From Luteolibacter pohnpeiensis (GTDB taxonomy: Bacteria; Verrucomicrobiota; Verrucomicrobiia; Verrucomicrobiales; Akkermansiaceae): DNA of 64,000 nt. Both the position numbers and the translations under genes were made by a program. Shown piece by piece: positions 1 to 64,000 of this stretch (position 1 is the first letter of the stretch; each line of letters starts with the position of its first letter). The stretch spans positions 1-64,000 of the forward strand of contig NZ_JAENIJ010000006.1 in the NCBI RefSeq assembly GCF_016595435.1, written 5' to 3'. The notes beneath the pieces are model-generated. The model saw nothing but the letters and a program-made list of their open reading frames with translations, ran no database searches and was not told the origin of the DNA.

Positions 1-95
1 TCCAGTTGCTCCAGTTGCTCCAGTTGCTCCAGTTGCTCCAGTTGCTCCAGTTGCTCCAGTTGCTCCAGTTGCTCCAGTTGCTCCAGTTGCTCCAG
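1..95. repeat. Perfect 9-bp tandem array (Gly-Ala-Thr codons)
   Basis: Ten identical copies of tccagttgc fill positions 1-90, with a partial unit to 95. The array continues beyond the left edge, so its full length is unknown. On the minus strand each unit encodes Ala-Thr-Gly in the collagen-like gene. Not one synonymous change separates the copies, which suggests recent expansion by slippage or recombination. Units of 9 bp keep the frame, so copy-number change would lengthen or shorten the fibre rather than switch it off. Confidence 0.95.
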
Positions 96-489
96 CAGGA
101 CCCGTCGGCCCGATAAGATCAGCTAGTCCAGGGCCAGTGATTTCTCCGGCAGGTCCATCAATCGTCAGGTATTCGTCACCATTCGAATCCACGATGGTGG
201 TAGAGGTGGTTCTCAATGGAATCAAATCCAATGGCAGCACCAAGGTCCCGTCATCTTTGATCCCGGTAAACTGACCGACGGGTGCGACCAGGTTTGCCAA
301 TCCAGTGTTGATATCGGTCCAAGTTCCTCCGCCGAGTGCGATGGTTAGATAATTGTAAATGTAACCGTCGGTTGTGGGTCCCATGCTGATCCCGGCTGAG
401 GCATCAATCGGTTCCGCGGCTTTTGTGAAACTCGGTGCTGCAATGGCGGCTGCTGCAAAGGCTGCGAGATAGTTTGTCTTAATTTTCAT
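1..489 (-). CDS. Collagen-like secreted protein, 3' end outside the window
   Basis: Reading the minus strand from an ATG at 489 gives an open frame that runs off the left edge, so only the N-terminal 163 codons are present. It starts with a signal peptide (MKIKTNYLAAF... with a likely cut after TKA, about residue 24). About 95 residues of ordinary sequence follow. A Gly-X-Y region then begins near residue 120 (GPAGEI, GPTGPAGATGATG) and becomes an unbroken Gly-Ala-Thr run. Gly-X-Y repeats form collagen triple helices, and bacterial examples are usually surface or extracellular fibres; localisation here is inferred from the signal peptide. The function is unknown and the C-terminus is not visible. 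The start is supported by the in-frame signal peptide; no Shine-Dalgarno sequence is seen. Confidence 0.8.
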   Translation of the reverse strand, partial: MKIKTNYLAAFAAAAIAAPSFTKAAEPIDASAGISMGPTTDGYIYNYLTIALGGGTWTDINTGLANLVAPVGQFTGIKDDGTLVLPLDLIPLRTTSTTIVDSNGDEYLTIDGPAGEITGPGLADLIGPTGPAGATGATGATGATGATGATGATGATGATGATG

Positions 490-531
490 TCTTTTGATGG
501 ATATTACAAATGTGAGCGGAGAATTATGAAT

Positions 532-560
532 GACTTATCAAAACTTCTATTTGATAAGTC
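532..560. promoter_or_regulatory. Perfect 11-bp inverted repeat upstream of the collagen-like gene
   Basis: GACTTATCAAA at 532-542 and its exact complement TTTGATAAGTC at 550-560 flank a 7-nt loop. The element lies 43 bp upstream of the ATG at 489 on the minus strand, in the 5' untranslated or promoter region. It could be an operator for a dimeric regulator or an RNA hairpin in the leader. No T tract follows on either strand, so a terminator is unlikely. Confidence 0.5.
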
Positions 561-694
561 TGCTCGATTCGCTGAGAGGTCCGAGAAGGCTAAAAATAGT
601 TTATGGTGCTTCGAGATTACGAAAGCGGTGCAATTCTACTGTGGGGGAGTTGTAGGGTTCCTCTCGGAATGGCTGCAGATGTATATCTAAAGAA

Positions 695-706
695 ATCCCA
701 TGGGAT
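695..706. promoter_or_regulatory. 12-bp perfect palindrome, possible operator
   Basis: ATCCCATGGGAT is a gap-free palindrome in the middle of the 542-bp divergent intergenic region. Position and symmetry fit a protein-binding site, but one 12-bp palindrome can occur by chance and no second copy was noticed nearby. Confidence 0.25.
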
Positions 707-1031
707 ATAGGATTTGTCATGTTTTAAACTAAGTATATTGCCGAATATCCACCAGGTTCGGGATGATTGTGTGATGAGGCTGGTACTCTCAAATGCAATG
801 ACTCGTTAACTTGATTTTGATGCCTGCTGAATGAGTCTTATGACATAATAATAAACTCATTCTGAAATTGTTATATGATGAGGATCAAAAGGCCTGGATG
901 CCTGATCTGGTTATTTTATTCATCAAATGCGATGGTTGAGACCACTCGAATCAGTAAGCTCTGTTTGTTGAAGAGGAGCGGCTACAACCTTACCGCTTGC
1001 GGGTTTCGATGGGCTCCGGCATTTTTCCGGC

Positions 1032-1499
1032 ATGAGCGATTTCGAAGCAAAGGTCCGCGAGGCTTTGTCCAACCCACAAAATCAGGGAGAAATCTCGGAT
1101 GCGGATGCCGTTGGCACCGTCGGTTCACCCGATTGCGGCGATATGATGCGGATGTGGCTGAAATTTACGGAAAAGGGCGGAAAGCGTGTGATCGACCGCG
1201 CGTCATTTCAGGCTTTTGGCTGCCAGACCGCGATTGCCGTTGCGTCCATGGCAACGCAGCTGTTGAAAGGAAAGACTGCCGAGGAAGCTGCGAAGCTTTC
1301 TGCTCAGGATTTGGCTGGGGATCTTGGCGCGCTGCCGCCGATGAAAATCCATTGTGGGCAATTGGTAGAAGGGGCACTGCAAAATGCGTTAAACCCAGCC
1401 GCATCAACCCCGTCGGATAAACCATCAGCCCCAGACACGCTGTCTTCTGCGTTGAATCGTCCTGCCGCTGGTAAAATCCGCATTGTGCCGCTTGACTGA
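1032..1499 (+). CDS. NifU/IscU-like iron-sulfur cluster scaffold protein
   Basis: This 155-aa protein matches the NifU N-terminal/IscU family, cytosolic scaffolds on which [2Fe-2S] clusters are built from cysteine-desulfurase sulfur before transfer to target proteins. The conserved ligand pattern is intact: Cys35 and Asp37 in SPDCGD, Cys64 in FGCQTA, and His107-Cys108 in KIHCGQ, at nearly the same spacing as in IscU. The IscU LPPVK-like chaperone motif appears as LPPMK at 101-105. The last 35 residues are a low-complexity tail beyond the usual scaffold. No desulfurase, hscA or fdx is nearby. The ATG at 1032 is the only start giving the family N-terminus. Confidence 0.85.
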   Translation: MSDFEAKVREALSNPQNQGEISDADAVGTVGSPDCGDMMRMWLKFTEKGGKRVIDRASFQAFGCQTAIAVASMATQLLKGKTAEEAAKLSAQDLAGDLGALPPMKIHCGQLVEGALQNALNPAASTPSDKPSAPDTLSSALNRPAAGKIRIVPLD

Positions 1500-1520
1500 A
1501 GCCTTTTCCTATTTCTTCCC

Positions 1521-3251
1521 GTGCTGGAACTCCAAGATGTTTACTTCACGATTCGCAAAGACGGCGCGGATCATAATTTGGTCGATCAAGTCTCGCTCCG
1601 GATCCCCGCAGGCCATTTTATGGCGATCGTGGGGCCCTCGGGTTGCGGTAAAACGACCTTGCTGAAAACGATCGCCGGACTGCAGCCGGAATCCGCAGGG
1701 GCATTGCTGTGGGAAGGTCGGAATTTGGCGACGGAGGGGGATTTCGCGCCCTCGGAAATCGGCTATGTCCCGCAATTTTCCGTGGCTTATGATCCGTTGA
1801 CGGTCGACGAATCGGTGGAAGCCGCGACCCGATTGAGGGTTCGCAGCAAGTCGACAGCGGATCTGGATCATCGGATCGACCGGGTTTTGGAAGAAACCGG
1901 CCTTACCACGATCAGTGATCGCTTGGTGAAGGTCCTTTCCGGAGGGCAAAAACGCCGGCTGGGTCTGGCGATGGAACTGGTTTCCGACCCGAAATTGCTG
2001 CTTTGTGATGAAGTCACCTCAGGGCTGGACCCACGATCTGAAAGGGAGATCGTTCACTTGCTGCATGATCTTTCGCGCAAGGATGGCCGCATCGTGCTTT
2101 CAGTGACGCACTCTTTGGCTCATCTGGAACTTTATGATTCCGTGCTGGTTCTGCACGAAGGGCGGGTCGCCTTCCATGGTCCGCCCGATAAATTGAATCA
2201 TTATTTCTCGGTTAAGGACACGGAGGAAATCTATCCCCAGCTCACGACTCGGTCCGCAGAATCCTGGCAGGCATCCTGGCAGAAGCATGGCGTGGCTTAT
2301 GATCAAATGATCGCCCGCAACCGGGAGAAATTGATCCAAAAGGGGGCACTGCTGCTGCCAGCCGAAGTGGCTGAAGGTGAAGAACCACCGGCGGTGAAAG
2401 AACCCGGCTTTTTCAGCCAGTTTAAGACGCTGCTCTCGCGCCGGTGGCGGATATTTTTGCGCGATCGTGGTCAGGTCATGCTGCAGCTCGCGATTCTGCT
2501 TTGTTTCCCGATTCTGGTTACGATTTTCAGCGACAAGGCGTCTGGCAATATCCGCAAATTTTCCGATACGCGGCAGTCGGACTTCATCGCTGAAATCCAG
2601 GAACAACAAAATGTGCGCGCAGACCAAGCCAAGGTGGGATCTGCGATTTCAGGCATCATCATGTTCCAGGTGGTTTTGCTGGCGCTGATGGGATCGAACA
2701 ACTCCGCGCGCGAAATCGCTGGCGAGCGGCCGATTTACGAGAAGGAGAAATTCGGCGGACTGCGGCCATCGGCCTACCTTGCGTCAAAACTGGCGTTCCT
2801 CAGCTGTCTGGTTGTCGCCCAATCGCTCTGGATGGCGTTTTTTGTGAACTACTTCGGAGAGTTCCGGGGTGATTTTTTCCAACATGCGATCTTTCTGCTG
2901 TTGATCAATGGCGCGATGACCTCGATCTGTCTGGGGATTTCCTCGCTGATGCGGACGGCCGAACAGGCGTCATTGCTTTCGATCTATCTCGTTGGCTTTC
3001 AATTGCCTTTGTCGGGGGCGGTACTCGCTTTGCCGGAGCACATCGAAGCGTTCACGCGGCCGTTCATTTCCGCTTATTGGGCCTGGTCGGGTTCTGTTGA
3101 CGCGCTGCAGACGCAGGTTCACACAGCGGTGAAATCGATCATCGACACTTCGTTATCGGTGAAGGGAGCCTGCCTGTATACCTTGGCGATCCACATCGGC
3201 ATCGGGGTCATTGTGGCATGGGCTGGTGCGAGGCGCGCGCAATGGGAGTGA
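1521..3251 (+). CDS. ABC exporter with fused ATPase and ABC-2 permease (ABCG-like half transporter)
   Basis: This 576-aa protein has an N-terminal ATPase and a C-terminal membrane domain, the order typical of ABCG-type half transporters. Walker A is GPSGCGKTT at 38-46, the signature is LSGGQ at 139-143, and Walker B ends at Asp163-Glu164 (CDEVTSGLD). After a linker at about 225-310, the rest is an ABC-2 membrane domain with about six hydrophobic segments, the first being MLQLAILLCFPILVTIF. It probably works as a homodimer exporting a hydrophobic compound; the substrate cannot be told. The start is a GTG at 1521, 21 nt after the scaffold gene, without a Shine-Dalgarno sequence. The two genes may be cotranscribed, but nothing links their functions. 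Confidence 0.85.
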   Translation: MLELQDVYFTIRKDGADHNLVDQVSLRIPAGHFMAIVGPSGCGKTTLLKTIAGLQPESAGALLWEGRNLATEGDFAPSEIGYVPQFSVAYDPLTVDESVEAATRLRVRSKSTADLDHRIDRVLEETGLTTISDRLVKVLSGGQKRRLGLAMELVSDPKLLLCDEVTSGLDPRSEREIVHLLHDLSRKDGRIVLSVTHSLAHLELYDSVLVLHEGRVAFHGPPDKLNHYFSVKDTEEIYPQLTTRSAESWQASWQKHGVAYDQMIARNREKLIQKGALLLPAEVAEGEEPPAVKEPGFFSQFKTLLSRRWRIFLRDRGQVMLQLAILLCFPILVTIFSDKASGNIRKFSDTRQSDFIAEIQEQQNVRADQAKVGSAISGIIMFQVVLLALMGSNNSAREIAGERPIYEKEKFGGLRPSAYLASKLAFLSCLVVAQSLWMAFFVNYFGEFRGDFFQHAIFLLLINGAMTSICLGISSLMRTAEQASLLSIYLVGFQLPLSGAVLALPEHIEAFTRPFISAYWAWSGSVDALQTQVHTAVKSIIDTSLSVKGACLYTLAIHIGIGVIVAWAGARRAQWE

Positions 3252-3329
3252 TGTGAGCGGGGATTTTCGGTGAACTTCTCTCTCGCTCTCTCGGCTGTTG
3301 CGCCTAGACTGGCGAGAGATTTCTAAATT

Positions 3330-3734
3330 ATGGCCCGTCGCGCGAGTTCAAGTCTTCATCCCGGTATCATCATTGGTGGCGTGATTGCCATCATTCTGGT
3401 CGTGGTTGCCGGAAAGTCCCTGGTTGGCAAAAAATCATCGCCTTTCAGTAATGTGCAGAAGCTGGATGTCAGTGAGTTACTGCAAGATGGCAATCAGCTG
3501 CGAGGTGGCGAATATCTGGTTGAGGGTAAAATCGATGAGAAGCTGCGCTGGACGCCAACCAAAGGCCAGATCGTCAGTGTTCGTGTGGACGATGATGGCC
3601 ATGAGGAATTTGTGGGCATCGAGATCCCCGCTAAATTTCACAACATCAATATTGAGCGCGAGCAACGCTATGCATTCCGGGTCGAATTCCAAAGCGGCGG
3701 CATCGCGGTCGCTACTGATGTAACTCGCCTCTAA
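3330..3734 (+). CDS. Small membrane-anchored protein, function unknown
   Basis: This 134-aa protein has a short basic N-terminus and one hydrophobic segment at about 12-30 (IIIGGVIAIILVVVAG), so it is probably anchored with its C-terminal part outside the cytoplasm. That part (about 45-134) alternates predicted beta strands (GGEYLVEGKID, QIVSVRVDDDG, QRYAFRVEFQ), suggesting a small OB-like barrel, though this is inference. It is followed after 15 nt by the next secreted protein and probably shares its transcript. I do not recognise a named family. Confidence 0.75.
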   Translation: MARRASSSLHPGIIIGGVIAIILVVVAGKSLVGKKSSPFSNVQKLDVSELLQDGNQLRGGEYLVEGKIDEKLRWTPTKGQIVSVRVDDDGHEEFVGIEIPAKFHNINIEREQRYAFRVEFQSGGIAVATDVTRL

Positions 3735-3749
3735 ATCCAATTTCGACTG

Positions 3750-5627
3750 ATGAAACTTCCACGGATATTGCCCCTTTTGCTGGTCGGTCTCGCGCAGGCT
3801 CAGGTCTACACACCTCCTCCGCAGCCAGCGCCAGCACCTGTTCCACAAGAGACGGCTCCTGCGCCTGCGTCATCTGGTAATTCCAATCCGGCGTCGCCTC
3901 TTGGCCAGGAATTCCCGCTACTGGATGCTTCTGCAGAGACGATCACCATCGGAGGGATCACGATTCCGCTAGGGGATAACCGCTTGCTGAAAGCCCGTTT
4001 TGAGAAATATCTGAGCCAACCTGCGGAAGATGGTGAAGAAGCGGAAGCCTACCGGGCGACGATCAAAGAGATTCTGGACACGGTTTCCCCCTTCCATGCC
4101 GGAGGCCCGGATCTGTATGAGGCTTTCAAAAAATTGCCCACAGCCTCCGTTTATCCGGGGGATGCGAATATCTGCGGCTCCCTGGCGGAGGCCATTTATT
4201 CGTCGATGCTCGCCAAGAAAGACATTCAAGGATTGAAAAACCTGAACGCATCGATCGAAGCGGAAAAGCAGCACATCATCAGTCAAGCGGATTGGGCGAG
4301 CCGCCATGAGAAGGAAACCATGCTGCGTCAGGTCCCTGCAAAAGCAGGCGAAAAACAAGGTAGCACGACAGAAACCCAAGTCGTGCCCGGACAAGGTGTG
4401 GCATCCCTCAAATACGCGGACCAGCTCCGGCGCATCGCTGAAATTGAGGCGATGAAAAAAGCGAACATCGCCCGCACCGAAACTCAAACCATCAGCACCA
4501 AGGCGCAATACCAGGTCAGCATGGCTCAGTGGTTCTTCCAGCGCCGCTATGAGCATGTCCTCATGGCTTCGAGGTTCTACAACCAGATTTGGAAAGACGG
4601 TGATAGCGCCCTGCGCATCAACAAGAACTCGGACGTGGCCAAGCTCTTCACCCAGTCCGTTGGCATCAATCCCACCGTTTCCTCGTTGGATTCGCTTTCG
4701 AATGAAGCGATCCGTGAGGTGGAAAGCTACGTGCAGGCATTCGAATTGATGCTTTCCCGCGGTGAGCTCCATTCCGCATCGAAGCGTCTCATGGAGGCCT
4801 TTGCCCTGGGTGAGTTTCTTCCACCGGTTGAAACCCTGCCATTGGAGAAAAAGCAGATGGTTGCAGGCTATGTCCGCGATCTGGATGAGCTTTATGGCTC
4901 GCTCCAAGCTCACGATTTCACCCGCGCCAAGGTGCTTTGTGCCAGTCTGAAGCAGCAAGCGAAGGATTTCCCATCGTCCAAGGTGGATAGCGTGATTGCT
5001 GCCTCCACCTTGGCATCCGATCTTGCGATCGAGGAAGCAAAGGCCCAATTGATGGCTCGGGACAGTGATAAAGCTGCGGAAAAAATCCGCCAGGCAACCG
5101 AGTTCTGGCCGACCAATCCGAAGCTCGACGATTTCCGCAAGCTGGTGGGAAATTCGAGTGCTCTGGTGATGGCTCGCAATGATTTCGACCGACTCCTAAG
5201 CGAAGGGAATTACCGGGAAATCGCCAACCGTCAGTATGAATTCGCTCCGGCGATCCAAGGCGATGCGCAGCGCCAGGAAGCGTTCAAGCAGATTATTACC
5301 AATCTCACCACCATCGAAACCGCACTCAGCAAAGCCTCGGAATTCAGCCGGGTGGGTCAGAATTACTCGGCCTGGGAGCAGCTGGCGAAGCTGAGAAAAG
5401 ATTTCCCGGATGATCCCAAGCTGGGCCGCGAACTCGAAATTCTGGCACCGAAAGTGGCGGATTTCACCAAAGCGCTGGATCAGGCAGAGCAGTTTGAAAA
5501 TCGGACTCCCAAGCAAACCGGATCAGCCCTTTCCTGGTATTTGAAAGCTCGCGGCATTTACCCCCAGAGTGATTTCGCCAAGGCAGGCATCGATCGCTTG
5601 CTGGACCAAATCATGCCAGGGGAATGA
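3750..5627 (+). CDS. Secreted helical (TPR-like) protein, function unknown
   Basis: This 625-aa protein begins with a signal peptide (MKLPRILPLLLVGLAQAQ). A Pro/Ala-rich linker at about 20-45 follows, then a long, mostly helical body. The region after about 330 has helix-pair repeats of tetratricopeptide style (for example RAKVLCASLKQQAKDFPSSK and YSAWEQLAKLRKDFPDDPK), which usually act as protein-protein scaffolds. No catalytic motif was found. With the anchored protein 15 nt upstream it forms a two-gene unit of envelope proteins. It is convergent with the XRE regulator, 27 nt away. The function is unknown. Confidence 0.75.
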   Translation: MKLPRILPLLLVGLAQAQVYTPPPQPAPAPVPQETAPAPASSGNSNPASPLGQEFPLLDASAETITIGGITIPLGDNRLLKARFEKYLSQPAEDGEEAEAYRATIKEILDTVSPFHAGGPDLYEAFKKLPTASVYPGDANICGSLAEAIYSSMLAKKDIQGLKNLNASIEAEKQHIISQADWASRHEKETMLRQVPAKAGEKQGSTTETQVVPGQGVASLKYADQLRRIAEIEAMKKANIARTETQTISTKAQYQVSMAQWFFQRRYEHVLMASRFYNQIWKDGDSALRINKNSDVAKLFTQSVGINPTVSSLDSLSNEAIREVESYVQAFELMLSRGELHSASKRLMEAFALGEFLPPVETLPLEKKQMVAGYVRDLDELYGSLQAHDFTRAKVLCASLKQQAKDFPSSKVDSVIAASTLASDLAIEEAKAQLMARDSDKAAEKIRQATEFWPTNPKLDDFRKLVGNSSALVMARNDFDRLLSEGNYREIANRQYEFAPAIQGDAQRQEAFKQIITNLTTIETALSKASEFSRVGQNYSAWEQLAKLRKDFPDDPKLGRELEILAPKVADFTKALDQAEQFENRTPKQTGSALSWYLKARGIYPQSDFAKAGIDRLLDQIMPGE

Positions 5628-5654
5628 TCGTCTCCGAAGGGATAGCAAGTTGTA

Positions 5655-6626
5655 TCATTCTTCCGCGGTGATGCTGAATTCGCGTCTTACCCAGCGATTC
5701 CAGAGGATTCGCGTTTCATGGGGGAAGTGAGCTTCCCGCAAAAAGCGGTTCATGAACAGCTTGAGCGGCGGCGGCATCTCGCCGCCTTCCCAGAGAGGGC
5801 CAGCCAAGACGGCCATGGGTTTCATGGAGTTGCGCAGATCGTGGGTATCCAGCGTGGCGGATCGGATAAATTGTTCGTCCACCGCGAGATAGACACTCGC
5901 GTGGGCTGAAGCGTGACACGAATTGGTCGCAAATTCCATCGCCCGCCAATGGTCCGCATCATGGGCACCGTCCTTGCTGCTGCGGGCGGCGATAAGGGAT
6001 TCCAGCAGCCTGGCAGCACCGATCGCGACAGCAAATGCAGCGTCCGCCGCATGGGCGTCCTCTTCAAATTGGGAATTTTTGGCAAAGCCCGCCGCCAGGA
6101 AGCAGGCGTCTGCTCCTTTGGCCAGTTCGCTGATCTCCGGCATCCGACCGGGGCCGCCCATTAAGAAGGTGATCGTTCGCAATCCAGAGACGACCGCCGC
6201 GACTAAATGCCGAAAGTGCGCCTTTGCCTCACTGGATCTCGGTGAATAGACCGGCATGATTCTGGCCAGATTTCGGATAGCGAGTGCCTGCAACAGCAGC
6301 GGCGGCATCTGGTAGAGCATTTCCCGGCTTTGCACCCACACGGAGCCGATTTTTGGCGCAGCCTCACGTTTGAACGGTGAAACTATCTGTTCTTCGACAC
6401 TCCGATTCCAGTCTTCCGAAACGATCAAATCGGTATCCGAGCAGCCGAAAACGGAAACCAGAGCTTGGATGGTTGCAGGCGCGAGCGGGCCGCCGCGCTC
6501 AGCTTTTTGAATGACGCTGCGGGTTAGGCGGCTTTGGCTGGCAAGCTGGTCTTGGGTGAGGCCTTGGTTTTCGCGCTGTGTGCGTACGAATCGGCCATCG
6601 ATGAGGAATCCTTTGGGGCGAGGCAT
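5655..6626 (-). CDS. XRE-family transcriptional regulator with a large C-terminal domain
   Basis: This 323-aa protein has an XRE/Cro-type helix-turn-helix at about 12-65 (TQRENQGLTQDQLA... then SVIQKAERGG). The following ~255 residues are a helical domain rich in Ala and Arg that I cannot assign; in this class such domains sense a ligand or mediate oligomerisation. The gene is divergent from the AraC-type regulator at 6729, with 102 bp between the starts, so it could control itself and its neighbour. That is inference from layout only. Confidence 0.8.
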   Translation of the reverse strand: MPRPKGFLIDGRFVRTQRENQGLTQDQLASQSRLTRSVIQKAERGGPLAPATIQALVSVFGCSDTDLIVSEDWNRSVEEQIVSPFKREAAPKIGSVWVQSREMLYQMPPLLLQALAIRNLARIMPVYSPRSSEAKAHFRHLVAAVVSGLRTITFLMGGPGRMPEISELAKGADACFLAAGFAKNSQFEEDAHAADAAFAVAIGAARLLESLIAARSSKDGAHDADHWRAMEFATNSCHASAHASVYLAVDEQFIRSATLDTHDLRNSMKPMAVLAGPLWEGGEMPPPLKLFMNRFLREAHFPHETRILWNRWVRREFSITAEE

Positions 6627-6728
6627 TTGTAGAAAAAATGCTAGAGTGAGCTTTTAATATCAATCGGATAACGATTCCCAGGGTACATGGCAAGCTGTAG
6701 TTCCTGAAAACATCATCCACTCCCAAGT

Positions 6729-7925
6729 ATGAAACCCCCGGGAATCCAATATCAGCCTGTTTCCGGAATGGTCGCCACCAAGCGCCCATCCTTGAAATCT
6801 CGCGATTTTCCGGCTGCAGCGGCAGAATTGCCAACGCGGCGGATTGCTGCGAGATCGGCCATTTTGGTGACCCTGACAATGGGCGATTACGATCCGCGTA
6901 TTCATCTTGGGTTTATCCGTGCCGGGCGAGAATTGGGATGGAATATTCAGGAAATCCGCGAATTTTCACAGGATTTCACAACTCCTTGGAAGTTGGAGGC
7001 TGGTGATTGCAGCATCCGGCTTTTTCCGGCAGACGGATTTTTCACCAAAGAGTCCCACGGAAGAGCGGTTTCGTTGCCATTTGCCGCAGCCGGTGCAGCA
7101 GCGGCGAAGCATCTGATCGCGTTGAACTATCCGCATCTTGCATTTTTCTATAGCCATCCAGATCAGATCCGTGGGCGCATGTTTGAGTCATTCGTTCGAT
7201 GCTGTGCGGAGGCTGGCAAGGAGGTGATTCCGTTGGCTGGGGATTTGCAAAGTGGTTTGGAGGCGTGCCATCGGACCCTTGAAATGCTCAAATCCCTACC
7301 GCTGCCCTGTGCGGTTTTCGCGGCAAGCGATGAAGACGCAGCCGCTTTGATCAATGCGGCTGCCACGATCGGGATCAGCGTGCCTTCACAATTGGCGGTG
7401 CTTGGTTGCGGAGATCACGAAATCGCCCGCGCCAAGTGCCATACCGGATTGTGCTCGATCGACCTCAACCACGAGCTCGCAGCTTACACGACTGCGAAAT
7501 TGTTCCATCATTTACTGAGTGGCGATGCCATCGCCGAGACGAACTGGACGGTGAAGCCGGGCAAGCTGATCGAACGCGAATCGAGCGGTAAAAATGGATC
7601 TCATCCAGGAGTCAGCCATGTTCTTGCCCGTATTGAGAAGGACTACTCAGAGCCGCTGGCTGTGCCGCAATTGGCGAGAGAGGTCGGCATGTCGGTCCGC
7701 ACCTTGCAGCGCATGTATGGTGCAATGACTGGCAGCGTGATCGGCGAGGATCTGCTGATCCGGCGACTCAATGCTGCTTCCAAATTGTTGAAAAACAGCG
7801 ACTTAAAATTAGAGGCGATCGCTCACATGGTGGGCCTTGGGAACGCCAATCGCCTTTGCCGTTTATTTCGCGCCCGTTTCGGTTGCACCCCCAACCAATG
7901 CCGAATGGAGCCTGGAGCTCACTAA
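6729..7925 (+). CDS. AraC-family regulator with XylR-like sugar-sensing domain
   Basis: The 398-aa protein has two parts. Residues about 40-280 resemble the LacI/periplasmic-binding-protein fold used by XylR-type regulators, with features such as DPRIHLGFIRAGREL, VFAASDEDAAALINAA and VLGCGDHEIA. Residues about 295-395 are an AraC DNA-binding domain with two helix-turn-helix motifs (VPQLAREVGMSVRTLQRMY and LEAIAHMVGLGNANRLCRLF). Such proteins switch on sugar catabolic genes when the sugar binds. The gene ends only 46 nt before the rhamnosidase start on the same strand, so rhamnose or a rhamnoside is the obvious candidate effector; this is inferred. Confidence 0.85.
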   Translation: MKPPGIQYQPVSGMVATKRPSLKSRDFPAAAAELPTRRIAARSAILVTLTMGDYDPRIHLGFIRAGRELGWNIQEIREFSQDFTTPWKLEAGDCSIRLFPADGFFTKESHGRAVSLPFAAAGAAAAKHLIALNYPHLAFFYSHPDQIRGRMFESFVRCCAEAGKEVIPLAGDLQSGLEACHRTLEMLKSLPLPCAVFAASDEDAAALINAAATIGISVPSQLAVLGCGDHEIARAKCHTGLCSIDLNHELAAYTTAKLFHHLLSGDAIAETNWTVKPGKLIERESSGKNGSHPGVSHVLARIEKDYSEPLAVPQLAREVGMSVRTLQRMYGAMTGSVIGEDLLIRRLNAASKLLKNSDLKLEAIAHMVGLGNANRLCRLFRARFGCTPNQCRMEPGAH

Positions 7926-7971
7926 ACCATCATTTTCCAAGCAAAACCCAAATTTAGTCCTTAACACATTC

Positions 7972-10900
7972 ATGTTCCACCAGAACCAAAACCAAAAGTC
8001 GTCATCCAGGCGGCTACGTACGCCAGCACTGGCGACGGCGTTGGCAATTTCCAGTTTCATGCCATTGCATGCAGCTTTGGAAGTTGCGAATCCGCGCTGC
8101 GAATACCTGACAAATCCCCAAGGGATCGATCAATTGAAGCCACGTTTTTCGTGGATCGTGGAATCGGCAGAACGGGGAGAGAAACAAACCGCGTGGCAAT
8201 TGCTTGTTGCGTCGAGCCCGGAGGAGTTGGCTTCAGACCAAGGCTCGGTTTGGGACAGCGGCAAGGTGATGGGCGATGAAACGAGTCAGATCGTTTATGC
8301 GGGGTCAGATCTCGTATCCAGAGAGGTTTGCTATTGGAAAGTCCGCTCCTGGAACAAGGATGACGAGCCATCCCCATGGAGTGAAACGGCGACATTCAGC
8401 ATGGGTCTGCTCGAATCGAGCGATTGGTCAGCCAAGTGGATCGACGGCTTGCTTCCCGTGCCGACGAGTTCGGAAGATCAACAACGGGTGATCGTTTCCG
8501 CAACTTATGGTGCGGTTACCGGAACGGGTTCTTACAACGTGACAGCCCAACTGCAGGAGTTGGCTGCGGAGGGTAACTACGCGCTTCCAGTCACCAATGA
8601 TACCTTCGGTGGAGACCCGGCCTATAATAGCCTCAAGCAGCTTCGTGTCGTTTACACCATCAACGGCCAGACCCTGGTGAAGACCTTCGCGGAAGACACG
8701 TTGATCATTTTTCCGGCGGATTTGCCGGGGATTTTGGAGCCGGAAATCACCAGCGCTCGATACGAGTCAGTCGCCGGGACCGGCTTTAATGACGTGACTG
8801 CCAAGCTGGCGGCACTGGACCAAGGCGAGCCTTACTCGGTGGTGGTGAACAATACCAACTTCGGCCCTGACCCAGCTTACAACCAAGTGAAGCAACTCCG
8901 GGTCAACTATACCCTGAATGGTTTGTCGGGAGTGGCTTTGTTCGCGGAAAACGTCACCTTCAATTTCCCAACCGATCTTCCCGAGCTGGTGGAAGCGCCG
9001 ACGTTGACGGCGGCTACCTACACGGCGATTGACGGTTCGGGGAGTAGAAATGTTCTCGCTACGTTGAACACAAAGGCGGCCGCCGGTTCCTTCTCGTTGG
9101 TCGTTAATAATGCCAATCTCGGTGGCGATCCCGCACCGGATAAAGTCAAGCGGCTGATTCTGGAATACGAATTGGATGGAAAGCAGGTGGTGAAATACTT
9201 CGACGAGGCGGCCACTCTGAATTTCCCATCCGATCTGGCGGAGCCAACGAATGTCCCGTATTTGCGCAAGAGCTTCACGGTGGATAAGCCGATCGCGAGG
9301 GCGACGGTCTATGCGACCGCGTTGGGACTTTACGAACTTTCGCTGAATGGCAGCCGCATCGGCGATCATACCCTGGCACCGGATTGGACGACTTATGATA
9401 AGCGCCTGCGTTATCAGGCTTTCGATGTGACGGCCCAATTGACGAATGGCGAAAACGTCATCGGTGCTCAACTGGCGAACGGCTGGTATGCCGGTCACAT
9501 CGGCAACGGTGGTTACCAACATTGGGGCGTTAGCCCGGCATTGTTTGCCCAGATGGAAATCACCTATGAGGATGGTTCCACCCAAACGGTTGTCACCGAT
9601 GGCAGCTGGAAGATGGGCAACAGCCCGCTCAACTTCACCGACTTCATGTATGGCGAAGATTACGATGCGCGCCGTGAAGTGGCAGGTTGGAATGCTCCTG
9701 GATTTGACGATTCAGCCTGGTCCGGCGTGCTCTTGCGGCCGGGCACCGATGTTCCGATCGATGCCCAAGTGATGGAGCCTGCCCGCGAAGTGATGGAGAT
9801 CAAACCGATTTCGCTGAGTGAGCCAGCCACCGGCAAATGGACCTACAACATGGGCCAGAACATGGTCGGCGTTTTGCGCCTGAAAATCACAGCAGAGGCT
9901 GGAACGAAAATCACCCTCCGCCATGGTGAACGCCTCAACCCGGATGGGACTCTCTACACCGCGAACCTTCGGGGGGCACCCTCCATCGATACCTACATTT
10001 GCAAAGGTGGGGGCGAGGAAACCTGGCAGCCGAAATTCACCTTCCACGGCTTCCAATATGTCGAACTGACGGGGATTTCCGAAGCTCCGACACTCGACAC
10101 CATCACGGGAATTGTCATCGCATCCGACACTCCGAAAACCGGCGAATTGACCACTTCGGACGGCGTTGTGAACCAACTCCAGTCGAACATCGAGTGGGGT
10201 CAACGCGGCAATTACCTCAGCGTGCCGACCGACTGCCCGCAGCGCGACGAACGCTTAGGCTGGATGGGTGACGCGCAGGTTTTCATCCGCACCGCCACCT
10301 ACAATGCCGATGTCGCAGCCTTCTTCACCAAGTGGCTGCAGGATGTCCGCGATGGACAATACACCAATGGCTCTTACCCAGACGTAGCCCCTGATGATGC
10401 CCCATCCAGCGGCACACCAGCATGGGGTGATGCCGGCGTCATCTGTCCGTGGATCATTTATGAAGCCTATGGCGATACCCGCATCCTTGAGGATAGCTAT
10501 GCTTCCATGGTGGGTTGGGTGAATTTCTGCAAAGCAAGCTCGCCGAACTACATCCGCACCCTCAATCGCGGCGGTGACTACGGTGACTGGCTTTCAATCA
10601 ATGCCGACACCAGCAAGGAAATGATCGGCACTGCGTATTACGCCTACTCCACCAAACTGCTTGCGAAAGCAGCAGCAGTCCTGGGGAAAACCGACGATGC
10701 CGCAACTTATGAGGCATTATTCCAGTCGATCAAAAGCGCTTACATCGCGAAGTATGTGAACACCACCACCGGTGTCATCACCAGTGATACCCAGTGCGCT
10801 TACCTGATGGCATTGAAGTTCGATCTGCTTCCAACCGATGCCTTGCGTGAACTCGCCACCCAGCATCTCGTCGATGATATTGCGGCAAAGGGAACTCACC

Positions 10901-11997
10901 TTTCCACCGGATTCGTCGGGGTCAGCTACCTGCTGCCGGTCCTGACTAAGATGGGTCGCACGGATGTCGCCTACCAATTGCTGCACCAGGACACTTTCCC
11001 ATCCTGGATGTTCTCCATCAAATATGGAGCCACCACCATTTGGGAGCGTTGGGATGGATGGACGCCTGAGAACGGATTCCAAACCACGATCATGAACTCG
11101 TTCAACCACTACTCGCTCGGCTCATGTGGCGAGTGGCTGTATGGCACGGTTGCGGGTATTGATATGGATCCTGAAGTTCCAGGTTACAAAAAGATCGTCA
11201 TCCACCCTCAACCCGGCGGCAAACTGACCAGCGCCAAGGGTAGCCTGAATTCCATCCACGGACTGATCTCGACATCGTGGCGCACCTACGAAGGTGGCTT
11301 CACACTCGAAACCGAGATCCCCGCGAATACGACTGCGACCGTTTATGTTCCAGCGACGGGTGAGGATGACGTGAAGGAATCCGGAAAAGCGATCGCTGAT
11401 GCCGAGGGTGTTTCCTTCGTCGGCATGGAAGGTGATTTCGCCGTCTTTGCGGTGGAGTCCGGGCGCTATCGTTTCACCTCAGGGGATGGCGTGGATCCTG
11501 GTGGAGACACCGTGATGCACGATGCCGGCGCGCCGGTGAAAATCCGCATTTCCACCCTCATGGGAAACGACGGGGATGGACCTTATGAGTTTGTCTCGGC
11601 CGGTCCGACCAGTGTCAACGGTGGCACGATTTCCGTCCAGGACGGATGGGTGATCTACACTCCTGCTGCAGGAGCTTCCAGCACGGGTGACTCCTTCACT
11701 TACTCCATCCGCGATGAAAACGGAGGCGTCAGCACCATGACTGTCGAGGTGGACTTGATCCCGGAAGACGCTCCTGTGCAATCCACTCTGGATTTTGGCA
11801 TGAATCAGGATGGGTCACGGCGCATTGTGTTTCTAGGGGTTCCGGGCCGGATTTACCGAGTTCAGATGGTCGACCACCTCGGCACGGATGATTGGCAAAC
11901 CGTTGCTAGCGTTCAGGCGGATGAAGATGGGAGCTTTGAATACCTGGACACGGCTTCGGCTCCTTCGGCCCGTTTTTACCGTGCGGTCTTCCCCTGA
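7972..11997 (+). CDS. Secreted alpha-L-rhamnosidase, GH78, with a triple domain insertion
   Basis: This 1341-aa enzyme would hydrolyse terminal alpha-L-rhamnose outside the cytoplasm. I chose the ATG at 7972 because it gives a signal peptide (to about residue 35); the frame stays open further upstream but overlaps the regulator. An N-terminal beta domain (NPRCEYLTNPQGID) is followed by three ~85-residue repeats near 174, 259 and 345 that resemble DUF3395 (ATYGAVTG, ARYESVAG, ATYTAIDG). The GH78 N, catalytic and C domains run from about 430 to 1160. They include DCPQRDERLGWMGD at 754 and WERWDGW with Glu1025, the expected acid and base regions. The C-terminus has a cadherin-like segment (about 1180-1262) and a 70-residue tail of a type seen in secreted Verrucomicrobia proteins. 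Confidence 0.88.
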   Translation: MFHQNQNQKSSSRRLRTPALATALAISSFMPLHAALEVANPRCEYLTNPQGIDQLKPRFSWIVESAERGEKQTAWQLLVASSPEELASDQGSVWDSGKVMGDETSQIVYAGSDLVSREVCYWKVRSWNKDDEPSPWSETATFSMGLLESSDWSAKWIDGLLPVPTSSEDQQRVIVSATYGAVTGTGSYNVTAQLQELAAEGNYALPVTNDTFGGDPAYNSLKQLRVVYTINGQTLVKTFAEDTLIIFPADLPGILEPEITSARYESVAGTGFNDVTAKLAALDQGEPYSVVVNNTNFGPDPAYNQVKQLRVNYTLNGLSGVALFAENVTFNFPTDLPELVEAPTLTAATYTAIDGSGSRNVLATLNTKAAAGSFSLVVNNANLGGDPAPDKVKRLILEYELDGKQVVKYFDEAATLNFPSDLAEPTNVPYLRKSFTVDKPIARATVYATALGLYELSLNGSRIGDHTLAPDWTTYDKRLRYQAFDVTAQLTNGENVIGAQLANGWYAGHIGNGGYQHWGVSPALFAQMEITYEDGSTQTVVTDGSWKMGNSPLNFTDFMYGEDYDARREVAGWNAPGFDDSAWSGVLLRPGTDVPIDAQVMEPAREVMEIKPISLSEPATGKWTYNMGQNMVGVLRLKITAEAGTKITLRHGERLNPDGTLYTANLRGAPSIDTYICKGGGEETWQPKFTFHGFQYVELTGISEAPTLDTITGIVIASDTPKTGELTTSDGVVNQLQSNIEWGQRGNYLSVPTDCPQRDERLGWMGDAQVFIRTATYNADVAAFFTKWLQDVRDGQYTNGSYPDVAPDDAPSSGTPAWGDAGVICPWIIYEAYGDTRILEDSYASMVGWVNFCKASSPNYIRTLNRGGDYGDWLSINADTSKEMIGTAYYAYSTKLLAKAAAVLGKTDDAATYEALFQSIKSAYIAKYVNTTTGVITSDTQCAYLMALKFDLLPTDALRELATQHLVDDIAAKGTHLSTGFVGVSYLLPVLTKMGRTDVAYQLLHQDTFPSWMFSIKYGATTIWERWDGWTPENGFQTTIMNSFNHYSLGSCGEWLYGTVAGIDMDPEVPGYKKIVIHPQPGGKLTSAKGSLNSIHGLISTSWRTYEGGFTLETEIPANTTATVYVPATGEDDVKESGKAIADAEGVSFVGMEGDFAVFAVESGRYRFTSGDGVDPGGDTVMHDAGAPVKIRISTLMGNDGDGPYEFVSAGPTSVNGGTISVQDGWVIYTPAAGASSTGDSFTYSIRDENGGVSTMTVEVDLIPEDAPVQSTLDFGMNQDGSRRIVFLGVPGRIYRVQMVDHLGTDDWQTVASVQADEDGSFEYLDTASAPSARFYRAVFP

Positions 11998-12025
11998 ATT
12001 TGCCTGAGGGCCTTTCTCCCTCCAG

Positions 12026-12072
12026 TCGCCGTAGCCCCGAATGTTGTTCGGATAGGGGTTGCGGCGATTTTT
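12026..12072 (+). terminator. Probable intrinsic terminator after the rhamnosidase
   Basis: TCGCCG at 12026-12031 pairs with CGGCGA at 12062-12067, and inside it CCCC pairs with GGGG or CCGAA with TTCGG. Five T residues follow. It lies 29 nt after the rhamnosidase stop and before fabF. Confidence 0.65.
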
Positions 12073-12130
12073 CGTATCGCGATGAGACTTGCGCCCTTGC
12101 GCGGGAGGCCCCAAAGTCCCCAAACAAACT

Positions 12131-13378
12131 ATGAGTGAACGACGCGTGGTGATCACAGGCATTGGCTGCCTCAGTCCTCTCGGGAAAGACCTGAAGAGCA
12201 CTTGGGACGGATTGAAGAACGGCCGCAGCGGTATCGGACGGATTACTCTGCTCGATCCGGAGCCGTTTGATTGCAAAATCGGCGGTGAAGTGAAGGACTT
12301 CAATGCGGATGAATATTTCCGGGTGCCAAAGGACGCCCGCCGCGCGGATCGCTATGTGCAACTCGCTGTGGCTGCGTCGAAAATGGCGATGGAAGACTCC
12401 GGGGTTGATGTTGAAAAAGTCGATCGCCGCCGCTTCGGCGTCATGGTCGGCAGCGGCATTGGCGGCCTCGGCACGCTGGAGCGCGAACACGAAACCTACA
12501 TCAAAAAAGGTCCGAAGCGCGTTTCTCCGTTCACCATCCCAATGATGATTTCGAACATCGCCAGCGGCATCGTTTCCATGGAACACGGGCTCTACGGGCC
12601 GAACATGGGCATCGTCACCGCTTGTGCGACTTCCAACAACAACATTGGTGAAGCCTGGCGCATCATCAAGTTCGGCGATGCCGACGCGTTCCTCTGCGGT
12701 GGTTCCGAAGCGGCCATCCTGCCGATGGGCCTTTCCGGATTTGCCAACATGAAAGCGCTCAGCACGCGCAACGACGAGCCAGAACGCGCATCCCGCCCGT
12801 TCGATCGCGATCGCGACGGCTTTGTCATGGGCGAAGGTGCAGCAGTGCTCGTGATCGAAGAACTGGAGCACGCCAAAAAGCGCGGTGCGAAGATTTACGC
12901 GGAACTCATCGGCTACGGGGTCAGTGCGGATGCGCACCACCTGAGTGCGCCGACACCAGACGGAACCGGCCCTGCATTTGCGATCGAAATGGCGCTGAAG
13001 CACGGCAAGATGAATCCGGAGGACGTTGACTACCTCAACGCCCACGCGACCTCGACCGGCCTGGGCGACATTGCGGAAACCAAGGCCATCAAGCTCGCCT
13101 TCGGTGATTATGCCAAGAACGGCCTGCTCGTCAGCTCCACCAAATCGATGACCGGTCACATGCTCGGCGCAGCAGGTGGTATCGAGTTGATTGCCAGCAT
13201 CATGGCCATCCAAGAAGGCATCGTCCCGCCGACCATCAACGTCGAAAATCAGGATCCGCTTTGCGATCTGGACGTCGTACCAAACGTTGCCCGCGAGGCC
13301 AAAGTCAAAGTCGCTCTCAGTAACGGCTTCGGCTTCGGTGGTCACAACGCAGCGGTGTTGGTCCGTAATTTCGAGTGA
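12131..13378 (+). CDS. fabF: Beta-ketoacyl-ACP synthase II
   Basis: This 415-aa cytosolic condensing enzyme joins malonyl-ACP to a growing acyl-ACP in fatty-acid elongation. The Cys-His-His triad is present: Cys165 in TACATSNN, His305 in NAHATSTG and His343 in SMTGHMLG. The length matches FabF. The ATG at 12131 (MSERRVVITGIGC) was chosen over an in-frame start 42 nt upstream because it gives the family N-terminus. A thioesterase and rsmI follow with almost no gaps, so the three are probably one transcript. No acpP or other fab gene is in the window. Confidence 0.95.
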   Translation: MSERRVVITGIGCLSPLGKDLKSTWDGLKNGRSGIGRITLLDPEPFDCKIGGEVKDFNADEYFRVPKDARRADRYVQLAVAASKMAMEDSGVDVEKVDRRRFGVMVGSGIGGLGTLEREHETYIKKGPKRVSPFTIPMMISNIASGIVSMEHGLYGPNMGIVTACATSNNNIGEAWRIIKFGDADAFLCGGSEAAILPMGLSGFANMKALSTRNDEPERASRPFDRDRDGFVMGEGAAVLVIEELEHAKKRGAKIYAELIGYGVSADAHHLSAPTPDGTGPAFAIEMALKHGKMNPEDVDYLNAHATSTGLGDIAETKAIKLAFGDYAKNGLLVSSTKSMTGHMLGAAGGIELIASIMAIQEGIVPPTINVENQDPLCDLDVVPNVAREAKVKVALSNGFGFGGHNAAVLVRNFE

Positions 13379-13382
13379 TCCC

Positions 13383-13781
13383 ATGGAAAACCCGCTTCAC
13401 CGCCAGGCATTCGAAGTCGCTTTCGGGGACACCGATGCCAGCGGGTGGATGCATTTTCCAAAGATCTTCACCTACGTTGAAGCGGCCGAGCACGCCTACT
13501 TGCGTTCTCGAGGTGTGCTCGTTTTCGCCCGCGATCAGGGCGGTTGGCCCCGGGTCAAAGTGGAATGTGATTACAAGCGGCCCTTCCTTTCGGGAGATCC
13601 GCTTGAAGTCCAGCTGCGGATCGCCCGCATCGGCGGAGCTTCGCTGACTTGGGAATTCGAAGTCTACAACGCTGCTCAGGAACTCGCAGCCGTCGGCAGC
13701 ATCGTCTCCGTCCGGGTCAATCACCTTGGCCGACCCCAGGAAATTTCCGCTGAAGAACGAGCCGCCCTCTTGCCATCTTGA
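13383..13781 (+). CDS. Acyl-CoA thioesterase, hotdog fold (4HBT/YbgC family)
   Basis: The 132-aa protein has the hallmark FGDTDASGWMHFPKIF at about 12-27, in which the Asp of the DTDxxG/H motif is the catalytic acid of 4HBT hotdog thioesterases. These hydrolyse acyl-CoA or acyl-ACP thioesters. The strand YKRPFLSGDPLEVQLRI and the central helix AEHAYLRSRG also fit the fold. It starts at an ATG 4 nt after the fabF stop, suggesting a role linked to acyl chains, and overlaps rsmI by 4 nt. The usual His of YbgC (DxxGxVHH) is replaced in GWMHF, so substrate preference may differ. Confidence 0.85.
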   Translation: MENPLHRQAFEVAFGDTDASGWMHFPKIFTYVEAAEHAYLRSRGVLVFARDQGGWPRVKVECDYKRPFLSGDPLEVQLRIARIGGASLTWEFEVYNAAQELAAVGSIVSVRVNHLGRPQEISAEERAALLPS

Positions 13782-14476
13782 ACTCGAACGACGAACTCTC
13801 AGGTCGCATCATTTTGGTGCCGACGCCGATTGGCAATCTGGGCGACATGACCTTGCGGGCGCTGGAAATCCTGCGCGCAGCGGATCGGATTGCCTGTGAA
13901 GATACCCGCCACTCGGCGCCGTTGCTGTCGCATTACGGCATTTCCGGCAAGCCGCTGGTCGCATTGCACGATCACAACGAGGCACGCAAAGCGCCGGAAC
14001 TCATCGCCGCCGCTCGGGCTGGCGAGTTGATCGCCGTGATCACCGATGCCGGGATGCCTGGGATTTCCGATCCGGGCTATCGCTTGGTGCAAGCGTGCAT
14101 CGAAACCGGAACTCCGTTCGAAGTCCTGCCCGGTCCATCAGCGGTCGTCACCGCGTTGATAGGCTCCGGATTTCCCTGCCACGCGTTTCGCTTCGGCGGG
14201 TTTCTTTCAGTGAAGTCAGGAAAACGCCGCACGGCTTTGAGTGCCGCATTGGGCTCCGGCGAAACCGGGATTTTCTTCGAATCGCCACACCGCATCCTTT
14301 CCACGCTGCAAATTTTGGCAGAAATCGACCCGGCTGCACGCACGTGTGTCGCACGTGAGCTGACCAAGAAATTTGAGACCTACCACCGCGGCACCGCCGC
14401 CGAGGTGCTGGAATATTTCCAGGCTCATCCTGCGAAAGGCGAAATCGTGCTATTGGTTCACGCGGCGGAAGACTGA
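13778..14476 (+). CDS. rsmI: 16S rRNA (cytidine-1402 2'-O)-methyltransferase
   Basis: This 232-aa protein belongs to the tetrapyrrole-methylase fold family that 2'-O-methylates C1402 of 16S rRNA using S-adenosylmethionine. Diagnostic motifs are LVPTPIGNLGDMTLRALE near the N-terminus, CEDTRHSAPLLSHYGI, ITDAGMPGISDPGYRLV, LPGPSAVVTALIGSGFP and FFESPHRI. It starts at a TTG (13778) overlapping the thioesterase stop. It is somewhat shorter than E. coli RsmI and lacks the usual C-terminal extension. It probably forms one transcript with fabF and the thioesterase. Confidence 0.92.
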   Translation: MNSNDELSGRIILVPTPIGNLGDMTLRALEILRAADRIACEDTRHSAPLLSHYGISGKPLVALHDHNEARKAPELIAAARAGELIAVITDAGMPGISDPGYRLVQACIETGTPFEVLPGPSAVVTALIGSGFPCHAFRFGGFLSVKSGKRRTALSAALGSGETGIFFESPHRILSTLQILAEIDPAARTCVARELTKKFETYHRGTAAEVLEYFQAHPAKGEIVLLVHAAED

Positions 14477-14492
14477 AAATCAACAGACCCAA

Positions 14493-15728
14493 TCACGGTC
14501 TCGGCGGAATCAAACCGGCCCTTTCCCAATCCAGTCGGGTTGCGGAGGGAATCCGGGATTGAACCTCAGGTTGTTGCAGGAAGGTGGCCCGTTCCGCCGG
14601 CGATAACTTCGAGAGAAGTTCCCGGCGGAGCACATCGGAGCTTCCTCCACTGCGATTGGCCGTGGTAGTGAGAAGTTGTTCGATCAAAGTATTAGCAGGG
14701 GTGTCAGGGGATGCTTGTTCAAGAAAGGAGTCGATTGTGACCGAATCCGGCCGGGTCGCGAGGGCTGTCCAAACCTCCGAGACTGCCGCCGCCGGATTCT
14801 CCGCTTTGGAATAGTATTCGGCAGTGAATTGGCCGAGCGATTCGGCATCGGCGACCCGGGCGTAGTCGCCGAAAAATGATTGCAAGCTGTACTGGCCAGG
14901 AGCTTGATTCTTCCAGGTTTCGCCTTCAGTAGTGAGGCACCAGTCGAAGGCCGCCTGGGGATCTTCCGAGATCCAGGATTGTAGCAAATTTGCAGGATAA
15001 GCACCGAGTCGAGCAGGTAATTCATTCTTGTCGCGCGAGGCATCGAGCTCCTGCAGTGACCCCTTGAGCTGTTGCATGAACCCGGAATAATCAAAACCTA
15101 CTGGGAAGTTCACATTCCAGCCGCTGGAGGTGTTATTCTTGCAGGCGGTTGCTACGATGGCTCTGCCGAGGAGCTCGGGATCTTCTGCCAGTGCCCGATC
15201 GAAAAGATCATAGGGGATCTGGATCTCCGTGGAATCGGTACACGAATACCGGTCCAGTAAATCGACCGCCTGGCGAATGTCCTTGGAAGCAAGATCCGGC
15301 AGGACTTGTTCAAAGAAAAACTGCCGGTCGGGAGAATCCGGCAGGGTGTCGAGCCAAGCGAGGAATCCATCTGGATCATCGGCATACCAACTTTTAATCA
15401 AGGATTTAAGACGAGTGGCATCTCCCTGATTGATTCCCCGAATGCCGCCTTGCATGGCCAGACGGATCACCGCGCTGGGTAGTTCTGATTTGCTCAATGG
15501 CATGGTAACGTCGCGAATTCTCGAAAGCGTCAGACTTGGACTTGAAGAAATCTGTACATTACGCGGACGCGATGACCTGGAACTTTCAGGTTTGGTGGCG
15601 ATCGGCGATTGCTGAGCGCCACCCAAGGCCACCCAGCCGATGCCGATTCCGATAGAAAGGGAAATGAGAGCGGTGAACAGATGCGATTTCATCAGGCTAG
15701 CAAATCGAAAGTGATAGTTACGATTCAT
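14493..15728 (-). CDS. Membrane-anchored helical repeat protein, paralogue of the pair at 49453-51635
   Basis: The 411-aa protein has an N-terminal membrane segment (about 13-35, LFTALISLSIGIGIGWVAL) and a predicted periplasmic, mostly helical body. Repeats have the form W or Y, then a short spacer with an acidic-Asp-Pro core, then Ala and an aromatic: WYADDPDGFLAWLDTLP and SWISEDPQAAFDWCL. The same pattern occurs in the proteins at 49453 and 50484 (DWAAKDPVKAAEWI), so the three look like one family. No catalytic motif is visible. It is convergent with rsmI and lies downstream of the sulfatase, separated by a terminator. MKSHLFTAL at residue 13 is an alternative start. Confidence 0.7.
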   Translation of the reverse strand: MNRNYHFRFASLMKSHLFTALISLSIGIGIGWVALGGAQQSPIATKPESSRSSRPRNVQISSSPSLTLSRIRDVTMPLSKSELPSAVIRLAMQGGIRGINQGDATRLKSLIKSWYADDPDGFLAWLDTLPDSPDRQFFFEQVLPDLASKDIRQAVDLLDRYSCTDSTEIQIPYDLFDRALAEDPELLGRAIVATACKNNTSSGWNVNFPVGFDYSGFMQQLKGSLQELDASRDKNELPARLGAYPANLLQSWISEDPQAAFDWCLTTEGETWKNQAPGQYSLQSFFGDYARVADAESLGQFTAEYYSKAENPAAAVSEVWTALATRPDSVTIDSFLEQASPDTPANTLIEQLLTTTANRSGGSSDVLRRELLSKLSPAERATFLQQPEVQSRIPSATRLDWERAGLIPPRP

Positions 15729-15764
15729 ACGAAGTTTTCAGCGTCGTGGAATCATATAAGTTAG

Positions 15765-15794
15765 AAAAAAGCCGCCCTGGAATTGGGCGGCTTT
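15765..15794 (-). terminator. Intrinsic terminator of the sulfatase transcript
   Basis: GCCGCCC at 15771-15777 pairs perfectly with GGGCGGC at 15785-15791 around a 7-nt loop. On the minus strand a U run encoded by the A tract at 15765-15770 follows. It lies 30 nt past the sulfatase stop. AAA/TTT flanks extend the stem. Confidence 0.85.
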
Positions 15795-15823
15795 GAAAAC
15801 AGGCAAGAAGTTCGGCCTTTGGC

Positions 15824-17227
15824 TCAGTTTTTGCCAAGCTCCGGTCCGTTATCGGTCGGCATCGTCGCATTCCAGGCTAACACTTTCTCGGTTAGCTCCT
15901 TGACGATCTTCGGATGCTTTTCTGCGACGTTTTTGGTCTCTTCACGATCGTTCTTCATCGAGAAGAGTTTCGGTTTGCTGCCATCGTATTGGCACAGCAG
16001 TTTCCAATCCCCATCGCGCACGGAAAGGTCCGGCAGACGGGCATTTTTCGGGCCCGGGCGATCCGGTGGGCGGCGGAAGAACAGCGGCGCGGAGCGTGAG
16101 GCATCGGACTTCCCGAGCAGGATGTCTGGCAGGGCTTCACCGTCGTATTTCACCTCATCAGGCACTGGCGTGCCGGTGATTTTCAGGATCGTCGGCGCAA
16201 AGTCGATGGCGGCGAACACCGAGCTGGTGTTGGTGGTGCCTTGTTTGTCTGCAGGGATGAATTTGGGGCCCCAGGCGATCAGCGAGGAACGCACTCCGCC
16301 TTCGAAGAGTTCCCCTTTGTGACCACGGAACGGGCCGGCTGAACCTGCGCCTGGTTCTGGGCCGTTGTCCGAGCAAATGACGACGAGGGTGTTGTTGCGC
16401 AGTTTTTCATCGTTGCGGATGTAATCAAAAATCGGCGCAAACTGCTCGTCCATGGTATCGAGCACGCCGTGGAAAAGTTGTCGTTTGCTGCCATCACCGC
16501 GGCGATCAGAAGGCGGGAAAAACGGCGAGTGGACATCGTCCGGCCACAGATTCACGTAAAATGGCTGATCCTTTTTTTCGGCATCCTTGATGAAGTCGAG
16601 AGCCGCGGAGGTGAAGGACTGGGTGACCAGCGACCGGTCTTTCCAAGTGATCGGGCCATGTCCAAGGCTGGCGGAGCCGAGGTCGTAGCGCTTTGGCGGT
16701 TTGCCGTCGAACGCATTGAGCAGTGGCAAAACTCGCGGTCCCAAGCCTTCGAAATTGGTCAATGTTTTGTCGAAACCGTATTCCGCGATGAGCGGAGCCT
16801 CGCCCACATCACGCTGACCGCCCATGTGCCATTTGCCGAAATGTCCGGTGGTGTAGCCGGCCTTGTGAAGAATGCCAGCCAGGACGGGTGCCTTGAGGTC
16901 GAGCCATTGTGCCATGCCGCGGCGTTTGTTGTCTTCCCGATTGCTCAGGTAGGACGAAATCTTCCAGCGCTGGGGATATTGACCGGTTGTAATCGCGGTG
17001 CGGGATGGGGAGCAGATGGGAGAATTGACGTAGAATTGCTCGAAGCGGACCCCTTCTTTCGCCATTTGGTCGATGTTTTGAGTCTGCACGGTTTTGTCGC
17101 CAAAGCAGGAAAAGTCACCCCAGCCCATGTCATCGACGAAGACGAGGAGGACGTTTGGTTTTTCAGCGGAAAAGGCAGGAAGTGGAGCGAGGAATAGCAG
17201 GGAGAGAAAAGTGGGAATTCGTAACAT
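15824..17227 (-). CDS. Secreted sulfatase (formylglycine type)
   Basis: This 467-aa enzyme would remove sulfate esters from glycans or other substrates outside the cytoplasm. It has a signal peptide (to about residue 21). The metal-binding VDDMGWGD has Asp32-Asp33, and CSPSR starting at Cys72 is the type I motif whose Cys is oxidised to formylglycine. GKWHMGG, ICSDNGPE and KGELFEGGVR are further family landmarks. The length is typical. No formylglycine-generating enzyme gene is in the window, so maturation must depend on one elsewhere. The esterase upstream on the same strand suggests joint action on a sulfated, acylated polysaccharide; the substrate is not identifiable. Confidence 0.92.
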   Translation of the reverse strand: MLRIPTFLSLLFLAPLPAFSAEKPNVLLVFVDDMGWGDFSCFGDKTVQTQNIDQMAKEGVRFEQFYVNSPICSPSRTAITTGQYPQRWKISSYLSNREDNKRRGMAQWLDLKAPVLAGILHKAGYTTGHFGKWHMGGQRDVGEAPLIAEYGFDKTLTNFEGLGPRVLPLLNAFDGKPPKRYDLGSASLGHGPITWKDRSLVTQSFTSAALDFIKDAEKKDQPFYVNLWPDDVHSPFFPPSDRRGDGSKRQLFHGVLDTMDEQFAPIFDYIRNDEKLRNNTLVVICSDNGPEPGAGSAGPFRGHKGELFEGGVRSSLIAWGPKFIPADKQGTTNTSSVFAAIDFAPTILKITGTPVPDEVKYDGEALPDILLGKSDASRSAPLFFRRPPDRPGPKNARLPDLSVRDGDWKLLCQYDGSKPKLFSMKNDREETKNVAEKHPKIVKELTEKVLAWNATMPTDNGPELGKN

Positions 17228-17320
17228 GAGTCAGCATTGGGTTAGGCGGGATCATGGTGAAACCCCACCAGGGTTGCCAGGTTTTAGAAATAGTGTTGCC
17301 TACCAGTGATTTGTGCTCGG

Positions 17321-18226
17321 CTATTTCACGATCCGGCGGATCCAGGTGTCGAGAAGGGAAGGCCATTCGGCAAGGTCGCCTTTGCCATGGAGTCCGTAAC
17401 CGTGGCCACCGGTTTCAAAAAGATGAAGGCTGACGGGAACGTGGTTGGCCTTGCAGGCGCTGGCAAAATTCAGGCTGTTGCGGCAATCGACACCGTCATC
17501 GGCGGTGGTTAGCAGGAAAACCGGCGGGGTGTCCTTGGTGACCGCCTTTTCAGTCGAGAGTTTCTCGATCATTTCGTCGCTCGGATTTTCGCCCAGCAAA
17601 CGTCGGCGTGATCCGCTGTGGGTCAGGCCGTTTTCCATCGTGATGACCGGGTAGATCAGGATGGCGAAATCCGGCCTGCAGCTTTGCTGGTCGATTGGAT
17701 CTTTCGTTTCTTGGTCGAAGGTATCTCCAAAACGGGTGGCGCAGAGGCTGGCAAGATGGCCACCGGCCGATGAACCCATCACGCCGACTTTTTTGGGGTC
17801 GATGTGCCAGGCAGCCGCATTTTCCCGGACCGTGCGGATGGCGCGGCGCGCATCGAGAAAAGGCACCGGGTATCCATAGTGCAGTGCGTCCTGACCGCTC
17901 ACCCGATATTTAACGACCATGCCGAGAATCCCGCGTTCGGCGAGCCATTTGGCGTATTCATGGCCTTCGTGATTCATGGCATCGAAGGTATAGCCGCCAC
18001 CTGGAAAGATGACCACTGCGGCCCCCGTCGCCTTCTCCTTGTCAGGAAGATAGAGCATGTATTGAGGAACCTCTACGTCGGTGGTCCGGCCACCATCGCC
18101 GACTTTTTCCGTCCCGGCAGGAGGTCTGGGCGCACCCGGAGCCTCAGTCGGCCACAAATCCTTCCATTGGGCGGCAGCGATTGAAGTCAAAGCGAACAGG
18201 GCGAGAAGCGTGCGTTGGAAGAGCAT
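17321..18226 (-). CDS. Secreted alpha/beta-hydrolase, probable carbohydrate esterase
   Basis: This 301-aa protein has a signal peptide (MLFQRTLLALFALTSIAAA) and an alpha/beta-hydrolase fold. The oxyanion-hole motif is VIFPGGGY, the nucleophile is in GSSAGGHLAS, the acid is near LLTTADDGVD, and the catalytic His lies in FETGGHGYGL. This arrangement resembles acetyl-xylan or feruloyl esterases of the BD-FAE kind that remove acyl groups from polysaccharides. I chose the ATG at 18226 over a TTG five codons upstream because it begins the signal peptide cleanly. It lies 93 nt upstream of the sulfatase on the same strand. Confidence 0.85.
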   Translation of the reverse strand: MLFQRTLLALFALTSIAAAQWKDLWPTEAPGAPRPPAGTEKVGDGGRTTDVEVPQYMLYLPDKEKATGAAVVIFPGGGYTFDAMNHEGHEYAKWLAERGILGMVVKYRVSGQDALHYGYPVPFLDARRAIRTVRENAAAWHIDPKKVGVMGSSAGGHLASLCATRFGDTFDQETKDPIDQQSCRPDFAILIYPVITMENGLTHSGSRRRLLGENPSDEMIEKLSTEKAVTKDTPPVFLLTTADDGVDCRNSLNFASACKANHVPVSLHLFETGGHGYGLHGKGDLAEWPSLLDTWIRRIVK

Positions 18227-18327
18227 GGTGGGTTTTTGCAAATTTACTACGGATTCGTAAACTTGAGGCTTTCATCACTCCGCTCCGAACTTCGAGGGTG
18301 GCTCCAAGCACCGCTTGCCTGCCGTGC

Positions 18328-18750
18328 TCAGGATTTTTCCGGCAGTTTGATCCGTGCGGGGACTTCCTTGATGGGAATGCCGGCTTTGGTGAGGGCTTCC
18401 CAAACCGAAAGCAGGCGCTCCAGCGGGAGCTTGCGGTCTGCTTCGAGCTCAAGCTTGCGACCGGGATTCTGCTTTTGAAAAGCCGCCAGGTAGGACTCCA
18501 GTAGCCCTTCCGGCACGGCTAGCGAATCGAGAGTGATGTTGCCGAGCGCGTCGACGGCGATGACCGATCGCTGCTCGGTGGTGGTGTCGGAAGGGATTTC
18601 ATGCACGGTCGGTAGATCGATGCTGAGGATTTCCCGCGGCTTTTTGAAGGTGGTGGAAACCACGAAAAAGATCAGCAGGATCAACAGGATGTCGATCATC
18701 GGCACGACCTGGATCTGCGCTCTGGTCCGACTGGAGCGATACAAATTCAT
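18328..18750 (-). CDS. exbD: ExbD/TolR-type proton-channel protein
   Basis: This 140-aa inner-membrane protein has one transmembrane helix (about 13-35, VVPMIDILLILLIFFVVSTTF) with the essential proton-carrying Asp at position 20. A periplasmic domain follows. ExbD works with ExbB to couple the proton gradient to TonB. It is the last of three genes tonB-exbB-exbD, 3 nt after exbB. The C-terminal domain (about 60-140) carries the expected short beta/alpha elements (ALGNITLDSLAV, LELEADRKLPLERLL). It could equally be named TolR, but the tonB-like neighbour favours ExbD. Confidence 0.88.
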   Translation of the reverse strand: MNLYRSSRTRAQIQVVPMIDILLILLIFFVVSTTFKKPREILSIDLPTVHEIPSDTTTEQRSVIAVDALGNITLDSLAVPEGLLESYLAAFQKQNPGRKLELEADRKLPLERLLSVWEALTKAGIPIKEVPARIKLPEKS

Positions 18751-18753
18751 GGA

Positions 18754-19404
18754 TCAGGCGTGGGGGTTTTTGCGTTGGCAGGCGCTGACCAGATCAGAAA
18801 GCAGGATTTCCAGCCGGGCGGTGAGGATCTCGATTTTCCGCAGGAAATAACCGTGGGCGATCACGCAGGGCACGGCGATGGCGAGGCCGAAAATGGTGGT
18901 GTAGAGCGCTTCGGCGATGCCGAGGGCGATGCGCGAGTTGTCGTTGGTTTCGCCAAGTCCTCGGAAAATCGTAACGAGTCCGGATGCGGTGCCGAGAAGG
19001 CCAAGCAAGGGAGCCACGGTGATGACGATATCGAGCACGCCGATTCCGGAGTGAAGCCGGACGTTTTCTTCGCGCGATGCCGCTTCTACGGCCTGGATGA
19101 TTTCCTCACGTGGTTTGCCGCGATGCTTGATGGTCACGGCGGCGAGTCGCGCCAAGGTGCTTTGTCCTGCCTGGATTTCGCGCAGCGCGGCGTCGTTGTT
19201 TTTCGCGGACTCCGGAAAGGAGGCGAGGCTGCGTGACAGACTTGGTGGGATGATGCGGCTTGGGGCGAGGGAGAGATATTTGTAAATCACCGCCATGACC
19301 CCGGCAACGGAGGTGAGGATCAGCGGGTAAATGAAGGGACCGCTCTTGAAAAAGAAATCGGTAAGGGCATTGGACTTGGGGGCCAGGGCGAGGATTTCGA
19401 ACAT
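18754..19404 (-). CDS. exbB: ExbB/TolQ-type proton-channel protein
   Basis: This 216-aa MotA/TolQ/ExbB-family protein has three membrane segments: about 18-42 (FIYPLILTSVAGVMAVIYKYL), about 126-147 (IVITVAPLLGLLGTASGLVTIF) and about 156-186 (IAEALYTTIFGLAIAVPCVIAHGYF). The LLGLLGTASGLVTIF and AEALYTTIFGLAIAVP motifs line the proton path in the family. With ExbD it powers the TonB-like protein encoded 9 nt upstream. The close spacing indicates an operon. Confidence 0.9.
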   Translation of the reverse strand: MFEILALAPKSNALTDFFFKSGPFIYPLILTSVAGVMAVIYKYLSLAPSRIIPPSLSRSLASFPESAKNNDAALREIQAGQSTLARLAAVTIKHRGKPREEIIQAVEAASREENVRLHSGIGVLDIVITVAPLLGLLGTASGLVTIFRGLGETNDNSRIALGIAEALYTTIFGLAIAVPCVIAHGYFLRKIEILTARLEILLSDLVSACQRKNPHA

Positions 19405-19413
19405 GTGGATCGG

Positions 19414-20607
19414 TTAGAAGTAGAAGTTGAAGATGAGTTCCAGTGGCTCGTCGGCGTATTCTTCCCGCACTCCCTTGGGCATGGCGGGGATGGCGGCATC
19501 GCGGATGGAATTGAGGGTGAATCCTTTCTGGATTTGGCCGGTTTCCATTTCACCGACAAATTCCACACTGCGGACTTTGCCCGATGGCTCGACGAAGAAT
19601 CGGACCGTGAGGTAGCCCGGGATGATGAAATCGCGATTTCGCACGCAGTTGAGCTGCCACTCGCGTTCCACGGCTTTGCTGATGGCGGCTTGATAGCGGC
19701 CCAATGGCGTGTCCGCGACATCGTGAGAACTGCGGCCGGTGCGTGAGATATTGCCGCGGATTGCGGTTTTCCGCTGATAGCCACTGAATCCGGGTTTGCC
19801 TGATGCGGGCGGGGTTGCGGGTTTTTCTGGCTGCGGTGTTTCGGCATCCGCCTGCTGTTTTTCCTGCTCTTTCTCCGGCGGGGTGTCCTCCTTGGTGACT
19901 TCTTCCTCTGGCTTGGCCTCTTCCTTTTCCTCTACCGGCGGAGCATCATGAGGCGTTTCCCCCGGGATTTCCTTGGGCACCGGGACATCGACCGGATTCG
20001 GTCCGTCTACCAATGCTTCCCGCGGAGGCGTGGCTGGCGGTGGAGGTGGCGGATTCGCGGGTTTTGCCGATGCCTCTTGGGGTGGTGTCGGAGGCGTTTC
20101 CGGAGCGGGTGGAACGGGAGGCATCGGTTGATCCGCAGTTTCGGCCTCCGCGGAATGATCGAGATCGCCTTCCTGATAATCGCTCTCGGTTGTTTCCATT
20201 TCCTCGTTATTGCGAGGATCAATACCGGCCTGCGAGGGGAGAGCTGGTGCCGATTCATCAGGCGGGCGGTCGCTGGTCGCCTGGGTATCGCGTTCGCCCA
20301 TGAAGGCAGGTTTGTCCGGGCGTTTGCCGCGTTGATCCTCCGAAGTGCGGGCAAATTTCGGGTCGGCTGCCGGTGGAGTGGGTGCTTTCTCCGCAACGGC
20401 CTGGAAGAGATCCGGCGAAATCAAAACCGAAGCCTCGCGCGGTGACTCCTGCGGTTTGGGCGGAGTGGACGTTGGTTTCTCCGGTAAGATGATGGAAGCA
20501 ATCCCTAGAAGCGCGAGAAGGGACAGGTTGATCAAGACAGACGCCGCGAAGGCGACCGCCCAAAGGCGACCGTCACCATGCATTGTGGCTGACTTTCGTT
20601 TTCCCAT
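19414..20607 (-). CDS. TonB-like energy transducer with a long Pro/Glu-rich linker
   Basis: The 397-aa protein has an N-terminal membrane anchor (about 12-42, [27 protein letters not shown]). A linker of more than 200 residues rich in Pro, Glu, Lys and Ala follows, then a C-terminal TonB-type domain (about 300-397) with [20 protein letters not shown]. TonB spans the periplasm and pulls on outer-membrane receptors using energy from ExbBD, encoded just downstream. The long linker fits a periplasm-spanning role. I chose the ATG at 20607; a GTG 15 nt upstream and an ATG at 20583 are alternatives. No TonB-dependent receptor lies in the window. Confidence 0.82.
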
Positions 20608-20854
20608 TGGCGGACGCCGCACATGTTTGGCTCAAAACAGGTTCCATGCAATGCATGATTTTCGCCAGTATGGTGGATTTTATGTCTCCAAGTTTTTTGG
20701 CAGGATTGTGCGGCTTATCAGGTATTTGGGTTTGAATTGGCAAATTTTAAATAGGATAAGCCGGAATTGTGGCAACTTTGCCTCAAAAACCTCAATTTTC
20801 GGTTTGCTTGACGGGGTGATCTGGGGTTTTCTCGCTCCCCAACCCTCATTTTTC

Positions 20855-22582
20855 ATGAGCAAAGCACAGATTGACGGCGCACAGGCGCTCATCCAGACGC
20901 TCGATGACCTCGGCATCGAATTCATCTTCGGCTACTCCGGTGGAGCAGCCATTCCTATTTTCGACGCGCTCGAAACGGTCAAGACGAAGATGAAGTTCAT
21001 CCTCGTCCGCCACGAGCAAGGCGCTGTCCATATGGCTGACGGCTACGCGCGCGCCACCGGCAAACCGGCTGCGGTTCTGGTCACATCCGGACCAGGTGCG
21101 GGCAATACCGTGACAGGCCTGATGACCGCCATGATGGATTCGGTACCGATGATCGTCATTTCCGGTCAAACCGTGACCTGGATGCTCGGCAAGGATGCTT
21201 TCCAGGAGGCAGACATTTTCGGCATCACCATTCCGGTGGTGAAGCACAACTATTTGGTGAAAGACACCAACTCGCTGCCGCGCATTGCCCGGGAAGCACA
21301 TCACATTGCAACAACGGGCCGACCAGGTCCGGTGTTGATCGATATTCCGAAAGACATCTCCTCGGGTGCATTCACGGGTGATATGAACCCGCCATTCCAA
21401 CTTCCGGGGTATGATCCGAAGAGTGCCTTTGAGATCGATGCGAACGCGGTAAAAGCTGCCGCTGAGCTGATCTCCCAGGCCAAGCGCCCGGTGATTCTCG
21501 CTGGTCAAGGCTGCATGATCGCACGTGCCGACAAGGAGCTGCGTTACCTCGCGGAAACCTTGAACGCGCCGGTCACTTCCACGTTGCTCGGCAAGGGAGT
21601 TTTCCCGGAGACCCACCCACTTTCCTTGGGAATGCTGGGCATGCACGGCACCGCCTACGCCAACAAGGCGATGATCGAGTGCGATCTGCTCATCAACATC
21701 GGTTCGCGGTTTGATGACCGGATCATCGGCAATCCGGCAAAATTCTGCTCTTCGGCGAAGATCATCCACATCGACATCGATCCGGCGGAGGCTGGAAAAA
21801 TGATCCAGCCGGACGTGATGATCGTCGGCGATGCGAAGGCGGTGCTTTCGGAAATCAACGAAAAGGTCGGCCCGCTTGAGACCGAAGAATGGCTGGTGAA
21901 GCTCGATGGCTATAAAAAGAAATACCCGCTCGGCTACAAAAAGCAGGGTGGTCTGCGCATGCAGCAGGTCATCGACGAGTTGTATGAACTCACCGAGGGC
22001 AAGGCCATTGTTTCGACAGACGTCGGCCAGCACCAGATGTGGGCCGCACAGTTTTACAAGAACCACGAATCGTTCCATTGGCTCTCATCCGGTGGTGCTG
22101 GAACCATGGGATTTGGTTTCCCGGCAGCGATCGGTGCCCAGCTGGCGCATCCGGAAAAAACCGTGATCTCCATTTCCGGAGACGGTGGATTCCAGATGAC
22201 CTTGTTCGAATTGGCCACGGCGCAGATCCACAAGTTGCCGATCAAGATCGTGGTGCTGAACAACCACTACCTCGGCATGGTTCGCCAGTGGCAGGAGCTT
22301 TTCTACGAAGATCGCACCTCGGGTGTGGACCTCGTTGGGAACCCGGATTTCTGCAAACTGGCAGCCGCTTACGGCATCCCGTCCGTGTTCATCAAACGCC
22401 CGGCGGATGTCACCAAACAGCTGGAAAAGGCGCTGGCATATAATGACGGGCCGATCCTGATCCACGCGGAGTGCGTGAAGACCGACAATGTTTTCCCGAT
22501 GATCCCATCCGGTGCACCGCTTGAGGAAATGATCATCGAAGCGCCGAAGACGAAGATGGAAAAACCCATCGGTTCCACGTGA
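20855..22582 (+). CDS. ilvB: Acetolactate synthase large (catalytic) subunit
   Basis: This 575-aa thiamine-diphosphate enzyme condenses two pyruvates, or pyruvate with 2-oxobutyrate, in the first common step of valine, leucine and isoleucine synthesis. The cofactor-activating Glu is in [18 protein letters not shown], and the diphosphate-binding motif runs from SGDGGFQMT to LNNHYLG. The start at 20855 ([16 protein letters not shown]) gives the family N-terminus. The frame stays open 170 codons upstream, but that part overlaps the divergent tonB gene and is not protein-like. An early family motif reads GYSGGA where GYPGGA is usual. ilvN follows after 44 nt. Confidence 0.95.
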
Positions 22583-22626
22583 TTCGAAAAGCCCATCACT
22601 GAGTTTCATTCTACCCTTTTTCGAAA

Positions 22627-23169
22627 ATGTCTACGATCGTAACCACCGACACCCCGTCGCCGAATCCGGCAAAAATCCGTGGCGGGACTCATACGCTTTC
22701 CATCCTGGTCAACAACGCTCCTGGAGTTCTGATGCGCATTTGCCAGGTCTTCTCCCGGCGTGCCTTCAACATTGATTCCCTCGTTGTCTCCCAAGGTCGA
22801 AATGGCCACTTTTCACGGATGACCATTGGGATTTCCGGAGATCCGAACGGGCTGCATCAGATCATCATGCAGGTCTCCAAATTGGTCGATGTGATCCATT
22901 GCTCCGAGCACAATCTGGATGCGGCGGTCACCAAGGAAATGATGTTGATCAAGCTCAAGTGCTCGCCTGCGGAGCGTTCGCAAGCGCTGCAGATCACCGA
23001 GCACTTCGGCGGAAAAACCGTGGATCTGACACCGGTTTCAATGATTGTGATGATCAACGGTGACAGTCCGAAATTGGATGCTGCCGTGGCGATGTTTTCC
23101 CAATTCGACATCATCGAGACGGTGCGCACCGGCAAGGTCGTGATGGCCCGCGGCGAGATGCCGACCTGA
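22627..23169 (+). CDS. ilvN: Acetolactate synthase small (regulatory) subunit
   Basis: The 180-aa protein has an N-terminal ACT domain (about 22-95; HTLSILVNNAPGVLMRICQVFSRRAFNIDSL) that binds valine and gives feedback inhibition. The small-subunit C-terminal domain follows (about 100-175; FGGKTVDLTPVSMIVMINGD). It joins IlvB to form the holoenzyme. It lies 44 nt downstream of ilvB on the same strand, so the two are cotranscribed. The length is close to that of IlvH/IlvN from other bacteria. Confidence 0.93.
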   Translation: MSTIVTTDTPSPNPAKIRGGTHTLSILVNNAPGVLMRICQVFSRRAFNIDSLVVSQGRNGHFSRMTIGISGDPNGLHQIIMQVSKLVDVIHCSEHNLDAAVTKEMMLIKLKCSPAERSQALQITEHFGGKTVDLTPVSMIVMINGDSPKLDAAVAMFSQFDIIETVRTGKVVMARGEMPT

Positions 23170-23183
23170 TCCAGGTCGGGCAT
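23158..23183 (+). terminator. Hairpin at the 3' end of ilvN, possible terminator
   Basis: CCGACCT at 23161-23167 pairs with AGGTCGG at 23173-23179, and flanking ATG/CAT extend the stem past a bulged G. The stem overlaps the last codons and stop of ilvN. Only a weak T-rich stretch (ttgtcaattttgt) follows, so terminator activity is uncertain. Confidence 0.4.
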
Positions 23184-23220
23184 TTGTCAATTTTGTAACT
23201 ACAGCTGGATTGCTCGAGGG

Positions 23221-23296
23221 GGCACCAATGAGGAACCATCGTGTTTAAGTGTGGCACGATGTGTGCTCATTGGTGCTCTTCGGCTTTTTCGAAGAG
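23221..23296 (+). promoter_or_regulatory. Tandem strong hairpins in the leader of the PEP-CTERM gene
   Basis: GCACCAATGAG at 23222-23232 is exactly complementary to CTCATTGGTGC at 23266-23276. Inside it CATCGTG (23237-23243) pairs with CACGATG (23255-23261), giving a two-stage stem with a symmetric 4x4 internal loop. A second hairpin starts at the last base of the first: CTCTTCG (23276-23282) with CGAAGAG (23290-23296), with a gctttt loop. The block ends 26 nt before the ATG at 23323. It may be a structured 5' leader, a small RNA or a protein-binding RNA. It matches no riboswitch class I know. Confidence 0.5.
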
Positions 23297-23322
23297 TCAA
23301 TTAAAAATCGAATCCAGCTCCT

Positions 23323-23970
23323 ATGAAATTGAAACTCGCTCTATTTTCTGCGGTCGCATTGGCTGCTGCTCAGTCCTCTAAAGGTGCCTTGATCATCAGC
23401 CAGTACTACGAAGGCTCCTCCCTTAATAAGTACATCGAAATTACGAATACTTCTTCCACCAGTATTGATCTGGGAGCTGAGAGTTATTACTTGGCACTCT
23501 TTTCGAATGGAAACCGTGAAATTTGGAAAACTGATGGCACACCAACCGCCACAATCGCATTAACAGGAACGATCGTTGCGGGTGAAACCTTGGTGTTTAT
23601 GAACGCCGGTGCAGTTGATCCCAGCTACGCGTCTACAACTGCTACTACGATTTCTTCAGTTAACTTCAATGGAGATGACTCTGTTGTGATTTATACTGGC
23701 TCTTCGTTCACAACCGCATCAATTGTTGATGTGTTTGGAGCAACCGCGAGTTTATATGCAGATACTAGTTATGTCCGCAATGCTGACGTGCTAACTGGAA
23801 CGACCACTGATTTTGATTCTGCTCAATGGACCCAGTATAGCCTCGCGGATGTTGCGAACGCAGATCCATCCTCCACAGAATACTTGGGAACCCACGTTGT
23901 CATCCCGGAACCCGCCAGCGCACTTCTCGGTGCCTTAGGCTTGGTCGGTTTGCTTCGCCGCCGCCGCTAA
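23323..23970 (+). CDS. Secreted PEP-CTERM protein with a lamin-tail-like domain
   Basis: This 215-aa protein has a signal peptide (to about residue 22, SKGA), a beta-rich domain and a PEP-CTERM sorting tail (PEPASALLGALGLVGLLRRR) at the C-terminus. The beta domain (about 23-130; IISQYYEGSSLNKYIEITN then VVAGETLVFMN) resembles the lamin-tail domain of many secreted bacterial proteins. PEP-CTERM tails are recognised and cut by an exosortase, and the proteins often end up in the exopolysaccharide or on the surface. No exosortase gene is in the window. Codon use appears more AT-rich than in neighbouring housekeeping genes. Confidence 0.82.
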   Translation: MKLKLALFSAVALAAAQSSKGALIISQYYEGSSLNKYIEITNTSSTSIDLGAESYYLALFSNGNREIWKTDGTPTATIALTGTIVAGETLVFMNAGAVDPSYASTTATTISSVNFNGDDSVVIYTGSSFTTASIVDVFGATASLYADTSYVRNADVLTGTTTDFDSAQWTQYSLADVANADPSSTEYLGTHVVIPEPASALLGALGLVGLLRRRR

Positions 23971-24000
23971 GCCGTTTTCTCGGTTCATGGTTTATAAAAC

Positions 24001-24032
24001 CCCGGTGGCTGATTTAGCTACCGGGCTTTTTT
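24001..24032 (+). terminator. Intrinsic terminator between the PEP-CTERM gene and pbpC
   Basis: CCCGGTGGCT at 24001-24010 pairs with AGCTACCGGG at 24016-24025 (one G-T pair) around a 5-nt loop, with six T residues at 24027-24032. A-rich sequence at 23996-23999 gives a U-rich tail on the other strand too, so it may serve both convergent genes. Confidence 0.85.
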
Positions 24033-24043
24033 GTGCTCCAGCA

Positions 24044-26326
24044 TCACATCGATTTCACATGCAGCGTCAGGTGCTGCTGGCTACCGTCGCGCGGATCGGT
24101 TGCGGTAAGGATATGATCTCCGGGAACGAGATGAATCATCGGTTCTGGCGATCCTTGTTCGATTTTCAAGGTTGCCGAACTCCATTGCGCCACGCCGGGG
24201 AGATTGGTGATGGGGCGCAGTTGATCGGAGCCAGAGGGGATTTCCGGATCAATGAGAAAGGTCGCACCATCACGTGGCGAAATGATTTTGAGTGAAGCGA
24301 GCGAGACCGCTTTCGCATTCATCGCCAATTCTCCCCTGCGTTGATTGTAGCTGCTGTTGAACCAGCTGGAGTAGATTGGATCGAGGAGCGCCTTTTGGCC
24401 GTCCACGTTGTAGTCGGATGCTGACGCAAGCATCGGAATTCTGTCCGTTGGCACGAGGTCGCTCACCGCTTGTGGAGCTTGGTTGGCGGTATTGCCTGTC
24501 AGTAATTTTCCGTTGCGGCGATCAATGGTGATTTTGCTCAAACCCTCGGGCATGGCGAACCAGTGAGGCGAGGTTCCTTGATAAAGTTCCAGCATGGTTC
24601 GATGAAAAATGGGTCCGGCGCCATCGATCCCGGATAAGCCTTTCATCGGTTGCTGCTCGAAGTTTCCAGCCCACACGCCGACCGTGAAATCCGGGGTGAA
24701 ACCGACACACCAGTTGTCGTGGAAGTCGGACGAGGTTCCGGTTTTTACGGCGCATCGAAAAGGTAGATCCAGGGGGCCGCCAGGGGTGAAGGCCGGGGCA
24801 CGGGCCGTGGAGTCCGAAAGGATATCGGCCATCAGGTAGGCAGAAATGGCATCGAACCATCGCTTTTTCTCCGTGATCTCAGCTGGAAGAAAAATGGTGG
24901 GAGGAAAGGAAATTCCGCCCCGGGCGATCGCCGCGTAGGCATTTGTTAGGTCGAGCAAACGCACCGGGGCGTTTCCAAGTGTGAGGCCAAGCCCGTAAAA
25001 TTCAGGTTTTTGCTCGAAGGTATCGATGCCCAATTTTTGTAACAAATGATACAGCGGGGTAGGGCCGCCAAGTTCATTCAGTTCGCGCAATGCTGGCACA
25101 TTCAGTGAGCAGGCCAAGGCGGTCCTCAGTGTCACGGGGCCGCGGTAGCACCGGTCGTAATTTTCCGGCAGGTCGAGACCTTGTGGCGTGCGGAACGGGC
25201 TGGGGATATCCGCTAAAATGGAGGCGGGGGTGAGCTTCTCTTGTTGGAATGCCAATAAATAGGTGAATGGTTTAAGGGTGGAGCCGGGAGATCGAGGAAT
25301 CAGCGCGCCATTGAGCTGGCCGCCACGTGGATCGTCCCAAGAGGCGGATGAGACCAAAGCAAGGACTTCCCCGGTGGGATTGTCGATCACCACCACCGCG
25401 GCATGCCGAAGGTTGGAGTCTCTCAATTTCGCGGTTTCTTCCCGCACGATCCGTTCCACGGCTTTCTGCAGCGGTAGATCCAGAGAAGTTCGATGTTTGG
25501 TAGAACCTGTGGAAAAATCCGGTAGCCACGGAGCTGCCCTGGCCTGGCGCAGCGGCCTTAGTTCGAGCGGCTCATGCATCGCCGTTGAAATCCGCGTCGC
25601 CGAATATGCCGGGTTATCAGCGAGCCGTTCCAAGACCATGTTCCGACGTTTTACCGCCCGTTGCGGATGGCGTAATGGATTGAGCCGCGATGGCGCTTGC
25701 GGCAGCCCCGCCAAAAGGGCGGATTCTGCAAGTGAAAGGTCGGCCAGCGGTTTCTGAAAATAAAACCGGGCTGCTTCGGCCGATCCGATCCGGAGGTTCC
25801 CGTAATCCAGCCGGTTGAGATAAGCAGTTAGAATCTGATCCTTGGACCAGATCATTTCCAAATGTCTGGCTGTGAATGCTTCCCGCAGCTTGGTCCCAAG
25901 GTTTCGCTTACGTCTTGGCGACGAAATCTTGATCAGCTGCTGGGTGATGGTCGAGGCCCCGGAAGTCACACGCCGGTGCAGCACAAAATCCCGGGTTGCT
26001 CTGCTGATGGAGAGCAAATCCACTCCACCATGCTCGAAGAACCGCTTATCTTCAGCAGCTAAGGTGCAGGCGAGCAAATCCGGTGGGATATCCTTGAATT
26101 CCAGGGGAATCATTCGGGTGGAATCGCCGAATGTCAGGTGATGTAGCGGCAAGCCATGCCGGTCGGTCAAAATCGGTGAACCCGCCGGGTTTTTGAGTAA
26201 ACGCGGAGGGATGGGAAACGCGAATGGCACTGCGAACCAAATCAGCATGGCCAAGCCCACAACCGCGGCGGTTAAGGTGAGGAGGAGTCGTGGTTTCGGA
26301 AAACGAATCTTCAACAGGCTTCTCAT
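24044..26326 (-). CDS. pbpC: Penicillin-binding protein 1C (bifunctional peptidoglycan synthase)
   Basis: This 760-aa inner-membrane protein has a membrane anchor at about 10-40 and a GT51 transglycosylase domain with the catalytic Glu in AAEDKRFFEHGGVD. A transpeptidase domain follows with SxxK in SPGSTLKPF, SxN in SLNVPAL and KTG in VKTGTSSDF. The C-terminal ~90 residues form the beta-rich domain of PBP1C (ISPRDGATFLIDPEIP). It polymerises and crosslinks glycan strands. I chose the ATG at 26326 (MRSLLKIRFPKPRLLLTL), since the longer open frame adds 47 residues that do not look like protein. The usual partner gene for an alpha-2-macroglobulin-like protein is absent. Confidence 0.92.
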   Translation of the reverse strand: MRSLLKIRFPKPRLLLTLTAAVVGLAMLIWFAVPFAFPIPPRLLKNPAGSPILTDRHGLPLHHLTFGDSTRMIPLEFKDIPPDLLACTLAAEDKRFFEHGGVDLLSISRATRDFVLHRRVTSGASTITQQLIKISSPRRKRNLGTKLREAFTARHLEMIWSKDQILTAYLNRLDYGNLRIGSAEAARFYFQKPLADLSLAESALLAGLPQAPSRLNPLRHPQRAVKRRNMVLERLADNPAYSATRISTAMHEPLELRPLRQARAAPWLPDFSTGSTKHRTSLDLPLQKAVERIVREETAKLRDSNLRHAAVVVIDNPTGEVLALVSSASWDDPRGGQLNGALIPRSPGSTLKPFTYLLAFQQEKLTPASILADIPSPFRTPQGLDLPENYDRCYRGPVTLRTALACSLNVPALRELNELGGPTPLYHLLQKLGIDTFEQKPEFYGLGLTLGNAPVRLLDLTNAYAAIARGGISFPPTIFLPAEITEKKRWFDAISAYLMADILSDSTARAPAFTPGGPLDLPFRCAVKTGTSSDFHDNWCVGFTPDFTVGVWAGNFEQQPMKGLSGIDGAGPIFHRTMLELYQGTSPHWFAMPEGLSKITIDRRNGKLLTGNTANQAPQAVSDLVPTDRIPMLASASDYNVDGQKALLDPIYSSWFNSSYNQRRGELAMNAKAVSLASLKIISPRDGATFLIDPEIPSGSDQLRPITNLPGVAQWSSATLKIEQGSPEPMIHLVPGDHILTATDPRDGSQQHLTLHVKSM

Positions 26327-26461
26327 AAGCGCGATATGCCGATTCTGAAAGAAAGGAAATCCATCCAGAGAACCAGCGAGTGCAACATTTGCCGGTAAAT
26401 CTAGGGGTTTCGAGGCATTTTGAATTGGAAAGATGCTTGGGTGTGGCGTAATGACCAGCGT

Positions 26462-26884
26462 ATGCAATACCGGACAATTCTAATGGGATGTGTGGCCGCA
26501 GTCATGTGCGCACCAATGGTTTCCAAAGCTGAAGAGAAAAAAGAAACCCCGCTGGGTAAAGAAATGCACGCGATGAACGATGCCTACAAGGCGATGCGTC
26601 GCGAGAAAGACCCGGTCAAGGGGGCTGAGGAAGCACGTGAAGCTCAGGCTGCTGTGCTGAAGTGCCTTCAGGAACTGCCTTCCACGGTGAGTGAAATCGC
26701 TGATCCTGACGCCAAGGCGAAAGCTTCGGTGAAATACCGCACGATGATCGCCAAGCTTTACATCAGCTTCTGCGAAATCGAAGACGCATATATGGCAAAG
26801 GATCTCGCCAAAGCGGAGCAACTCATTGGTTCTCTGCGTGAGGCTAAGAAAGAAGGCCACGATGCCTTCATGGAAGATGAGTGA
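26462..26884 (+). CDS. Small secreted helical protein, cytochrome b562-like
   Basis: The 140-aa protein has a signal peptide (MQYRTILMGCVAAVMCAPMVSKAEE) and a ~115-residue helical body. Helix 1 carries EMHAMNDAYKAMRR and the last helix KKEGHDAFMEDE. In cytochrome b562, a Met near the start of helix 1 and a His in the last helix are the axial haem ligands of a four-helix bundle, and both are present at suitable positions. Electron transfer in the periplasm is possible, but haem binding is inferred from fold and ligands only. The start at 26462 begins the signal peptide; the frame is open 14 codons further upstream. Confidence 0.6.
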   Translation: MQYRTILMGCVAAVMCAPMVSKAEEKKETPLGKEMHAMNDAYKAMRREKDPVKGAEEAREAQAAVLKCLQELPSTVSEIADPDAKAKASVKYRTMIAKLYISFCEIEDAYMAKDLAKAEQLIGSLREAKKEGHDAFMEDE

Positions 26885-26916
26885 TCGGCCTGCCGATTGA
26901 TCGACCGATTTTCTGG

Positions 26917-26948
26917 ATCACCTCCGCTGTGGCGGAGGTGATTTTTTT
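26917..26948 (+). terminator. Strong intrinsic terminator after the b562-like gene
   Basis: ATCACCTCCGC at 26917-26927 pairs perfectly with GCGGAGGTGAT at 26932-26942 around a TGTG loop, with seven T residues at 26942-26948. It lies 33 nt after the stop codon and just before the convergent L,D-transpeptidase. Confidence 0.95.
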
Positions 26949-26952
26949 GTGG

Positions 26953-27606
26953 TTACTGAACTCGGACTGATGTGCCGACTTTAACCTTGGAATAAACAAT
27001 CGGCATGGTCCCTTTTGGTCCCCGCACGCATGCGTGGGAAGCCGGGTAGCGCCGCACCGGGCCAACGTGGTGACCCACACCGTCCCAAGTCAGGCGCATC
27101 CAGTAAGCCATCGGAGCACCGATAAATTTTCCGCCTTCAGGGATCGGATCCTTGTTCACATCGGCATTGGAGTTCACCACTTCCCCTTCAGCATCAACGA
27201 TTTTCCCATAGGTATTTGAGTGCTTGTCGACGATTTTCTCCAGGATTTTGTAATCTCCGGGAGGTGTCGGGCGTTCTTCGGTTCCCGAACAAATCGGGTA
27301 GTCCATGGCGACTTTATCGCCGTTCATCAACTGAGCTCGTTGATTGGAGAGATTGATGACGATGCTGGAGTTGCTTTCGTCGGTTTTCGTAAGCAGCTCT
27401 TCGTTTTTGTAAACGTCGTAGGTCTTGCGATAATTGGGTTCAGCCCGGAAGTGATCGTAGGTTCCTTCGGGATAAGGATTTACCGGTTTACCATTTGCAT
27501 CCGTGACAGGCTTGCCATCTGGAGGCAACGAAGGTGAGCAGTTCACCAGCAACAAAGCAGTTGCAGCGGCTAGCGAGAGAGAAAGCAGGCGTTTGGTGGC
27601 GATCAT
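26953..27606 (-). CDS. L,D-transpeptidase lipoprotein (YkuD family)
   Basis: The 217-aa protein begins with a lipoprotein signal with lipobox LVNC and Cys23 as the lipidated residue. It has a YkuD domain at about 80-217. The catalytic signature appears as HHVGPVRRYPASHACVRGP with nucleophile Cys193; the usual SHGCVR reads SHACVR here. L,D-transpeptidases make 3-3 crosslinks in peptidoglycan or attach lipoproteins to it, in the periplasm. The Gly-to-Ala change next to the nucleophile is conservative but worth noting. It is convergent with the b562-like gene. Confidence 0.88.
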   Translation of the reverse strand: MIATKRLLSLSLAAATALLLVNCSPSLPPDGKPVTDANGKPVNPYPEGTYDHFRAEPNYRKTYDVYKNEELLTKTDESNSSIVINLSNQRAQLMNGDKVAMDYPICSGTEERPTPPGDYKILEKIVDKHSNTYGKIVDAEGEVVNSNADVNKDPIPEGGKFIGAPMAYWMRLTWDGVGHHVGPVRRYPASHACVRGPKGTMPIVYSKVKVGTSVRVQ

Positions 27607-27639
27607 CGGTAAATATGGAGCAGGGGGGTAAGATTCCCC

Positions 27640-28389
27640 TTAAGGCACAATGCCGCGCAATGCAATACCGTTATCATGAACTGCTGAAAACAGCGAATTA
27701 TAAAACACGCGTGCAGTCAGCTGGTTTCCGATGGAGGTCGGGTGGCTGCCATCCTCGATAAATAATTGGTTTCCATGACCTGTCGCGATTTCTTTGGCCC
27801 AGGCGTCGCCAGCTGGGATCACGACCAATCCACCAGCAGCTTTGGACGCGACGCGATACCCTTCCGCGAGCCTCGCGCTCATGGCGGCGGATGTGTCTCC
27901 TGGGACGTTTTGCTGGTCTCCATGAAGGCGGCCCCAGGTTTGGTAAAGCACAGGTACGGCACCTGCGGCGCGTGCCTCAGCCGCGAGTTTTTTGACAGCG
28001 GGGAGCATGCGGTGATTTCTGCGGAAGCCCTTGAACGATGGAATTTGGCTTTGCTCCTGAAGCACGACCACGTCCCACTTGCCCTCGCGGATTTTCTTCA
28101 GGGTTGATTCGTTTTTAACGTGTTGAGCCAGCGACCAGCCGCTGAAGGTCGAGTGGCCGATCCGGATCGGCTGATCATGCTTCGCGCATTCTGCGGCCAA
28201 GGCTTTGGGCATGCCGAAGCTGTAGCTATTTCCAACGAATAGGACGGCTGGCTTCGATTTCGAAGCGACCCGGTCATGCAATTCGCGCTGGGCGTCCGCC
28301 ACGGAGCGAGCCGGTTTTTTATCACGTCCCAAATACAAGGGTGCACACGCAGCAGTGGCCAGAATGCAGAAAATGAGGACGTATTTCAC
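27640..28389 (-). CDS. SGNH/GDSL-type hydrolase lipoprotein
   Basis: This 249-aa protein has a short lipoprotein-type leader (ILATAAC, Cys15) and an SGNH hydrolase domain. The nucleophile is Ser55 in FVGNSYSFG, a block with LQEQSQIP lies in the middle, and the Asp-His pair is in DGSHPTSIGNQL near the C-terminus. Such enzymes cut ester bonds of lipids or acylated glycans. It starts with GTG at 28389. It lies 28 nt from the Xer gene upstream on the same strand and may share its transcript. The substrate is unknown. Confidence 0.8.
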   Translation of the reverse strand: MKYVLIFCILATAACAPLYLGRDKKPARSVADAQRELHDRVASKSKPAVLFVGNSYSFGMPKALAAECAKHDQPIRIGHSTFSGWSLAQHVKNESTLKKIREGKWDVVVLQEQSQIPSFKGFRRNHRMLPAVKKLAAEARAAGAVPVLYQTWGRLHGDQQNVPGDTSAAMSARLAEGYRVASKAAGGLVVIPAGDAWAKEIATGHGNQLFIEDGSHPTSIGNQLTARVFYNSLFSAVHDNGIALRGIVP

Positions 28390-28417
28390 AAAAGAGTAGG
28401 TGAGAAAGGGGGATGGG

Positions 28418-29308
28418 TCATGCCCGTGGATGTGCCGAATCGTAGGCCTGCTTCAGACGTTCTCTGGTGACGTGGGTGTAAATCTGTGTGGTGGAAAGTG
28501 AGGCGTGTCCGAGCAGCGCCTGAACACTGCGCAAATCCGCCCCGGCGTCCAGCAAATGGGTAGCAAAACTATGGCGTAATTTGTGGGGGCTGATCTTGAA
28601 GGGGATACCACTCAGCCGCAGATATTTTTTCAGCAGCTGGTCGATCGCTTGCTGGGTGATCCGCGTTTTTCGGGTGCTGAGAAAAAGCGGGCCGCGCGTG
28701 ATGGCTAGGGTTTGCCGGTAGCGTTGGATCGCGGCAAGGGCTGGGCTGCCGATGGGGACGATGCGCTCCTTGGCTCCTTTGCCCATGACGCGCACGGTTT
28801 CGCCGACAAAATCGAGATCTTCGACGTTGAGCGAAAGCAATTCGGAAATCCGCAAGCCACTGGAATAAAATAACTCCAGAATGGCTGCATCCCGTTGCGG
28901 TATCCAGAAATGGGCTTCTTTCGCAGGTGGATGGCGCAGTGGAACCGAGAGTAAATCATCGATCTGGGCGACGCTCAAAACCACGGGGAGATTGCGTTCC
29001 GGCTTGGGCAATTGGACCTCCGCCACCGGGCTGTGGCCAAGCCCCTGACGCAGAACCAGATACTTGTAAAAGGAACGCAGCGCGGAAAATCGCAGTCTTA
29101 TCGTCGCCCGCTTGAGCCCCTTTTTCATCAGGTCGAACAGGTAGTCGCGGAAGTCATCGGCCTGCTCCTTTTTCCAGCCGGCGAAGCGTTCTCCACGCCA
29201 CTCCCGATAGGCGGCCAGCGCGTCACGATAATTCACCAAGGTCCGTGGCGATGCAGCTTTCTCCGTTTCCTGGAATGACAGAAATGAATCTTCCTCAACC
29301 TCGGACAT
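28418..29308 (-). CDS. Tyrosine site-specific recombinase, XerC/XerD type
   Basis: This 296-aa protein has an N-terminal SAM-like core-binding domain (about 8-95) and a C-terminal catalytic domain. All catalytic residues are visible: Arg in SSGLRISELL, Lys in GKGAKERIVP, His and Arg in HKLRHSFATHLL, His in LLGHASLSTTQIYTHV, and the nucleophile Tyr277. Length and motifs fit the Xer recombinases that resolve chromosome dimers at dif, not a phage integrase. No mobile element borders are seen around it. XerC and XerD cannot be told apart here. It is probably cotranscribed with thiL, 24 nt upstream. Confidence 0.9.
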   Translation of the reverse strand: MSEVEEDSFLSFQETEKAASPRTLVNYRDALAAYREWRGERFAGWKKEQADDFRDYLFDLMKKGLKRATIRLRFSALRSFYKYLVLRQGLGHSPVAEVQLPKPERNLPVVLSVAQIDDLLSVPLRHPPAKEAHFWIPQRDAAILELFYSSGLRISELLSLNVEDLDFVGETVRVMGKGAKERIVPIGSPALAAIQRYRQTLAITRGPLFLSTRKTRITQQAIDQLLKKYLRLSGIPFKISPHKLRHSFATHLLDAGADLRSVQALLGHASLSTTQIYTHVTRERLKQAYDSAHPRA

Positions 29309-29332
29309 CCGATTCAGGATAGCTTGGATTCC

Positions 29333-30232
29333 CTAATTACCAAGTGTTTTGAAGTGATCCCAGCCGCCACTTAATTCGCCACCTTCGCCTGCTGAGGTCA
29401 TGGTGCCGATCTGGGTGAGTCCCAATTCCGGGAAATGCCGAGCCCAGGACTCCATCAGCTCTGCCAGCGATTCCGGGCGAGTCGTGATCAGCAATTCAAA
29501 GTCTTCTCCGTCACCCAGTGCCTGCTGGAGCGAGCAGCCGGGAGTGATCGGAATGGCAGATTTTTCCAGCATGAAACCCAGCCCGGACGCCTTTGCCAGC
29601 CGTGGCAGATCTTTGGCCAAGCCATCCGATAGGTCCATCATGGCGGTTGGCTTGAAATGTTTCACTAACCACTGAGCCTGCTCCGCGCGTGGGGTGAAAT
29701 CGAGATGTTTCCCGGCGAGGGAGCCACCCAGTTTTCCGGTCACAAGTATTGCATCGCCAGCACGCGCTGTGGATCGCAGCACCCATTCATCCCGCTCTAC
29801 TTTACCAGTGGCCGCGATCGAGATCACCGCAGCAGATCCGATTGGGACCGATGATGTTTCGCCACCGGCCAGGTAGCCACCAAACTTCCTCAGGCAAGTG
29901 CCGATGCCGCGATAAAATTCTTCCACCCAAGCCACTGGTAAAGTGGGCGGAAGCGCCAGGGTGATCAGGAAATGCTCGGGCTTGCCGCCCATGGCTGCGA
30001 AATCGGAAATCACCCGTGCCACCGCTTTCCAGCCGACCCGGTGAGGCTCGGCATCGGGGGTGAAATGCACGTTTTCGACCAATGCATCAGTTTTGAGCAA
30101 GCGGAGCGCACCGTGGCCATCATCGATCACCGCGCAATCATCACCCGGTCCGGCCCACGGCGAAGGGTCGTGGGGAACCAATGCCACCAGCCGTTCGATC
30201 AACGCGTCCTCGCCGATGTCACGCAGCTGCAT
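29333..30232 (-). CDS. thiL: Thiamine-monophosphate kinase
   Basis: This 299-aa enzyme phosphorylates thiamine monophosphate to the active diphosphate. The family pattern is clear: GEDALIERL at the N-terminus, GPGDDCAVID, TDALVENVHF, the GWKAVARVISDFAAMGG stretch, GDAILVTGKLGGS and MMDLSDGLAKDL for ATP and magnesium binding. I chose the ATG at 30232 (MQLRDIGEDALIERL). It overlaps the stop of the upstream CPBP protease gene by one base (TGATG), which implies translational coupling. The longer open frame upstream lies inside that gene. Confidence 0.92.
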   Translation of the reverse strand: MQLRDIGEDALIERLVALVPHDPSPWAGPGDDCAVIDDGHGALRLLKTDALVENVHFTPDAEPHRVGWKAVARVISDFAAMGGKPEHFLITLALPPTLPVAWVEEFYRGIGTCLRKFGGYLAGGETSSVPIGSAAVISIAATGKVERDEWVLRSTARAGDAILVTGKLGGSLAGKHLDFTPRAEQAQWLVKHFKPTAMMDLSDGLAKDLPRLAKASGLGFMLEKSAIPITPGCSLQQALGDGEDFELLITTRPESLAELMESWARHFPELGLTQIGTMTSAGEGGELSGGWDHFKTLGN

Positions 30233-31188
30233 CACTTTGGAAGATCGATGTGGAAATAGCGGAGCGCGATTTGAGCGATGACCGTGAGTGCGTTGAAGCA
30301 CATGTGCGTGGCCATCGGGGCCCAGATGGAACCGGTGGTTTCGTAAACGACCACCAACGCAACGCCGACCAAGAACAACGGTGCCAAGGCGGCCAAGCTG
30401 CCGTGGGCTGCAGCGAAGACAAGGGCGACGCAAAATCCGGCGACCCATCGACCGGCAAAGCGCTTGGCGGCGGGGTAAAGGTAGCCACGAAATACCAGTT
30501 CTTCGCAAACCGGTGCGACGAATACGGCGGTAAGCGCCATCAGGGCCAAGGCGACCGTATCATCGGAATTCTGCAGCATCTTCACCGTTTCCTGCGTCTG
30601 CTGGACGTGAAGTTGCTCCATCCACTGTTGATAACCTGCAACTTGGAGGATGTAAGTGAGGACCAGCAGCACGCCGACGGTAAATGGGGCGATCAGGAAC
30701 ACCATCGGCCAGTGTGCCCAGCGCAGGCCCAGCCAGCGAGTTGGCCGCATGCGCGGAAACACCATGAAAGTGGTGACCGTTGCCAGGAACAGTTGGAACC
30801 CGCAGGAGATCAAAATCGTAGGAATGTCGATCTTGGCGCCGTGGGAATTGCCGGTCGCGCGTGCGGTGGAGACGCTCAGGAGGCAGAAAATACAGAAAAT
30901 GAAGCCCATCCACAGGAAATCGAGCGGTCGATAGAAATGACTGGGAACCTTCTCCGCAGGTTCTGGGCTATCCTCTTTAAGCGGAGAAATATAGGGATCT
31001 TCAATCAACTCCTCGGTGGCAGGTAGCGCCAACGAGATATCCGCTTCCTGCTCTGAAACCGTGGTGCTGCCAGCGAGATCGGCGTTCTGTCCACGCTTGG
31101 TCAGGTAGCGCGCGTATGAGGTGACGGCAAATAGACCGAGGGCAAACAGGAAACTAAGCCACAAGGTAAGTTCGGTCGGATCAGACAT
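30232..31188 (-). CDS. CPBP-family intramembrane metalloprotease
   Basis: The 318-aa membrane protein has a CPBP (Abi/Rce1-like) domain in its C-terminal half. Motif 1 is EELVFRGYLY (EExxxR), motif 2 FAAAHGS (FxxxH) and motif 3 THMCFN (HxxxN); these bind the catalytic metal. Six or more hydrophobic segments are visible, with a charged loop after the first. Roles in the family range from protein processing to bacteriocin immunity, and its role here is unknown. It is coupled to thiL downstream and divergent from a second CPBP gene that starts 7 nt away or slightly further. Confidence 0.87.
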   Translation of the reverse strand: MSDPTELTLWLSFLFALGLFAVTSYARYLTKRGQNADLAGSTTVSEQEADISLALPATEELIEDPYISPLKEDSPEPAEKVPSHFYRPLDFLWMGFIFCIFCLLSVSTARATGNSHGAKIDIPTILISCGFQLFLATVTTFMVFPRMRPTRWLGLRWAHWPMVFLIAPFTVGVLLVLTYILQVAGYQQWMEQLHVQQTQETVKMLQNSDDTVALALMALTAVFVAPVCEELVFRGYLYPAAKRFAGRWVAGFCVALVFAAAHGSLAALAPLFLVGVALVVVYETTGSIWAPMATHMCFNALTVIAQIALRYFHIDLPK

Positions 31189-31194
31189 GGGTGA

Positions 31195-32676
31195 TTGGTT
31201 CGGCGGGAATCTGAGGCCAGGGCATGGATTCCGCCAGTGGTAATAATTTGCCGGTGCTTGCTAAAAGCACACGCTCCAGCTCAAGTTGGATGCATCAAAC
31301 GTGATAAATCCGCCAGAGTCCAACCCAAGAATCCATACCGCAGGATTCTCAGCCGGGATTATCCGGAACCTCTGATCGCGCTTCTGGCGTTCCTGTTCGG
31401 AATTTGGCTCTGGGATCATTACTTTGGAGAAACCCTGGGCTATCCTCCGGGAACCACTGAGGTGGCGATGGTGAAAATCGACCGGGACCTGCGCTTGGCA
31501 GATGCGATGGAGCTCGATCCCGCATGGCTGCGTTGGCTGGCCGGTGTGGATACTCCAGCTGAAGTGCGAAAGGATGCACTCACGATTTTTCGCAAGCTGG
31601 GGGCAGGCAAATCTTTCGGCCAGCCGGTGTTCGAAGCCTATTCCGTCGTATCAGCCATCGATCAGCATCAATCCATCCTGCAATCGATGGGGAATCAGCT
31701 CGGGCCGGATCAGGTCCCGCAATTTGCGCTCATTGCCGATGATCTGGCTGCCTTTCGCGGTAGTTGGTGGGAGGCAAAGTTGATGGAAGAGGCGCCGGTT
31801 TCGTTTGCGGAACCCTTGTGGAAGCGACGCTACGAGGAAGGCCTGGCCCGGTTGCGCACCCGGGCGATCATCACCCGGTCGGTGGTCTGGCTGTTGGGCC
31901 TGGCTGGCTTGGCATTTTTACCGCAAACCCTGCGCTGCTTATCCAAATCGACCCGGAATCGGGTGCAGGGTTATGCCGCTGCTTGGCGACCAACTCTCGG
32001 CCTCACGGTGTTTCTGGTCGCCGCCTTGGCATGGGTGGGATTCACAACGGTGCTGAATTTCGGGATCGTGGCGGTGCATGGTTTGCCACCGCTGGCGGCC
32101 ACGGCGATTGATGCCGCAGCGCGTTTGCTTCCCGCGATGATTGCGCTCGCGCTGCTTTTCAAGCGGCCTTCGCATGCGGCGCGGGTTTTAGGCGCGGAAA
32201 AGCCGGTATTGCCGGCGATCGTGCTCGGTTTGTTTGCCCTGCTGCTGCTGGCTGACCAATTGCTGATGAGATGGTTGGGGAATGCCAGCACGGTCAGTCC
32301 CGGCGGCGGGCTCAACCTCTCGGAAGCAGGATTCAGCGGCTTGGTCTACGCGATCGTATCGGCGTGTCTCCTGGCACCTCTGACCGAAGAAATCCTATTC
32401 CGTGGGGTGCTGTTCCGCTCGCTGGCAAACCGGCTGCCGGTTCTGGTCGCTGCGATGATTTCCGCGACGGTTTTCGCGCTGATCCATTTTTACAACCCCT
32501 ACGGCCTGATCAGCGTCGGGATTTTTGGATTTGCCTGCGCGCTGCTTTACTCCGCCACCGGATCGCTAACCTCGGTCATCACCCTGCATTTGCTCTACAA
32601 TTCCGTCGTCAAAATCCCCCAGTGGATCGTTTATCACGCCCCGACTTCAGGATTTTTGGACCGCTGGCCGGGCTAG
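31195..32676 (+). CDS. CPBP-family intramembrane metalloprotease, longer paralogue
   Basis: This membrane protein of up to 493 aa has CPBP motifs near the C-terminus: EEILFRGVLF, FALIHFYNPYG and HLLYNSVV. Several hydrophobic segments lie in the C-terminal half (for example LTVFLVAALAWVGF and IVLGLFALLLLADQLL). One more (ALLAFLFGIWLWDHYF) near residue 65 is followed by a ~130-residue soluble loop. The start is uncertain: the frame opens at a TTG at 31195 with another TTG at 31258, and no ATG precedes the first membrane segment. It is divergent from the other CPBP gene and overlaps the end of the globin gene by 4 nt. Confidence 0.8.
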   Translation: MVRRESEARAWIPPVVIICRCLLKAHAPAQVGCIKRDKSARVQPKNPYRRILSRDYPEPLIALLAFLFGIWLWDHYFGETLGYPPGTTEVAMVKIDRDLRLADAMELDPAWLRWLAGVDTPAEVRKDALTIFRKLGAGKSFGQPVFEAYSVVSAIDQHQSILQSMGNQLGPDQVPQFALIADDLAAFRGSWWEAKLMEEAPVSFAEPLWKRRYEEGLARLRTRAIITRSVVWLLGLAGLAFLPQTLRCLSKSTRNRVQGYAAAWRPTLGLTVFLVAALAWVGFTTVLNFGIVAVHGLPPLAATAIDAAARLLPAMIALALLFKRPSHAARVLGAEKPVLPAIVLGLFALLLLADQLLMRWLGNASTVSPGGGLNLSEAGFSGLVYAIVSACLLAPLTEEILFRGVLFRSLANRLPVLVAAMISATVFALIHFYNPYGLISVGIFGFACALLYSATGSLTSVITLHLLYNSVVKIPQWIVYHAPTSGFLDRWPG

Positions 32677-33068
32677 GAGCCAGCGGCGGGCTCTTCCTGA
32701 TTGCGCATGAAATCAGCAGTGTGGGCGAAAAATCCTTCCAGAGCCTCGCGTTCTTTGCCGTGCAGGCCGATTTCGTCCATGGCGTTGGTCATGAGTAAAA
32801 TCCACCGATCCCGTTCCGCGATGCCGATTTTGAAAGGAAAATGCCGCATGCGTAGCCGTGGGTGACCGCGCGTTTCCAGATACGTGGGGTCTCCGGCGAG
32901 GCGGAAGCAAAGGAAGTCCGCCAACCGTGTTTCGGCTTGGCTCAGTTCCTCAGTGGGATACATCGGCCCCAGCAAATCATCTCCTGCCACCTGCCGATAA
33001 AATGCTGCTGCCAACTCGCGAATCCCATTTTTTCCCAATTTCGTCACGATTTCCTGCTCCCACGTCAT
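32673..33068 (-). CDS. Group II truncated haemoglobin (TrHbO type)
   Basis: The 131-aa protein fits the 2-on-2 globin family, which binds haem and reacts with O2, NO or peroxides in the cytoplasm. The signature RGHPRLRMRHFPF places the proximal His at 76. Tyr24 is at about the B10 position and Trp89 in RDRWILLM is the group II G8 Trp. Length and motifs match TrHbO proteins. It is divergent from the Ser/Thr kinase (192-bp gap) and overlaps the CPBP gene by 4 nt in convergent orientation. Confidence 0.9.
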   Translation of the reverse strand: MTWEQEIVTKLGKNGIRELAAAFYRQVAGDDLLGPMYPTEELSQAETRLADFLCFRLAGDPTYLETRGHPRLRMRHFPFKIGIAERDRWILLMTNAMDEIGLHGKEREALEGFFAHTADFMRNQEEPAAGS

Positions 33069-33260
33069 GGACTTCTTTTGGCAAGACCCGCCGAATCTAC
33101 AACCCCGGCGTGAAAAAACTTCTAAACTTTTTGGCGCTGGCGGGTTTTACACAGGAGAATTCCAATTATTTCGTCCATTCGTAATCGCTTCCTGACAATA
33201 TCCCCGCCACGATCTGTCTCCCGATTGCTTTCCATCCTCTCATCATTTTTCTAAGCGCTT

Positions 33261-34967
33261 ATGAGTTCCGAAGCTCCGTCGTTTGCGGCTCCTTCACCTG
33301 AGGAGTTGGCCGCTCTGTTTCCTGGTTATACCATCCATTCGCTGATCGCCTGCGGTGGTATGGGGGCGGTTTATTTTGCCACGCAAAATGCCTTGGACCG
33401 CCAGGTCGCCATCAAGATCCTCCCACGGGAATTCAGTTCGGATGAGAATTTCCGTGAAGGATTTGCTGCCGAGGCAAAGGCGATGGCCAAATTGAACCAT
33501 CCGAACCTCATCGGTGTGTATGATTTCGGCGAGGTCGACGGCATGCTCTACATCATCATGGAGTATGTTTCCGGCCAATCGCTCTACCATGCCGCCTATA
33601 AAAAAGCGATCGATGGACGTGAGGCAGCGCGCATTATGGCGGAAGTTTCGTCCGGCATCGCCCACGCCCACGAGCACCGGATTTTGCACCGCGATATCAA
33701 GCCGGCGAACATCTTGCTGGACGGTCACAATCGGCCAAAAATCGGTGACTTTGGCCTGGCGCGGCCGGTTGGCCTGATTTCCAAAGAGGGTGAAGAAATT
33801 TACGGGACGCCCCATTACACCGCTCCGGAAGTGGTGAATGCCCCGTCGCGTGTGGATACCCGTGCGGATGTGTTTTCTCTGGGTGTGGTCTTGCATGAAC
33901 TGCTTACGGGCAAGCTTCCTGCCGAGGATCCTCGTCTGCCGTCTGCCATTTCCGGCTCCAGTCCGAAACTGGATGCGATCGTCAAGAAATGCACCCAGCC
34001 CGATCCGGTCCTGCGCTACACCAGTGCCGCTGAGATTGCGGCGGATCTGACGAAGTTTCTCAATAACTCGGCGACGCCGGGGCCAGCAGGCATGGTTCGC
34101 CCAGGCCGCGGAGCTCCACCGGCGCCGAAACGCCGTGCCCCATCCAGCGTTGTTCGTCCGGTTGCCAAGCAATCCAGCGGTGCAGGCGGAATCATCGCGT
34201 TTCTGCTGCTCATCGGGATTGCAGCAGGCGCTTACTTTTTCCTGAAAGATCAAAAACCTAAGCCGCTGAGTGATCAGGATGAACAATCGGCCACTCATGC
34301 TGAGAAGACTGCGAATCCCGCGGCAAACTCCACCTCCGCCACCAAAACCGAGCAGAAGCCGCAGACCGCTACCCCGAAAAATAATCGGGGATCATCTCCT
34401 TTCGGAAGCACTTCATACTCACAAGGCACCAGTTCGCCATTCGGCAGCACGGCACCACCGGTGAGCCGCCCTGCAGGCCCGGCTCCGATTTTTGATGTGG
34501 ACAGCTTTTTGGATCGCGCACGCGGCATCATGCGTGACAAGGCGTCATCCGAACTGGCCTCCTACAAAAAAGCCACCGAAGACATTGCCGATAAGTTGGA
34601 TAAGGCGCTGAGCCGTGAGGTTCGATCGGTTGATCGCGGACAGCGTGACGATGCCAAAAATGATCTCAAGCGGGTGATGGCCGAGATTCGGAATTCCGGA
34701 AATTACATCCCCATGAGCGTGAGCATCCGTGGTGCTGACGATGGCGACATCCGGAAGGCCTTGCAGGATGCCCGTGAAGCTCAGTCGAAGAATGAGGGCC
34801 GCCTCATCAGCTCACTGAAACCTCATGCAGCGACTTATATTCATGGCATTGAGCTGCAAATCGAGCGACTTCCCGAAAACGACATCGGCGCACTCCGCAT
34901 GCTGAACGATGAAATTGCCGATACGAAACAGAATGAAGGCCACTTTGCTTCCATTCTCAGCCGTTGA
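33261..34967 (+). CDS. Membrane-anchored serine/threonine protein kinase
   Basis: The 568-aa protein has an N-terminal Hanks-type kinase domain (about 22-275). Lys52 in VAIKILP, Asp145 in HRDIKPANILL and Asp163 in GDFGLARP are all present, with GTPHYTAPE as the activation-segment end. A Pro/Arg-rich linker and one membrane helix (about 310-330, IIAFLLLIGIAAGAYFFL) follow. The ~240-residue exterior part has a low-complexity stretch with a repeated SPFGST motif and a helical C-terminal domain. It may sense an envelope signal and phosphorylate cytoplasmic proteins; the substrates are unknown. It is 71 nt upstream of the uvrA gene. Confidence 0.9.
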   Translation: MSSEAPSFAAPSPEELAALFPGYTIHSLIACGGMGAVYFATQNALDRQVAIKILPREFSSDENFREGFAAEAKAMAKLNHPNLIGVYDFGEVDGMLYIIMEYVSGQSLYHAAYKKAIDGREAARIMAEVSSGIAHAHEHRILHRDIKPANILLDGHNRPKIGDFGLARPVGLISKEGEEIYGTPHYTAPEVVNAPSRVDTRADVFSLGVVLHELLTGKLPAEDPRLPSAISGSSPKLDAIVKKCTQPDPVLRYTSAAEIAADLTKFLNNSATPGPAGMVRPGRGAPPAPKRRAPSSVVRPVAKQSSGAGGIIAFLLLIGIAAGAYFFLKDQKPKPLSDQDEQSATHAEKTANPAANSTSATKTEQKPQTATPKNNRGSSPFGSTSYSQGTSSPFGSTAPPVSRPAGPAPIFDVDSFLDRARGIMRDKASSELASYKKATEDIADKLDKALSREVRSVDRGQRDDAKNDLKRVMAEIRNSGNYIPMSVSIRGADDGDIRKALQDAREAQSKNEGRLISSLKPHAATYIHGIELQIERLPENDIGALRMLNDEIADTKQNEGHFASILSR

Positions 34968-35038
34968 TCGGTGAAAATTGCGCTCTTCTGAACAATAGTT
35001 CCGCTGGCAGGTTGGAGAATTCCGCCTAAGCTGCGGCT

Positions 35039-38000
35039 GTGCCCGCGAAGAAGAAATCCACCTCTCATTCCTCTGACTCAAAAGCGACCGCCCACGAGGT
35101 GATCCGCATTCGCGGAGCGCGCCAGCACAATCTCCGGTCGCTCGATCTCGACATCCCGCTCGGTCAACTGACCGTGGTTACCGGGCCGTCCGGATCAGGC
35201 AAATCCTCATTGGCCTTCCACACGCTCTATGCGGAAGGTCAACGTCGCTACGTCGAAACGTTTTCTCCTTACGTCCGGCAGTTTTTCGACCGGATGGATA
35301 AACCGGAAGTGGATCAGATCGAGGGCATCCCTCCGGCGATCGCGATTGAACAAAAAAACAACGTTCGCACCACCCGGTCGACGGTCGGCACCCTTACCGA
35401 AATCAATGACTACCTGAAGTTGCTGTTTCCGCGTCTTGCCACGGGACATGACCCGGAAACTGGCGAGACCATCCAGCCGGATTCGCCGGATTCCGCTGCC
35501 GCCTGGGCTCAGGAAAACCTCGCAGGCCAGGCCCTGCTGGTGGTTTTTCCGCTATCCATTCCGCCTGATACTGCTGCTACGGATCTGTTTCCATTCCTCA
35601 GCCAACAAGGCTATCTGCGCATTCTCCATCGTGGGGAAACCTTGCGGACGGACGAACCGGCACCGCCTGATTTCAAATTGGCAACGGGTTCGGTTTTGGT
35701 GGTGCAGGATCGGTTGAAGTTGAGCGCAAGTTCAACCACCCGGTTGCTGGAAGCGCTTGAGGCAGCATTCGTGCTTGGAAAAGGCAATGCGGGCATCGCT
35801 TACGCCGCGGGATCTGGTTCGTCGACCGATCAACTGCGATCTTTCACCACGGGCTGGACCAACCCAAATACGGGCTTCACCCTCCGTCCTCCCACCGCCT
35901 CACTGTTTTCGTTCAACAATCCACTGGGTGCCTGCCCGAAATGCCGGGGCTTTGGCCGCGTGATCGGCATCGATTTGGAAAAAGCCGTTCCCGATGGCTC
36001 GCTTAGCATTGCGGAAGGCGCGATCAAACCGTTCCAAGGCGAGCGGGGCGATGAGTGCCAGCGCGACCTGATTCGCTGCTGCAAAGAACGTGGCATTGAA
36101 ATCAAAACACCGTGGGAGGACCTTGAACCCAAGGAACGCGAGTGGATCTACTATGGGGATCGTAAGTTGAAGGAGATCACTCCGGAAGCACTTGAAGAGC
36201 TCTGGCAGTCCGGTGATTGGTACGGGGTGAAGGGGTTCTTCGATTGGCTGGAAACGAAGTCCTATAAGATGCACGTCCGGGTATTCCTATCCCGGTATCG
36301 TTCCTACACCACGTGCTCGGAATGCCGTGGCAAGCGGCTCCAACCCGAAGCACTGTGTTTCAAGATTGATGGAATGACATTGCCCGAGCTATGGCAGCTA
36401 CCCATCGATGAACTCTTGCCATGGATTTCACGGCTAGTTGAGGGGCATTCATCATCCAATGCACCATCAGATCCGACATTGGATCTTGTTCTAACCGAAA
36501 TTAAGTCACGCCTGACCTATCTGGAACAAGTCGGCCTTGGATACCTGACCCTGGACCGGCCAACCCGCACGCTTTCCGGGGGAGAGATTGAACGGGTCAA
36601 CCTGACAACCTGTCTTGGTGCGTCTCTAACAGGGACTTTGTTTGTGTTGGATGAACCAACAGTGGGACTGCACGCCAGAGATATTCACCGATTGGTTGGG
36701 GTGATGCACGGGCTGCGCGACAAAGGGAATACCCTGGTCGTGGTGGAGCATGAGCAAGCGGTGATGCAGGCGGCGGATAACCTGATCGATATCGGACCAG
36801 GGGCGGGTCAGTTTGGTGGGCAGTTGGTCTATCACGGACCACTTACACCGTCGGTTCAGTTCAAAAAAGGAACCCTGCCATGGCTCCGTGGGGACCGGGC
36901 GATTGCCATTCCGAAAAGCCGAAGGCAGCCCGGAAAGAAAATGCTCAAAGTTCGCGGCGCGACCCGGCATAACCTGCGCAAACTGGATGTCGATTTACCA
37001 CTGGGCCTTTTCCTGTGTCTCACAGGAGTTTCGGGTTCCGGCAAATCAACGTTCGCCCATGATGTGCTTTATGCCAATCTTGCGAACAAGTTCCGCAAAG
37101 AGGGGAATGACCTTGAGGCCGCGCCCATCAAAGATCTACTGGGTTCACAGTATTTGGATGATGTTCAACTGGTGGACCAATCACCGATCGCCCGCACTCC
37201 GCGATCGACGCCGGCGGTGTTTCTCGGCGCCTTCAATCAGATCCGGCAACTTTTCGCTCTAACCGATGAGGCGAAATCACGTGATCTAACGACGGGCTTT
37301 TTCTCCTTCAATTCCGGAGCGGGTAGATGCGATCGCTGCTCTGGCAATGGATTCGAGAAGGTTGAGATGCAATTTCTATCCGATCTCTACGTGACATGCC
37401 CGGATTGTGGCGGGCGTCGTTACAAGTCCTCCACGCTGGACATTCATTATTTTGGCAAATCCATCGCCGATGTTCTGGATTTCACGGTTGATGAAGCGAT
37501 GGAGTTCTTTGCGGATACCTCAGGTCTTAGCTCGCCGGTCGCCAAGCGCCACGGTCAGATCCGCTCCCAGTTGCAGCCTCTGGTCGAGGTGGGGCTTGGG
37601 TATTTGAGGTTGGGCCAGCCTCTGAACACGCTCTCCGGCGGTGAGTCGCAACGGCTGAAACTTTGCCAGCTATTGGCTTCAAATCTGGAGGGAGCACAAG
37701 GGGCGAACAAGCTGCTGATTCTTGATGAACCGACGACCGGACTCCATTTCTCCGATATTGAGAATCTGTTAGGCGTGTTCCAAAAGCTGGTTGATGCTGG
37801 TCACACCTTGTTGGTGATTGAGCACAATATGGATGTGATCAAGTCCGCTGACTGGATCATCGATCTCGGCCCTGAAGCCGGGAAAAATGGCGGCAAGCTG
37901 GTCGCGGAAGGGCCACCTGAGAAGATCGCCTCACTCGATACGGAGACGGCTCGGTTTTTGAAGCCTGCGCTTGCCGGGAAAGAGGAACTGGAACGAGCGA

Positions 38001-40660
38001 TTCCCAAGCCATACATTCCAAGCTCGCACTCGATCAGTCTGCGCGGCGCACGCCATCACAATCTGAAAAACATTTCGGTGGATCTGCCGCGCGATCAATT
38101 CGTGGTGATATCCGGCCTGTCTGGCTCAGGGAAATCGACGCTCGCATTTGACATCCTATTCGCAGAGGGGCAGCGCCGGTTCCTTGATTCGATGTCAGCC
38201 TATGCGCGACAGTTTGCAGAGCAGTTAGAGAAGCCCGAGATTGATCAACTGCAAGGTTTGCCGCCGACAGTGGCGATCGAGCAGCGGGTATCCCAAGGCG
38301 GGGGGAAATCCACGGTTGCCACCGTAACCGAGCTCTGGAATTTCATCCGGTTGCTCTATTCGAAACTCGGAACTCTCTACTGCCCGGATTGTAAAATTCC
38401 GGTGGAGAAGCAATCGTTGTCCGCGATCGAGAATGCGATCCGGGTACATCTGAAAAAGGGAACGGTTCGTATCCTGGCGCCGTTGATCCGGGCGAAAAAA
38501 GGTTATCACACCGATGTCGCCGAATGGGCGTTGAAGCATGATTTCACCCGCTTGCTGGTGGATGGTGAATTCCGTGACTCGGAGAACTTCGAGCGGCTTG
38601 AGCGATTCAAAGAGCACGACATCGATGCGGTGGTTGCGGAAATTTCAAAGAATGGCGTGAAGGAACTCCCCGCTGCCATCGAAACTGCACTCACCCATGG
38701 CAAGGGCATTTTAAAACTCCACACCGCACGTGGTGAATTGATTTTGCTTTCCACCCACGCAAGCTGTCCGTCCTGCAATCGCTCGTTCGAAGAATTGGAC
38801 CCCCGGCTGTTTTCGTTCAACTCGCCCCACGGTTGGTGTTCGGAATGTCGCGGTCATGGCCGGGTGCCCAAACGTCGTCGCCAGCGGTTGGATACCGCAC
38901 GCTTTGATTCTGTCCTCGAAGCCGAAATGGATGCGGATCGGGCAATCGAACGAATGGATGATGATGAGCTGGTCGAATGCTCGGGATGTCATGGAACGCG
39001 TCTGAATCCTACGGCATCCATCGTACATTTGAAGGATACGCCGGTGTCGGCGCTGGCTAGGCTTTCGATTGATCATGCTGCAACCCATTTCAAATCGATC
39101 AAATTTGGCGATGCCCGTGACTCCTTGATTGCCCGCGATATTCTTCCTGAGATTCGCCAGCGATTGTCGTTCCTGCAGGAAGTCGGCCTGGGTTACCTCC
39201 AATTGGATCGATCAGGAAACACTTTGTCGGGTGGCGAGTCCCAGCGGATCAGGTTGGCGGCTCAATTAGGCTCTAACTTGCGGGGTGTGCTTTATGTGCT
39301 GGATGAACCAACCATCGGTTTGCATCCGCGCGACAATGCCGCACTGCTCACGACCTTGGTTTCTCTCAAAGATCAGGGGAATTCTCTCATCGTGGTGGAG
39401 CACGATGAAGACACGATTGCAGCTGCAGATCATTTGGTGGATCTGGGGCCGGCCGCCGGGAGACTTGGCGGGGAAGTGGTCTATCAGGGAAAGCCTCCTC
39501 AGATTTCTGTAAAATCAGGAAAGCCATCCACACGCAAGGAACTCGCAAACTCACCAACCTATCGGGCGCTGACTCATCCGATTGTGCATCCAAGCCGAGG
39601 GGAGCGCCGCCCGGTTGATAAGGCTCATCCCTTCTTAACTGTTAGTGGTTGTACGGCGAACAATCTGAAGGATATTGATGTGTCCATCCCGCTTGCGAGG
39701 TTGACGGTTTTGACCGGCATTTCGGGATCAGGGAAATCGACGCTGATGCATCAATGCATCGCTGTTGCCGCTGCGGCGGATGCCGGTCGCAAACGGAAAT
39801 CCGCGAATTGGAAATTCAAAAAGTTCAGCAACTTCTCAAATATCAAGTCCACCTACGAAGTAGATCAGTCTCCGATTGGCAAGACGTCGAGGTCGTGTCC
39901 CGCGACTTATGTGAAAGTGTTCGACCACATTCGCGCGCTCTACGCGCAGCTGCCCGATGCACGGATTCGTGGATTCGATGCATCCCGGTTTTCATTCAAT
40001 ACCGAAGGTGGTCGCTGTCCTGAATGCAAAGGCAACGGGCGGATTAAATTGGAAATGGATTTCCTGCCGCCAACGTGGGTGCACTGCGAAGCGTGCAATG
40101 GACAGCGTTATAATCCGGCGACTTTGGAGGTAACTTTCCGTGACAAAAATATCGGAGAGGTGCTCGCCATGACGATCGATGACGCAGCTGAATTCTTCGA
40201 AAGCCAGCCGCGCATTTCCGCGCCGCTGCAACTCCTCGCCGATACCGGCCTTGGTTATTTGCAGCTCGGCCAGGCATCCCCAACCTTATCCGGTGGAGAA
40301 GCCCAGCGCATCAAACTGGTTTCGGAACTGATTCGAGGCCGCGGCACCAAGGCGACCCTCAACAACGCGGCGATAGCTGCGAGAAACCTCTATTTGATCG
40401 AAGAGCCAACGGTTGGATTGCACCTTGAAGACATCAAACGGTTAATCGATGTGCTCCATCGCCTTGCGGATGAAGGGCATACCGTAGTCGTAATCGAACA
40501 TCACATGGCAGTGGCCGCAGAGGCCGACTGGATATTGGATATCGGCCCAGAAGCGGGCGAGAATGGCGGCGCCATCGTTGCTGAAGGACCGCCGGAACAG
40601 ATCGTAAAATCGAAGAAATCCCGTACTGCACCATTTTTGAAAACGGCTCTCGGAATATAA
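35039..40660 (+). CDS. uvrA: Double-length UvrA, tandem fusion with four ABC domains
   Basis: At 1873 aa this is about twice the usual ~940 aa of UvrA, the ATPase that detects DNA damage and loads UvrB in nucleotide excision repair. Four complete ABC units occur. Walker A lies at 49-57, 663-671, 1026-1034 and 1560-1568; LSGGE signatures lie at 512, 865, 1396 and 1750. Walker B is LDEP at 538, 896 and 1422, but the fourth reads IEEP (1788-1790). Zinc-finger CxxC pairs occur in each half. The first half lacks the CPxC pair after its Walker A that the second half has (LYCPDC). The second half starts near residue 1010. The start is a GTG. Chlamydial UvrA is similarly doubled, so this is probably a PVC-group trait. 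Confidence 0.93.
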
Positions 40661-40707
40661 TGCAGCGCGGAATGGTGTGGGATGGTGAACTTTGAAGCGG
40701 CTGGATT

Positions 40708-41649
40708 TCAGCGTCGACGCCGCCATGCGAATCCCAATCCCACTGCAAGGAGCATGGCTGATGCTGGCTCCGGAATGACGCCAGTGACATCACTCCAGGT
40801 CTGGCCGATGCGGATGGCATCCAATTCACCGGCGTCGGAGCCACTGTTGCCGTTCATCCAAATTACCAAATGATCTGCGACCATGGAGGAGTCCAAACTA
40901 TCACTGGCGGACCAGGAAACGAGTGACGGATCAGCCTCAATCGTGTCGCCCACACCGTAGCGTTTGATGTCGATCAAATCGGCGCCCGTCGAGCTGATGA
41001 TGATGCGGCCAACAATCAGTGCATCACCATTGACGCTGTTTTGAATTTCATGATCTCGGTGTCCATAGACTCCTTCATTGCTGCCAAGCTGACCATAGCT
41101 GATGTAGGCGGCATTACCGGCATCGAGATCACCTGTCGCTAGAGTGCGGGCATTGTTCCAACTTAATCCGGCACCCACGAATTCTGCCGCGTCACCCGTA
41201 CCCGATGAGAGGCCGATGCCCATGGAGGTATCTCCGCTATTATTGGCGAGATAGCTGAAGTAGATGGTTTGATCGATGCTGAAGTCGATGGTGCTGGTGA
41301 GTGGGCGGGTTGCGTAAATTCCGGTGCTGTAATTGCCGCCGGTGAAATTGTAGATTCCTCCTGAAGTGCCAGCATTTGAAGGTAGCCCGGGTAGTCCATC
41401 CCCGGCGTTGAAGTTGCTGGCGGTGTAAATACCTGTGTTTTCGTGGGTGCTCCAGGTTCCTGTTAGACCGACGGTAGTGGAGGTGTCGCCTTTGCCGTTC
41501 AGGCTTGCATCGCTACCGGGTGGAGGGCCGGCGATGGCATCGAACAATTCCTGAACGATGATCGCTCCTTGGCTCGTGCTGCTGCAGGTGAACAGGATGG
41601 CGAGGCTGGCCGCCATGAGGCGAAATGGGTTTGTTAGACAGATTTTCAT
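40708..41649 (-). CDS. Secreted PEP-CTERM protein sharing a domain with the giant neighbour
   Basis: This 313-aa protein has a signal peptide (to about residue 28, STSQGA), a ~260-residue beta-rich domain and a PEP-CTERM tail (PEPASAMLLAVGLGFAWRRR). The domain (about 30-289; from QELFDAIAGPPPG to WSDVTG) resembles jelly-roll, LamG-like binding modules and occurs again near residue 1154 of the giant protein upstream, at roughly 60% identity by eye. An exosortase encoded elsewhere would process the tail. The gene lies 44 nt downstream of the giant gene on the same strand, so the two probably form an operon. The function may be binding to extracellular polymer. Confidence 0.82.
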   Translation of the reverse strand: MKICLTNPFRLMAASLAILFTCSSTSQGAIIVQELFDAIAGPPPGSDASLNGKGDTSTTVGLTGTWSTHENTGIYTASNFNAGDGLPGLPSNAGTSGGIYNFTGGNYSTGIYATRPLTSTIDFSIDQTIYFSYLANNSGDTSMGIGLSSGTGDAAEFVGAGLSWNNARTLATGDLDAGNAAYISYGQLGSNEGVYGHRDHEIQNSVNGDALIVGRIIISSTGADLIDIKRYGVGDTIEADPSLVSWSASDSLDSSMVADHLVIWMNGNSGSDAGELDAIRIGQTWSDVTGVIPEPASAMLLAVGLGFAWRRRR

Positions 41650-41693
41650 GTAGGTTTTAATTTTGATATTTTGGTTCGTTGAGATGCCGGGTG

Positions 41694-44600
41694 TCAGCGG
41701 TTCGAGTTCAGGCGCGTGAACAACTTTTCGTTCTGGGTGATGGTGCGGGGAATTTTGACAAGTACCCGATCGATCCCGGGTCCGTATTGATCCGCATCTT
41801 GTGTAATGAGCACTCCATTGACCCCAGCTTCAGCGGGTAGCCATGAAGTTAGATCCGTGCTATATTCCACAAATGGATAAGGCGGGATGTTCGCCCTCGC
41901 CATGCGGCGGTAAGAGAATTCGTAGAAATCTCCCTCTAACAAGGTGACTGGCATTTTGCTGAGATCGTTGGCAAGTAGAGGGTTGCCGCCAGTGATGAAT
42001 TCGATCGCATTAGGAATTCCATCGTGATCAGGATCGGCGGCGGGTGCCACATCTGACCCTGTTAGAAAATATGGAGCTGAGCTGATCCAGGATTCGTAAG
42101 GGTCTATCGAGCCAGTGACTCCAGACCAGTTATTACTGAAACGGATCGCATCAAGTTCGCCTGTGGTGTTGGAACTGGAGCCATTCAGCCAGACGAGTAA
42201 ATGGTCGGCGATCATCGAAGAATCGATACTATCACTTGCGGTCCATGTGATGGTAGAGGGATCACTTTCAATGACATCACCGGAGCTGTAGCGCTTGATG
42301 TCGATTTGATCTGGTTCAGTTGAATGAAGCGAGATCCTCCCGACTATCAACGCGCTGCCGTTGATGCTGCCCATGGGTTCGTGATTCCTGATGCCATACG
42401 GGCCGCTATCATTACTAAGAGTTCCGTAGCTAATGTAGGTGCTATTTCCGGCATCGATTTCACCAGTTGCCAGAGTTCGGGCATTATTCCAGGAAAGACC
42501 CGAACCGATGAATTCTGCACTGCCATCTGCCCCGGATGCCAACCCGATGCCCATGCAGCTGTCTCCGCTGTTGTCGGCTCGGAAACTGAAGTAGATCGTG
42601 CGTTCAGAAGAAAAATCGATGGAGTCAGTTAGTGGACGTGTTGCGTAAATGGTGGTTCCCCAGCTGTTTGTATTATTCCAGAGTCCACCGTCCAGTCCGT
42701 CACTTGGTGGCAAGCCCGGAAGGGAGGCTCCGGTGTTGAAATTGCTGGCAGTAAAGATTCCGTCGTTTCCGTTGGTCATCCATGCTCCAGTCAGTCCGAT
42801 GGTGGTTGTTGTGTCACCCTTGCCATTCAGTGTGCTATTCGTTCCGGGTGGCGGGCCAGCGATTCCATCAAATAACTCACGAATCAATAGGCTGGTATCC
42901 TCGATCGGCTCGACCGCTGTGACAACCAGATCCACGGAGGAGGTCGCGCTGTTGTTCACCAAGGTGGCGGTAATACCTGGGGTAGGTGTGAGATTGAAAG
43001 CAGACATTCCATCGCCGCCGATACTGCCATTGTAGTAGATCAACGGGTAGGTGCCTGGAGTTGCACCGGTTGATGCTGAAATGTGGATATGGTGGGCGCC
43101 AGAAGTTACCAGGCCGTCGGGAGAAGTGACCGACAAGCTGTTTGCTGATCCGCCGATGCGGAATGTCGATGCTGATCCATCTGCCAGATCCAGTCTGCCT
43201 ATGCTGCCGCTGCCTTGAGCGTAAAGATTGCCAGGAGCGATCACGGCGCCAGATGCTACATTCGCTGTTAATGACGAAGTTGTGCCGATCCGTAATGTGC
43301 CTTCCATCACATCAATGCTCCCCGAGTAGGGAGAAGGCCCGGTCAGGGCGAGAGCATTGGTGCCAGTTTTTGTTAGATTTCCCGTTCCAGATAATCCTGC
43401 TGCAAGAGAAATTTCGCCGCCTGAGGTGTCGATGGTCGCAGGAGCTGTGACATTTGGCTGAACAGCGGACGCCCAGTTGGCACTGGCTGCTAAGGTGCCA
43501 CCGGCCATTTCGAAGTTTTTGTTGGATGTAGCTCCGTTCGAGATTCCAGCAGTGCCAATGGACAGGGTTCCTCCTGTCATTTTTACTGCGGCAAATTGAC
43601 TCCGTCCGCCCCAACCAAACTCAATGCCTTTCAGGTGCACTTGCGCGGTGCCACTAATGTTCAGGGAGGCTTCACTATCCCATGAAAGGTATAACGGAGC
43701 GCCTGTTAGATCGAGCGTCCCTCCGCTGATGTTGTAGGTTACATTTGCTCCACCGCTCCATAGACCCCAGCGGTTCGATGCATTATCTCCTCCGGGGTTG
43801 TTCGTAGTCCCCGTGTTGCTAACAGTTCCTCCAGATTGATTGACCGTGAGAGCTGCCCCAGGATTCGCGCCAAGGACGAAGTCATCATGGATCAGTAGTT
43901 GCGATTGATCAGAAACTTCCAAGCTATGTGCAAGGTTACTGCCACGGTTTGTCCAACGATCCGTGGTTAGAATGGCTGACCCGCTCAGACGAACGGAACC
44001 GCCATCCATCTGAAAGGTGCTTTGGCCGGGAGAGGAAGTCGTTAAATGAACCGCCGCCATGCCATCCAGGTGAAGTGATGGAAGATTGCTGGTGGTGGTA
44101 AGTGTCAGGTTGCGTGCTGTAACGGAAGTCGTGCCTGAGCCGTAGAAATTCGCGCCGTCCAAACTCAGCGTATCCGTTAGGCCAAGCATGACATCCTCGG
44201 CAGTGAGGGAAGTCCCGCTTCCCATTGAGATGCTGGTCAGGGTGGGAAAACTGGTGCCATTTGCAAAGCTTAGTGAGGGAGCGGTGATGCCAAGAGGGCC
44301 TGCGATTGGGTGGGTTCCGGAAATTCGGATGTCGCCATCGCCTTCCAGGAGTAAACCACTACTGCCCGTTAGCTCGGATTCGATGTCCAGGCTGGCACTT
44401 TCCTCAGCACGTATGACAGCTGGCGTCATGAGCTGCAGAGATCCACCACTCAGGGTCACATCTCCTTCCTCAACCAATATTCCTTCTGCAGTTTGTTCTC
44501 CGGTAACACTGATGGTGCTGGCAGAGGTGGCATCGTTTCCGGCGGAAAAAACCGCGGAATGCCCGGATTCAGGCCAAGCTACGGTTTCCTCCGTACCATC

Positions 44601-46349
44601 TGCCGAATCAGTCCAGTTTGGATTCGTTTGATTCCAGACCCCACTTGTCGACGAGCCCGCTCCAAATTCCGAACCATTGGTGTCCCAATAAGCGTTCGCA
44701 TTGTCAGGATTGAAATCGAAAGTCACCGTCGAGTTATCAGGGCGGATCAACAGACTGGATGAATCCATCCCGTTGGAAACTTTGGCGTCTGTTGTGCGCA
44801 GGGCATACCCAAAACGATTGTGTTGGTAGCCGATGCTGCGCTCGGTGGACGTCACGATCGAGGTGGTTTGCTGAGCACTCCAGCCGAGTTCCATTCCCCA
44901 ATCGGATGGTGCATTTTCACCCGTGACTTCCAGGATGAGTTGATCGGGGCTGCAATGGATTTTCAGTTCACCGCCACTGTTGATTGGCATGCGAATCAAC
45001 AGTCCATCAGTTCCCACTTCGCTTACGGTAGGTTCACCATTTTGTAGCAACTGCCGGGTAGCTTCCAGAGTGTTGACCAGAGGTCGGATGCCCGCAAGGT
45101 CACTTGCAGTGCTCCAATGGAAACCATCCATCACAGGGAGTGTGTCGTAGGTTGCCGTGGAGCCGGTGACTCGATCCTTCAAATACCTTTCCGGATATTT
45201 TTCATTGAAAATGTGAAGGTCGCGGATCCGCCAGCTACTGCCTTCCCAGTAGAAGTTGATCCGATAAAACCGGCTTTCATACCAAATGCTGCGGTGGCCC
45301 TGGTCATCGAAATCATCCATTGCTACCACCGCGGTCGCCGGAGTGGTTTCGAAATGGTCGCGGTACCAGCTTCCGGATTGTTCGAGAGTTTCAACCCGGA
45401 TTTTGCCTTCCGCTACTTGCTCTTCCATCAATTGATATTGATCCTTCAAACCGGCTTCCATCGCAGGCCAACCGAATGAATTTTCCTGTCCGGCTTGGGT
45501 GTAAGCAAAAGCAAGATTCGGCGCGTTGAAGTTGGCATCAAAAAACCAGCGCACCCAGTCCGGCGATCCGCCACCGGGTCGATAGACTGGCTCAAGCGAG
45601 ATCACTCCCTGAATTCCATTTCCAAGGTTGTGATCATATTGATAAACCGGATCACTTCCAAGCATTCGGAAGATCGGCACGTTTAACTGCTTGTCGGTTG
45701 TCTGAGCAGGCATGAACGCATTGATACGGCTCGGGTAGTAGGCCTGATTCCAGTATCCACCCCAAAGAGTGTAGCCATCCGTGCCGCTCTGGTCTTTGCA
45801 GTTGCAGGCAGCCACAATGTGATACTTATCCGACAGATAGTTCAAGGTGGGTGCGTCTAACACCCAGCAGCCCACCGAGCGCGGGTATTCGCCAAACTCG
45901 GTTTTGAATCGTTCCATCAGGACATCCATGAGCTTTTGTCGGTCTTCAGGGGTGTAGGCTTCGGTAAGTCCGACTGCGGCGTTGTAATCCCATGGCCAGC
46001 GACCTTTCCATTCCAAACCAGCGGCCTCGACCTGTGGTTGCACGACCTCCAACCAGACGCCAATTTCGTCATTCGGTCCCAATTCGTTTTTCAGAAGATT
46101 GACAAAATCGGGGTTTACCAAGGCATCGTATTGAATGAGGAAAGTCGTCGGCAGCCCATGTTGCATCGCAAGTTGGATTTGCTGGATCACCGGTTCTAAC
46201 AAATCGACATTCGCCCTTGGTTCGGTGCCGCGGATGAAGTTGATAATGTTGACTACCTTGGGGCCTTCAGCGAAACCGCTTTGCATGGTGAGCAAGGCAG
46301 CGATTCCCAGAGCCGACAGTTTTCTGAGTCGATTGTGTTTTCGTGTCAT
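41694..46349 (-). CDS. Giant chimeric secreted protein: deacetylase-like domain, beta-helix and LamG-like module
   Basis: This 1551-aa protein has a signal peptide (to about residue 28) and at least four regions. Residues about 30-560 form a globular domain (VNIINFIRGTEPR, TTFLIQYDALVNPDF, NCKDQSGTDGYTLWGGYWNQ). It resembles a family I recall as DUF3863/DUF3864, in the NodB-like deacetylase or glycosidase superfamily, but I could not confirm this. Residues about 570-1150 are a beta-helix with autotransporter-type repeats (GNLTKTGTNALALTG, SIDVMEGTLRIG). Residues 1154-1417 are the domain duplicated in the next gene. The last ~130 residues carry DPDHDGIPNAIEF, common in secreted Verrucomicrobia proteins. 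I chose the ATG at 46349; a GTG at 46406 is an alternative. Confidence 0.8.
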   Translation of the reverse strand: MTRKHNRLRKLSALGIAALLTMQSGFAEGPKVVNIINFIRGTEPRANVDLLEPVIQQIQLAMQHGLPTTFLIQYDALVNPDFVNLLKNELGPNDEIGVWLEVVQPQVEAAGLEWKGRWPWDYNAAVGLTEAYTPEDRQKLMDVLMERFKTEFGEYPRSVGCWVLDAPTLNYLSDKYHIVAACNCKDQSGTDGYTLWGGYWNQAYYPSRINAFMPAQTTDKQLNVPIFRMLGSDPVYQYDHNLGNGIQGVISLEPVYRPGGGSPDWVRWFFDANFNAPNLAFAYTQAGQENSFGWPAMEAGLKDQYQLMEEQVAEGKIRVETLEQSGSWYRDHFETTPATAVVAMDDFDDQGHRSIWYESRFYRINFYWEGSSWRIRDLHIFNEKYPERYLKDRVTGSTATYDTLPVMDGFHWSTASDLAGIRPLVNTLEATRQLLQNGEPTVSEVGTDGLLIRMPINSGGELKIHCSPDQLILEVTGENAPSDWGMELGWSAQQTTSIVTSTERSIGYQHNRFGYALRTTDAKVSNGMDSSSLLIRPDNSTVTFDFNPDNANAYWDTNGSEFGAGSSTSGVWNQTNPNWTDSADGTEETVAWPESGHSAVFSAGNDATSASTISVTGEQTAEGILVEEGDVTLSGGSLQLMTPAVIRAEESASLDIESELTGSSGLLLEGDGDIRISGTHPIAGPLGITAPSLSFANGTSFPTLTSISMGSGTSLTAEDVMLGLTDTLSLDGANFYGSGTTSVTARNLTLTTTSNLPSLHLDGMAAVHLTTSSPGQSTFQMDGGSVRLSGSAILTTDRWTNRGSNLAHSLEVSDQSQLLIHDDFVLGANPGAALTVNQSGGTVSNTGTTNNPGGDNASNRWGLWSGGANVTYNISGGTLDLTGAPLYLSWDSEASLNISGTAQVHLKGIEFGWGGRSQFAAVKMTGGTLSIGTAGISNGATSNKNFEMAGGTLAASANWASAVQPNVTAPATIDTSGGEISLAAGLSGTGNLTKTGTNALALTGPSPYSGSIDVMEGTLRIGTTSSLTANVASGAVIAPGNLYAQGSGSIGRLDLADGSASTFRIGGSANSLSVTSPDGLVTSGAHHIHISASTGATPGTYPLIYYNGSIGGDGMSAFNLTPTPGITATLVNNSATSSVDLVVTAVEPIEDTSLLIRELFDGIAGPPPGTNSTLNGKGDTTTTIGLTGAWMTNGNDGIFTASNFNTGASLPGLPPSDGLDGGLWNNTNSWGTTIYATRPLTDSIDFSSERTIYFSFRADNSGDSCMGIGLASGADGSAEFIGSGLSWNNARTLATGEIDAGNSTYISYGTLSNDSGPYGIRNHEPMGSINGSALIVGRISLHSTEPDQIDIKRYSSGDVIESDPSTITWTASDSIDSSMIADHLLVWLNGSSSNTTGELDAIRFSNNWSGVTGSIDPYESWISSAPYFLTGSDVAPAADPDHDGIPNAIEFITGGNPLLANDLSKMPVTLLEGDFYEFSYRRMARANIPPYPFVEYSTDLTSWLPAEAGVNGVLITQDADQYGPGIDRVLVKIPRTITQNEKLFTRLNSNR

Positions 46350-46467
46350 TAATCCAGTTTCGGCATTTTGTTCCAGATGCCGATGAAACGAGAATAAATG
46401 ACGCACCCAAAACCCGACTACCCCCCCAAGTGGGCTGGATTTCCTGAAAGGCTGTTGAAGCCTCCGG

Positions 46468-47094
46468 TTACTGCGGGCCGCGAAACTTCAAGGCCGCTTC
46501 GGTCCGCGAATGCACGTGGAGCTTGGCGTAAATGTTTTTCAGGTGCCAGCGCACCGAATCCACCGAGAGATGCAACCGACCGGCCAGTTCTTTGTTGGTG
46601 AATCCATTCGCAACCAGTTCAAGGATTTCCCTCTCTCGGGGCGTCAACTTATCTACCATCTCCATCGTAGATGATTGATCGCGGAAATATTGGATGACCT
46701 TACGCGCGATGCCGCCGCTCATGGGGACTCCGCCTTGCTGCACATCACGGATTGCCTGAACAACTTCCTCTGGCGCGGATCGTTTGAGTAAATAGCCGGA
46801 TGCTCCAGCTCTCAAGGCGCTGAAAACCCTGTCCGAATCCTCATACACCGTGACCATGATCACCAAGACATCCGGCAGCAGTGCTTTGAGCTTTTGCACG
46901 CATTCCACACCGGTCATTGCTGGTAGCTGGATGTCCATCAAAACAACTTCCGGGGATTTCTTCGGCAACAATCGAAGTGCCTCCTCCGCGGTTTCATAGG
47001 CACCGACGCACTGATAATCCGGAGAAAGATCGACAATGGTCCGCAGCCCTTCACGGGTGGTTCTGCTGTCTTCGACGATGCCGATCTTGATCAT
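46468..47094 (-). CDS. NarL/FixJ-family response regulator
   Basis: The 208-aa protein has a receiver domain (about 1-120) with the acidic pair Glu8-Asp9, phosphoacceptor Asp54 in VVLMDIQLP and the Lys of LLKRSAPEE. A LuxR-type helix-turn-helix (about 140-205; LTPREREILELVANGFTNKELAGRL) follows. It is the partner of the histidine kinase immediately upstream, whose stop it overlaps by 4 nt. Phosphorylated dimers would bind DNA. The giant secreted protein gene starts about 120 nt downstream on the same strand and is a plausible target; this is inferred from position. Confidence 0.93.
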   Translation of the reverse strand: MIKIGIVEDSRTTREGLRTIVDLSPDYQCVGAYETAEEALRLLPKKSPEVVLMDIQLPAMTGVECVQKLKALLPDVLVIMVTVYEDSDRVFSALRAGASGYLLKRSAPEEVVQAIRDVQQGGVPMSGGIARKVIQYFRDQSSTMEMVDKLTPREREILELVANGFTNKELAGRLHLSVDSVRWHLKNIYAKLHVHSRTEAALKFRGPQ

Positions 47095-49202
47095 TCGATG
47101 CCTTTCAATGGGATGATGAAGTGAACCGTAGACCCGATCCCGGGTGTGGATTCAATGCTGAAATTTCCGCCAATTTGCTCAAGCCGATCCTTCATGCCAC
47201 GCAGTCCGTTGCGGTTGCCTTGTTCATCGACCGGAGTAAATCCGCTTCCATCGTCGGTAATGCGAATCAGTAGTTCTGTCGATTTTACACTTATTGCAAG
47301 TATGACTTCATTCGCGTTCGAATGGCGCACGACATTGGTTAGTGCTTCTTTTGTAGCCAGAAAAATCGCATGGCGCTGGTGGGGGCTGAGTGGGATTTTT
47401 GGAATCTGATCGTCGATCTGCAAGCGGCAACGGATTCCTGCAAGATTGAGAAATCGAGGTGCGAATAAGGAAAAGTAGTCAGCGAGATCTTCCGCTGAAT
47501 CATAGCGTGGGTTGACCGCCCATACGATCTCATCGAGGCCAGAGACAAGCGAGTGGCAGACTTGTCGGAGCTGGTCCAAATAGCCATCTTTGTCCTTGAT
47601 GGAAATCTCCGGGTTTTTCATCAGCGCGGTTAGAAACCCGGCCTCTGTTAGGCCGGACCCAAGTTCATCATGAAGGTCCTGCGCAACCCGGCTGCGCTCC
47701 TGTTCCAGAATACGGTGTCTTTCGAGTGACTCACGCTCCTCGATTTCCCTGGCAAGTTCCTTTGAACGCCGGGCCACGGTCCGATGCAGTGAAGCAACCC
47801 AGGCGACCGCTAGCAGGAGTGCGCCGCACAGAATGGTGATCAGGATAACCGTATGTTGGAAAGTCCACCATGGGCCGCGTTGCAGAACCTCGATGTCATT
47901 TTTATTCTGAAGCCTGAGTTCGAACAAATTCGAGCTGGTGGATATCTTGTTAGAAGCATTGCTAAGATAGGTGCCCGTCAGTCTGATAATGCTATTTTTT
48001 TCCAGCGGAACCAATGAGTCGGATATGCTAGGAACGTAGGCAAAGAAGTGATGGTTGCCTGAATTGCATTCGAGGATCCGCTCGTTCTGACGGACTGAAT
48101 CGCTCAACACGGTGGCTTCCAGCCGAACGCGTGTGGAATCGAACCTTGAATCCAGAATTTCGTCTGCGTGGAGCGCTATGGGAGCAGGCATTTTGGTTCT
48201 ACCAATTTTACGAATGGCTGCTTCCTGTAGGATTGGTGATGGTCCGCCCGGTTGGGAATAGCCGACGACTTCCACTTGATCGCCGGGGACGACATCGCAA
48301 TTTTTCCGGCATATGGCGCGGAAACCCTGCTCTGCGTCAGTCAGGAAAAAAAGCGGTGGCTTGGTATATAAAACGAGTCCGGTGACCTTGACTGGTTCAA
48401 GAGCATTGAGATGTGAGGCAAAGCCTAACAAATCTTTGGCGTGGGCAGCAGTTGCAGCAAATGGATTTTCCAGGGCTGGCTTCTCAAGCGTCATGACAGC
48501 ATTCCCGAGATGGAACTCGGTGGGGTGGACACGCCCAATGCTGATGTCCCAACTGGAGGCGTAGACTCCTCGAAATCGGACCAGACAACCGATCAGTGAG
48601 GTGACTTCTTCATCCGTCATTGCTTCGAATGGCAACGGGTAAAACGAATCTGATAGAATGGTTGTCGCGCCACCTTGGGTGAGAAGTTTTACCCGCGATT
48701 TGGATGCTTCGATGACCACTCCGCGGATTTCTATTTGTTCGGCATCAAGGCTGCCGCCAAGAAGCTGATCCCATGTCGGAATGATGGGCTCGGGGAGAGT
48801 CCCATGTCTAACAAAGCGCGCATCGGTGGCGTAGATGACAGGCGAGAAATCTCCTGCGCCAGTGATGCCATTGATACGCCAAATCTCGCCGGGATGGGGT
48901 TGAGGTTGCCCAGGCGGAGTTCGAAAGTGAATGTAGACACCTCCGCTGGCATCTTGGAGCACGAGTGATCGTGAATTCGACATCGTCACCACCCCTTCGA
49001 GTTCGACGTGATAGGGTCGATCCGCCTGCTCCGGTTTCAGATGGCGGACCTCGATGGCATTGGTTAGAACATTCTGTTGTTCGACTTCCTCTGTCGGAAT
49101 GGTTTCTTCCCGTGAGGTCGGTGTTTCTTTGGCGTAAGAACGAAATGAGGCAGCCAAAGCCAGTGCCGCGAACAAACAAATTTTTCCAAGGCAAAATCTC
49201 AT
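47091..49202 (-). CDS. Sensor histidine kinase (HisKA_3 type) with a large OB-like sensor region
   Basis: The 703-aa protein has a signal peptide (to about residue 25) and a ~420-residue periplasmic region. A membrane helix (about 449-471, TVILITILCGALLLAVAWVASL) and a short coiled coil follow, then the kinase core. The dimerisation box is RVAQDLHDELGSGLT with phospho-acceptor His511. The ATPase domain shows NVVRHSNA, DDGSGF and GLRGMKDRLEQIGG. The periplasmic part seems to hold three OB-like repeats, each with a pattern like VELEGVV then LVLQDASGG then PGEIWRINGI. The ligand is unknown. It is translationally coupled to the response regulator. Confidence 0.9.
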   Translation of the reverse strand: MRFCLGKICLFAALALAASFRSYAKETPTSREETIPTEEVEQQNVLTNAIEVRHLKPEQADRPYHVELEGVVTMSNSRSLVLQDASGGVYIHFRTPPGQPQPHPGEIWRINGITGAGDFSPVIYATDARFVRHGTLPEPIIPTWDQLLGGSLDAEQIEIRGVVIEASKSRVKLLTQGGATTILSDSFYPLPFEAMTDEEVTSLIGCLVRFRGVYASSWDISIGRVHPTEFHLGNAVMTLEKPALENPFAATAAHAKDLLGFASHLNALEPVKVTGLVLYTKPPLFFLTDAEQGFRAICRKNCDVVPGDQVEVVGYSQPGGPSPILQEAAIRKIGRTKMPAPIALHADEILDSRFDSTRVRLEATVLSDSVRQNERILECNSGNHHFFAYVPSISDSLVPLEKNSIIRLTGTYLSNASNKISTSSNLFELRLQNKNDIEVLQRGPWWTFQHTVILITILCGALLLAVAWVASLHRTVARRSKELAREIEERESLERHRILEQERSRVAQDLHDELGSGLTEAGFLTALMKNPEISIKDKDGYLDQLRQVCHSLVSGLDEIVWAVNPRYDSAEDLADYFSLFAPRFLNLAGIRCRLQIDDQIPKIPLSPHQRHAIFLATKEALTNVVRHSNANEVILAISVKSTELLIRITDDGSGFTPVDEQGNRNGLRGMKDRLEQIGGNFSIESTPGIGSTVHFIIPLKGIE

Positions 49203-49452
49203 CGAGTTCCGTATCCAAGTGATTGCGTGGCAATGCCAAAAGCCATCCTAGAACGCCCGTCAAGCTGAGCCCTGCGCTGGCAGAAACGTGTGGGTTTCGT
49301 GTTTTTTGTTAGATGACATGCCGAGTTTTAGTGGGCAGTGTATAATTTTTAGATTTGATCTTGCGATCGAACAGAAATCGCCTTGAGGGCGATTCCAATC
49401 GCCGTTGGAGATTGGTCTGGCTAAAACGTGGCTTTCGTGTTTGCTGATAGGC

Positions 49453-50487
49453 GTGAAACTGAAGGATATCGTTTGGCTGATCCCACTTCCCGTGGGTGTT
49501 CTGGCATTTCTCTGGTCTTCTCACCAAGGCTCGGAGGCAACTCAGCTTTCTAGCAGCCGAACATCTTCATCCGAAGCTCACACGGTGGCGCGAACGTCGT
49601 CACTTGATGAGTTCACCCACAGAATCAAGGAAATCAACGAGCAGGCATCCCCGAAGAAAACGGCGGTTCAGCCTGCGAGTATGGATTTCTCCCAGCTGTC
49701 GGTCGCCGAGCTGAAGGAAAAACTACTCTCGGAAAAGGCTGGAGGAGATCCATTTTCGCCCAACGATAATCTGCTGGAATACGCCCGTTTGCTTGGATTG
49801 AAAGAAGGCAAAAACGCCTTGGCCTGGCTCAAGGAAAACTGCCCGGAGGTCTATGATGAGTGCTATGATTCATGCTTCGATGGCTGGGCGGACGCGGATG
49901 CACATGGAGCCTTTGCCTATCTATGCCAATCCGATCAGGTGAAACCCTGCAGTGGGGAGACCTTACTGAAATTGCTTCAAACTTACGCCGGCAACGCAGA
50001 GTCATATCGACAAGCGTCGGACCAAGTGCCTTGGGAGCTTTTCCGAGTTTGGGTTCATGGAGGTATAGACAAGATAGGGGTTCAGCTAGCCGACAACACC
50101 GATATCAGACCATTGTTAGAAAGTGGAGTGGCTCAAACATTGGCGGAAGAGGGATTTTACATGGAGGGACTTTTTAAATCCTGGGCATCGCAAGATTTTT
50201 CAGAAGCACTCAAAAATTGGTCCGAATGGGCGACGGCAGATGATCAAATGGTTGCAGCTCAATTTTTAGAAATTCTGAGGAGCCAGACACAAACCCCTGA
50301 CGGTCCTGCGCGGTTCGAGCAAAGCTTGCGTCAAATGAGCCCTGAGGCGCAGGAAAGAGTTATCGATGCGATTGGAATTCTACAGGTAGAGATGCCCAAA
50401 TACGGAACCATGCTTCAAGAGGAACTCACCCAACTCATGCCACTTTTGCCGGCAGATTTCCAACCTCAAACCGATTCCGATCAATGA
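49453..50487 (+). CDS. Membrane-anchored helical repeat protein (paralogue 2)
   Basis: This 344-aa protein has an N-terminal anchor (about 7-22, VWLIPLPVGVLAFLW), a Ser/Thr-rich linker and a helical body. Repeat-like motifs include SWASQDFSEALKNWSEWA and GWADADAHGAFAYL, the same W-x-x-D-x-x-A-aromatic pattern as the proteins at 14493 and 50484. I chose the GTG at 49453; a TTG at 49405 would add 16 residues. It overlaps the next gene by 4 nt (ATGA), so the two are translationally coupled. The function is unknown; the periplasmic location is inferred from the anchor. Confidence 0.72.
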   Translation: MKLKDIVWLIPLPVGVLAFLWSSHQGSEATQLSSSRTSSSEAHTVARTSSLDEFTHRIKEINEQASPKKTAVQPASMDFSQLSVAELKEKLLSEKAGGDPFSPNDNLLEYARLLGLKEGKNALAWLKENCPEVYDECYDSCFDGWADADAHGAFAYLCQSDQVKPCSGETLLKLLQTYAGNAESYRQASDQVPWELFRVWVHGGIDKIGVQLADNTDIRPLLESGVAQTLAEEGFYMEGLFKSWASQDFSEALKNWSEWATADDQMVAAQFLEILRSQTQTPDGPARFEQSLRQMSPEAQERVIDAIGILQVEMPKYGTMLQEELTQLMPLLPADFQPQTDSDQ

Positions 50488-51635
50488 AACCCGCTGCCCG
50501 ATCTACGATGGTTCTAGTTCTTTCGCTCGGAGCGGCCTGGTTTGGCATGGTTCTCGGCGAGAACCGACACAAGCGTGAGATTTCTGATGCCCCTGAAGGT
50601 ATTCAATTCACCAGCCGCCGACCAGTTAGGGCGAATGCTCCAGCACCCTCGCCAAAGGAATTGGATCCCAGCCAGCTCCGTCGCCAAGCTATCGCTCGCT
50701 GCGATACGGATACCCTGTGGGACTGGTTGCAGAATTTAGGACCGGAGTATAAGAATAATCGAGCCGTCGCAGATGTGATTGAGGAACTGATTGATCGTCT
50801 TGGGTTCGAAGGCGCGTGGGAAAAGGCGATGTCCTTGGATGGGCAAGCCCGTTATGATATTTCAAGTTCGCTTGTTGGAATTCTGAGCACCGACGATCCA
50901 TGGGAAGCCTTCAAATACTACAAGCTGCACCGGGGTTTTTTTGATGAAATGTGGGGGTATGGGGCCACATTTAGTTTTACTAGGGAAAGCCTTAAAATTT
51001 CGGCGGATAAGGCAATTGAAGTTTTTGAAAACTCAGATGCGAAGGAATCAAAATGGTGTGTTTCAGGCGAATATCCTGAAGGTTTTGACTACGAGAAGTT
51101 GGCGAACTATTTCGTAGGTTCTGCTTCGAGGCCAGTTAGTTTACCCGATAAGTTACTTGCAGATTGGGCAGCGAAAGATCCCGTCAAAGCAGCGGAGTGG
51201 ATCACTGCGAATCCGCCTATGGAAATCAACGACGAAACCGACAGCATTAACGGGGCGGTTGGCATCAACATGGCCTTGGAATCAATCGTGGAGTCCGATT
51301 CGGATTCACGAAATGAGGCCATCGAGGATCTGGCAAAACTCCCCCAGCCGGTGCTGGATAAAATTTGGAGTTTCCGAGCAGAGAGCTCGATTCAGCCCGA
51401 ACTTCTATCCCTGGCAGAGCAAATGGGACAGCGGGATGCTTACTTGGTTAATAGCCTGCTAAAAACCAACAGAGCATCATCGATCGACCCCTCCTGGGAC
51501 GAGATTCCCGTGGCCGAGCGAAATCAAATCTTAGACACCGCTGAACAACGGTGGGCCTCTGAATCCTCGTCTCCCATGGATGAACGTGCACGCCAACGCT
51601 GGCGCGAGATGGTGGAAAAATCGTGGGCGCAGTGA
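50484..51635 (+). CDS. Membrane-anchored helical repeat protein (paralogue 3)
   Basis: The 383-aa protein has an N-terminal membrane segment (about 8-25, MVLVLSLGAAWFGMVLG) and a helical body with the family repeat: DWAAKDPVKAAEWITANPP, LSTDDPWEAFKYYKLH and TLWDWLQNLGPEY. It starts inside the stop region of paralogue 2 (ATGA overlap), so the two are probably made in equal amounts and may form a complex. No catalytic residues are recognisable. The middle third is richer in Asp, Glu and Ser and has a more AT-rich codon choice than nearby housekeeping genes. Confidence 0.72.
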   Translation: MKPAARSTMVLVLSLGAAWFGMVLGENRHKREISDAPEGIQFTSRRPVRANAPAPSPKELDPSQLRRQAIARCDTDTLWDWLQNLGPEYKNNRAVADVIEELIDRLGFEGAWEKAMSLDGQARYDISSSLVGILSTDDPWEAFKYYKLHRGFFDEMWGYGATFSFTRESLKISADKAIEVFENSDAKESKWCVSGEYPEGFDYEKLANYFVGSASRPVSLPDKLLADWAAKDPVKAAEWITANPPMEINDETDSINGAVGINMALESIVESDSDSRNEAIEDLAKLPQPVLDKIWSFRAESSIQPELLSLAEQMGQRDAYLVNSLLKTNRASSIDPSWDEIPVAERNQILDTAEQRWASESSSPMDERARQRWREMVEKSWAQ

Positions 51636-51649
51636 GGGCAATTTCCGGC

Positions 51650-51898
51650 TTAGACTGCCGACTCTCGAACCGGCGCGAGCAGGTAACCGATGGACGCCCA
51701 CAGCCAGCCGATCAATGCAATTAGTGCCGGGATGCCGGTCATGAGAAGTGCGGACTGATACATATCCGGATCAAGCTTGCCATTTGGGCTCCTGATTCCT
51801 GATCCCATGATCTATGAAACGTAATAGAAGCCTGCAAGGGCGGCGCCGATTGCCCCACCCGCTTGCATCAAAATGGGTATCAGGCCGGAGCAGGCGTT
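51650..51898 (-). pseudogene. Remnant of a multi-pass membrane transporter C-terminus
   Basis: On the minus strand a frame opening after a stop at 51899-51901 reads SGLIPILMQAGGAIGAALAG. It then meets an amber codon at 51812-51814 and continues in the same frame through MYQSALLMTGIPALIALIGW to a TAA at 51650-51652. The two hydrophobic pieces look like the last two membrane helices of an MFS or GPH-type sugar transporter. The rest of the gene is missing upstream, where prfB lies. The in-frame stop and the missing N-terminal part argue for decay; the family assignment is tentative. Confidence 0.45.
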
Positions 51899-51976
51899 TT
51901 ACCGTGGTCGTTCTCATGGCCGATCTACTGAAATGAAAGTTCAGCCAATCGCCTAATGCATCAGGCCAGATGTTGT

Positions 51977-52008
51977 CAAGGTGCAGGGTGTTAGATCCCC
52001 GCACCTTG
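51977..52008 (-). terminator. Hairpin downstream of prfB
   Basis: CAAGGTGC at 51977-51984 pairs with GCACCTTG at 52001-52008, and GGG/CCC extend it inside past one mismatch. It lies 13 nt past the prfB stop on the minus strand. No U tract follows, so it may stabilise the 3' end rather than terminate. Confidence 0.4.
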
Positions 52009-52021
52009 GACGCAGTGCTAA

Positions 52022-53162
52022 TCAATCATCATCGCCACCGCCGCCTTTGACGCGGACTTTTCCGCGCAGCTTGGCTTCGATGAAGGCGTCGAGGTCGCCA
52101 TCCATGACGTCCTGGATGTTGCCGGACTCTTCGCCGGTGCGAAGATCGAGCACCTTTTGGTAGGGCTGGAAAACATAGGAACGAATCTGGTTGCCCCAGG
52201 AAACGTCGCCTTTCTCACCGTAGGCGCGATCCGATTCGGCGCGCTGCTTGTCTTCCTCAATCTGATAGAGTTTCGCTTTGAGAATTTCGAACGCCAGCTC
52301 GCGATTCTGCCCTTGGGATCGGGCAGCGGTGGAGCGGATCAAAATCCCGGTAGGAAGGTGGCGCAGCAACACGGCGGTTTCCACCTTGTTCACGTTCTGA
52401 CCGCCTTTGCCGCCGGAACGTGTGGTGGTGATCTCGATGTCTTTGTCCTGGATCTCGATTTTGATCTCCTTGGAAATTTCCGGAGTGGCATCGATCGATG
52501 CGAAAGACGTGTGACGTTTCGCAGCCGAATCGAACGGAGAAATCCGCACCAGGCGATGAACCCCGCGTTCGTTTTTGAGGAAGCCGTAGGCGTAGTCGCC
52601 GGTGATTTTCAAAGTTGCGGAGCGCAAGCCCGCTTCGTCGCCGTCCTGCCAGTCGAGCGTCTCGACCGAGTAGCCTTTGCGTTCCGCCCAGCGGGTGTAC
52701 ATGCGGTGCAGCATCTGCGCCCAGTCGCACGCCTCGGTGCCGCCAGCTCCGGCGGAAATGACGAGGAAGCACGGGGAAATATCGCTCGGTTGATCGAGCA
52801 AGGTCAGCAGCTCGTAGGAGCGGATGTCCTTTTCCAGTGACTTCGCGTTATCGATCGCCTCGCGCGCCATGTCGGCATCGTCGAATTCCTTGGCGAGCGA
52901 GATGCCTTCCTCGATGTCCGCCACGCGGCTTTCGAGCGCGAGAAAGGATTCCAGTTTTTTCTTCAGTCCGGCTGCTTTGGAGCTGATGCTCTTGGCTTTA
53001 TCAGAGTCGTTCCAAAATTCCGGGGCGCCCATGGCTTCCTCCAGAGTTTGGATTTCGTTTTCGAGAGTGGGGACGTCAAAGATACCTCCTGAGTTTCGAC
53101 AGGCGGCTTTTCAAGCCGTCGATGTCGAGCGCCAGGAGGTCAGCGGTAGGAAGGGTGGACAT
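52022..53162 (-). CDS. prfB: Peptide chain release factor 2, with programmed +1 frameshift
   Basis: RF2 releases finished proteins at UGA and UAA. The gene is read in two frames. Frame one runs from ATG at 53162 to CTT at 53081-53079 (28 codons, ending RRYL) and meets an in-frame TGA at 53078-53076. Skipping one base gives GAC at 53077 and continues to the stop at 52022, for 379 residues. The stop-codon-reading tripeptide SPF is in VRISPFDSA, and the peptide-release GGQ is in [10 protein letters not shown]. An annotation that starts at MGAPEF (53032) misses the N-terminal part. It is flanked by gene remnants on both sides. Confidence 0.95.
53075..53090 (-). promoter_or_regulatory. RF2 autoregulatory +1 frameshift site
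   Basis: On the minus strand AGGAGG (53090-53085), a 3-nt spacer TAT and CTT TGA C (53081-53075) reproduce the classic RF2 recoding site. When RF2 is scarce, the ribosome pauses at UGA, slips forward on CUU and makes more RF2. The internal Shine-Dalgarno-like AGGAGG stimulates the slip by pairing with 16S rRNA. Confidence 0.95.
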
Positions 53163-53414
53163 TGCGACGGCAGCAAAGGACATGTGCCCGCGCGACGCAA
53201 GGGGGAACTCCCGCGAGTTTGCCCCGATGCGGCGAAAATCTCATCAACTTCGACCGGCCAGGGCGGTAGGGGCGATGAAATGGCGACTCGTCGTCAAAAA
53301 TTGAACCCTATGCCAGAATCCGGAGGCTTCATCCGGGAATTCCGGGAAGGAGGCCGATGCCAATTGGCCAGTATCTGTTGTGGAGCGGGGTGGTGCTGTG
53401 GTTGATCACCCGCT

Positions 53415-53639
53415 TTGGCAGCTGGTTGCGTCCCGTTGTTCCGGAGCCCTTTCGCGCAGCGGTGGCTGCACAGCTTTGGTGGGACTCGCTGCGTTTCTCC
53501 TCTGATGGATTTGTTGTTCGGAACTTACCCCTGCACGCCCCACGAGCCGGAATCGTTTTGCATTCACGAGCCGATTTCACGAAATTACTTCGGCCAGCTA
53601 TGGCATCCGTTTCGAAGAAAGAGTCGCAGAGCGAAATGA
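53415..53639 (+). pseudogene. C-terminal remnant of a sterol desaturase/fatty-acid hydroxylase family gene
   Basis: The frame ending at TGA 53637-53639 reads MDLLFGTYPCTPHEPESF and then CIHEPISRNYFGQLWHPF. This matches how this membrane hydroxylase family ends (DxLFGTY, then EPIS..YFGQL.HPF). The histidine clusters needed for the di-iron site are missing, because no homologous sequence is left between here and prfB. The end overlaps the acetyltransferase ATG by 4 nt, so the intact gene probably led an operon. Only the ~45-residue tail can be recognised; the first ~30 residues of the stated frame are less certain. Confidence 0.5.
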
Positions 53640-54133
53640 TCATCCGCATTTTTCAAGTTGGCGACCATGAAGCGATCGCGGAAATTTTCACTCGGGCGAT
53701 CCATGAAATCGCGTCTGAGGATTATACCCTTGAGCAATGTCTTGCTTGGTCGGATCGGCAGCCGAACCCGAAGCATTGGGAGCAGCGATGTCAGAAAAAG
53801 AAGCCTTTTGTCGCGGTGATTGGCGGAAGGATCGCTGGCTTTCTGGAACTGGACCCGGATGGTCACATCGATTGTGCCTATTCCCATCCAGAGTTTGCTC
53901 GGCAGGGAGTGATGACCGCCTTGGTCCACCACGCCCGACGTGTTGCAGAAGAAGCCGGAACACGTCGGATGTGGGTGGAGGCGTCGATTTGTGCGCGACC
54001 GTTGTTCGAAAAATGCGGCTTCGTGGTGCAGCGCGAAAACTTGGTCGATCTAGGCGGAGTCGAGCTGATCAATTACTGGATGGAACTCCGCTTGATCGGC
54101 GAAACTCAATCTTCGCCCTCTTGCGAGTCCTGA
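53636..54133 (+). CDS. GNAT-family N-acetyltransferase (YafP-like)
   Basis: This 165-aa protein matches the GNAT fold: beta-1 and alpha-1 from IRIFQVGDHEAIAEIF, the core strand GRIAGFLELDPDGHIDCAYSH, the acetyl-CoA pyrophosphate loop HPEFARQGVMTALVHHA (the R/Q-x-x-G-x-G/A pattern, read here as RQGVMT), and the C-terminal FEKCGFVVQREN. It would transfer an acetyl group from acetyl-CoA to an amine; the substrate is unknown. The ATG at 53636 overlaps the stop of the hydroxylase remnant (ATGA), which supports this start over the in-frame ATG at 53600. It overlaps the next minus-strand gene by 28 nt. Confidence 0.85.
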   Translation: MIIRIFQVGDHEAIAEIFTRAIHEIASEDYTLEQCLAWSDRQPNPKHWEQRCQKKKPFVAVIGGRIAGFLELDPDGHIDCAYSHPEFARQGVMTALVHHARRVAEEAGTRRMWVEASICARPLFEKCGFVVQRENLVDLGGVELINYWMELRLIGETQSSPSCES

Positions 54134-55041
54134 AGTTGGCGGAACTGGGCGGCGCTTTGCATGATTTGCATGACGCCACCGATCATTTGCCGACCGGAGC
54201 TGAAGGCGGTGTCGCGCGTTTCCAAATCGGCGGCGAGCTTTGATGGATCTTCAAGCTTTTGCTCACGTTCCTGCTCCTGCTTGTCGATCGCTGCCTGGAA
54301 TGACTCCGATTGTTCGGGATTGAGAATGGTGGCGAATTTTTCGTTGAAAACCTCATCACCCGCCAAGGATGGCTGGCCCATGCGCTGCATGCGGGTTTCC
54401 ATTTTCAGGAACAGATCCTGGGATTCTTCGTTGCTCTGGCGATACATCTCGGCGAATTCCGCATCGCTGGTTTCTCCGCGCTTGTAGGCGTCTTCAGCGA
54501 GAAAGAATTTGGTCAGCCGGCTTGGATCGTCCTGCAGGGTGGTGACGGCACCTTTCAATTCCTCAAGCCGGTGCTGGCGGGTTTGTTCGACAATGTCGAG
54601 AGCCTGGGATTTTTGCTCGTCAGTCAGCTGAAGCTCGTCCGTGAGACCATAGGCGCGGAGCGTGCCATTGAGCAGGTCGCGGTTGACCCTGGCGGGATCT
54701 TGGGCGCTTGCGAGTTCGGACAGGCTGGCCAAGTCGCCCAACAAGCCAATGAAGGTGGAGGAAACGTGTTTGGAAAGATTGGTACGAGCTTCGCCGTACT
54801 TGGCGATCAGCTCGGCGTCATCACCCTGATCACGGCGTTTGGTTTTGGTATCCTGCGGTTGAGTTGGCTTGAAGCCGCTGCTGTGGGTCGAGTTTGCGGC
54901 CGATGAATCCGAGCGGGTCGGGGGGGAATCGTTGGTTTTCGCAGCCGGGTCGGATGACGAGCCTTTGCTGTTGAAGTAAACGATGAGTCCGGCGGCGATG
55001 AGTAACGCGGCGGTGGAACCAAGAGCGGTCTTTTTAGTCAT
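54106..55041 (-). CDS. Membrane-anchored Ser/Thr-rich protein, function unknown
   Basis: This 311-aa protein has a basic start and one membrane helix (about 7-23, LGSTAALLIAAGLIVYF). A Ser/Thr/Asp-rich linker of about 40 residues and a long helical, charged region (about 75-311) with coiled-coil character follow. Helices such as LTDEQKSQALDIVEQTRQHRLEEL and FNEKFATILNPEQSESFQAAI resemble the LTxEQ pattern of periplasmic helical proteins of the Spy/CpxP type, but there is no clear family match. The 3' end overlaps the acetyltransferase by 28 nt in convergent orientation. Confidence 0.7.
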   Translation of the reverse strand: MTKKTALGSTAALLIAAGLIVYFNSKGSSSDPAAKTNDSPPTRSDSSAANSTHSSGFKPTQPQDTKTKRRDQGDDAELIAKYGEARTNLSKHVSSTFIGLLGDLASLSELASAQDPARVNRDLLNGTLRAYGLTDELQLTDEQKSQALDIVEQTRQHRLEELKGAVTTLQDDPSRLTKFFLAEDAYKRGETSDAEFAEMYRQSNEESQDLFLKMETRMQRMGQPSLAGDEVFNEKFATILNPEQSESFQAAIDKQEQEREQKLEDPSKLAADLETRDTAFSSGRQMIGGVMQIMQSAAQFRQLQDSQEGED

Positions 55042-55151
55042 GAGACGTGGTAGTTGGGGATCGGGGCCTCATATTCCTCCAGAATTGGGCTTTCGGCACT
55101 CTAATTTTTCAAACAATCGATTTTTTTCTGCGGCAAAACTACAGAAATTGC

Positions 55152-55186
55152 AAAAAAAGGCCCGCCTGCATCACTGCGGGCGGGCC
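55152..55186 (-). terminator. Strong intrinsic terminator of the GH2 gene
   Basis: GGCCCGCCTGC at 55159-55169 pairs with GCGGGCGGGCC at 55176-55186 (one G-T pair) around a 6-nt loop. On the minus strand the stem is followed by seven U residues encoded by the A run at 55152-55158. It sits 20 nt past the GH2 stop. Confidence 0.92.
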
Positions 55187-55205
55187 TTGAGATCAATCAG
55201 CGAAA

Positions 55206-57473
55206 TCAGCGGATTTCGACTTCATCGACCAATCCGGCGTCGATGTATTGGCCGCCGTTGGTTTGTTTGACGTGGATCGCGAGGATGTTCTTCCCACGTT
55301 TCAGCGCGGTGATGCCGTCCTTGCTCACCTCGACCATGGTGTATTCACCGGTGTGGCCGGGGAGGTTGGCGATTTCGACGCCATTGATGAACACAGTGGC
55401 GTCCTCATCGTGATGAATGCGCAGGAGCAGGCTACCCTTCGGACGGGTTTTCATTTCGAACTCACGGCGCAACCAGATGTCGGAGCTTTTCCATTCAGTG
55501 CCAATTTTGGTATTCGGGGTGAAATCGGTGCCGAACCCTCCTTTGCCTTCTTTCCAGGCCGCGTCATCGAAGCCCGGATCCTGCCATTTGCCATCCGGCT
55601 TGTCGGTGGTGTATTTCCAGCTTTGGGCGATGGCTTCCGAGGTTGGGGCGATGTTGAAATACGCAGCCGCGTCGGCGGTGTTGAGCAGCGCTTCATGCAG
55701 AGGTTTCAGCCACGAAGCAGGAACCTTCTCGACCCGGTCATAGGTCAGCAGGCCATTGATTTCACCTTCGACATCGGTCGTTTGGGTGTAAACGCCAGCC
55801 GCGACTCCTTGGCGCCGGAGATGGCGCAGGACGTTGATGGATTTGGTGTAGCGCTCTTTCCATTCGTCCATGGTTTTAGGCAGGCCGCCGTAGCCCCAGT
55901 TGTCCTTGTCCGCATCCCAGAGGTGGCCTTTGACCGCCCATCCGTGGCCGCCGAATTCGCCGACGACTTTGATGTAGTCCTTGAACCGTGGATTGTTCAC
56001 CGGGAAATTCGGATCGGGATAGGCATGTTGGTCCGCGATGTCACCCACCGGCCAGAAGTTACCTCCGGAAGCGATGTTGATCGGGCGGGTCAGATCATAA
56101 GCGGCTGCCATTTCGCCGACTTCCTCGGTGCGGTGCTGGCCCCAGGCTTCATTGAATGGAGACCAGACGACGATGGATGGGTGATCCCGCAGGTGATCGA
56201 CCATGGCCTTGTATTCGGTGACCCATTGTTCGTGGGCTGCATCCGGCCAATCGGCGTCTTTCGGGTTAGGAGCCATACGGGTCCAGGCCGGGCCGTGATC
56301 CGCGCTGACCTGATCCTGCCACATCATCATGCCGAGTTTATCGCAGTAGTAATAGTAACGTCGCGGCTCGACCTTGATGTGCTTGCGGATCATGTTGAAT
56401 CCGGCGTCCTTGAGATACTGGATATCGGAAAGCATGGCCTCGTCGGTAGGAGGGGTCAGCAATCCATCTGGCCACCAACCTTGGTCGAGCGGACCCCAGT
56501 GGAAGATGAATTTTCCGTTCAGGGTGAAACGCCAGTTACCCTTTTTATCCTTGGCTTTGCCGAGCTCGCGCAAGGCGGTGTAAGATTTTACCTGGTCGAT
56601 CACTTTGCCTTCGCCGTTGAGAAGTTCGACCTTGAGATCGTAGAGATTCGGCGCGTCAGGTGACCAGAGTTGGGGGTCTTCGACGCTGACCGCGACGACG
56701 CTTTCTCCTTCGGCGGACCCGGCCACTTTGCCGTTGATGCTGGCGGTGACGCGGATTTTCTCACCGGGAACGGGCGTGCCGGAGAACTTGGCACGGACTC
56801 CGATGGTGCCGGACTTGATATTGCTGGTGAAGTCCAGATCCTCGATCGCGCGATCGTTGATTTCCTCCATCCAGACCGTTTGCCAGATTCCGGAAACCCG
56901 GGTGTACCAGATTCCTTCGGGCTTCAGCCGTTGCTTGCCGAGCAGTTGGTAATCACCAGTGCTATCGTGCACTTGAACAACGAGTTCATTATCGCCGTCC
57001 TTGAGGTCCGGCGTCAGATCGTAGGTCGTTGGAGTGAATCCGCCGGTGTGGCTGCCGATTTCTTTGCCGTTTAGGTAGATGGTGGATTGGTAATCAATGG
57101 CTTCGAAGTGGATCAAGGTCCGCTTGCCAGGGGTCTTCTTGGCGGAAAACTTGCGATGGTACCAGAGCGTTTGATCCGGCTGGATCAGTTTACCGACTCC
57201 GGAGAGAGCGGCCTCCGGCGCGAATGGGACGAGGATTTCTCCGGCCCAATCAGCCGGGGTCGAGGCGTCTTTTGCCGTGATTTGGTAGTCCCACAGACCA
57301 TTGAGGCAGGTCCAGTTCTCGCGTTGGAGCTGCGGGCGTGGATATTGGGTCCAGGCATTTTCAGGAGTCACCTCTTTGGCCCACCGAGTCATGATGTGGC
57401 CTTCGATCGGTTTCCATTCGGCATGGAGCGGAGTGAGAGCTGCCAGCAATGCCAGCAAGGTTTTCGTCTTCAT
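55206..57473 (-). CDS. Secreted glycoside hydrolase, family 2 type
   Basis: This 755-aa exo-glycosidase-like enzyme has a signal peptide (to about residue 18). GH2 beta-sandwich domains occupy about 45-330 (FEAIDYQSTIYLNGKEIGSH is the typical sugar-binding domain). A TIM barrel at about 335-600 has the acid/base Glu442 in SPFNEAWG and the nucleophile Glu506 in VVGEFGGHG. The last ~130 residues form a second galactose-binding-like domain (LLLRIHHDEDATVFINGVEI). Specificity (galactosidase, mannosidase or glucuronidase) cannot be settled by eye. It is divergent from the ECF sigma factor gene, with 218 bp between the starts. Confidence 0.9.
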   Translation of the reverse strand: MKTKTLLALLAALTPLHAEWKPIEGHIMTRWAKEVTPENAWTQYPRPQLQRENWTCLNGLWDYQITAKDASTPADWAGEILVPFAPEAALSGVGKLIQPDQTLWYHRKFSAKKTPGKRTLIHFEAIDYQSTIYLNGKEIGSHTGGFTPTTYDLTPDLKDGDNELVVQVHDSTGDYQLLGKQRLKPEGIWYTRVSGIWQTVWMEEINDRAIEDLDFTSNIKSGTIGVRAKFSGTPVPGEKIRVTASINGKVAGSAEGESVVAVSVEDPQLWSPDAPNLYDLKVELLNGEGKVIDQVKSYTALRELGKAKDKKGNWRFTLNGKFIFHWGPLDQGWWPDGLLTPPTDEAMLSDIQYLKDAGFNMIRKHIKVEPRRYYYYCDKLGMMMWQDQVSADHGPAWTRMAPNPKDADWPDAAHEQWVTEYKAMVDHLRDHPSIVVWSPFNEAWGQHRTEEVGEMAAAYDLTRPINIASGGNFWPVGDIADQHAYPDPNFPVNNPRFKDYIKVVGEFGGHGWAVKGHLWDADKDNWGYGGLPKTMDEWKERYTKSINVLRHLRRQGVAAGVYTQTTDVEGEINGLLTYDRVEKVPASWLKPLHEALLNTADAAAYFNIAPTSEAIAQSWKYTTDKPDGKWQDPGFDDAAWKEGKGGFGTDFTPNTKIGTEWKSSDIWLRREFEMKTRPKGSLLLRIHHDEDATVFINGVEIANLPGHTGEYTMVEVSKDGITALKRGKNILAIHVKQTNGGQYIDAGLVDEVEIR

Positions 57474-57691
57474 GGATGTGATTTGGATTCGAAATGATCC
57501 GCCGTCGCGGAATTGGGTTTGGCGGACGTTTGCATACCGCCGGAACGTTTTGAAACCACAAATCGGAAATCGAAAGAAGAGGTGGATTTCACACGCTCAA
57601 TGCGGTGATGCGATCAATTGTCCGTGAAAATCTTCGGCAATTCTGGTATTTGCGGGAACGATCGGCCGATTCATCACACACGTACTCAGTA

Positions 57692-58219
57692 ATGCCAGAT
57701 CTGAAACACTTCACCCAAGTCGTCAGCGAGCACCATTCCAGCCTACGGTTCTTCATCCTGGGGCTGGGAGTGAATCCTGCTTGGGTGGATGATGTGGCGC
57801 AGGATGCGTTCTTGATCGCCTACCGCAAATGGGACGAATTTGAGACCGTGGAAAACCCCGGCGCTTGGCTGCGGGCGATCGCGCGCAATGTGGTGCTGAA
57901 TGAGACCGCGAAAATCAACCGGCGCCAGCGGCTTTTGAATGAAAACCTGACCGGGCTGTTGCTGGAAGCGGATCCGGAAGAGCTTTCTGCGGATGAGCAA
58001 ATGGACGTCGCTGCCCGACGAACCGCACTGCGGACGTGCCTGAAGTCATTGACCGATAAAGCACGAAATGTCGTGGAAATGCGATATTATCACGACAAAA
58101 AGTCGCATGAAATCGGCGAGTTGTTTTCGATGAAGCCAGCAGCGGTGCGAAAAATGCTGTTTCATGCCCGGCAAAGCCTGGCGACCTGCCTGAAAGAAAA
58201 ATTGGCCGAAGCACGATGA
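57692..58219 (+). CDS. ECF-type RNA polymerase sigma factor
   Basis: The 175-aa protein has sigma region 2 (about 12-80; LGLGVNPAWVDDVAQDAFLIAYRKWDEFETVENPGAWLRAIARNV) and region 4 (about 115-170; LTDKARNVVEMRYYHDKKSHEIGELFSMKPAAVRKMLFHARQSL), without region 3, as in ECF factors. I chose the ATG at 57692 because the extra upstream frame does not look like protein. It overlaps the next gene, a FecR-like membrane protein, by 4 nt (ATGA), the usual sigma/anti-sigma arrangement. Targets may include the secreted sulfatase downstream; this is inferred. Confidence 0.92.
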   Translation: MPDLKHFTQVVSEHHSSLRFFILGLGVNPAWVDDVAQDAFLIAYRKWDEFETVENPGAWLRAIARNVVLNETAKINRRQRLLNENLTGLLLEADPEELSADEQMDVAARRTALRTCLKSLTDKARNVVEMRYYHDKKSHEIGELFSMKPAAVRKMLFHARQSLATCLKEKLAEAR

Positions 58220-59586
58220 TTTCGAACGAACTACCGGATGATCTGATTCAGCTGATCGAGCTCCTGCTAGAGGGATCGCTTGATGAGGCCGGTCACCGTG
58301 AGCTGGAATTTCAATTGCGGCACAATCCCCAATGGGTGCCTCATGTCCGCCAACATTTGATGATTTCCGGCCTGCTTGAAGGTGCAGCCTCCGAGGACTC
58401 GGATTTTGTCGGCAAAACTTCGTCCCATGTGGTGAAGCTGGCCATGGAGGAAGAATACGAATTTGTCGGTCGCGTGACCCGCACCATCATGCGGCGGCGA
58501 TTGACGTATGCGATTCTGGCGGCGGCAGCGGTATTTCTGATCGGCTTGATCCCGCTGTTTCTCAACTCGCCTCAGGAATCGGCAAAACCGTCTCATCTGG
58601 TAGCGACTTTGACGCGGATGAACGAGCGCGGCGAAGTGATTTCCACCACTCATATCCGCGCCGGAATGCATGTCGAGGCGGTGGATGGCTTGCAGCGTCT
58701 CGATTTCAAAAATCGCGCTGTGGTAGCTGTCGAGGCCCCCATGTCCATGCGGGTGGTCTCCGAAGATGAGGTCATCTTGGAAAAGGGTCGCCTCAATGCC
58801 TGGTGCCCGGATACCGCGCATGGTTTCCAAGTGCGCACGTCTTCTGCGGTGGTCACGGATCTGGGAACTTCATTTGGAGTGAATATTTCCCACGACGGCC
58901 GGGAGGAATTTGTCGTTTTGGACGGCATGGTGCAGGTCGAGAAAGGCGAAGAGAAAGTGAAGCTTTCCGAGGGAGGAGCCTTGGAATCGAGTCTGGAAAA
59001 TCCGTTGAAATCCGTGGTGTTCGAGCCATCGGACTTCCGGAAAACCTGGCCGCTTTCCTACGGGATTTTGGCAACACGCGGAGCCGTGGTTCCTGCGGAT
59101 CCGGATATTCCAGCCAAGGTGATGCAGATGGAAAGCAACGACAACGTGCTGGTCATCCCGGAGAAACGCCAAGTGCCGTTCACCCGTGCCATTTTGGCAG
59201 AAATCAATGGTCCAGGAACGCTGCCCGGAGAATTCGGCGGCGGATTATACGTGATCGGGCCAAATCCGGAAAAGAAACTGCGCAGTTTTCTCATCCGCTA
59301 CAATCCGGTCGGAACCGTGTCCGAGGAAAACTTCCTCCGATTCGAAGGCGAGGTGACATTTGATCGACCGGTGTTGGCCATTTGCGCGCAGCTGGAAGCC
59401 TTGGAGCAGACCGACGGCGCATTTGCCACCGGCAGCTGGGATGAGCGCTACCGGGGAATCGAGCTGCAACAAACCTTCAACCCTCCCGATAGTGTCACCC
59501 TTTCAGCAGATCGCCGCACGGTGAAGGTCATCTTTTACGCAGGAGCGTCCTCCGATGAGGTGCGGGTGATTCTGGAGGGAAATTAG
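58216..59586 (+). CDS. FecR-like transmembrane protein, likely anti-sigma regulator
   Basis: The 456-aa protein starts with a short cytoplasmic helical region (about 1-90; LIQLIELLLEGSLDEAGHREL), which could hold the sigma factor. One membrane helix (about 95-117, LTYAILAAAAVFLIGLIPLFL) and a periplasmic FecR domain follow, the latter with RLDFKNRAVVAVEAP and VRTSSAVVTDLGTSFGVNI. The C-terminal ~200 residues are beta-rich and of unknown function, possibly a LamG-like ligand-binding unit. It is translationally coupled to the sigma factor. FecR proteins relay an outer-membrane or periplasmic signal to the sigma factor. Confidence 0.85.
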   Translation: MISNELPDDLIQLIELLLEGSLDEAGHRELEFQLRHNPQWVPHVRQHLMISGLLEGAASEDSDFVGKTSSHVVKLAMEEEYEFVGRVTRTIMRRRLTYAILAAAAVFLIGLIPLFLNSPQESAKPSHLVATLTRMNERGEVISTTHIRAGMHVEAVDGLQRLDFKNRAVVAVEAPMSMRVVSEDEVILEKGRLNAWCPDTAHGFQVRTSSAVVTDLGTSFGVNISHDGREEFVVLDGMVQVEKGEEKVKLSEGGALESSLENPLKSVVFEPSDFRKTWPLSYGILATRGAVVPADPDIPAKVMQMESNDNVLVIPEKRQVPFTRAILAEINGPGTLPGEFGGGLYVIGPNPEKKLRSFLIRYNPVGTVSEENFLRFEGEVTFDRPVLAICAQLEALEQTDGAFATGSWDERYRGIELQQTFNPPDSVTLSADRRTVKVIFYAGASSDEVRVILEGN

Positions 59587-59621
59587 TCCATCCCAGTCAT
59601 CCAGGAAAAGGTTCATGAAAA

Positions 59622-59639
59622 GTGGGAACACATTCCCAC
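59622..59639. promoter_or_regulatory. 7-bp perfect hairpin between fecR-like gene and sulfatase
   Basis: GTGGGAA at 59622-59628 is complementary to TTCCCAC at 59633-59639 with a 4-nt CACA loop. It lies 36 nt after the FecR-like stop and about 200 nt before the sulfatase start. No T tract follows, so it may be an operator or a processing site. Confidence 0.35.
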
Positions 59640-59841
59640 CTTGGGGACACCATTGCTGAACCCTGGCAGGATTTTGTTTCCAAGCAGAAACTTGCCTAAA
59701 AAATAAACCCCAAGCGAAAACTACCTTCGGATGAATGGATGGCGCTGCAACCGCCATGATTCACCAAGAGAGTCTGTTCAACAATCACCTCCCCAACAGG
59801 TTACGGTGATCGCAAACGGACTTTGGTTTTGATGATTGAAT

Positions 59842-62800
59842 ATGAAAACCCTGATTCGAGCCGGGTTCGTCCTGGCTGCCTTTCCCGCTGTTCTTGCCGC
59901 GCAACCCATCCTATTTCAAGATCGCTTCGACCGAAGTGACAGTCGCGATATCGCTGCGGCTTTGACCGGAGTGACGAATTCGACCGATCCGGCGTTGCCA
60001 GCGAGCGGGTTCTATTTCCTGCCACATCTTGATGCAGCGAACACCGCAGCTGGAGGGTTCGGCGTTCAGGATAATGTTGCAGCCGATGGCGGGGGAGCGG
60101 CGATTGTTTCGAACCAATTGCAGTTGGCGATCGGCTCCGGAACCTCGAATGCCGTGTTGGATCACAATTTCACCGATGCTTCGATTTTAACAGCGGGTGG
60201 ATTTTCCGTTTCGTTAGATGTCACCTCCTACTCACAGGCAACCAATGGTCAGGGTGCTGCCTTTGCCATTGGCATGTCCAAAGCGGAGGCGTTGAGCTGT
60301 GGGGATGCCTACAGCGGAGCGCCACGCATGACGGCTGGCTTGGGATCAACGATCGGAAGCACGGTCACAGCGGATTCGGTCTCGGATTTCTGGGTGGCCC
60401 TGCGCGGGGACAGCACCTTGGTGTGGGGGAGCGCAGGCGGCGTCGTTGCTGGGACCGCAGGGCTGTCAGCGAAGACAGGAACGATTTCGGCAACTTTCAC
60501 CGTTACCGATTTCACGGCCGGTAGTGTGGTTTATTACGAAGTTTTTCTGAACGGCATTTCGCAAGGAACGGGGAGTTTTGCCTGGAGCGGATCGAATGAA
60601 AACTACATCGGGGTCGATGCACGCGATGCGAGTTTTGTGGCGCTGGACCAGTTCGAAATTGCTGCGGTAGCGCCGCCTCCGGTGCTGTCGCTCGCATCCT
60701 CAAATTCCTTTGTCTTATCGAGTAACTCTTCACAAACCGTGACACTGACTGGGACCGCTTCCGGCCTGCCGACCGGGGCGACGTTTGTGATTTCCGCAGA
60801 CCAAGCGGTAACCTTTCCCAATGGTGGAAATACCGGCCAGGCTGTGGATGGAACATTTACAATCGATGCGGTGGTCGACGGCACTCTGGGTGATACGACC
60901 TTTACTTATGCAGTGGCGGACAGTGGTGGTGCTGCCCTGGCAAGCACTACGGTCACCGTTGAGCAAATTCCGCCGCCATCGGATCGGCCGAACATCATTG
61001 TGATGCTGGTCGATGACATGGGTTGGTCGGATTTGGGATGTTACGGCAGTGAAATCCCCACGCCGAATATCGATGCGCTTGCTGCGACAGGGGTGAAGTT
61101 TAGAAATTTCTACAACGCAGCGCGATGCAGCCCGACCCGGTGTTCCATTCTCACCGGACTGTATCCGCAGCAGGGCGCGGTCGACCCATCTGCCCAATTG
61201 CCGAATTTGAGAGCGGACAACAACATGACCTTCGGGGAAATGCTGAGTGCCGATGGTTATGGCACCTACATGGCTGGCAAGTGGCACCTCGGAACTGGCG
61301 AAAGATTGCCGGAAAATCGTGGCTTCCAGCAGGTCTGGAGAATGGCCGATGGGAATGCAAACAACACCAACCAATGGCGGCAGGATCTTTACACCTTGGT
61401 CTCGGCGAATAACGAAATCGCATTCCGGGACTACACGGCAAAGGGAGAGCAGTTTTACCAAACCAATGCGATCGGCGACTACGCGTTGGATTTCATTGAT
61501 CACAACATTACCCATGGAGATGGCAAACCGTTCGGCATGTTTCTCGCCTTCGGAGCGCCTCACTTTCCGATCCAGGCACCGGCTGCCAGCGCGGATGAGT
61601 TCATGCCGGTGTATGCCCAAGGTTGGGATAAAATCCGGCAGGATCGATATGATCGCCAAATGAGTCTCGGAGTGACGGACAGCCGCTACCCCTATCTGCC
61701 ACTGGGCGGCGTGGGGCCGCATCAGGCGGAGCCGATCGAGGCGATCCCTGCCTGGAATACTCTGGATACAGCCCGGCAAGCGGACTTGACCCGCCGGATG
61801 GCACTTTATGCGGCGATGATCCACCACATCGACCTGAATGTCGGAAAAATCGTGCACCATTTGGAAGAGACCGGCCGACTCGACAATACTCTGATTTTCT
61901 TCGTCTCGGACAACGGCGCGAACCATGAAAGCGGCGTCTTCGGCACGATTAATGGAACTCTCACTGAAGATCCACTGACCGGTGATGCTCTCACCAACAT
62001 GGGGCAACCTTCGGTTGCAGATGGCATCCACTACGGCGGTGGTTGGGCACATGTCAGCAACACGCCTCTGAAGCTTTTCAAGCATTTCACCCACGAAGGT
62101 GGCATTCGCGCGCCGATGATCATGCATTGGCCGGCAGGTTTTTCCGCCCAAAATACCTGGATCGAGCAACCGGCCCACTTGATTGATATCGTGGCAACGA
62201 TCGCCGACGTGACTGCGGCACCACATCCCACCACTTACAACGGTCATGAGGTCTTGCCATTGGAGGGAGAAAGTCTCGTGCCGATGCTGGAGGGTGTAAC
62301 ACTTCCAGATCGGGCACTTTATGTGGAGCACGAGGCCAACCGGATGATGCGGAAGGGGAAATGGAAATTGGTGACGGAAAACTTCACCGCATTCGATGAC
62401 GAATTCTCAGCCCACCAGCGGCTGCTTTTCGACATGGAGGCGGATCCCGGTGAAAGCACCAATCTCGCATCGCAATATCCGGCGTTGGTCGTCGAGATGG
62501 TGGATGAATGGAATGCGTGGGCGACCCGGGTCGGGCTTCCGGCCGGGCGTTTGATGGTGCCGCCGCCGGAAAATCTCACTCCCCCGGTGCTGGCAACGGA
62601 CTTGTTCTTCGACTCGTTCAACCGGGACGATGCCACCGATATCGATACATCCGCTGCGGGCATGTGGGGCAGCTTGGTTCCTCCGCTCGGAGCGGATTCA
62701 GCTTGGTATGAGGGTTACGAGGGCAGCGGTACGGCTTCGTCGATTCAAATTCAGGACGGCATTTTGCAAATGGCTGTAGGAGCGGGGATGAGTGAAAATG

Positions 62801-63738
62801 GTTTGCGCCACAATTTCATCGATCCTGAAATCCTGGATGCTGGTGGTTTTTCGGTTTCCCTCAAGATCCTGCAAATCAACAGCGATAGCTCCGACACGGC
62901 GAATCGCTATGCGGGGTTTGCTGTTGGACTCAATGAATCTGAAGCGTCAGGTGGAAATGACATCGCTACCGCCAGCCCGAAGCCATTCCGAGGCAATGGC
63001 AGCAATCTCGGCGTGGCCGATTGCTTTCTGGAGCTGGATTTGAACGGAAACGTGAAATGGTGGAGCGGTGGTGTGTTGCAGGCCACGGTGCCCGTCGGGG
63101 CCACGAGCGGCACTCTTACCGCTTCGTTCAAGTGCAGCAGTTTTGCCGCAGGCAGTTCCGTGACGATGAATGCCTATCTGGATGGAAACTTGCTGGATCT
63201 TGATCCAACAGGCCCGGGAACGGCAGCGACGTTTTCGTGGAAAGAATCGAATGCGAATTACCTGGGACTCAGTGCCCGGGCCAGCAGTCAGGTTTTGCTG
63301 GATAACGTTGCGGTTCGTTTGTTGCCGGTTTCTCAAGCCCTGGCCGTAAACTATGCCTTGGCGAGAGGTTTGGAATCGGCCGATGGAGATTTAGCGGCAA
63401 ATCCGGATGGAGACGGACTGAACAATTTCGGCGAATGGGCGTTTGGCACGGATCCGGATCTGCCGGATGACGAACTGGCGTCGACCTCGTTGATCCTGGA
63501 AGATGGGATTCTTCGTTTTGCTCACCGCAGGTTGGAGGGAATGTCGAATGACGGCTCAATCTACCACTACCTTGTCAGCGACGATTTACAAAACTGGCAA
63601 GAGGTGACAGCGGTGGAAGAATCGGCCAGTTCGCTTTCCAGCAGTCCGGGATACGAAGTGGTGACGCTGTCTTTGCCGGAGTCTGCCACCTCCGGGCGTG
63701 GAAAACTGTTTCTTAGGGTAATCGCAACCACTCCGTGA
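59842..63738 (+). CDS. Large secreted sulfatase flanked by two related LamG-like modules
   Basis: The 1299-aa protein has a signal peptide (to about residue 20). Residues about 24-275 form a first beta-sandwich module (LFQDRFDRSDSRDI, then GGFSVSLDVTSYS). A short Ig-like segment (about 285-378) is followed by a sulfatase domain (about 383-895). This has Asp391-Asp392 in MLVDDMGWSD, Cys429 in CSPTR as the formylglycine precursor, and GKWHLGTG, VSDNGAN and HEGGIRAPM as landmarks. A second module (about 915-1160; LFFDSFNRDDATDI, GGFSVSLKILQ) repeats the first. The last ~135 residues form a C-terminal unit with NPDGDGLNNFGEWAFGTDP. I chose the ATG at 59842 over a TTG two codons upstream. The substrate is probably a sulfated polysaccharide. 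Confidence 0.9.
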   Translation: MKTLIRAGFVLAAFPAVLAAQPILFQDRFDRSDSRDIAAALTGVTNSTDPALPASGFYFLPHLDAANTAAGGFGVQDNVAADGGGAAIVSNQLQLAIGSGTSNAVLDHNFTDASILTAGGFSVSLDVTSYSQATNGQGAAFAIGMSKAEALSCGDAYSGAPRMTAGLGSTIGSTVTADSVSDFWVALRGDSTLVWGSAGGVVAGTAGLSAKTGTISATFTVTDFTAGSVVYYEVFLNGISQGTGSFAWSGSNENYIGVDARDASFVALDQFEIAAVAPPPVLSLASSNSFVLSSNSSQTVTLTGTASGLPTGATFVISADQAVTFPNGGNTGQAVDGTFTIDAVVDGTLGDTTFTYAVADSGGAALASTTVTVEQIPPPSDRPNIIVMLVDDMGWSDLGCYGSEIPTPNIDALAATGVKFRNFYNAARCSPTRCSILTGLYPQQGAVDPSAQLPNLRADNNMTFGEMLSADGYGTYMAGKWHLGTGERLPENRGFQQVWRMADGNANNTNQWRQDLYTLVSANNEIAFRDYTAKGEQFYQTNAIGDYALDFIDHNITHGDGKPFGMFLAFGAPHFPIQAPAASADEFMPVYAQGWDKIRQDRYDRQMSLGVTDSRYPYLPLGGVGPHQAEPIEAIPAWNTLDTARQADLTRRMALYAAMIHHIDLNVGKIVHHLEETGRLDNTLIFFVSDNGANHESGVFGTINGTLTEDPLTGDALTNMGQPSVADGIHYGGGWAHVSNTPLKLFKHFTHEGGIRAPMIMHWPAGFSAQNTWIEQPAHLIDIVATIADVTAAPHPTTYNGHEVLPLEGESLVPMLEGVTLPDRALYVEHEANRMMRKGKWKLVTENFTAFDDEFSAHQRLLFDMEADPGESTNLASQYPALVVEMVDEWNAWATRVGLPAGRLMVPPPENLTPPVLATDLFFDSFNRDDATDIDTSAAGMWGSLVPPLGADSAWYEGYEGSGTASSIQIQDGILQMAVGAGMSENGLRHNFIDPEILDAGGFSVSLKILQINSDSSDTANRYAGFAVGLNESEASGGNDIATASPKPFRGNGSNLGVADCFLELDLNGNVKWWSGGVLQATVPVGATSGTLTASFKCSSFAAGSSVTMNAYLDGNLLDLDPTGPGTAATFSWKESNANYLGLSARASSQVLLDNVAVRLLPVSQALAVNYALARGLESADGDLAANPDGDGLNNFGEWAFGTDPDLPDDELASTSLILEDGILRFAHRRLEGMSNDGSIYHYLVSDDLQNWQEVTAVEESASSLSSSPGYEVVTLSLPESATSGRGKLFLRVIATTP

Positions 63739-63765
63739 GGAATAGGAGGGGTCGCATCTAATGGC

Positions 63766-63803
63766 AAAAGGCCGGTTCCGAGTGCATCGGAGCCGGCCTT
63801 TTT
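63766..63803 (+). terminator. Intrinsic terminator between sulfatase and thioredoxin
   Basis: AAAGGCCGGTTCCGA at 63767-63781 pairs with TCGGAGCCGGCCTTT at 63787-63801 (one G-T pair) around a 5-nt loop, with five T residues to 63803. A residues on the left arm allow it to act on the minus strand too, serving both convergent genes. Confidence 0.9.
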
Positions 63804-63835
63804 GTTAAAAAATTGAGGAGGTTGGGAGGGGCAAA

Positions 63836-64000
63836 TCAGGCGAGAGCAAGAAGCTTTGCCTTGATTTGGTCTTTGGTGACGTTGGCTCCAACGATTTGAT
63901 CCTTCACCTCTCCGTTCTTGAAGAACAGAAGCAGGGGAATCGATTTCACGTTGAACTTCACAGCGAGGTCTCGGGAATCATCCACGTTGACTTTGCCGAC
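63836..64000 (-). CDS. trxA: Thioredoxin, C-terminal part (5' end outside the window)
   Basis: The last 54 codons of a minus-strand gene are present, ending at TGA 63838-63836. The reading KVNVDDSRDLAVKFNVKSIP then LLLFFKNGEVKDQIVG is the C-terminal half of thioredoxin, including the cis-Pro (SIP) that faces the active site. The CGPC motif lies beyond the right edge. Thioredoxin reduces disulfides of cytoplasmic proteins using thioredoxin reductase and NADPH. No signal peptide can be judged, so a periplasmic thioredoxin-like protein is not fully excluded, but the close match favours TrxA. Confidence 0.85.
   Translation of the reverse strand, partial: VGKVNVDDSRDLAVKFNVKSIPLLLFFKNGEVKDQIVGANVTKDQIKAKLLALA

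What the first reader, a model, noticed from the sequence alone, without database searches (positions are those of the whole stretch)
8491..9252. Three DUF3395-like repeats inserted inside a GH78 rhamnosidase
Three copies spaced 85-86 residues apart interrupt the region before the GH78 N domain. Their pattern (ARYG, DVT, then DP, K-L-x-V-x-Y) is like a domain I know from the eukaryotic DnaJ-C11 C-terminus. A domain tied to mitochondrial chaperones appearing tandemly in a secreted bacterial glycosidase suggests an unrecognised carbohydrate- or protein-binding role.
Basis: partly seen in the sequence, partly recalled or inferred. Interest (0 to 1): 0.55.

Follow-up and report, generated by a model that had tools for sequence, protein, structure and literature searches.

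The report
Permuted rhamnose-lectin repeats in a rhamnosidase
A probably secreted bacterial enzyme that cuts the sugar rhamnose carries three copies of a small domain that looks like a circularly rearranged version of animal rhamnose-binding lectins, so the copies may help the enzyme hold its sugar-rich target, and this may also explain their odd likeness to part of a mitochondrial chaperone protein.

Summary
The three repeats are real: 8485-8739, 8740-8994, 8995-9240, 43-51% identical, between the Ig and N domains of a GH78 alpha-L-rhamnosidase. The nearer structural relative is the rhamnose-binding lectin (RBL/SUEL) fold. A profile of 49 bacterial copies matches 14 PDB sequences at E<=10, 13 of them RBLs (best 1.9e-13). 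AlphaFold of a register-shifted unit superposes on a latrophilin RBL (Z 8.6, 2.3 A, 79 residues); the natural-order unit had no significant match (best E 1.4). So the domain appears to be a circularly permuted RBL, its Glu-bearing hairpin moved to the C-terminus. The equivalents of the rhamnose-contacting Glu, Tyr and Lys are kept in all three copies. The domain occurs in 75 of 387 phylum genomes; 69 of 102 carrier ORFs outside the seed set are alpha-L-rhamnosidases of two families. In GH78 it fills the slot that CBM67 fills in SaRha78A. Sugar binding is inferred, not shown; the RBL GTY motif and cysteines are missing.

The parts
6729..7925 (+). Sugar-responsive regulator (Peripla_BP_3 + AraC-type HTH, XylR-like) just upstream, 46 bases before the GH78 ATG
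   Evidence: Pfam scan; coordinates; 'XylR-like' is my label
7972..11997 (+). GH78 alpha-L-rhamnosidase gene (likely start ATG 7972; open frame with a TTG at 7837)
7972..8073 (+). Probable Sec signal peptide (MFHQ...MPLHA)
   Evidence: read by eye from the sequence (one search prints it); inference, no predictor run
8083..8415 (+). Ig_Rha78A_N domain (aa 83-193)
   Evidence: PF25788, 124.2 bits
8485..8739 (+). Repeat R1, permuted RBL-like domain (Tyr224, Asp260-Pro261, Lys267, Glu286)
8740..8994 (+). Repeat R2, permuted RBL-like domain (Tyr309, Asp345-Pro346, Lys352, Glu371)
8995..9240 (+). Repeat R3, permuted RBL-like domain (Tyr395, Asp431-Pro432, Lys438, Glu457)
8665..8919 (+). Register-shifted unit (R1 hairpin + R2 core, aa 277-361) whose model superposes on RBL domains
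9286..9786 (+). Bac_rhamnosid_N domain (aa 484-650)
   Evidence: PF08531
9829..10119 (+). Bac_rhamnosid concanavalin-like domain (aa 665-761)
   Evidence: PF05592
10135..11151 (+). Catalytic six-hairpin domain (aa 767-1105); Glu805 aligns with SaRha78A Glu636
   Evidence: PF17389; position counted on the alignment and located; Glu636 treated as the acid in PMC4690510 (passages)
11155..11388 (+). Bac_rhamnosid_C domain (aa 1107-1184)
   Evidence: PF17390
11506..11751 (+). Big_9 bacterial Ig-like domain (aa 1224-1305)
   Evidence: PF17963

Best explanation
The three repeats are non-catalytic sugar-binding modules of a circularly permuted, cysteine-poor rhamnose-binding-lectin (RBL/SUEL) fold. 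Each copy has the RBL core (A-x-Y strand, helix, DP loop, K-x-L-x-V-x-Y strand) followed by the hairpin that in RBLs comes first and carries the ligand-binding Glu. They occupy the slot between the Ig and N domains that in the Streptomyces enzyme SaRha78A holds CBM67. Working together, the three weak sites would tether the secreted enzyme to rhamnose- or galactose-bearing polysaccharide and keep the catalytic domain near its alpha-L-rhamnosyl substrate. Shown here: repeats, placement, sequence kinship to RBLs, a model-level fold match of the shifted unit, the permuted order in sequence, and retention of the Glu/Tyr/Lys set. Inferred: secretion, sugar binding, its specificity and the tethering role. 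My separate estimates: permuted RBL fold 0.9; binds a sugar 0.65; that sugar is chiefly L-rhamnose 0.5.
For: Profile of 49 copies against all PDB sequences: 13 of 14 matches at E<=10 are RBL/SUEL proteins, 5h4s 1.9e-13, CSL3 2.3e-6, CSL2 5e-4. Profile-profile with 8 RBL domains: probability 94.8, E 5.4e-8 for the one comparison. Register-shifted model (pLDDT 82.5): Foldseek ranks 1-5 are latrophilin-type lectin domains, probability 0.95-1.00; VIA ranks 1-9 are RBL/SUEL, best Z 8.6, rmsd 2.3 A, 79 residues; the best row of no known RBL kind is Z 6.2. Permuted order: in single-copy proteins the Glu hairpin scores above random after the core in 98 of 102 and before it in 0 of 102. Ligand residues over 179 copies: Glu 158, Lys 175, Tyr 146; complete in all three window copies. 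Spacing DP-x5-K in 149 of the 175 copies where the motif was found, as in latrophilin (DPCPGTYK, printed). PMC2430599 (passages): Glu42, Tyr63, Gly117 and Lys120 contact rhamnose; E42D, E42Q and K120R abolish or dramatically reduce binding. Hosts: of 102 carrier ORFs outside the seed set, 54 GH106 and 15 GH78. Slot: 24 of 28 measured GH78s have 24-71 residues there and no repeat; the other four have 110 and 123 (one copy), 195 (two), 284 (three). 3w5m aligns to both flanks and has 175 residues of its own between them.
Against: No binding data. The GTY motif that orders the rhamnose loop in RBLs (PMC7482062, passages) is absent from the window copies and present in 2 of 179. The three repeats have no Cys and no YGR Arg (sequences); any Cys in 41 of 179 copies. 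The curated SUEL model scores 20.7 bits, cut-off 31.4, and matches only 3 of 49 single copies, best E 0.16. The natural-order R2 model had no significant structural match (best E 1.4, best Z 3.0). For the shifted unit no Foldseek match reaches E 0.001 (best 0.021), an unrelated viral protein holds ranks 6-10, and it is not shown to be a folding unit; AlphaFold may draw on known RBL structures. The shifted profile was mixed, and hhalign with it aligned only the core. Lys and Glu may be kept for structure, since Lys120 is buried. Of 13 cytochrome-c-type copies only 5 keep an aromatic at the Tyr position. Carriers include HEAT-repeat, cytochrome c and kinase proteins, where sugar binding is less obvious.
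Confidence: 0.65

Rival explanations
1. The repeats have the permuted RBL fold but are rigid spacers or structural links; they set the distance between the Ig domain and the catalytic core and bind no sugar.
For: Copy number varies from one to three in one slot at about 85 residues per copy; GTY missing; the conserved Lys is buried and structural in latrophilin-1 (PMC2430599, passages).
Against: A spacer need not keep the Glu: Glu in 158 and Asp in 14 of 179 copies, although E42D abolishes or dramatically reduces sugar binding in latrophilin-1. Many copies are C-terminal or lie elsewhere in other enzymes. Concentration in two rhamnosidase families is unexplained.
Confidence: 0.18
2. The repeats bind a protein or a cell-surface partner, as RBL-like domains of latrophilins and of Plasmodium P113 are thought to do, and attach the enzyme to the cell or to a complex.
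For: RBL-like domains argued not to bind sugar exist (PMC2430599 and PMC7482062, passages); standalone and HEAT-repeat carriers.
Against: Sugar-contact residues are kept in most copies; 69 of 102 carriers outside the seed set are rhamnosidases.
Confidence: 0.13
3. The repeats are DUF3395 domains with a chaperone-related role shared with DNAJC11.
For: PF11875 matches.
Against: No J domain in the protein; probable secreted enzyme; PF11875 only marginal here; the PDB profile matches are RBLs.
Confidence: 0.03

Closest known systems
Rhamnose-binding lectin / SUEL_Lectin domain (PF02140): CSL3, CSL2, 5h4s, latrophilin lectin domain, plant beta-galactosidase C-terminal domain
   Same: Core motifs A-x-Y and DP-x5-K-x-L-x-V-x-Y, ligand-type Glu/Tyr/Lys, three-dimensional arrangement of the register-shifted model (Z 8.6, 2.3 A, 79 residues), tandem use
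   Different: Hairpin moved from N- to C-terminus, no Cys in these repeats, no YGR Arg, no GTY, below the curated PF02140 cut-off, bacterial enzymes as hosts
DnaJ-like_C11_C / DUF3395 (PF11875), C-terminus of DNAJC11
   Same: Same order (profile positions 41-132 cover core plus hairpin in bacterial copies); some relatives exceed the cut-off
   Different: No J domain; probably secreted glycosidase; tandem triplet; this protein itself only marginal
CBM67 of SaRha78A (3w5m/3w5n)
   Same: Same slot between Ig and N domains of a GH78 enzyme (that the 3w5m gap is CBM67 is recalled); proposed rhamnose binding
   Different: No phmmer alignment over the slot; 175 residues against three repeats of about 85; CBM67 is calcium dependent (PMC4690510, passages)
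GH78 alpha-L-rhamnosidases
   Same: Core domains and the catalytic-acid Glu
   Different: Extra triple module; 24 of 28 measured relatives have only 24-71 residues in the slot

Membership tests
RBL / SUEL_Lectin (PF02140) | Score above the curated cut-off (31.4 bits) | tested here: not met
   20.7 bits for the three-repeat block
RBL / SUEL_Lectin (PF02140) | Sequence kinship detectable by profiles | tested here: met
   13 of 14 PDB matches at E<=10 are RBLs, best 1.9e-13; hhalign 94.8%
RBL / SUEL_Lectin (PF02140) | RBL spatial fold | tested here: met
   Model of the register-shifted unit: Z 8.6, 2.3 A over 79 residues; a predicted model of a shifted stretch, not a solved structure
RBL / SUEL_Lectin (PF02140) | RBL strand order (hairpin first) | tested here: not met
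   In single-copy proteins the hairpin follows the core in 98 of 102 and precedes it in 0
RBL / SUEL_Lectin (PF02140) | Eight Cys, four disulfides | tested here: not met
   No Cys in the three repeats; any Cys in 41 of 179 copies
RBL / SUEL_Lectin (PF02140) | Rhamnose-contacting Glu, Tyr, Lys | tested here: met
   All three window copies; Glu+Lys in 156, Glu+Lys+aromatic in 131 of 179; equivalence rests on the alignments and the shifted model
RBL / SUEL_Lectin (PF02140) | GTY motif of the binding loop | tested here: not met
   2 of 179 copies; window copies read N-S-L, N-Q-V, D-K-V
RBL / SUEL_Lectin (PF02140) | Binds L-rhamnose or D-galactose | not testable with these tools
   needs a binding assay
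DnaJ-like_C11_C (PF11875, DUF3395) | Score above the curated cut-off (27.1 bits) | tested here: inconclusive
   27.3 bits for the excised block, 18.0 for the whole protein; relatives up to 62 bits
DnaJ-like_C11_C (PF11875, DUF3395) | J domain in the same protein (DNAJC11 layout) | tested here: not met
   no J domain in the Pfam scan at E<=10
CBM67 | Slot between Ig and N domains of GH78 | tested here: met
   3w5m aligns at query 79-208 and again from 476
CBM67 | Sequence similarity to CBM67 | tested here: not met
   phmmer level only: no significant stretch of 3w5m over the repeats; the block alone gave one weak match, to a GH64 protein, E 0.21
CBM67 | Calcium-dependent rhamnose binding | not testable with these tools
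   needs a binding assay
GH78 | Catalytic domain and catalytic acid | tested here: met
   PF17389 402.4 bits; Glu805 aligned with Glu636 of SaRha78A

The most novel reading that the evidence does not exclude
An unrecognised family of circularly permuted rhamnose-binding lectins serves as rhamnose-targeting modules of Verrucomicrobiota alpha-L-rhamnosidases (a new carbohydrate-binding-module family), and Pfam DUF3395 at the end of the mitochondrial protein DNAJC11 is a eukaryotic member of that permuted lectin fold, perhaps without sugar binding.
Probability: 0.55. Interest if true: 0.8.

Novelty: new variant of a known kind. Interest (0 to 1): 0.7.

Why it matters
It offers a fold and a testable function for a domain of unknown function (DUF3395), joins an animal lectin family to bacterial polysaccharide degradation, and suggests that two unrelated module types (CBM67 and permuted RBL) use the same slot of GH78 enzymes. 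If binding is confirmed it is a new carbohydrate-binding-module family that marks many rhamnosidases of this phylum, and it predicts the fold of the DNAJC11 C-terminus, for which an earlier paper proposed a YDJ1-like model (PMC4128653, passages).

Tried and rejected
Plain GH78 N domain: rejected; the repeats lie outside PF08531. CBM67: not supported by sequence, but the slot is shared. NCBIfam gave nothing for the repeats. Single-repeat natural-order model against the PDB: no RBL among the 50 rows shown of 242 (Foldseek) or the 50 shown of 125 (VIA); sequential aligners cannot follow a permutation, so this neither shows nor excludes the fold. A GH64 structure (E 0.21) and PDZ_1 for R2 (E 0.034) were set aside as weak; the one non-RBL match is 9n2z (E 0.44). 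The shifted profile (A3) was meant as a sequence test of permutation. Its result was mixed: CSL3 31.1 to 35.3 bits, CSL2 23.6 to 31.8, 5h4s 53.7 to 55.5, but 8suf 22.6 to 21.2 and 2jx9 16.5 to 14.6, and two dehydrogenases appeared at E 6e-5. hhalign of A3 against A5 aligned only the core, partly because most A5 rows lack the hairpin. The hairpin test used copies found with a profile that includes the hairpin, so the 98 of 102 is partly by construction; the 0 of 102 upstream is not. Canonical PF02140 in the phylum: 0 of 194 genomes, but no control genome rang either, so absence is not shown. A first slot count on one strand only was replaced.

Bias of the samples: the 100 later regions were taken from the strongest matches, whose list was cut short, so host counts describe the strongest matches. 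Classes were assigned with HMMs that I built from Pfam-annotated examples; 40 of 139 stayed 'other', some of them cut by contig ends. Rows dropped: one partial copy from a frameshifted gene (A1 has 49 of 50), 2 of 32 shifted units (A3), 6 of 179 copies (tree), 3 of 105 single-copy ORFs, 2 of 30 loci (slot). The Haloferula luteola gene L001 is not among the 139 ORFs.

Full report
OBSERVATION. The open frame at 7837-11997 (+) codes for a GH78 alpha-L-rhamnosidase; the likely start is ATG 7972, followed by a signal-peptide-like stretch (read by eye). Pfam finds Ig_Rha78A_N (aa 83-193), Bac_rhamnosid_N (484-650), Bac_rhamnosid (665-761), the catalytic domain (767-1105), Bac_rhamnosid_C (1107-1184) and a Big_9 domain (1224-1305). 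Between the first two lie three repeats of 82-85 residues (217-301, 302-386, 387-468), with 34-42 identities per 78-83 aligned residues and alignment scores of 159-194 against at most 60 in 2000 shuffles per pair. A sugar-responsive regulator (Peripla_BP_3 plus AraC HTH) ends 46 bases before the ATG.

THE DUF3395 LEAD. The excised block scores 27.3 bits against PF11875 (cut-off 27.1), the whole protein 18.0, R1 alone 15.4; R2 and R3 alone do not match at E<=10. In the wider family the match is firmer: 34 of 49 copies at E<=1, best 4.9e-7, a standalone three-copy ORF 62 bits and a GH106 enzyme 55 bits, and 8 of 96 phylum genomes with a match, 6 over the cut-off. The better matches run over profile positions 41-132, core then hairpin.

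THE LECTIN LINK. The same block hit SUEL_Lectin weakly (20.7 bits, E 5.4e-4, cut-off 31.4); of single copies only 3 of 49 did, best E 0.16. A profile of 49 copies, taken from 38 ORF records, searched against all PDB sequences returned 14 matches at E<=10, of which 13 are RBL/SUEL proteins: 5h4s (1.9e-13, summed over three stretches of 14-18 bits each), CSL3 (2.3e-6), CSL2 (5e-4), latrophilin-like protein 1 (1e-3), and, at E 0.03 to 1.2, other latrophilins and a plant beta-galactosidase. A profile-profile comparison with eight RBL domains gave 94.8% (E 5.4e-8 for this single comparison), aligning the core.

THE PERMUTATION. AlphaFold of R2 alone, with only window and Haloferula luteola L001 sequences, is confident (pLDDT 93.4, pTM 0.83), yet it had no significant structural match (best Foldseek E 1.4, best VIA Z 3.0). 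In latrophilin-1 the rhamnose-binding Glu42 is in the turn of the first hairpin (PMC2430599, passages); in the repeats the near-invariant Glu is in the turn of the last hairpin. I therefore modelled the contiguous window stretch aa 277-361, which reads R1 hairpin then R2 core (pLDDT 82.5, pTM 0.72). Foldseek ranks 1-5 were latrophilin-type lectin domains (probability 0.95-1.00, TM 0.55-0.68 by query length, best E 0.021); an unrelated viral protein held ranks 6-10. VIA ranks 1-9 were all RBL/SUEL, Z 8.6 to 6.6, best rmsd 2.3 A over 79 residues; rank 10 (Z 6.4) was P113, which is described as RBL-like (PMC7482062, passages), rank 11 (6.2) a PfRIPR complex, and rank 12 (6.2) a BMP10 prodomain. 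To ask whether the natural unit is core+hairpin, I scored the hairpin in single-copy proteins: it exceeds the 95th percentile of random segments after the core in 98 of 102 and before it in 0 of 102; 19 of 105 single-copy domains end within 10 residues of the ORF end. The sequence order is thus permuted. Sequence tests with the shifted profile were mixed: CSL3 35.3 bits (from 31.1) and CSL2 31.8 (from 23.6), but two latrophilin entries fell and two dehydrogenases appeared at E 6e-5, and hhalign with A3 aligned only the core.

LIGAND RESIDUES. Latrophilin-1 contacts rhamnose with Glu42, Tyr63, Gly117 N and Lys120; E42D, E42Q and K120R abolish or dramatically reduce binding. By alignment these are Glu286/371/457, Tyr224/309/395 and Lys267/352/438 here. 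Over 179 copies Glu is kept in 158 (Asp in 14), Lys in 175, Tyr in 146, the D and P of the DP pair in 173 and 169; Glu, Lys and an aromatic at the Tyr position together in 131. The DP-x5-K spacing holds in 149 of the 175 copies where the motif was found. Against this, GTY, which orders the rhamnose loop, is in 2 of 179, Gly117 is Asn or Asp in the window copies, and of 13 cytochrome-c-type copies only 5 keep an aromatic at the Tyr position.

DISTRIBUTION. The own genome shows only these three copies at E<=1 and a second GH78 without them. Single-sequence search: 30 of 239 genomes of the order. Profile: 75 of 387 genomes of the phylum, 51 of 197 genera. From 135 fetched regions plus the window, 139 ORFs with 179 copies: 56 GH106, 25 GH78, 13 cytochrome-c dehydrogenase-like, 5 GH29, 40 other. 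Among the 102 ORFs outside the seed set: 54 GH106, 15 GH78, 2 cytochrome-c, 31 other, so 69 of 102 are alpha-L-rhamnosidases although the seed set of 37 ORFs held only 2 GH106. Others scanned include HEAT-repeat proteins, a kinase, Calx-beta and 3-keto-disaccharide-hydrolase-like proteins. These counts describe the strongest matches.

SLOT AND HISTORY. In 28 measurable GH78 loci of 30, the gap between Ig and N domains is 24-71 residues in 24 without repeats, 110 and 123 with one copy, 195 with two and 284 with three. SaRha78A (3w5m) aligns to the flanks and has its own residues 130-304 between them. Its domain D is CBM67, a calcium-dependent module with rhamnose bound that raises activity on insoluble substrates (PMC4690510, passages); that the gap is domain D is recalled from the primary paper, which is not held. 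In a tree of 173 copies the R1s group together (support 0.91), the R2s (0.99) and, weakly, the R3s (0.46) across four three-copy genes, so the triplication probably predates these species.

MECHANISM AND NOVELTY. The most likely role is multivalent, low-affinity binding of rhamnose- or galactose-bearing polysaccharide that keeps a secreted rhamnosidase on its substrate. That is inference. My searches for DUF3395 (5 papers), RBL with rhamnosidases and related terms (25 listed of 334), the Pfam names (25 of 47), circular permutation with RBL (none) and DNAJC11 with lectin (4) showed in their listings no paper making this link. The library holds open-licence papers only, and I saw listings, not every text.

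Noticed in passing
window 35039-40660 (+): 1873-aa frame with two UvrA_inter stretches and UvrA_DNA-bind: looks like a double-length UvrA in which two UvrA copies are fused.
   Followed up: no
window 41694-46406 (-): 1570-aa frame whose only Pfam match at E<=0.001 is a weak autotransporter-associated PATR repeat, near a histidine-kinase-like protein at 47091-49202.
   Followed up: no
window 59836-63738 (+): 1300-aa frame with a sulfatase domain at residues 385-793, leaving a long unassigned N-terminal part and a C-terminal part.
   Followed up: no
window 11752-11994 (+): The GH78 C-terminus ends in ...SARFYRAVFP; the Haloferula homologue L001 ends in ...ASRFYRSVFP. A possible sorting or anchoring tail; a genome-wide count was not run (one search failed).
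   Followed up: no
L035 (G064:C10:128500-136500): The three-copy GH78 of this relative is split between two frames inside the third repeat: a frameshift or an assembly error.
   Followed up: no
L134:1488-2018 (-): Two-copy 177-aa ORF whose hairpin reads RACAEGETLDLSQC, with Cys near the Glu as in SUEL lectins; a possible link between the permuted and the normal family.
   Followed up: partly
L131:42-3410 (+) and L211:3304-6069 (-): Permuted RBL-like domain in proteins matching the hydrazine synthase alpha middle domain and PD40 repeats; in L131 the frame also holds a ribose/galactose isomerase domain.
   Followed up: no
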